Positions 1-29,026 of a stretch of 29,026 bases of DNA are shown piece by piece. Position numbers and translations under genes: made by a program. The notes below the pieces were generated by a model. It saw only the letters and a program-made list of their open reading frames with translations. It was not told the DNA's origin and did not search any database. The DNA is taken from NCBI GenBank assembly GCA_026770585.1, contig MU646595.1:96669-125694 (forward strand), written 5' to 3'. The first letter of the stretch is position 1, and each line of letters starts with the position of its first letter. The DNA comes from Baffinella frigidus. Lineage: Eukaryota; Cryptophyceae; Cryptomonadales; Baffinellaceae.

Positions 1-2275
1 GTGTGTGTGCCAGACGGGCTGGTACGGACCAAGAGGCGGGGTGTGTGCTCAGTGCGAGGAGGGTGGGTGGTGCTCTGGAGGAGTGCGGAACCTGTATACC
101 CCCAACAGCATGTCGCCAGTGGGGTCGTCGTCTTCTTCAAGCTGCGTTTGTATCGGGGGCTTTGAGGCGACGGCTGGAGGGGCATGCTCGGTGTGCGGTG
201 CAGGAACGTGGTGCAGCGAGGGGATCAAGCACGCATGCGGAGCCAGCTCGTCGTCGCCGGTACAGAGCAGCGCGGCGACGGCGTGCGTCTGTGATCTGGG
301 GTTCTTTGGGGCAGCTGGCGGGAGCTGTGCAGGTTGTCCGGCGGGGTCGTGGTGTGCTGGCGGGGTGCAGCACACGTGCCCAGAGTCGTCGTCTGCGGCG
401 GAGGGGAGCAGCGCGGTGACGGATTGCAAGTGCTCTCCGGGCTCGGTTGGGCCAGACGGGGGGGACTGCCATGTTTGCCCGCCGGACGATTGGTGCGCTG
501 GGGGCACTGAGAGCTTTGCTTGCGCCGCCAACTCCAGCTCTCCAAACGGAAGCTCTTCTGCGACGGCCTGCATCTGCAACGGAGGCTTTTTAGGGTCTCC
601 GGGAGGGTCGTGTACGCTGTGTCCGGCGGAATCATACTGTGCGAGCGGCCTTGTGAACACTTGCCCGACACATTCGTCAGCTGCTTCGGGAAGCGATGAG
701 CTCACGGACTGCAAGTGCAAGGCGGGGTACTACGGAGAGGATGGCGGGGAATGCAATGCGTGCCCCGCGGGCTCTTTCTGCTCCGGAGGCAGCTCGCTGG
801 AATCTTGTCCTTCAAACTCTGCGGCGCCGGTGGGGAGCAGCTTGCAGTTGTCGTGCGTGTGCGAGACGGGCTGGTACGGACCGAGAGGCGGGGTGTGTGC
901 TCAGTGCGAGGAAGGCGGATGGTGCTCTGGAGGAGTGCGCAACCTGTGTACCCCCAACAGCATGTCGGCAGTGGGGTCATTATCCGCTACGAGCTGCGTT
1001 TGTATCGGGGGCTTCGAGCCGACGGCTGCAGGAGCATGCTCGGTGTGTGGTGCAGGAACGTGGTGCAGCGAGGGGATCAAACACGCATGCGGAGCCAGCT
1101 CTTCGTCGCCGATACAGAGCAGCGTGGAGACGGCGTGCGTCTGCGATGCGGGGTTCACTGGTCCGGACGGGGGGGGGTGCGGGGCTTGCGGGGCGGGCAC
1201 GTACAAGTCTACCGACGGATCGGGAGCTTGTGAGCCATTTCTTGAGGGGACCTACTGTCCGCTAGTGGCTGCAACATCTCTGATGGATGCCCTGCACTGC
1301 TCTGATCATTCTTGGTCGCTTGCGGGGAGTGGCGACATCAAAGATTGCATGTGCGATCCGGGATACACAGGTGCCAATGGCGGCACATGTTCCTCGTGCT
1401 TGGCTGGGACGTACAAGGAGGGGACGGGATCGGGGTTGTGTGTGCAGTGTGGCGCGGGGACATACTCGGGGTTGCTTTCAGCGGGGACGTCTGCCACATG
1501 TGTGTCGTGCCCGGCGAACACCAACTCTCCTTGGGGCAGCACACAGACGTTCGATTGCGACTGCAACCCGGGGTTCCGGCAATATCCTGTTTTGGGAGTG
1601 GATGCTGGCAACTTCACGAGCGACAACATGACGTGTGTTGGCTGTGAGGCCGGAACGTACAAGCCGGGAAGAGGGACGGGCTCGTGCACGCCGTGCGGCG
1701 AGGGGACGTACTCAGCGTCGATTGCTGCATTCGAAGCAACTACCTGCCTCAGCTGCCCTGCTAACTCCACGTCGGATGCCGGGAGCGGATCGATGGCGGT
1801 GTGTGAGTGTGTTCTCGGGCACTACGGGCCGAGCAACACTGAGTGCGGCGCGTGCGAGGCGGGCAAGTACCAGGACCAGCGCGGACATGCAAGCTGCAAA
1901 GAGTGTGATGCCGGGACTTACTCTGGTGCAACCGCCGCCAAGTCATCTCAGCAATGCATGGTGTGCCCTGCGAACTCTGACTCTCCGTCTGGGAGTGTGC
2001 TGAAAGAGGCCTGCGTGTGCAACGCGGGGTTCCCGGGCCAGAACGGCGGGCCCTGCACAGCGTGCGTGGCGGGCACCTACAAAGCTGAGAGCGGACCTGG
2101 AGTATGCACCCCGTGTGAGGCGGGCAAGTACTCGTCGCGAGTCGGGTCTCCGGGGGAGGAGAGCTGCCTGCGCTGCCCTGCTAACGCCAACTCTGGAGTC
2201 GGGAGCGGCGACATCGATCAGTGCGCGTGCCTTTCTGGGTACGGCGTGGCTGAGGGGGCTGGCTTCGTTGGGAAG
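1..2275 (+). CDS. Exon 1: GCC2/GCC3 Cys-rich superrepeats, 5' partial
   Basis: Open from the first bases in the frame starting at base 2. It encodes consecutive modules of about 47 residues with the pattern C-x-C-x-x-G-(F/Y)-x-G-x-x-G-x-C-x-x-C-x-x-G-(T/S)-(Y/W)-x-C, typical of the GCC2_GCC3 family. Six module types make a 284-residue set (1 to about 850), followed by modules 1 and 2 again (863-1140), then a cap module (GAGTYKSTDGSG, about 1195) and more diverged GCC modules to 2275. The exon ends at AAG|GTT, phase 0, at the same protein position as the end of exon 7. It lacks the roughly 1-kb PA14 segment present at the equivalent point of exon 7: PVLGV is followed directly by DAGNFTSD at about 1600-1620. 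Function beyond a surface or matrix role is not known. Confidence 0.85.
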
Positions 2276-5200
2276 GTTGTGCCGAAGCCTCAAACCCTAA
2301 ACCCTAAACCCTGAACCCGGAACTATGAGCCCTGAACGCTGAACCGTGAACCCCAAACAACAGGTTGTCGGGCACGTCAGCGGACTCGTGAAGATTGAGC
2401 GCGCTGGGAAGTACGTGTTCTTCACTACGTCGCTGGACGGATCGCGGCTGTGGGTCGATGGGTTGCTGGTCGTGCGGAACGGCGGGCCGTTCTCGCCGGG
2501 GACTGTGAATGGAACTCTGCGCCTGTCGGCGGGCTTTCACACGGTTGCAAAACCCTAAAACCTCAGCCTTAAAACCTTAACATTGAACCCTAAACCCTAA
2601 ACCCTAAACCCTAAACCATGAATCCTGAATCCTGAACTCTAAACCCTGAACCGTAAACCGTAAACCGTAAACCCTAAACCCTAAACACTAAACCCCAAAC
2701 CCTAAACCATCAACCCGCAACCAGATTCGTGCGGACTGGTTCGAAGTGCAAGAGGGCACCACGATGGTAGTCGAGTACAACGGGCCGGACACGGAAGGGT
2801 CAGTTGCGATGGTCAAGGGCTTCCATTGGCCGGTGGTCGTCAACTGCTCGGATACCTGCGCGGCGCCAGCGGGTGGTGAGGTGGTCCTCTTGCACCCGGG
2901 CTTCAAAGCGTCGTTCATTCACGACGCGATGATGGATGGGAATGCCATCCAGTACGATGCGGAGTACTGGGGAACCGTGGCTGTGGAGAAGGGGCTGGGT
3001 GTGACCGCGGAGGGGGTGTTTGACGTCATCGACTTCGGGAGTGAGGCGGAGCTGATGGCGCATTTCCCCGGGTACGAGCAATCGTCCATGGTGGGCGTAT
3101 GGGAGGGAGTGTTTGAGATCCAGAAGGCGGACGAGTACACGTTCTCGACTCGGTCGGATGACGGGTCGCACCTGTGGGTGGACGGGGCCAAGGTGGTGGA
3201 CAACTCCGGGCGACACGGTGCCGAGACGCGGAGTGGCAAGATGGTGCTCGCGGCTGGGTTCCACACGCTGCGGGCGGACTACTTTGACTTCATCGGGGGG
3301 GACGTGATGCAGGTCACGACCCTAGACCTTGAACACTCAACACTCAACACTCAACCCGAAACCCGATGCCCGAAACCTGAAACCCGAAACCCGAAACACT
3401 ACAGGTTCATTATCGCGGGGCGGATACCGCGGATTTGGACGTGTTTGTGAAGGGCATGCACATCAACAACTCCGCGAGCTTCACCAACAGCAGCAGGGAG
3501 GTGCGCCTTGTGTCGGGGATGACAGCGTCCTTCGTCAAGGGCACGACCGTCCACATCAGTGAGGTTGCGCCGACGGCGGACCTGTTCGGGTTCGTGACGC
3601 TTCAGAAGGGGTTGACTGTGGGCGCGACGCGAGTGCTGGACGAGATCTCGATCGAGAAGGAGCCACTCTGCTTTGCATGCCCCGCAGGGACCTACAAGGC
3701 GGGCAACGAGTCGACCGTGTGCAAGTCGTGCGGGGCCGGGAAATACTCTGGCGTCGTGTCCGCTACTGGCCCAGAGACCTGCATCGCATGCTTCCCGCTG
3801 CGCACGTCCCCAGAGGGGAGCACGAATGCGGCCAACTGCACGTGCTTCGATCTCTACTTTGAGAACCAGGTGGGCCTGTGCCAGCGCGACGGGGTTAAGT
3901 GGCGCAAGTGGGTCTTCGATATGATGACGACGCGCTGGTACTTCCCGAAACCCTACACCCTACACCCGGAACCCTGACCTCTACACCCTGATCTCGGACC
4001 TCTACACCCTGATCTCTGACCCCTGAACCCTGATTCCTGATCCCTGATCCCTGATCCCTGATCCCACCCTGAATTCCTGATCCCTGATCCCTGCTACACC
4101 CCTACCCCTTCACACCGCGCCCTGAACGCAAACTCCTAAATCCTAAACCTTGCAATCAGGGACTGGGACTATGACCAGGATGAGCATGATGTTGATGTGA
4201 TCGAGGAGGAGCTTGACATGGAGCGTATCGCGACAGTGGAAGTGGAGGTTGAAAAACCATGAACCCTAACCTCTAACCCCGAACTCCTAACCCCCAAACC
4301 CTAAACCCCAAACCTTCACGCCTAAAACCTAAAACGCAAACCCCAAACCCCAAACCCTAAACCCTAAACTCTAAACCCTAACCCTCAAAACTTGAAACGC
4401 TCAACGCTCAACGCTCAACGCTCAACCCTAAACCCTACAACCAAACCCCTAAACCCTACACTCTAAACCCCGAACCCTGAACCCTGAACCCTTATCACTA
4501 AACCAGGAGGAGGATATTGCCTTCGCGCGCGAGGAGCTGTTTCCTGTCGAGGCGGGGACGTGGTGGCAGGTCAACCAACCCTCCACCCTGAACCCTGAAC
4601 CCCAAACCCTAAACTCTAAACCATAAACCCGAAACCCTCAACCCTCAACTCTAAACACTCAAGTCTAAACCCTCAACCCTCAACCCTCCACCCGAAACCG
4701 TAAACCCTATACCCTGATCCCTGATCCCTGAACCCTGAACCTTCAACCCTGAACCCTGAACCCTCAACGAACCCAAAACCCAAAACCCGAACCCCGAAAC
4801 CAGGTGCGTGCGCGGTGCATCCAGGGCGGAGGGGATCTGGTGGCGCTGCACACGCCGGAGCAGGCGGCGCAAGCGGGGGCCGTATGCCCAGGCGCGCGCT
4901 GCTACATCGGGCTCGAGCGCAAGGCGTCCGGGGATGATTGGGCGTGGACCGACGAGACGCGCGTCAACTACCTGCCGTGGAACGCGTCGGCGCCCGGGGC
5001 CGATGGGACCAAGGTGGCGATGCTCGCTGCGGCGGGCACAGGATGGCACGACGTCGGCACGGGATCGTCGACGCTCCCCGGCGTGTGTCTCAAGACGCGC
5101 GGGGTGTCGGTGCCCTCGCCCCTCTTCGTGGTGGGGGCGGGCACGTGGGACGAGGTGCGTGCGCGGTGCCGGATGGGAGGGGGCGATCTGGCGTCGCTCC

Positions 5201-8200
5201 ACACGCCGCGCCAGGCGGAGATGGCGGGGGCCGTGTGCGGGGAGCCGCGGTGCTACGTTGGCTTGGAGCGTGCAAAGATCGATGCGGATTGGATGTGGGT
5301 GGACGGTTCGGAGGTGAACTACCTGCCGTGGGACCGTGCGGAGCCTGAGAGCAATGAGACCAAGGTGGTGTTGGTCGGCGGGGAGGGCAAGGCGTGGCAC
5401 AGCTGGGGCAATGGGTCCAACACGTTCCCTGGGGTCTGCCTGTCGGACGAGGGGGTCAATGACTGGTGGAGCATGGCGGGGGGGGTGGAGTTGCTTCGTC
5501 CCTGGGGAGCTGCCGTTGCGCCTGATGGGAAGCGTGCTGTCGTGAGTGACATGGGGTTCCACAAGCTTTTCGTGGTGGAGCTCGAGACGGGGGAGAGGAG
5601 GGAACTTGCTGGACAGCGGTCGTCGGGGTCTGATGACGGCGAAGGCACTGAGGCGCGTTTCTGGCGCCCGCGCGGAGTCGCGTTTGCTCCTGACGGGCGC
5701 ACCGTCTACGTGGCGGACTCGGCGAACCACCTGATCCGCTCGGTGTCGTATCCCGAGGGTGTTGTCACGACGCTTGCCGGGAAGGTGCGGCTGGGCATTG
5801 GCCGCTCGGGAACTGCAGATGGCTCCGTGGCGTTGGAATGGGATGGTAAGTCTGGGACGAAGGTTGCCAGGTTCTCGGAGCCGCACGACGTTGCGGTGTC
5901 GCCGGACGGGCTGCTGGTCGTGGTTGCGGAATTCCGGACGAACAGGATCCGGGTGATCAGGTTGCAGGACGGGAGTGTGGTGACGCTTGCGAAGCGATGG
6001 GCGTCTCCGTTGTTCAGGATCGCGATGGGGGAGCAGTTTTCGCGGCCGCGCAGCATCGTGTTCGGGGTCGGGGGGATGTCTCTTTTGGTGGCGAACGCGT
6101 ACGGCGTGAGTGCTGTGTATCTCAACAACTACACCGTCGACACCATCCTCAACACAGACTGGGCTGCGCCTTTGGATCCATGGTATCCGTCAGGACTGTC
6201 GCCTTTGTCGGATGGGAGCCTCCTCGTGGCGCAGACGACCATGGCGGAACGCGACAACACGGTGTCAGTCCTGCTTGACGGAAAGCTCTGGAGCCTGCCG
6301 ATGATGATCAGGCCGGCATGCAAAGGCATGGAGTTTTCTGAGGAGGTGGTGATGGGCATCAGCCAGTTTCCGGGGTATGCTGCGGTAGCGGCGCTGCCGG
6401 CTGGGGGGCCAGTGGTGTTGACGGATCCGTGCCTCTCTGAGATCGCGATTGGGGTGCACACGCCGGGTGTGGTGCCGCCGTTGTCGGAGCTGCTTGACAA
6501 CGTGGTGTGGATCTCGTTTGCGCCGTGCAACGGGACTGTGTGGAACAGCAGCAGCGAGCGCGGGCAGTTTTTGGCAGCGTACTCGGCGTTCCTCTCCTTC
6601 AAGTGCCCGGGCATCGCGGTCAGTGCGTGCCCCTGGTCGACGCCCGACGCGTGCCTCGAGATCGATGCGCCGATATCGTGTGTGCCGTGGGCTCGGGAGT
6701 GGAGCGACTGGCAACACGAGGCGGAAAATGTGCTCAAGGTGTACGGTCTTCCCGCGATGCCGATTGCGAACGTGACGCTGGGCTGCTTGACAGGGTCCAG
6801 TGTCGGGTCGGTTGGCTACTGCGTGCCGTGTGCGGGGGGGTCGTACAGGGTTGGGAAGGGGGGTGAGGCGTGCGATGTCTGCCCGCCCTACAGCACATCG
6901 AAGCCCGGAAGCACGTCGCTTCATGACTGTTCATGCATGGCCGGGTTCGAAGGGAGCGCCAACACGACGTGCGATCAGTGCAAAGCAGGGGCGTTCAAGA
7001 GCACAGCTGGCGCCGAGAACAGCGCCGCCAAGAACGGGTGCGCGGACGGCAGCGCGGACGTCATCTTCAGCGAGAAGGTTGTCGGGTGCGACGCTGCGTG
7101 GTTGATGCCCGGCATTCTCAGCGGGGCGTCGGCTTGCTCACCTGGCTGGGATATCTGCGCCTCTGAGGCGGAGGTTGCTTCCAACAACATGACATCGGAT
7201 GCGTGCAGCAACCTCGCGCCCGAGGGAACGTTCTATGCCTCGCTGGAGTCGGGTCCCGTGGGTGTCGTGAAATGCTCGCCGGACGGACCTGGGCAGAGTG
7301 ATGGTTACAACGATATCATGGGGTGCGGCAAGTCCTCCTTGGACTTCAGGATCACGCAGGAACAGCTGGACTGTGGGGTGTTGACAAAGGCGCTCGGCAA
7401 TAGGAACGTTGGGACGTGGACCAGGCTGTCGGGTTCTGACTCGTATAAGGAATCAGCGACTGTCGTGAAGATTGGGTCCTCTCGCGGTGGAGTGCTGTGC
7501 TGCAGGAAGCCGGCAACGCCGCAGTGTGTTTCGTGCGAGGCTGGGACATACTCGATGATCGGTGCGGATGTGTGCACAAGGTGTCCTGCGTTCTCTCACT
7601 CTGTGCCGGGAAGCATCGTGGTGGCGGACTGCAAATGCGTGCCTGGCTACTTTGGAGCAGACGGGGCTGTATGCACGGAGTGTGCGCCGGGAACGTACCA
7701 GGATGGGCATGGCGCGGGCTCGTGCATGCCCTGTGCAGCAGGGACGTACTCAGGTATCATATCGTCTACGGTGTCCTCTCAGTGCAGCGCGTGCCCTGCC
7801 TACTCAACCTCGGAGAAGGGGAGCACCGTCCTGAGCAGCTGCACGTGTCTCGCGGGATACACTGGACCGGATGGGAGGGCGTCTGCAGTGTGCACCATCG
7901 GCCACTTCAAGGTGGAGACGGGGAGCAGGCCGTGCCTGTCGTGCCCAGCAGGGACGTTCTCGGGAGTGGAGGGGTCCTCGACATGCACATCTTGTCCTTC
8001 GCTCACAAATTCAAGTGCTGGGAGCACGACTCTGGATGACTGCATTTGCGTTCCGGGTTTCTTCGGGCCTGCTGGCGGGACCTGCGCAGGTTGTCCGGCG
8101 GGGTCGTGGTGTGCCGGCGGGGTGCAGAACACGTGCCCGGAATCGTCGTCTGGGGAGGAGGGGAGCAGCGCGGTGACGGATTGCAAATGCTCTCCGGGCT

Positions 8201-11200
8201 CGGTTGGGCCAGACGGGGGGGATTGCCATGTTTGCCCGCCGGACGAGTGGTGCGCTGGGGGCACTGAGAGCTTTGCTTGCGCTGCCGACTCCAGCTCGGT
8301 GGACGGGAGCTCTTCTGCGACGGCTTGCATCTGCAACGGAGGCTTTTCAGGGTCTCCGGGAGAAAACTGTACGCTGTGTCCGGCCGATGTTTTCTGTGCG
8401 AACGGCGTTGTGGGCATCTGTCCGACATATTCGTCAGCTGTTTCGGGAAGCGACGAGCTGATCGACTGCAAGTGCAGGGCTGGCTACTACGGGGTAAATG
8501 GCGGGGAATGCACAGTGTGCCCCGCGGGTTCCATCTGCTCTGGAGGCAGCTCCTTGGTGACTTGTCATTTGCACTCTGCGGCGCCGGCGGAGAGCAACTC
8601 GTCTTTGGCGTGTGTGTGCGAGCCGGGCTGGTACGGGCCGCGAGGCGGGGTGTGTCGCCAGTGCGAGGAGGGTGGTTGGTGCTCTGGAGGAGTGCGGAAT
8701 CTGTGTACTGCAAACAGCATGTCGCCAGTGGGGTCGTCTTCCGCTACGAGCTGCGTTTGCATCGGGGGCTTCGAGGCGACGGCTGGAGGGGCATGCTCGG
8801 TTTGTGCTGCAGGAACGTGGTGCAGTGATGGGATCAAACAAGAATGCGGAGCCAGCTCTTCGTCGCCGATACAGAGCAGCGTGGAGACGGCGTGCATCTG
8901 CGATCTGGCGTTCTTTGGTGCAGCTGGAGGGACTTGTGCAGGTTGTCCGGCGGGGTCGTGGTGTGCCGGCGGGGTGCAGAACACGTGCCCGGAATCGTCG
9001 TCTGCGGCGGAGGGGAGCAGCTCGGTGACGGATTGCAAGTGCTCTCCGGGCTCGGTGGGGCCAGACGGGGGGGACTGCCATGTTTGCCCGCCGGACGATT
9101 GGTGCGCTGGGGGCACTGAGAGCTTTGCTTGCTCTGCCGACTCCAGCTCTCCGCATGGGAGCTCTTCCGCAACGGCCTGCATCTGCGACGGAGGCTATGT
9201 AGGGTCTCCGGGGGGGTTGTGTACGCTCTGTCCGGCCGAATCATACTGTGCGAGCGGAGTCGTGAGCATTTGCCCGACACATTCGTCAGCTGCTTCGGGA
9301 AGCGATCAGATGACGGACTGCAAGTGCAAGACTGGATACTACGGGGAGGATGGTGGAGAATGCACTACGTGCCCCGCGGGCTCTTTCTGCTCCGGAGGCA
9401 GCTCCCTGGAATCTTGCCCTTCGAACTCTGCGGCACCGGCGCGCAGCAACTCTTCTCTGGCGTGCGTGTGCGAGCCGGGCTGGTACGGGCCGCGAGGCGG
9501 GGTGTGTCGCCAGTGCGAGGAAGGCGGATGGTGCTCTGGAGGAGTGCGGAACCTGTGTACTGCCAACAGCATGTCGGCAGTTGGGTCGTCGTCCGCTACG
9601 AGCTGCGTTTGCATCGGGGGCTTTGAGGCAACGGCTTCCGGAGCATGCTCGGCGTGTGGTGCAGGAACGTGGTGCAGAGAGGGGGTCAAGCACGCATGCA
9701 GAGTCAGCTCTTCGTCGCCGGTACAGAGCAGCGTGGAGACGGCGTGCGTCTGTGATCTGGGGTTCTTTGGGGCAGCTGGCGGGAGCTGTGCAGGTTGTCC
9801 GGCGGGGTCGTGGTGTGCCGGCGGGGTGCAGAACACGTGCCCGGAGTCGTCGTCTGCGGAGGAGGGGAGCAACACGGTGACGGATTGCAAGTGCTCTCCG
9901 GGCTCGGTGGGGCCAGATGGGGGGGACTGCCATGTTTGCCCGCCGGACGAGTGGTGCGCTGGGGGCACTGAGAGCTTTGCTTGCGCCGCCAACTCGAGCT
10001 CTCCAAACGGCAGCTCTTCTGCGACGGCTTGCATCTGCGACGGAGGCTTTGCAGGGTCTCCCGGAGGGACGTGCACGTTGTGTCCTTTCACAGTATTTTG
10101 TGCTAACGGCGTTGCGAGCATTTGCCCGATACATTCTTCAGCTGCTCTGGGAAGCGATGCGCTCACAGACTGCAGGTGCAAGGCGGGGTACTACGGTGAG
10201 GATGGCGGGGAATGCAATGCGTGCCCCGCGGGCTCTTTCTGCTCCGGAGGCAGCTCCCTGGAATTTTGCTCTTCGAACTCTGCGGCGCCGGTGGGGAGCA
10301 GCTTGCAGTTGGCGTGCGTGTGCGAGCCGGGCTGGTACGGGCCGCGAGGCGGGTTGTGTAGTCAGTGCGAGGAGGGTGAGTGGTGCTCTGGAGGAGTGCG
10401 CAACCTGTGTACCCCCAACAGCATGTCGGCAGTGGGGTCATTGTCCGCTACGAGCTGCGTTTGCATCGGGGGCTTTGAGGCGACGGCTGGAGGGGCATGC
10501 TCGGCGTGTGGTGCAGGAACGTGGTGCAGCGAGGGGATCAAGCACGCATGCGGAGCCAGCTCTTCGTCGCCGGTACAGAGCAGCGTGGCGACGGCGTGCG
10601 TCTGCGATGCGGGGTTCAGCGGTCCGGACGGTGGTGTGTGCACAGCCTGCGGGGCGGGCACGTACAAGTCTACCGACGGGTCGGGAGCTTGTGAGCCGTT
10701 CCCTGAAAGAAACTACTGTCCGCTAGTGGCTGCAACATCTCTGATGGAGGCCCTGAACTGCTCGGACCATTCGTGGTCGCCTGCGGGGAGCGACAGCATC
10801 AAAGACTGCTTGTGCGATCCTGGCCACACAGGCTCCAACGGCGGCAAATGCTCATCGTGCTTGGCGGGGACGTACAAGGAGGGGTCGGGATCGGGGTGGT
10901 GTGTGCAGTGTGGCGCTGGCACATACTCGGGGGTGCTTTCAGCGGGGACGTCTGGCACATGTGTGTCGTGCCCGGTGAACACCAACTCTCCTGGGGGCAG
11001 CTCGGAGAAGCTCGATTGCGGCTGCAACCCGGGATTCCGCCCGCAGCCCGTTCTGGGGGTATGGCACGGATTGATCCAGATCGTGACGGCTGAAGAGTAC
11101 AGCTTCACGACACGGTTCGAGGATGGGGCGCGGGTGTGGGTGGACGGGCAACTGGTGGCATCGTCGGGGACCACCGCAGCAGTGTTGAAGACGCTTGCCG

Positions 11201-14200
11201 CGGGGTACCACACCTTGCGGGCCCAGAGCTATCACTTGCCGGGGGGTGATGCGATGGTGGTGAAGATGCGCGGGCCGGACACCAGTGGGGTCGAGAAGCT
11301 GGTGAAGGGGTTCCATTATGCGACTGGGGATGAATCTTCGGGTGCGGTTGGGGTCGGCGTTGAGGAGGCGGAGTTGGCCGGGGGCTTCGTCGCGTCGTTT
11401 GTGTCTCACGCCACGCTGGAGTGGAGGGACGTCGCGCACGCCCCGGACTACTACAGCTACATGACTGTGACCAAGGGACTGTCTGTGGACGCGACGTACA
11501 CGACTGAGACGATCGACTACGAGAGCGAGACTGCGTTCAAGGCGCTGGCCCCCGGGTTTGCGGCGGCGCGGCAGGTGGGGGCGTGGCATGGGGTATTCGA
11601 GATCACTTCACCTGGCGAATACACCTTCGCGTTGACGTCGGACTACGGTTCGCACCTGTGGGTGGACGGGACCATGGTGGTTGACAACTCCGGTGGTCAC
11701 GACGTCCTCACGAGGAGTGGCTCGGTGTATCTCTCTCAGGGCTTTCACACTCTGCGGGCGGACTGGTACGCGCACTTGGGACTGGAGTTCGCACGATTCA
11801 TGCGTGTTATGTACCGCGGGGCCGACACGAGCAATGTGGACACGGTGGTGCGGGGGATGCACATCCGGGGCGACGGGGAGCTCTCCGCGGTGGTCAAACA
11901 AACTCGGATTGTTCCTGGGCTGATTGCTTCGTTTGTGAAAGACCTGGAAGTGCGGGTTGAGGATGTGAAGGATGTGTCGGACTTCTTCTACGCCGCTGTG
12001 GTGAGTCGTGGGGTGACGTTCAGCGAGATTTCAGTGGTGGAGGTTGTGGACTTCACGAGCGACGACCTGACGTGTGTTGGCTGCGAGGCGGGGACGTACA
12101 AGCCCGAGCGAGGGTTGGGCTCGTGCACGCCGTGCGGCGAGGGGAACTACTCAACTTCGATTGCTGCGGTCGCCGCGACTACATGCCTCAGCTGCCCTGC
12201 TAACTCGACGTCGGATGCCGGCAGCGGATCGATGGCGGCGTGTGGGTGTGTTCTCGGGCACTACGGGCCGAGCAACACTGAGTGCGGCGCGTGCGAGGCA
12301 GGCACGCACCAGGACCAGCGTAACCAGACGGGCTGCAATAAGTGCGATGCTGGGACCTACTCTGATGCTATCGCCGCCAAGTCCGCTCAGCAATGCATGG
12401 CGTGCCCTGCAAACTCTGACTCTCCGTCTGGAAGTGTGCTGAAAGAGGCCTGCACGTGCAAACCGGGGTTCCCGGGCCAGCACGGCGGGCCCTGCACAGC
12501 GTGCGTGGCAGGCACCTACCAGATTGGAAGCGGACCTGGAGTGTGCACCCCGTGCGAGGCGGGTAAGTACTCGTCGCGGGTCGGGTCTCCGGGGGAGGAG
12601 AGCTGCCTGCGCTGCCCTTCCAACTCTCAGTCGGGCGTCGGGAGTGGCGATATCGATCAGTGCGCGTGCCTTTCTGGGTATGGCGTGTCCTCCGGCAGCG
12701 GCTTCGCTGGACAGGTTCCAAGCCATGAACCCTCAACCCTTAACCCTTTACCATCAACCATCAACCCTAATCCATGAACCTTTGCCCTAAACCATGAACC
12801 TTTACACCTGAACCCTTAACCCTGAATCTGAGCTCTTAACCCTAAACATTACCCCTGAACCCTGAACCCTAAACCACGCGCTCTGAGCCCTGAACCCTTA
12901 ACCTTAAACCATGCGCCCTGAACCCAGATCCCCAAACAACAGGTTGTGGGGCACGTGAGCGGGCTGATAACCGTTGAGCGCGCTGGGAACTACTCCTTTC
13001 ACACCTCCTCGCTGGATGGGTCGCGCCTGTGGGTCGATGGGGTGATTCCCAACCTCTAAACCCTACACCTTAAAATCTAAACCCTCAACCTTCAACCCTG
13101 CACCCTTGACCCTGACCCCTAAACCCTAAACCTTACCCTAAACCCTAAACCCTAAACCCTAAACCCTAAACCCTAAACCCCAAACCATAAAACCTAACCC
13201 CTCAACCCTCAACCCTCAACCCCACACCCTGCACCGTAAACCCCAAACCCTCAACCCCAACCCAGGTGCTGCTGGTCAAGAACGGCGGGCCCAACACCCC
13301 TGGGGCACTCTCCGGAACACTCCACCTCTCGCAGGGCTTCCATGCCATGCGTGCCGATTGGTTCGACCCTAATCTCAAACCCCAAAACCTGAACCCTAGC
13401 CTCTAGACTCACAACCCTGAACCCTAAGCCCTAAACCCCACACCCCACACCCTAAACCTTAAACCTCATACCCTGAACCCTAAACCCCAATCCCTAAACC
13501 CTGTACCCTGAACCAGGTTCGAGCTCTCGGAAGGGGCGACCTTTGTAGTGAAGTACTCCGGACCCGACACGGGAGGCGAGTCGGTGCTCGTGCAGGGCGC
13601 CCATTTATCGCTGGACGTGGAGCCCGTCGCGGGTTATGAGCCTGTGGCAGGCGTGCTGTGGAACGGGACGAACTCGACGAATGCGACGAATGTCACGGAC
13701 GAGGAGAGGTAAACCCTCAACCTCAAACCCTAAAACCCAGCCCCTGAAACCTAGCCCCCAAACCCTGAACCCTCAACCCTCAACCCTCAACCCTAAACCC
13801 TAAACCCTAAACCCCCAACCCTGAACCTCACACTTTAAACCATAAACCCTCAATCCTCAACCCTCAACTCCAAACCAGGTATTATGTGCAGCCGAGCGCC
13901 AGGGTTGTCCCGAGAACGTACTCGTGGGCGCGTTTGGCGGACGGCTTCAAAGCGTCGTTCATTCACGACGCGACCATGGACGGGAAGGGTATGCAGTATG
14001 ATGAGGAGTACTGGGGGACCGTGGCTGTTGGGAAGGGGCTGGGTGTGACCGCGGATGGTGTGGTTGCCGTCATCGACTTTGGGAGTGAGGCGGAGTTGAT
14101 GGCGCATTTCCCGGGGTATGAGCGCTCATCCATGGTGGGAGTATGGGAGGGTGTGTTTCAGATTCAGGAGGGGGGCGAGTACACGTTCTCAACGAGGTCG

Positions 14201-17200
14201 GACGACGGGTCGCACCTGTGGGTGGACGGGGCCAAGGTGGTGGACAACTCGGGCCTGCACGGGGCCCGGACGCGCTTTGGCTCTGTGGAGCTCCAGTCGG
14301 GATGGCACACGCTGCGGGCCGACTACTTTGATGACAAAGGCGGCGACGTGATGCAGGTCACTACAAAACCCGAAACCCCAAACCGTACGCCTTGAACCCC
14401 ACGCAGCTCACATCCGCCCTTCCCGTCACTTTTGGGCAAACTATGATAACCTCATGCTGCGCGGGTATTGAACTCGAATCTCAAAACCCGAACCCTGAGA
14501 CCCAAATCAAACCAATGCCGAATGCAGGTAAAATACGCTGGGCCAGACACTTCCGGGCAGAGCCTCATGGTGCGCGGGTCGCACATCCTCCCGTGGAATG
14601 CCACGCTCGAGGGGGGCGTTGAAGCGGATTCCGAAAAGGGGAACGCGACCGGGAAGGTGACCCTCCAGCCCCAAACCCGCTAAGTAACGAAGATGTCTCT
14701 CTAATCCCAACCCGGACGCGCGGCAGGGCTGCTTAGAGAGCTTAGAGAGAGAGATTATTACTGACGTGTACAGTCGACGCAGGTGCGGGTTACCTCGGGG
14801 TTCGTGACATCGCTGGTCCGCTCCCCAGGCCTTTCCTAGGAGAATGGACGGCGTGTTAGTACTACTAATAAAGCTGTGCGGTGCTGGCGCTGGTTGTTTG
14901 GCAATAAATTACGAATCTCTCTACGCAGGTGCGGTTAACCTCGGGGTTCGTGACGTCGCTGGTCCGTACCCCGGGCATCTTCCTCTCGGAACTCGCCCTT
15001 CTCGATGAGTACTACCCCCCAACCCTAAACCCTACACCCTAAACCCTCAACCCTAAATTCTAAAACCTAAGCCCGAAACCCCAAGCCCTAAACCCTAAAC
15101 CCTAAACCCTAAACCCTTAAACCCTAAACCCTCAATCATCAATCCTCAACCCTCAACCCTCAACCCTAAACCAACTCCAAAACTGCGCAGGTACTACCGC
15201 TTCGCAACGTACAGCAGGGGCGTCGCAGTCTCCTCAATCAGCCTGACCGACGATCTGATCATCTACAAGGAACCGCTCTGTTTCCCGTGCCCGGCAGGGT
15301 GCGCGCCCTCACCCTACACCCTGAACCCTGAACCCTCTACCATCAACCCTCAACCCTCAAATCTCAACCCTCAACCCAAGCCCTTATCAACCAGGGGTCT
15401 GGGCAAAACCCCTGCACCCATACACCCTGCACCCTAAACCCCGAACCCTGGCGCACAGGACGTTCAAAGAGCGCGCAACGACGACGCCCTGCATCCTTTG
15501 CAACCGCGATACGTACTCCGGGGCCGTGGCCGCCACCAAGGAAGACACGTGCGCTGCGTGCCCGGCATTCCACGTCTCGCCGCTTGGGAGCCAGCAGTCA
15601 GGTGAAGAAACCCTGTACCCTAGTTCCCATCTGTTCCGACTTTCCTAGCACAGAAACTATCCGACACCACTATACGGTATCCCACCAAACAGGTCGGATC
15701 CTAACTCTACTGGTTTGAAATCCTGAACTTTGAAACCTGAACCCTTAAACCCTGAACCCTTCACCAGGCAACTGCACGTGCAGGCCGGGCACCTTGCCCA
15801 ACTCTGCAGTAAACCCACACCCCTAAACCCTAAACCCTCAACCCTAAAACCTACACCCGAACCCCGAAACCCCAAACCCCAAACCCCAAACCCCAAACCC
15901 CAAACCCCAAACCCCAAACCCCAAACCCCAAACCCCAAACCCCAAACCCCAAACCCCAAACNNNNNNNNNNCCCAAACCCCAAACCCCAAACCCCAAACC
16001 CCAAACCCTACACCGCAAACCCTGAACTCTGTACCCTTAACCCTAAACCCCAAACCGCAAACCAGGGGGAGTGTCAGCTGTGCGGAGACATCGATTGCTG
16101 GAACTGGAACGAGGGGTCAGCACCCCTCAAACCCGAACCTAAACCTTAAACCCTAAACCCTAAACCGAAGAACCCAAGAACCCGAACACCGGAACCCGAA
16201 AACCTGAACCCGAAAACCTGAACCCGAAAACCGGAACCCGAAAACCGGAACTCAAAAACCTGAACCCGCAACGCTGATACAGGCAAGATCGCTGGGACTG
16301 GGATTGGGACCCTGCGGAGCAGATCGACGAAGACGAGGAACAGTGTCGCGACTTTGGCCTGGGGTACCCTTCCGCACCCGTCAACACCCTCCCACACCCT
16401 CCCACACCATTGTTTACCCTTCCACACCCTCCCCACACCCTCCTTCATCCTCCCACACCCTCCCGCACCTTTCACACCCTCCCACACCCTCCCACACCCT
16501 CTCATATCCTCGCACACCCTCCCACACCCTCCCGAACCCTTGCACGGGCGATGCAGCGTATCGGAGAGAGTTGTTGTTGTCTCGAGAAGAGACAGTGCCC
16601 GGGGAGTGACGGTATGCCGGCGAGAGTTTTTGGTCTCCCCGAGAGTGACAGTGCCCATGGTGCCATATGAGGTATTTTTTGAGGGCATGACTACCAACAG
16701 TAAAATGACTGTGTCCCGCAGATGCTCGGGGGTCGTGGACACGACTCCCGTGATCTACACAGACTGGAATTACAATGATTGTATATTCCCTTGACAAATA
16801 CGTGATCTACTGGGACCGACATTAAATTCACTTGTGTCACGCAGATGCTCGGGGGTCGTGGACACGACACCCGTGATCTACTGGGAGGACGACGGGGTTG
16901 ATGACGACCCTGGCGAGCCTATCGACAACTCCTCGGTGCCGATGAATCAGCCGTGGGGCGCAGCAATGCACCCTGACGGCCGCCACGCCATCATTTCCGA
17001 CGCGGGGTGGAACGCGCTGCTCATCATGGACCTGGAGCACGGCAACGTCTCGCTCTTCGCCGGCCGCCCCTGGGACCGCCCGGGGTCGTACGACGAGGTG
17101 GGCGCGCGCGCGCGCTTCTTCACGCCGCGCGGCATGGCCCTCTCCCCGGACAACGACACCCTCTGGGTAACCCTCAACCCTGAACCCCCAACCCTCAACC

Positions 17201-19786
17201 CTCAACCCGCAACTTAAGAACCTGATCACCCCAATTTCGTAAACCCGACGCCCGAAACTCGAACCCCGAATCGCGGGACAGCCCCCCAAGTCATCAGCCC
17301 CAAGCCCTGAACCCTAACCCCCTGGACAGGTTGCGGACTCGGACAACCACTGCATCCGCACGGTGTCCCTCCGCACACGGCGCGTCACGACCTACGCTGG
17401 CTTCGTCCAGGCCCCGACCGACGTGGGAGTGCCCGGCACGCAAGATGGCGTCATCGCCTCTGGGTAACCAACCCCCAATCCCCAAACCCCCCAAACCAAC
17501 CCCTAATCCCTATACCCTGATCCCTGATCCCTGACCCCGCGGGTAACCCCCAATCCCTCAACCCTGAACACCAAACTTTAATCCATATACCCTTATCCAT
17601 TATCCCTAACCCCTAAATCCCTAAACTAGGTGGGATTGGAAGTCGGAGCGCGCGCGCTTCGACACGCCCTACGACGTCGCGGTAATCCCCATCCCCAAAT
17701 AAACCTGCCTAATCCAATCCTTATCCAAACCCTGCCTCATCCGAATACGATGGTACTCAGCCTTGCCAGATTTGGTACTGTGCGGTGATCTCCATCCCGA
17801 AACCCAGAAAACTTCACCCATGGTACTCAACCTGACCAAATTAGCTCCCGTTCTGACCCCTAGTAGTTAGAACGGCAATTAGTGTGCGTATTTACGGCAC
17901 CGTACTAACCGAGTCCTAAATCCTGCGTAGGTACCGTACTAACCGAATCCCTGAACCAGGTCTCGCCGGACGGGCTGCTGGTCGTCGTCGCGGACTTCGC
18001 CAAGCATCGCATCCGTGTCATCCGCACGTCAGTCCCGAAACTCGAAACCCCAAAACCGAAACCCTCAACCCGAAAATCGAAACCCGAAACCCGAAACCCA
18101 AAACAGATTCGACGGGACGGTCGCGACGATCGGGAAGCGGTGGGGCGTGCCGTGGCTCGGTATCCAATCCTTCATCACTAAACTCTCAGCCCTAAGCCCC
18201 AAAACCCAAGCCCCAAACCCCAAACCCCGAACTCCAAACCACAAAACCCTAAATCCTAAACCCAGAACCCTAAACCCCACACCCCAGATCTCAAACCCCA
18301 AACCCCAAACCCCAAATCCCCGATCCCAAACCCCAAACCCTAAATCCCAAACCCCGCACCCTGTACCCCACACCCTGATCCCGCAACCCGAAACCAGGTA
18401 TCATTGCGATGGGCGCGACGTTCTCGAACCCACGGAGTGTGTCGTTCGGACACGACGGGCAGTCCGTGCTTGTCACGGACACGTACGGCGTGCGCCAGGT
18501 CTCTTCTTCTTATTTATTACTAATACTGGCCCTGGGTCACCCCTGTGAGCCTTTAGTTGAGTGATGCATACGTCTGTGAGCCTGAAGAAGCATGCGCCAG
18601 GTACATTTCAACAACTGCCGATTTGTTTTAAGACACCCTAAACCCCAAACCCTAAAAAATAAACACTACACCTTGGACACTAAAGAACACAAACCCTAAA
18701 CCATGAACCCCACACCCCAAACCCTAAACCATAAGCAATACACCTTAAACCTTCCATAACGCAACCGCTAAACCCAACCCCCAAACCCCAAACTCCAAAC
18801 CCTCAACCCTGAACCCACACCACAAACCCTTGACAGGTGCATTTCAACAACGCGTCAGTGCCGCTCATTCTCGACCCTCAACCCTCAACCCTAAACCTTA
18901 AACCATAAACCCTAAACCATAAACCATAGAATTCAACTCCGAAACATTCAACCCTCAAGAACACAAACCTTCAACCCTCAACCCCAAACCCTTAACTCTC
19001 AACCCTCAACCCTCAAATCCAAACCCTTGACAGGTGCATTTCAACAACGCGTCAGTGCCGCTCATTCTCGACGTGTACTTCCCGTGGTTCTCTTCCTCGG
19101 TAAACCCAAACCCCCAAACTCTAAACCCTAATCCCCAAACCGTACTCCCTAAACACGAACCCCTAAACTCTAAACAGTACCTCCTTGGACGGCTCTGTGC
19201 CCCACCCGAAACATGAAATCCAACACAAACCCCTAAACCCTAAACCCCAAACTCGAAACCCCAAACCTCAAACCCCAAACCCAAAACCCAAACCCAAAAC
19301 CCAAAACCCAAAACCCAAAACCCCAAAACCCCAAAACCCCGAACCCCAGGTCGGTTCAGCGAGTGACGGCTCTCTCATCATGGCAATCTCGGTTGAAACC
19401 CTAAACCCTGAACCATAAATCCTTAAGAATAAAACCTGAACCCTACACCCTAAAACCTCCCTCAACCCTCAACCCTCACCCCTCAACCCTCAACCCTCAA
19501 CCCTGAACCAGGCCAACAAACTCTCGCTCAACGTCATCGGACGCTACACCGGAGATCCTCAAGACCTCCAGGTACAAACTCCAAACCGCATATATAAATA
19601 TTATGTACATATCATTATGTTAAAGAAACTCTCTGTCTATACGTTGAAGCCGGGACCTGATACTGAATCATTCTACTGTTTGAAACAGGTTGTTGAGGAC
19701 TCGATCTCGGGGCAGTGCAGCGAGTGCCGGTTTACCCTCAACCCCAAACCCTAAACCCTAAACCCTGAACCCTGAAGCCACTGACC

Positions 19787-19860
<74 letters not shown>

Positions 19861-22800
19861 ACCCTAAACCCTAAACCCTAAACCCTAAACCAGCGACCCG
19901 AACTCTGCGCGCGACTTCTGGGCCCTGGCTGGCTTCCGCGGTACACCCTCTCCCATCACCCCTACACTTTTTACACGCCCCGTCCTCTACATTACATGCG
20001 CCGTCCTCTTCATTGAAAGCTCATTCTTTTTCATGACATGCACCTTCTCTTCATTCAAAGCCCCTTCCTCTTCTTTACATGCCCCTTCTCTGCATTCACA
20101 ACCCGGTGCATTCAAAGCCTCTTCAGTGAACAAACCTTCCCATCCAGGCAACGCGGCGCTGGTTGTGGACTGGTCCGAGACGAAGGTCAACCCTAAACCC
20201 CAAACCCCAAACCCTAAACACCAAACACCAAACACCAAACACCAAACACCAAACACCAAACAATTAACCCTCAACCGTAAACCCTACACACTAAACACTC
20301 AACCCAAAACTCTGAACCTTTAGGTGGTGGTCACCGACCCCTGCAACGCCAACGTCCACACCTACGACATCGAGTAACCCCCCCCCCCTCCCCAATCCCC
20401 AATTTGGCCATCCTACACGGTATTCAGTCCATCCCACACACACACCACACGCACCAAACCCCAAACCCCAAACCACAATCCCTCAATCCCTCAATCTCTC
20501 AATTCCTAACCCCGAATCCCCCAACCCTAACCAGGTACGAGATCACGCCGCCAGTCAAGCCGCCTGCCCCCACGTCTGCCTCGGTACACCCTCCACCATG
20601 CACCTTCAACTCAGCACCAAGATCCATGCACCATGGACACTGCACCATGAACACTCAACACTGAACACTGGACGTGCAAACTGAACACTGAACACAGAAC
20701 ACTCAACGATGCACCATGGACACTGATCACTGAACACTGAACACTGAACACTGACCACTGAACACTGAACACTGAACACTGAACACTCAACACTGAACAC
20801 TGAACACTGATCACTGATCACTGAGCACTGAACACTAAACACTGAACACTGAACACTGAACACTGAACACGGAACACTGAACCCTTAAACCCGATAACCC
20901 GATAACCCACACGCAGGTTATCCGGGTGTTGCACGCAAACAGGTTCTCGCCACTCAACTTGAAACCCGCAACACTAAACCCGAAGTACGAAACACGAAGC
21001 CCGAAACACTAAACCTGAAACCCAAAATCCGACACCCGAAACACTGAACTCGAAACACGAAACATCAAACCCGAACCCCTAAACACCAAACCCGAAACCC
21101 CAGACACTAAATCCGACAACCGAAGCACGAAACTGGAACCCCAAAACACCAAACCCGAAACCCGACGCACTACACCCGAAACACGACACACTAAACCCTT
21201 AACCCAAAACCCTGGAACAGGTTCGCGCCGAACAGGGACCCGGCCTTTCTCATCGCGCTCGAGCGCTGGTTCTCGCTCCGGTAAATACCCGAAAATCGAT
21301 ACCCGAACCCCCCCAAAACGGAATCCTAAACCCACACACAAAATCTCTTTGTATATATACGTCTCTCTCTCACACACACACCTGAAACCCCACCCCACAT
21401 GGAACAGCTGCATTGAAGTGGACGGTGTTGCAGTGCTCTCTTTATCGCTCTCTCTCTCTCTCTCGCTCCCTCTCACTCTCTCTCGCTCTCTCTCCTTCCC
21501 ACCCGAACCACGTCCATCCTGAGCCTCAAGCCCCAACACCAGGTGGAACAGCAGCATCGAAGTGGACGCCTGCGAGGTCCAAGGCGTAGGCTGCTTCGAG
21601 ATGGCCATCGATGCGCGCCTCGGGGAATATTTGACCATCAACCATTCGGAGTGGTCAAACGCCTCGATCGGCTTTCTGAGCGTCTACGGCTTCCCGCGGG
21701 TACTCACCCTGAACCCTTTTTTTTTCAACCCTAAACTTGAAACACGTTTCTCAAATCCAAACCCTTGTGTAAACTCTAAGCTCTAAAAGCTTGTCCCTGA
21801 ACCCTACACTTTTTTTCAAACCCTAAACATTCAAACCCCTGTCTAAACCCTACCCCCAAACCCCAAACCCCAAACCCCAAACCCCAAGCCCCAAACCTCT
21901 AAACCCCAAAACCATCGACCCTACACTCTTAACCCTAACCCCTAAACCAAATCCTACAAACCAGGTGGACGTGATCAACGTGACAATAACCTGTGCATCG
22001 GGGCACGCTGCAGGGTCCTGCCGGCCTTCTCTGCACGTGCGCGCGCGGGTTCTCCGCGCCGAACGGTACACCCTACACCCGGTTTACTACTGTATCATTT
22101 GCTGAACTTCAACCATAAACCCGAAACCCTAAACCTTAAACCCTTACCCCTAAACCCCACACCCCACACCCCGACGCAGGCAATTGTACGGAATGCCCAG
22201 CGGGGACATACAAGCCGACTGCGGGGCTTGCAGAGTAAACCCCAAAACCCTAAACCCTGAACCGTAAACCCTCAACCCCGAACCCTAAACGCTGAACCAT
22301 GAACCATGAACTCTCAACCCTTAACCCTCAACCCTTCATCCTCAACCCTGAAACCTAAACCCTGAACCCCAAACCCCAAACCCCAAACCCTGAACCCTGA
22401 ACCCTGAACCCTGAACCCTGAACCCTGCACCCTAAACCCTAAACCCTAAACCCCAATCTCTGATCCCGAAACCCTGAACCCTGAACCCTAAACCAGGTGC
22501 ACGCTGTGTCCGGGGGGCACGTACCGGCAAGAGCTAGGCGGCGCGCACGTGCAGGTTACGACCCGCCTCGTTTCCTGGCGCGTAGCGGTCGTGGTTCCAC
22601 CTCGCTCTCCCCCTGCACGTGTTGTCACTGTGAAACCTCGCTGTGAGAATCGACCGGACAGGTTATGAGGCGCGTGGTCAAGAAGCAGGGTCTCACTTGC
22701 GTTTCCCCCTTGCGGGCGTGCCATGCGTGCCCGAACAACTCCACTTCGGAGACAGAGGGGAACGTCGCCGAGGTGCGTCGTGCAGCCTCCCCTAAACCCT

Positions 22801-25800
22801 AAACTCCACACCCTAAACCCTAAACCCTATGCCCTCAACCCTCAACCCTCAACCCTCAACCCTAAACCCTAAACCCTGAACCCTGATCCATGAACCCTAA
22901 ACCCTGAACCCTGAACCCTGAACCCAAAACCCTAAACAAAACCCTAAACCCTGAACCCTGAACCCTAAACCCTGAACCCTGAACCCTGAACCCAAAACCC
23001 CCAAAACCTAAACCCTACACCCCAAACCCCTATACATCCTCCCCTGCACCCAACCCCCAACCCCCTTGCACCTCACCCCTCACACCCCAACCCCATCATC
23101 CCCATCCATCTGATACTTAACCCGAATGCCCAATCCCCAATCCCCTTACCCTCTCCCCCACATCCAGGGCAACTGCACGTGCTCGGCGGGCCACACGGTT
23201 GATGGTCAAAATGATGGTCAAACAGACGACGGCGAGGAGGGTGCGCGCGCGTGCCTCGCGTGCTCTACCGGGACTTACAAGGAGGCTGTCGGCTTCGGCG
23301 CATGTAACCCCTAGCCCCCAAACCTGAAACCCGAAACCCTGAAGCCTAGGTAAACACTCAACCCTAAACCCCAAACCTTAAACCTTAAACCCTAAACCCT
23401 AAACCCCAAACACTCGACACTCAAGACTCAACACTCAACTCTCAACACTCAACACTCAACACTCAACACTAAATCATAAACTTCTCCCCCCAGATCCCAA
23501 CCCCCAAACCCCTCAACCCAAAACCCCCAACCAGGCACCAAATGCCCATCCGGGACATACTTACCCCACCTCGCAGCCCTCTCAGAGCGCGAGTGCCTCT
23601 CCTGCCCGGACAAGTACTCCTCCCCATGGGGCTCCTCCACGGTAAACGAAACCCTAAACCAAACCCAGCACCCCAAACTCTCAACCTTGATCCCTGAACC
23701 CTAAACTCTAAACCCTAAACCCTGATCACTGATCCCTGAAAGCTAACCCCTTCACCCTTAACCCGAAACCCTTAACCCGAAACCCCAATCCTCAAATACC
23801 AAACCCTGATCTCTGAGCTATAAACCCTAAATCCTAAACAATAAAGCAGGTGCACGACTGCGTTTGCGCCAAGGGCTTTTCAGGCGTTGAGGTTTCCAAT
23901 CCATCCACCCCCAAACCCTATTCCCGAATCCCCAAACCCTAAACCCCCAGTAAATAAATAAATAAATCATAGTAAATAAATAAATAATAAAACTGAAACG
24001 CAGGCGCACGGGCCGTGTGTCGCGTGCGCTCCCGGGAGCTACAAGGACGTCATCGGGGCCGGCGAGTGCACCAAGTGCCCGGCCAACACGTATTTGTCTG
24101 GGAACTCGTCTGTCTCGTCCGGCGCGTGTAAGCCGTGCCCCGGGTAACCCCGAAACCCGCACCCCAACAAGCAGAACCCTAAATCACATGAATAAATAAG
24201 TAATAAACCCAAAACCGGAATCCAGGTCGACGATGTCGGATGTGGGAAGTTCTGAGTGCACCAGCGCCGTCGCGGAGGTCACTCATAAACCCTAGACCCT
24301 GAACCGTCAATCCTAACCCTCAACCCTCAACGCTCAAACCTAAATCCCAAACCCTAAACCCTAAACCCTAAACCCTAAACCCTAAATTCCAAACCCTAAA
24401 CTCTCTCAACCCTAGACCCTACTTTCGAGCCTGTATCCCGAAACTCGACGTCCGACACTCGAAACCCGAATTCCAAATTTCGAATCCCGAAACCCAACAT
24501 TTACAACCCAACCCCCAAACCAAAACCCTCAAGCTTCAACCAACAGGTGAAGGCATCGTCATCGATCGAGACGGACATGGCGTCCTTCAACGCAAACGAG
24601 CAGACGTACCCCAACACCCAACCCCAAACCCCTGAACCCTGAATGCTCAACCCCTAAACGCTGAACCACTGACCCAAGCTGGACACCCTGAACCAAACCC
24701 CAAACCACACACCCCAGACACCAAATCCCACACCACAAACCCCAGACACCCAAACACCAAACACCAAACACCAAACACCAAACACCAAACACCAAACACC
24801 AAACACCAAACATCAAATACCAAACACAAAACAAAAAATACCAAACCCCAACCCCCAGACCCCCAAACACCAAACACCAAACACCCAACACCAAACACCA
24901 AACTAGGTACCTGAACGCGTACGCGACAGCCGGCGGGATTGCCCCCTCGATGGTCACGACCGAGTCCAAGACGAAGGTCAAACCCTACCTCTGCCTTGGT
25001 CTATGTGGTCATCATACCAATTTGGTGAGACCAGGTTCATTTCTGCTTCTAAGTTGACGGATTTGTACCGCACACCCAGCGTGTCAACTTAGGAATAGGC
25101 AACCAACGGTATGCGACGGCCGGCGAGGTGCCCCCCTTGATGGTCACGACCGAGTCCAAGACGTAGGTGCCCTACATCCCAGACTCTAAATCCTATCCAG
25201 ACCCCTACACGGTACACCCTACATCCTACACCCTACACCCTACACCCTATACCCTATACCCTACACCCTACACCCTAAACCCCCCACCCCAAACCCTAAA
25301 CCCTAAACCCCCACCACAGGTCCTCGCGACGATCATCCACAACGTCACGTTCACCGCCCCCAGGTCTCCCGAACCCCTACTGAACCCCTGCTGAACCACA
25401 AACTATCCTGAACCCCAAACTCTCCTGAACCCCAAAATCTCCTGAACCTAAAACTATCCTGCACCCCAAACTCTCCTGAACCCCAAACTCTCCTGAACCC
25501 TAAACTCTCCTGAACCACAATCTCTCCTGAACCCCAACCCCTCCCGAACACCCTTTCTAACCCCCACCGCCCCCAGGACCCTGGCATCGAAGGTGGTCAC
25601 CTCTGTCTCGTCGGGCATCTTCGGCAACTACCTCAAACAGATCCTCATCAACGCTGGCCTCCCCGTCTCGACGGTTTGTCCGAATCCCGAATCCCGAAAC
25701 CCGAATCCTGAATCCCGAATCCCGAAGCTCGAATCCCGAATCCCGAAAGTGCTGAACTCGAATCCCGAAAGTGCCTCCGAAACCTCAACGTTGAACGTGA

Positions 25801-28800
25801 AACAAGCAACCCTGAACCATAAACCCCAGACCCTAAACATGAAACCCTAAACCCCAGACACTAAACACGCTAAGCCCTGAACCCTAAACCTCAAACCTCG
25901 AATCCTTCACCCAGATGTCGAGCGTGGCGATCAGCTGTGGCTCTGGAGTGTTCCCAGTCGGGGACGCGTGCGAGGTCTGCCCTTCAACCCCTAAACCCCA
26001 AACCCTCACAACAAACAACCTTACATCCTAAACCATGAACCTTACACCCTAAACCCTGAACCCCAAATCCTAAACCCCAAATCATAAACCACAAACCTTC
26101 TTACCCCAAACCCTAAATCCCAAACCCTAAACCCTAAACCCTAAACCCTAAACCCTGAACCCTACACCCTAAACCCTAAACCCTAAATTAGGTCTGCCCG
26201 GTCACGACATTCAAGACTCTCGCGGACAACACTTCGTGCCTGGCCTGTCCCGTAAACCCCAACCCCTAAACACCAAACACCAAACACCACACCCCAAACA
26301 CCAAACACCAAACACCAAACACCAAACACCAAACACCATACACCAAACACCAAACACCAAACACCAGACCCCAAACCCCACACCCCAAACCCCGAACCAC
26401 AAACCCCAAACCCCAAACTCCAAACCCAAAACCCAAAACCCAAAACTTAAACCAGGCGCACGCAACCACCGAGACCACCTTCTCGACGCTCCACGCCCAG
26501 TGCCACTGCCTCCCCGGCCACTTCACGGAATCGTTCGACACCGCACCTGTCGCGGCGGGGAACACCGACCCGCACTTCGTGGAGAACCTCGCGGGGTACT
26601 TGATCGTCGAGACCAAGAAGACCTGGGTACAACCCTACAACCATGACCCTAACACCACACCCAGAAGAACGGGGTACAACCCTGAAACTCTAAACTCAAG
26701 CGAAGAGGGAACAGCCCACCAACCACATCTCTGAAACCACATCGCGGGGTACTTCATCGTCGAGAGCAAGAAGAATTGAGTACCCCTGGAACCCTGAAAT
26801 CAATCCTCAACCCAACCCTGAAACCCGAAACTGAAACGAGGAGGGAACAGCCCAACACCCACAGCCGTTAAAATACAATCCGCACCCCCAATGATGTGAC
26901 CAACCCAAACCCCCAACCCCCAAACCCTAAACCTGATCCTGAAAAAAACTGGACCTAATCCACCCTGAACCCTCAACCTTAACCTCATTCACCCTAAACC
27001 CTAAACCCACTCTGAACCCTCAACCCACCCTCAACCTTCAACCTTCACCAGGTGGATGCGGAGATGGACTGTGTGAAGCGCGGCGGGCACCTCGCGACTA
27101 TCAACTCCCAGGTATTTCACTCGCGGCTGGACATGTGACTATTTTGAATGTGGTGTTGTATGAATTTGTACCGGTATTCTCAACCCTAAACTGCATTCCA
27201 CATGTAGTACATTGCCATCGGTGTGAGGGTAAGGTCAAGTTCAGATGTTTTGCGCGCTTGGTGAGCGTAGACATTGAACAGCCAAAGGTGCTAAACCCTA
27301 AATCCCAAACATTAAACCATAAACACACAACCCGAACCGCACGTCCCAGGGAGAGCAAGACATGATCGACTACATGACGCGCGACATCATGACCACCGAC
27401 GGATCACTCCGCATCCGGATCGGGCTCAACGACAAGGCGTCCGAGGGCACCTGGGAGTGGATAGCCGACGGTTCTGCCACCAAGTAACATCCCCCCCCCA
27501 AACAATCTCTGCAACGGACACTTTGACCCTGAACCCTGAACCCTACCCCTCACCGGCCAAACCCCATCCCCTGAACCGTGAACACAAAATCCTCACCTTT
27601 CCAACCAGGTCTACCAACTGGGGCCTTCAACCCTGAATCCTAGAACCTGAACCCTACACCTTAAATCCCAGAGGCCAAACTCTAAACCCTACCCCAGACC
27701 GGCCAAAAACCCAAACCCTCAAACCTTAACCCTGCACCGCAACCCTCAACACCAGGTATTTACACTAAATCCCTAACCCTCAATGCTAAACCCTACACCG
27801 AAACCAGGTACACCAACTGGGCGGCCTCGCAGCAGAACAAGCTTTCGTCGCAGGAAAACCCCACACCCCAAACCCCAAACCCCAAACCCCAAACCCCAAA
27901 CCCCAAACCCCAAACCCCAAGCCTCAAACCCCGCACCGCACACCCCAAACCCCAAACCCCAAACCCTGAACCCCACACGCTTCAAGCAGGACTGCGGGCA
28001 GCTGTACACGCGGGACGACACGACGCTCACCTGGAACAATGACGAGTGTTCCGCGCATCTCTCGTGCATCCCTACACCCGACCACCCGACCCTCAACTCT
28101 AAACCATCAACCCTCAACCCAACATCCCAAACCATGACAACTGTTCCACGCATCTCTCGTGATACCAAAATCCTGGACCCTGCACCCTGACCCCTAAACC
28201 CCCCAACCTAAACCTTACACCTTGAGCAATGAACCCTACATTCTGAAGCCGTGTAGCTCTCGTACATGCGTACACCCTGAACCCTACACTCTGATCCCAC
28301 AACCCTAAGCCCTAAACCCTAAACCCTCAAACCCACAACCTAACCCTACACCCCTAAACCCCACACCCTAAACCTTAAACCAGGTACATGTGCCAGATTA
28401 TCCCCGAAGAACACACCGCGCTCAACGCTGACTTCACCTGCTCTACGTGCCAGGTCCAAATTCCTAAACTCGAAACCCGAAACCCGAAACCAGAAACCAC
28501 AAACCAGACATCAGAAACCATCAAACCCCGACGATGCGCCCAATCCCAAACCCAAAACACTGAAAACGTAATGCAAACACCTCAACCAGGCTGACTTCTA
28601 CTGCGCCGGCGCCGCCGCCCCCCGCCCTTGCCCGGTATGCCCCCCACCTTCAACCCTGAACCCTCCCGAAACCCGATCCCGTCAAGCCGAAACCCTCAAC
28701 TCCAAACCCTCCCCAAATGAACCCTCCCTCAAACCCGAAACCCTGCACCACGAACCCCCCCCGAAATCCTGAAGCATGAACCCTCCCCAAACTCTGAAGC

Positions 28801-28897
28801 ATGAACCCTCCCCGACACCAGGCGAACTCCTCCGCCCCCGCGGGTTCCTCATCGATCACGGACTGCGTCTGCGTGCCGGGCTACACCGGGGCTGACG
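1..28897 (+). CDS. Giant modular extracellular protein, 58-exon partial gene
   Basis: The window reads as one gene whose start and end lie outside it. Exon limits were chosen from GT..AG signals, frame continuity and homology between internal repeats. Exons 1-7: 1-2275, 2364-2543, 2725-3312, 3405-3937, 4160-4247, 4507-4569, 4804-12714. The other 51 are listed in the entries below. Of 57 complete introns I count 33 in phase 0, 19 in phase 2 and 4 in phase 1, with intron 36 unresolved. The modules (GCC2/GCC3 Cys-rich, PA14, C-type lectin-like, NHL propeller) are extracellular or carbohydrate-binding types in known families, so a secreted or cell-surface adhesive or matrix role is inferred. No membrane segment is visible. 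An alternative is two or more adjacent genes, but no stop, polyA signal or new start interrupts the chain of phase-compatible exons. Confidence 0.78.
2276..2724 (+). repeat. Introns 1-2 with telomere-like heptamers
   Basis: Intron 1 (2276-2363) and intron 2 (2544-2724) flank exon 2 and consist mostly of CCCTAAA and CCCTGAA units on the + strand. Intron 1 begins gttgt, as does exon 2. Confidence 0.75.
2364..3937 (+). CDS. Exons 2-4: PA14 domains and GCC module
   Basis: Exons 2364-2543, 2725-3312 and 3405-3937, with phase 0 introns between them and phase 2 at the end. Exon 2 is the second half of a PA14 domain (GKYVFFTTSLDGSRLWVDG), completed across the splice by GFHT|IRADWFE. Exon 3 holds a whole PA14 domain: it opens with GFKASFIHD and continues with EYTFSTRSDDGSHLWVDG, VVDNSGRHG and GFHTLRADYFD. 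Exon 4 starts with the PA14 tail VHYRGADT, then the truncated start of another PA14 (GMTASFVKG), then a GCC module (CFACPAGTYKAGN) and a Trp-rich end (KWRKWVFD). PA14 is a beta-barrel domain often found in glycan-binding and adhesion proteins; the ligand here is unknown. The same segment in the next unit is cut by several more introns. Confidence 0.85.
3938..4803 (+). repeat. Introns 4-6 with telomere-like heptamers
   Basis: Introns 3938-4159, 4248-4506 and 4570-4803 around the acidic linker exons contain CCCTGATC, CCCTGAA, CCCTAAA, CGCTCAA and CCCTCAA units, all with the C-rich strand on the sense side. Except for the two short exons, there is no other coding signal in this stretch. Confidence 0.75.
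4160..4569 (+). CDS. Exons 5-6: acidic Trp/Asp linker
   Basis: Exon 5 (4160-4247) completes a split Trp codon and encodes DWDYDQDEHDVDVIEEELD, a strongly acidic stretch. Exon 6 (4507-4569) encodes EEDIAFAREELFPVEAGTWW and Q, which joins in frame to the CTLD at 4804. A second copy of this linker, RWDWDWDPAEQIDEDEEQ, is encoded at 16283-16363 before the next propeller. Its position between a GCC block and the following CTLD or propeller suggests a hinge, or a calcium- or cation-binding spacer; this is inference. The exons are too short to be found without splicing logic, but frame, flanking AG|G sites and the paralogous copy support them. Confidence 0.7.
4507..5460 (+). other. Tandem C-type-lectin-like domains
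   Basis: Two copies of about 110 residues. Each has VRARC, GGGDL(V/A)(A/S)LHTP, RCY(I/V)GLER, a W-x-W-x-D motif (WAWTDET, WMWVDGS), VNYLPW, GxxWH and PGVCL, the spacing expected of a CTLD. The first starts in exon 6 (VEAGTWWQ) and the second repeats VGAGTWDEVRARC. The canonical calcium and sugar motifs EPN/QPD and WND are not seen at the expected places (GWHDV and AWHSW stand there), so classical calcium-dependent sugar binding is uncertain. They lie directly before the propeller. Confidence 0.75.
4804..12714 (+). CDS. Exon 7: 7.9-kb exon, CTLD-NHL-GCC-PA14-GCC
   Basis: A single uninterrupted exon of 7,911 bases (2,637 codons), entered after CAG at 4801-4803 and left at ACAG|GTT, both phase 0. 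Domain order: two C-type-lectin-like domains (to about 5460), NHL-type propeller (about 5480-6320), post-propeller Cys/Trp region (to about 6780), GCC modules with an inserted unknown domain (7000-7503), GCC modules, 852-bp superrepeats (8041-10590), cap and GCC modules (to 11058), two PA14 regions (11058-12053) and GCC modules to the end. It is the intron-free counterpart of sequence that is heavily split downstream (16845-24277). There is no initiator Met context at its start, and the CTLD begins in the preceding exon, so it is not a separate gene. Confidence 0.9.
5461..6320 (+). other. NHL-type beta-propeller
   Basis: Repeated blades with the NHL signature: a PxG(V/A)A(F/V)xPDG turn followed by (V/L)xVxDxxxxxI(R/L) and a TLAG strand. 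Visible blades include WGAAVAPDGKRAVVSD, RPRGVAFAPDGRTVYVADSA with IRSVS, and EPHDVAVSPDGLLVVVAEF with NRIRVI; later blades (RPRSIVFGVGG, LSPLSDGSLLVAQ) are more diverged. NHL propellers are protein- or glycan-interaction platforms, and some are extracellular enzymes; no catalytic residues can be assigned here. The homologous propeller at 16845-18498 keeps the same motifs but is split into six exons. Confidence 0.8.
6321..6790 (+). other. Conserved post-propeller Cys/Trp region
   Basis: Links the propeller to the GCC modules. Landmarks are VVLTDPCLSE, WISFAPCNG, WNSSSERGQ, CLEIDAPISC, REWSDWQHE and VYGLPAMPIANVTLGC. The same order occurs downstream in split exons: VVVTDPCNAN (20324), RFAPNRDP (21221), WNSSIEVDACEV (21543), HSEWSNAS, VYGFPR and INVTITC (21965). 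I do not recognise a named family. Conservation between the two units argues for a real folded domain tied to the propeller. Confidence 0.6.
7000..7503 (+). other. Unknown Cys-containing domain inside a GCC module
   Basis: Between one GCC half (CDQCKAGAFKST) and the next (PQCVSCEAGTYSM) lie about 165 residues that do not follow the GCC pattern. Landmarks: NGCADGSADVIFSEKVVGC, AAWLMPGILSG, SPGWDICASEAEV, GPVGVVKCSPDG, MGCGKSSLDFRITQ, ALGNRNVGTWTR and GGVLCC. I see no copy of it elsewhere in the window. I cannot assign a family. The SPGWDIC block and paired cysteines suggest a compact disulphide-rich extracellular fold inserted into the module string. Confidence 0.55.
8041..10590 (+). repeat. 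852-bp (284-residue) coding superrepeat array
   Basis: Six GCC module types (48, 47, 47, 48, 47 and 47 residues) repeat as a set. Equivalent first-module positions fall at 8620, 9472 and 10324, exactly 852 bases apart each time, and in exon 1 at 11 and 863, also 852 apart. The array in exon 7 starts part-way through a set (module 3 at about 8041), has two full sets, and ends after modules 1 and 2. Long tracts are nearly identical at DNA level, including synonymous positions, indicating recent unequal exchange or gene conversion between copies. Confidence 0.9.
11058..12053 (+). other. PA14 cassette (one half plus one whole domain)
   Basis: Starts abruptly after PVLGV with WHGLIQIVTAEEYSFTTR, the second half of a PA14 domain (DGARVWVDGQL, GYHTLRAQ, VKMRGPDT). 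A full PA14 follows: GGFVASFVSHATLEW, VGAWHGVFEI, EYTFALTSDYGSHLWVDG, GFHTLRADWY, YRGADT. It ends with the start of a third (GLIASFVKD) that breaks off into DFTSDDLTCVGC. The equivalent position in exon 1 has no such cassette, so this is an in-frame presence/absence difference of about 1 kb between paralogous units. No intron lies inside it, whereas other PA14 domains of this gene are split. Confidence 0.8.
12715..12942 (+). repeat. Intron 7 after the giant exon
   Basis: Degenerate CCCTGAA, CCCTTAA and CCATGAA units. Position and phase match intron 1 of the first unit, and both introns end in caaacaacag before GTTGT. This is therefore an old intron shared by the two paralogous units. Confidence 0.75.
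12943..13360 (+). CDS. Exons 8-9: split PA14 half-domain
   Basis: Exon 8 (12943-13041) encodes VVGHVSGLITVERAGNYSFH through SRLWVDG. Exon 9 (13266-13360) continues VLLVKNGGPNTPG to GFHAMRADW and ends in phase 2. Together they equal exon 2 plus the first bases of exon 3. The extra intron at 13042-13265 splits WVDG from LLV, where exon 2 is continuous. The next intron falls inside the Trp codon of RADW instead of before IRADW as in the first unit, so both intron number and position differ between paralogues. Confidence 0.8.
13517..14356 (+). CDS. Exons 10-11: PA14 domain
   Basis: Exon 10 (13517-13708) encodes FELSEGATFVVKYSGPDT and an Asn/Thr-rich stretch (NGTNSTNATNVT) with several N-x-S/T glycosylation sequons. 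Exon 11 (13879-14356) encodes a whole PA14 domain: GFKASFIHDATMDGK, GEYTFSTRSDDGSHLWVDG, VVDNSGLHG and TLRADYFDDKGGDVMQ. It is a close paralogue of exon 3; the intron at 13709-13878 is absent from the first unit, while the intron after GGDVMQ is shared. Donor and acceptor phases (2, then 0) keep the frame. Confidence 0.85.
14528..15298 (+). CDS. Exons 12-14: PA14 tail and start of next module
   Basis: Exon 12 (14528-14656) encodes VKYAGPDTSGQSLMVRGSH and NATLEGGVEAD. Exon 13 (14929-15008) encodes VRLTSGFVTSLVRTPGIF. Exon 14 (15191-15298) encodes YYRFATYSRGVAVSSISL and IIYKEPLCFPCPAG. These align with the continuous exon 4 of the first unit (VHYRGADT, VRLVSGMTASFVKG, EKEPLCFACPAG), so two introns were gained here or lost there. 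An internal damaged copy of the start of exon 13 lies at 14783-14842. The intron after exon 13 begins with the same eight bases (gtactacc) as exon 14. Confidence 0.78.
14783..14842 (+). pseudogene. Ghost copy of exon 13
   Basis: Preceded by an intact acceptor (gacgcag) and reading VRVTSGFVTSLVRSPGLS before a stop, it copies the first 50 bases or so of exon 13 (14929; VRLTSGFVTSLVRTPG). The offset is 146 bases. It lies within intron 12, which otherwise lacks telomere-like repeats. Confidence 0.8.
15459..15808 (+). CDS. Exons 15-16: GCC module
   Basis: Exon 15 (15459-15601) encodes TFKERATTTPCILCNRDTYS through CAACPAFHVSPLGSQQS, the C-x-x-C and C-x-x-C-P halves of a GCC module. Exon 16 (15768-15808, 41 bases) encodes NCTCRPGTLPNSA, the linking C-x-C. 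Entry is phase 2, the join is phase 1 and exit is phase 0, and the joined product restores the standard GCC spacing. In exon 4 the same module is uninterrupted. Confidence 0.72.
15809..16065 (+). repeat. Intron 16: pure CCCAAAC heptamer array with gap
   Basis: From about 15866 to 16010 the intron is an almost perfect array of the heptamer CCCAAAC, interrupted by ten unknown bases. The true array length is therefore unknown. Confidence 0.85.
15962..15971. other. Assembly gap of ten N
   Basis: Ten N lie inside a perfect heptamer array. This is an unresolved low-complexity gap, so the true length may be different. Confidence 0.97.
16066..16363 (+). CDS. Exons 17-18: acidic Trp/Asp linker, second copy
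   Basis: Exon 17 (16066-16115) encodes GECQLCGDIDCWNWNEG. Exon 18 (16283-16363) encodes QDRWDWDWDPAEQIDEDEEQ then CRDFGL. It matches the linker of exon 5 in composition and place in the module order, but here it leads straight towards a propeller rather than to CTLDs. Exon 18 is followed by a 481-bp intron. Confidence 0.65.
16364..16844 (+). repeat. Intron 18: CCCACACCCT array and ghost exon
   Basis: 481 bp. The first part (about 16380-16545) is an array of the decamer-like unit CCCACACCCT. The second part is not repetitive and holds the sequence tgacagtgccc-type near-duplications (16590 and 16648) and a damaged copy of the start of exon 19 with its own acceptor. No separate gene is seen. 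Confidence 0.75.
16722..16793 (+). pseudogene. Ghost copy of exon 19
   Basis: Carries its own acceptor (tcccgcag) and reads CSGVVDTTPVIY like exon 19 (16845), then diverges (TDWNYND) and meets a stop near 16793. The offset is 123 bases, and the upstream intron context is also partly copied. Use as a poison exon is possible but unproven. Confidence 0.78.
16845..18498 (+). CDS. Exons 19-24: NHL-type propeller, six small exons
   Basis: Exons 16845-17166, 17330-17463, 17630-17681, 17960-18027, 18107-18159 and 18398-18498. Motifs track the intron-free propeller of exon 7: QPWGAAMHPDGRHAIISDAG, RFFTPRGMALSPDNDTLW|VADSDNHCIRTVS, RARFDTPYDVA|VSPDGLLVVVADF, HRIRVIRT, GTVATIGKRWGVPWLG and FSNPRSVSFGHDG followed by TDTYGVRQ. 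Splice junctions fall inside blades, for example between LW and VADS and between DVA and VSPDG, where exon 7 is continuous. All phases are compatible. The two CTLDs that precede the propeller in exon 7 are absent; exon 19 instead starts CSGVVDTTPVIYW and an Asp-rich stretch. Confidence 0.85.
18499..19033 (+). repeat. Intron 24: heptamers plus two exon echoes
   Basis: 535 bp, the longest intron. It holds a unique 5' part, a short echo of the coming exon at 18593-18618, degenerate CCCTAAA and CCCTCAA units, and a second echo at 18824-18875 identical over 52 bases to the true acceptor and exon start at 19021-19072. Confidence 0.8.
18824..18875 (+). pseudogene. Ghost copy of exon 25 start
   Basis: Identical over 52 bases to 19021-19072, including the acceptor and the first 39 bases of exon 25, then breaks into CCCTCAA repeats at ctcgac. 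The perfect identity points to a very recent copy. Confidence 0.85.
19034..21280 (+). CDS. Exons 25-34: propeller end and post-propeller region
   Basis: Exons 19034-19099, 19350-19391, 19512-19571, 19689-19729, 19894-19940, 20148-20185, 20324-20373, 20535-20583, 20917-20942 and 21221-21280. They encode VHFNNASVPLILDVYFPWF, VGSASDGSLIMAIS, ANKLSLNVIGRYTGD, VVEDSISGQCSEC, DPNSARDFWALAGFRG, NAALVVDWSETK, VVVTDPCNANVHTYDI, YEITPPVKPPAPTSAS, VIRVLHAN and FAPNRDPAFLIALERWFSL. The order parallels exon 7 (VYLNNYTVDTIL, LSDGSLLVAQ, VVLTDPC, FAPCNG). Exon 33 is a 26-base micro-exon. Several assignments rest mainly on frame and AG|G sites, so individual boundaries of the smallest exons are less certain. 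Confidence 0.65.
19730..19893 (+). repeat. Intron 28: CCCTCAA array
   Basis: An unbroken run of about ten CCCTCAA heptamers (about 19788-19866) is followed by CCCTAAA units up to the acceptor. One variant is homogenised within this intron. Confidence 0.85.
20584..20916 (+). repeat. Intron 32: ACACTGA heptamer array
   Basis: 333 bp filled by ACACTGA heptamers (about 20640-20880), a variant not dominant in any other intron of the window. No coding signal; the long opposite-strand frames are translations of the repeat. Confidence 0.85.
21281..21542 (+). repeat. Intron 34: CT-rich simple repeats and exon echo
   Basis: Holds CT and CA dinucleotide runs (21360-21385 and 21440-21495) and a damaged copy of the start of exon 35 at 21400-21424. 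Telomere-like heptamers are scarce. Confidence 0.7.
21543..22065 (+). CDS. Exons 35-36: post-propeller region, frame problem
   Basis: Exon 35 (21543-21699) encodes WNSSIEVDACEVQGVGCFEM, then EYLTINHSEWSNASIGF and VYGFPR, matching the WNSSS / REWSDW / VYGLP landmarks of exon 7. Exon 36 (21965-22065) starts VDVINVTITC in phase 0, matching IANVTLGC. Its end reads CTCARGFSAPNG in a different frame, which is the one that joins correctly to GNCTECPAGTYK in exon 37. A one-base frame change or an unrecognised splice must lie between about 21995 and 22030. A sequencing error is the simplest explanation; a real frameshift is possible. Confidence 0.6.
22180..24277 (+). CDS. Exons 37-44: GCC modules in small exons
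   Basis: Exons 22180-22234, 22497-22554, 22662-22772, 23168-23303, 23535-23641, 23850-23891, 24004-24143 and 24226-24277. They encode NCTECPAGTYKPTAG, CTLCPGGTYRQELGG, CHACPNNSTSETEG, GNCTCSAGHTVDGQ with CLACSTGTYKEAVG, TKCPSGTYLPHLA with CLSCPDKYSSPWGSST, VHDCVCAKGFSGVE, CVACAPGSYKDVIGAGECTK with CPANTYLSGNSS, and a Ser-rich end. Splicing restores alternating C-x-x-C-P-x-G-T-Y and C-x-C modules. Splice sites lie within modules rather than between them. The start of exon 39 (VMRRVVKKQG) is basic and untypical, so its acceptor at 22661 is tentative. Confidence 0.7.
22773..23167 (+). repeat. Intron 39: CCCTAAA/CCCTGAA array
   Basis: 395 bp; the first 250 bp are CCCTAAA, CCCTCAA and CCCTGAA heptamers. 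The remainder is C-rich without clear periodicity. No coding signal seen. Confidence 0.8.
24547..26251 (+). CDS. Exons 45-50: uncharacterised segment and GCC module
   Basis: Exons 24547-24605, 24907-24976, 25320-25363, 25577-25673, 25915-25974 and 26192-26251. They encode VKASSSIETDMASFNANEQ, YLNAYATAGGIAPSMVTT, VLATIIHNVTFTAP, TLASKVVTSVSSGIFGNYL with QILINAGLPVST, SSVAISCGSGVFPVGDACE and VCPVTTFKTLADNTSCLACP. The last two form a GCC-like Cys module. The first four have few cysteines and match no family I recognise; the alternating hydrophobic pattern suggests a small beta- or alpha/beta domain. The intron between exons 49 and 50 begins with the same eight bases (gtctgccc) as exon 50. Confidence 0.65.
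24606..24906 (+). repeat. Intron 45: CACCAAA array
   Basis: 301 bp with a run of CACCAAA heptamers (about 24745-24900). The same variant fills intron 50 (26252-26455) and part of intron 30 (20186-20323). Confidence 0.85.
24977..25319 (+). repeat. Intron 46: unique part, ghost exon, CCTACAC array
   Basis: 343 bp. The 5' part is non-repetitive and contains a ten-base inverted repeat (ctaagttgac at 25049-25058, gtcaacttag at 25083-25092). A damaged copy of exon 46 follows (25110-25166), then a CCTACAC/CCTATAC heptamer array (25203-25280) and CCCTAAA units. Confidence 0.8.
25110..25166 (+). pseudogene. Ghost copy of exon 46 with stop
   Basis: Reads YATAGEVPPLMVTTESKT then TAG directly before a donor-like gtg. 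Exon 46 has AAG|GTC at the same place, so a single A-to-T difference creates the stop. Confidence 0.8.
25364..25576 (+). repeat. Intron 47: 17-bp unit array
   Basis: About nine copies of a 17-bp unit of the form CCTGAACCCCAAACTCT (25374-25550). This appears to be a higher-order unit built from heptamer-like sequence and expanded only here. Confidence 0.8.
26456..28453 (+). CDS. Exons 51-56: C-type lectin-like domain
   Basis: Exons 26456-26626, 27052-27111, 27350-27483, 27808-27853, 27990-28063 and 28384-28453. After CHCLPGHFTESFD the domain begins AGYLIVETKKTW|VDAEMDCVKRGGHLATINSQ, then IRIGLNDKASEGTWEWIADG, YTNWAASQQN, DCGQLYTRDD, TWNNDECSAHLS and YMCQ. This is an almost textbook CTLD: GGHLATI, IGLND, EGTWEW, WNNDEC and Y-x-C. 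A WND-like calcium motif is present (WNND), but no clear EPN or QPD. Splices are phase-consistent (0, 0, 2, 0, 2, 0). The intron after exon 54 would use a GA donor (CAG|GAAAAC), since no GT fits. Damaged copies of several of these exons lie in the introns. Confidence 0.82.
26627..27051 (+). repeat. Intron 51: exon-end echoes and heptamers
   Basis: 425 bp. It begins with repeated partial copies of the end of exon 51 (26660-26685 and 26735-26783) and a duplicated block gagggaacagccca (26705 and 26841), then C-rich heptamers. No extra coding exon is supported. Confidence 0.75.
26735..26783 (+). pseudogene. Ghost copy of exon 51 end
   Basis: Copies the last 40 bases or so of exon 51 (AGYFIVESKKN against AGYLIVETKKT) and ends TGA|gta where the exon has TGG|gta. 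A stop thus replaces the conserved Trp at the splice site. Confidence 0.78.
27484..27807 (+). repeat. Intron 53: heptamers with echo of exon 54
   Basis: 324 bp of degenerate CCCTGAA and CCCTCAA units with a short copy of the acceptor and start of exon 54 at 27605-27627. Confidence 0.7.
27854..27989 (+). repeat. Intron 54: CCCAAAC array, likely GA-AG intron
   Basis: Starts CAG|GAAAACCC and ends AAGCAG|GACTGC, filled with CCCAAAC heptamers (27862-27965). No GT near the start preserves the CTLD frame, whereas the GA donor does so exactly. Confidence 0.6.
28064..28383 (+). repeat. Intron 55: heptamers with echo of exon 55
   Basis: 320 bp of degenerate heptamers with a damaged copy of the end of exon 55 at 28129-28164, including its donor ctctc|gtg. 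Confidence 0.72.
28129..28164 (+). pseudogene. Ghost copy of exon 55 end
   Basis: Copies aatgacgagtgttcc-type sequence and the ctctc|gtg donor of exon 55 (28036-28066) about 95 bases downstream, with several mismatches. Confidence 0.7.
28590..28897 (+). CDS. Exons 57-58: GCC module, continues off the window
   Basis: Exon 57 (28590-28634) encodes ADFYCAGAAAPRPCP. Exon 58 (28822-28897) encodes ANSSAPAGSSSITDCVCVPG and YTGADG. Together they give the C-x-x-G / S-S-x-x-G-S-S / D-C-x-C-x-x-G-(Y/F)-x-G pattern of the GCC modules seen in exon 7. Exon 58 leaves in phase 1, so the gene continues beyond the right edge after an intron of telomere-like heptamers. Confidence 0.75.
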
Positions 28898-29026
28898 GTC
28901 ACCCCTAAACCCCAAACCCTCACCCATCACCCCTCACCCCTCACCCCTAAATCCTAAACCCCAAACCCCAAACCCCAAACCCCAAACCTCAAACCCCAAA
29001 CCCCAAAACCCAAACCCCAAACTCCA
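28898..29026 (+). repeat. Start of intron 58, heptamers
   Basis: Begins GTCACCCC and runs off the window as CCCAAAC and CCCTCAC heptamers. No coding signal seen. Confidence 0.75.

What the first reader, a model, noticed from the sequence alone, without database searches (positions are those of the whole stretch)
12715..28383. Introns built from sense-oriented telomere-like heptamers that supply their own splice signals
Nearly every intron is filled with CCCTAAA-type heptamers, always with the C-rich strand on the sense side. That orientation contains neither GT nor AG, whereas its complement TTTAGGG contains both GT (across units) and AG. When the array directly follows an exonic G it makes the donor G|TAAACCC or G|TAACCC (13709, 15809, 17167, 17464, 19100, 20374, 22235, 23304, 24144, 26252). 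Variants such as CCCTAACC offer CTAAC branch-like sites, and CCAG closes the intron. So a telomeric array can become an intron with almost no mutation. Origin by telomere-repeat capture at breaks, or by telomerase-templated repair, is inference.
Basis: partly seen in the sequence, partly recalled or inferred. Interest (0 to 1): 0.92.

Follow-up and report, generated by a model that had tools for sequence, protein, structure and literature searches.

The report
Introns made of telomere-like repeats
In an unnamed eukaryote, most introns of one giant gene are arrays of a telomere-like seven-letter repeat that seem to have been inserted into coding sequence, copying a few letters of the insertion site and so creating splice sites; if right, this is an unusual route by which genes acquire introns.

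Summary
The window is part of one + strand gene: a curated model has 57 complete introns (56 GT-AG, one GA-AG), a 16,318-nt CDS and no stops. 54 of 58 introns (57 plus one cut by the window end) carry CCCTAAA-type units; CCCTAAA occurs 144 times in sense, 0 in antisense, with strong 7-nt periodicity. The 382-Mb genome holds 53,120 overlapping occurrences of three tandem CCCTAAA. In nine loci anchored by a helicase domain 17 of 19 array blocks have the same orientation.

The mechanism needs correcting. Arrays are bracketed by direct repeats of the target more often than chance gives, also in noncoding DNA: 260 bp of array between 20-bp repeats. So the donor GT mostly looks like duplicated exon; only 3 of the 10 listed donors need the array's T. 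Paralogous halves share 2 intron positions and differ at 26.

Best reading: insertion at staggered breaks, then selection for the spliceable orientation. Telomeric origin is not shown: the host telomere could not be identified. No RNA was available.

The parts
1..29026 (+). part of one gene (both ends open): Ephrin_rec_like/cysteine-rich repeats, PA14, C-type lectin, NHL; 57 complete introns in the curated model
   Evidence: codon-model Viterbi, curation, Pfam on the two long exons
4804..12714 (+). 7.9-kb exon without introns, holding the intron-free NHL paralogue (about 5455-6480)
   Evidence: open frame, alignment with the intron-rich copy
12715..28821 (+). intron-rich stretch: 51 complete introns, of which 16364, 19572, 19941 and 22555 have no C-rich unit
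13361..13516 (+). intron bracketed by GGTTCGA on both sides; insert is wholly array (CCCTAATC...CCTGAACCA)
   Evidence: also without a gene model; no intron at this position in the paralogue
25975..26191 (+). intron bracketed by AGGTCTGCCC (10 bp); insert TTCAACCCCTAAA...CCCTAAATT
25364..25576 (+). intron bracketed by CACCGCCCCCAGG (13 bp); body is a 17-nt repeat CTGAACCCCAAACTCTC
20943..21220 (+). intron bracketed by AACAGGTTC (9 bp exact; 13 of 14 with one mismatch, by eye)
18160..18397 (+). intron bracketed by GGTATC; absent in the NHL paralogue
15009..15190 (+). intron bracketed by GTACTACC
14357..14527 (+). intron bracketed by ATGCAGGT; position shared with 3313-3404 in the other copy; few C-rich units (2)
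12715..12942 (+). intron bracketed by ACAGGTT; position shared with 2276-2363 in the other copy, 3' ends alignable
   Evidence: the start 2276 was chosen over the automatic 2279 by homology
17167..19893 (+). NHL-region introns of the second copy (17167, 17464, 17682, 18028, 18160, 18499, 19100, 19392, 19572, 19730), none of them in the first copy; 19730 falls in an alignment gap
18499..19033 (+). intron holding a perfect 53-bp repeat (18823 and 19020) of intron end plus exon start, 144 bp of mostly array between
24977..25319 (+). intron holding a diverged copy (25105-25166) of the upstream exon end
14657..14928 (+). intron holding a diverged copy (14783-14837) of the downstream exon start
16364..16844 (+). 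intron holding a copy (16722-16758) of the downstream exon start
15809..16065 (+). one of three listed introns whose donor needs the array's T (downstream exon begins GG); contains a 10-N gap
27854..27989 (+). the only non-GT donor (GA-AG), bracketed by GCAGGA; placed by hand

Best explanation
These are spliceosomal introns gained by DNA insertion. Short G-poor tandem arrays, mostly telomere-type CCCTAAA heptamers and their variants, were inserted at staggered breaks or nicks in exons (and elsewhere), duplicating a variable stretch of target. Where the duplicated target contains GGT or AGGT, the left copy becomes the donor (G|GT...) and the right copy the exon start; the acceptor AG is the target's own AG, or an A ending the array plus the target's G. 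With the C-rich strand as sense the body is rich in C and A and almost free of GT and AG, so insertions in this orientation splice out cleanly and survive; the other orientation is filtered out in genes but persists outside them. Later slippage homogenises a variant unit in each intron, and tandem duplication of exon edges lengthens some introns. Shown here: array content, orientation bias, direct repeats above chance, presence/absence between paralogues. Inferred: splicing itself, the break-repair step, selection as the cause of the bias, and any link to telomeres or telomerase.
For: Direct repeats at junctions against 20,000 re-pairings: automatic model n=55, mean run 3.16 vs 2.77, P 5e-5, >=6 bp 6 vs 1.99; curated n=57, 3.95 vs 3.20, P 5e-5, >=6 bp 12 vs 3.67. 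Without gene models, heptamer blocks only, loosest of three settings: window 46 blocks 5.02 vs 4.34, P 2e-4; 40 blocks of other loci 4.92 vs 4.11, P 4e-4. Single cases, no chance control: noncoding L026, 260 bp of array between GTACCTGTT[C/G]AGGCGGTGGG copies; L039 14 bp, L044 11 bp, L024 10 bp, L042 9 bp. Paralogue halves: 6 and 24 introns, 2 positions shared. Orientation: 144 vs 0 in the window; 17 of 19 blocks in 9 helicase loci, one of them without blocks; DUF3638 gene 10 C vs 1 G block. L026 and L028, where no strand gives a convincing gene, hold both orientations. First exon base G in 52 of 57, GT in 33 of 57. Scale: 27,288 + 25,832 overlapping hits.
Against: Repeats of 6 bp or more are in 12 of 57 introns; the rest show no more than the GGT consensus, which any intron may show. 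The automatic model on 21 array introns of other loci was not significant (2.76 vs 2.62, P 0.18). The no-model test fails in the window at the stiffest setting (P 0.30; one search likewise), where blocks are fewer. One of its seven window hits of 7 bp or more (17168, CGGACAAC) is not flush with the array. The signal is not special to heptamers: 3 of 9 array-poor introns have repeats of 6 bp or more, and 12 non-heptamer blocks of other loci also exceed chance (P 0.004), among them a CT-rich insert between 19-bp repeats. Curation was by eye, with repeats in view, and could favour them. The intron-free copy might have lost introns. One G-oriented block lies in the DUF3638 gene and two in L048. 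No RNA evidence.
Confidence: 0.6

Rival explanations
1. One reading: a telomeric array lands after an exonic G and itself supplies donor T, branch site and acceptor, without target duplication.
For: 15809, 23304 and 26252 have G|TAAACCC or G|TAACCC donors and a downstream exon that does not begin GT.
Against: 11 of 14 GTAA donors are followed by an exon beginning GT, 33 of 57 introns overall; locus-specific repeats; G precedes the array word in 14 of the first 100 non-C places listed (weak).
Confidence: 0.15
2. Introner-like transposable element: a mobile DNA element with telomere-like sequence inserts with target duplication and co-opts a splice site.
For: Target duplication and splice-site co-option as in published introners (PMC9860276, passages); abundance in the genome.
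Against: 57 introns of this gene share no 20-mer that breaks the 7-nt period at 5 or more places, so they are not copies of one element; repeat length varies from a few bp to 20. Transposase and inverted repeats were not sought.
Confidence: 0.12
3. Retroposition of repeat RNA (telomeric-repeat RNA or excised intron RNA) by telomerase or a LINE-type reverse transcriptase at nicks, giving variable duplications; intron RNA here is C-rich like a telomerase template.
For: Repeat lengths up to 20 bp; array flush with the repeats in L026; telomerase-linked insertion at breaks is published for mammals (PMC2246262, passages).
Against: No enzyme or RNA was tested; CT-rich inserts with the same signature need another template.
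Confidence: 0.2
4. Secondary filling: introns arose otherwise (old introns, or tandem duplication of exon edges) and heptamers expanded inside them later by slippage.
For: Nine of 114 flank/intron comparisons score 12 or more (0.09 expected), eight of them at or within 5 nt of the exon edge; units vary along and between arrays.
Against: In the clearest cases the array runs from one repeat to the other with nothing else between (L026 4679-4978, window 13361); positions differ between paralogues; arrays also lie where no gene is apparent.
Confidence: 0.25

Closest known systems
Daphnia neointrons from staggered double-strand-break repair (PMC4202315, passages; review PMC3443670, passages)
   Same: insertion with short direct repeats of the exon at opposite ends (4-12 bp there), mostly GT-AG, further repeats inside the introns
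   Different: here the insert is mostly a telomere-type heptamer array, in one orientation, in most introns of the gene, with the repeat widespread in the genome; no population data
Introners (PMC9860276, passages)
   Same: target duplication and splice sites recruited from it; mass intron gain
   Different: no shared element sequence among the introns of this gene; variable duplication length; inverted repeats not examined
Interstitial telomeric sequences inserted at breaks in mammals (PMC2246262, passages)
   Same: telomere-type tandem arrays at internal sites, some with target duplication
   Different: there duplication is a minority class (6 of 130 rodent, 4 of 25 primate loci); no intron formation in the passages seen; here the host telomere is not established
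Plant telo boxes and the telomerase-at-breaks model (PMC3022908, passages)
   Same: telomere motif spread in and near genes, proposed to come from telomerase acting at open 3' ends
   Different: single motifs mainly in 5' regions and slightly below expectation in introns; here arrays make up the introns

Membership tests
Spliceosomal introns | GT-AG borders and continuous open frame after removal | tested here: met
   56 of 57 GT-AG, one GA-AG; 16,318-nt CDS, 0 stops; 21965-22013 unresolved
Spliceosomal introns | removal seen in RNA | not testable with these tools
   no RNA data
Intron gain by staggered-break repair | direct repeat of target at both ends | tested here: met
   as an excess over chance carried by a minority of introns; not significant in the 21-intron replicate nor in the window at the stiffest no-model setting
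Intron gain by staggered-break repair | intron-less allele with one copy of the target | tested here: inconclusive
   paralogues lack the introns but are diverged; the empty-site search did not complete
Introner elements | near-identical copies at many sites | tested here: not met
   0 shared non-periodic 20-mers among 57 introns of one gene; not tested genome-wide
Introner elements | terminal inverted repeats / transposase | not tested
   none sought
Interstitial telomeric sequence | tandem unit equal to a known telomere repeat | tested here: met
   CCCTAAA is the commonest 7-mer class and CCCCAAA the second; a passage of PMC7789003 gives TTTAGGG/TTTGGGG as telomere motifs of Amoebophrya, the same two units on the other strand
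Interstitial telomeric sequence | unit equal to the host's own telomere | tested here: inconclusive
   of 20 contig starts 16 read N, 1 partly N, 3 readable ones do not open with arrays in the first 70 bases; 7 places with >=15 perfect units, not shown to be ends; TTAGGG comparison did not complete

The most novel reading that the evidence does not exclude
A eukaryote makes introns on a genome scale by inserting telomeric-repeat DNA (made by telomerase or copied from telomeric-repeat RNA) at staggered breaks: target duplication plus a repeat whose C-rich strand is by nature free of GT and AG gives a ready-made intron in one of two orientations. Telomere maintenance would then be a source of introns.
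Probability: 0.3. Interest if true: 0.93.

Novelty: new variant of a known kind. Interest (0 to 1): 0.8.

Why it matters
Where introns come from is an old open question, and many gained introns carry no clue to their source. Here the source sequence is recognisable, target duplications can be read, and the repeat is so common in one genome that the model can be tested by counting. It also gives a simple reason for strand bias: only one strand of a telomere-type repeat lacks GT and AG. Six searches of an open-access library gave capped lists of 15-30 papers out of 27-483; no listed title or abstract start, and none of the passages I read, described telomere-type arrays as introns; PMC3443670 (intron-gain review) and PMC4202315 (Daphnia) hold no word beginning 'telomer' in their main text. 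A paper outside that library or further down the lists could still describe it.

Tried and rejected
Virus or phage origin: no match for the intron-free NHL protein in viral contigs or phages; two array-plus-acceptor patterns gave no viral contig; these tools may leave out records near the window's own genome. RNA families in the window: none at gathering score. U1 snRNA in the genome: no match, but none of the 14 control genomes rang either, so uninformative. Copying between introns: none found. The first automatic models merged short exons. Curation: acceptor 21964 put the frame out and was replaced by 22013, unresolved. The no-model test at its first, stiff setting showed nothing in the window. 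Pattern CCCTAAACCNNGG was badly chosen (it misses CCAGGT) and is not used. Not answered: CCCTAAACCNGGT, CCCTAAACCAGG, the NHL protein in the own genome.

Rows left out: L041 from block counts (AT-rich, no units); L002, L005, L008 (overlap neighbours) and blocks with N or near locus ends from the no-model test; introns outside 60-700 nt, with under three C-units or with any G-unit from the 21-intron replicate.
Full report
WHAT IS THERE. The window lies at C291:96669-125694 of an unnamed 382,457,362-base assembly in 1364 contigs. It is part of one + strand gene for a very large cysteine-rich protein; Pfam finds Ephrin_rec_like, PA14, C-type lectin and NHL domains in its two long exons. A codon-model Viterbi with GT-AG introns gave a frame without stops, as did later runs with other settings. 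A curated version has 57 complete introns plus one cut by the window end, median length 213, CDS 16,318 nt, no stops, phases 0/2/1 = 33/19/5. One donor is GA (27854), and 21965-22013 could not be resolved.

ARRAYS AND ORIENTATION. Intron sequence is 40% C, 33% A, 16% T and 10% G; exons are 37% G. The match at lag 7 is 0.56, at 14 0.53, at 21 0.51. CCCTAAA is the commonest rotation class, then CCCCAAA, CCCTGAA, CCCTCAA, CCCGAAA. CCCTAAA occurs 144 times, TTTAGGG never. 54 of 58 introns have a C-rich unit; those without are 16364, 19572, 19941 and 22555. TRF agrees.

BEYOND THE WINDOW. CCCTAAACCCTAAACCCTAAA occurs 27,288 + 25,832 times in the genome, overlapping hits counted (backward control 14 + 13). 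To get genes with a known strand I used Helicase_C: 10 places, fetched as 2.4-kb stretches. Over all 10, sense C-units 179, G-units 28. L041 is AT-rich with no units and was left out of the block count; of the other 9, blocks of three or more units were 17 sense-C and 2 sense-G, both in L048; L046 had none. A DUF3638 gene (L024) has 10 C blocks and 1 G block, and L023 8 C and 0 G on its better-scoring strand. L026 and L028, where no strand gives a convincing gene, hold both orientations. Most stretches asked for by coordinate were withheld: 26 of the first 30 read all N. This is a sample, not a census.

JUNCTIONS. The spliced site is G|G in 43 of 57 and G|GT in 27 of 57, against 12% and 2.2% of CDS positions. 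Following the published introner test (PMC9860276, passages), I compared each intron's two ends with re-paired ends. Runs are longer in true pairs: automatic model 3.16 vs 2.77, curated 3.95 vs 3.20, both P 5e-5. The longest exact repeats are 13, 10, 9, 8, 8 bp, then five of 7 bp; 21 of 57 are at least 5 bp, 12 at least 6. The automatic model on 21 array introns of other loci gave no significant excess (P 0.18); at least one of its borders looks wrong, since L024 4525 shows AGGTGCACTG on both sides with another acceptor. A test needing no gene model compares the flanks of array blocks. With all blocks it gives P 2e-4, 8e-4 and 0.30 in the window and 2e-4, 2e-4 and 4e-4 in other loci at three settings; an earlier version at the stiff setting showed nothing in the window and 2 vs 0.00 repeats of 10 bp or more elsewhere. 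Restricted to blocks with three or more heptamers, the P values are 2e-4, 1.2e-3, 0.30 and 4e-4, 6e-4, 8e-4. Non-heptamer blocks of other loci exceed chance as well at the two looser settings (12 blocks, P 0.004; 8 blocks, P 0.005), not at the stiffest (4 blocks, P 0.49).

CLEAREST INSERTIONS. L026 4679-4978: GTACCTGTTCAGGCGGTGGG, then 260 bp of array from TAAACCCTAAACCC to AACCCCT, then GTACCTGTTGAGGCGGTGGG. No gene is apparent there, which argues for a DNA-level event independent of splicing. Window 13361: GGTTCGA, CCCTAATC...CCTGAACCA, GGTTCGA; here donor GT and exon start are target copies, and acceptor AG is the array's A plus the target's G. L026 also has a CT-rich insert between 19-bp repeats, so the process is not limited to heptamers. 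L039, L042 and L044 come from a repeat search without a chance control, in which L040, L045 and L048 gave nothing and the rows for L047 had no heptamers in the insert.

GAIN OR LOSS. Two halves of the gene align over 1,305 columns (597 identities). The first has 6 introns, the second 24; two positions coincide (2276/12715 and 3313/14357) and 26 do not, 3 of these in alignment gaps. The first half's NHL part is free of introns. Loss through reverse transcription is not excluded for it; target-type repeats favour gain for the introns that have them.

EXON-EDGE DUPLICATIONS. Nine of 114 flank/intron comparisons score 12 or more (0.09 expected from other introns); eight lie at or within 5 nt of the exon edge, one (14357) does not. 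18823/19020 is a perfect 53-bp repeat with array between. L045 holds several degenerate copies of a helicase exon (read by eye). This resembles intron gain by tandem duplication, reviewed in PMC3443670 (passages).

WHY ONE ORIENTATION. 43 of 57 introns have no AG in the 38 nt before the acceptor; flipped bodies would give 3 of 57. GT in the first 38 nt: mean 0.47 vs 5.0. So a splicing filter could explain the bias without directional insertion. This is inference.

TELOMERES. The two commonest units, CCCTAAA and CCCCAAA, are the complements of the motifs TTTAGGG/TTTGGGG that a passage of PMC7789003 gives for Amoebophrya telomeres. But the host telomere is unknown, and only 7 places hold 15 or more perfect units, none shown to be an end. 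Precedent exists for telomeric insertions at breaks (PMC2246262, passages) and as a model in plants (PMC3022908, passages).

VERDICT. Most likely these introns were inserted with target duplication, as in Daphnia neointrons (PMC4202315, passages), with a telomere-type array as filler and a splicing filter on strand.

Noticed in passing
L026, array block 7301-7363 and its flanks: A CT/CA-rich simple-sequence insert between perfect 19-bp copies of GTTGTGCCGACCTGCCAAC: same signature, different filler.
   Followed up: partly
L045 (sense about 1200-1830): Several degenerate copies of a helicase exon edge inside one intron region (read by eye).
   Followed up: no
window 27854-27989: A GA-AG intron, the only non-GT donor; a passage of PMC7789003 mentions unusual GC/GA donors in dinoflagellates.
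   Followed up: no
window 4804-12714: A 7.9-kb intron-free exon beside intron-dense paralogous sequence; intron loss by reverse transcription is possible.
   Followed up: partly
window, all 57 donors: Donors lack the usual GTAAGT: +5 is G in 8 of 57 and +6 is C in 31 of 57, so U1 pairing may be relaxed or changed; the U1 search was uninformative.
   Followed up: partly
window 15962-15971: Ten-N gap inside a CCCCAAA array; array length there is uncertain.
   Followed up: no
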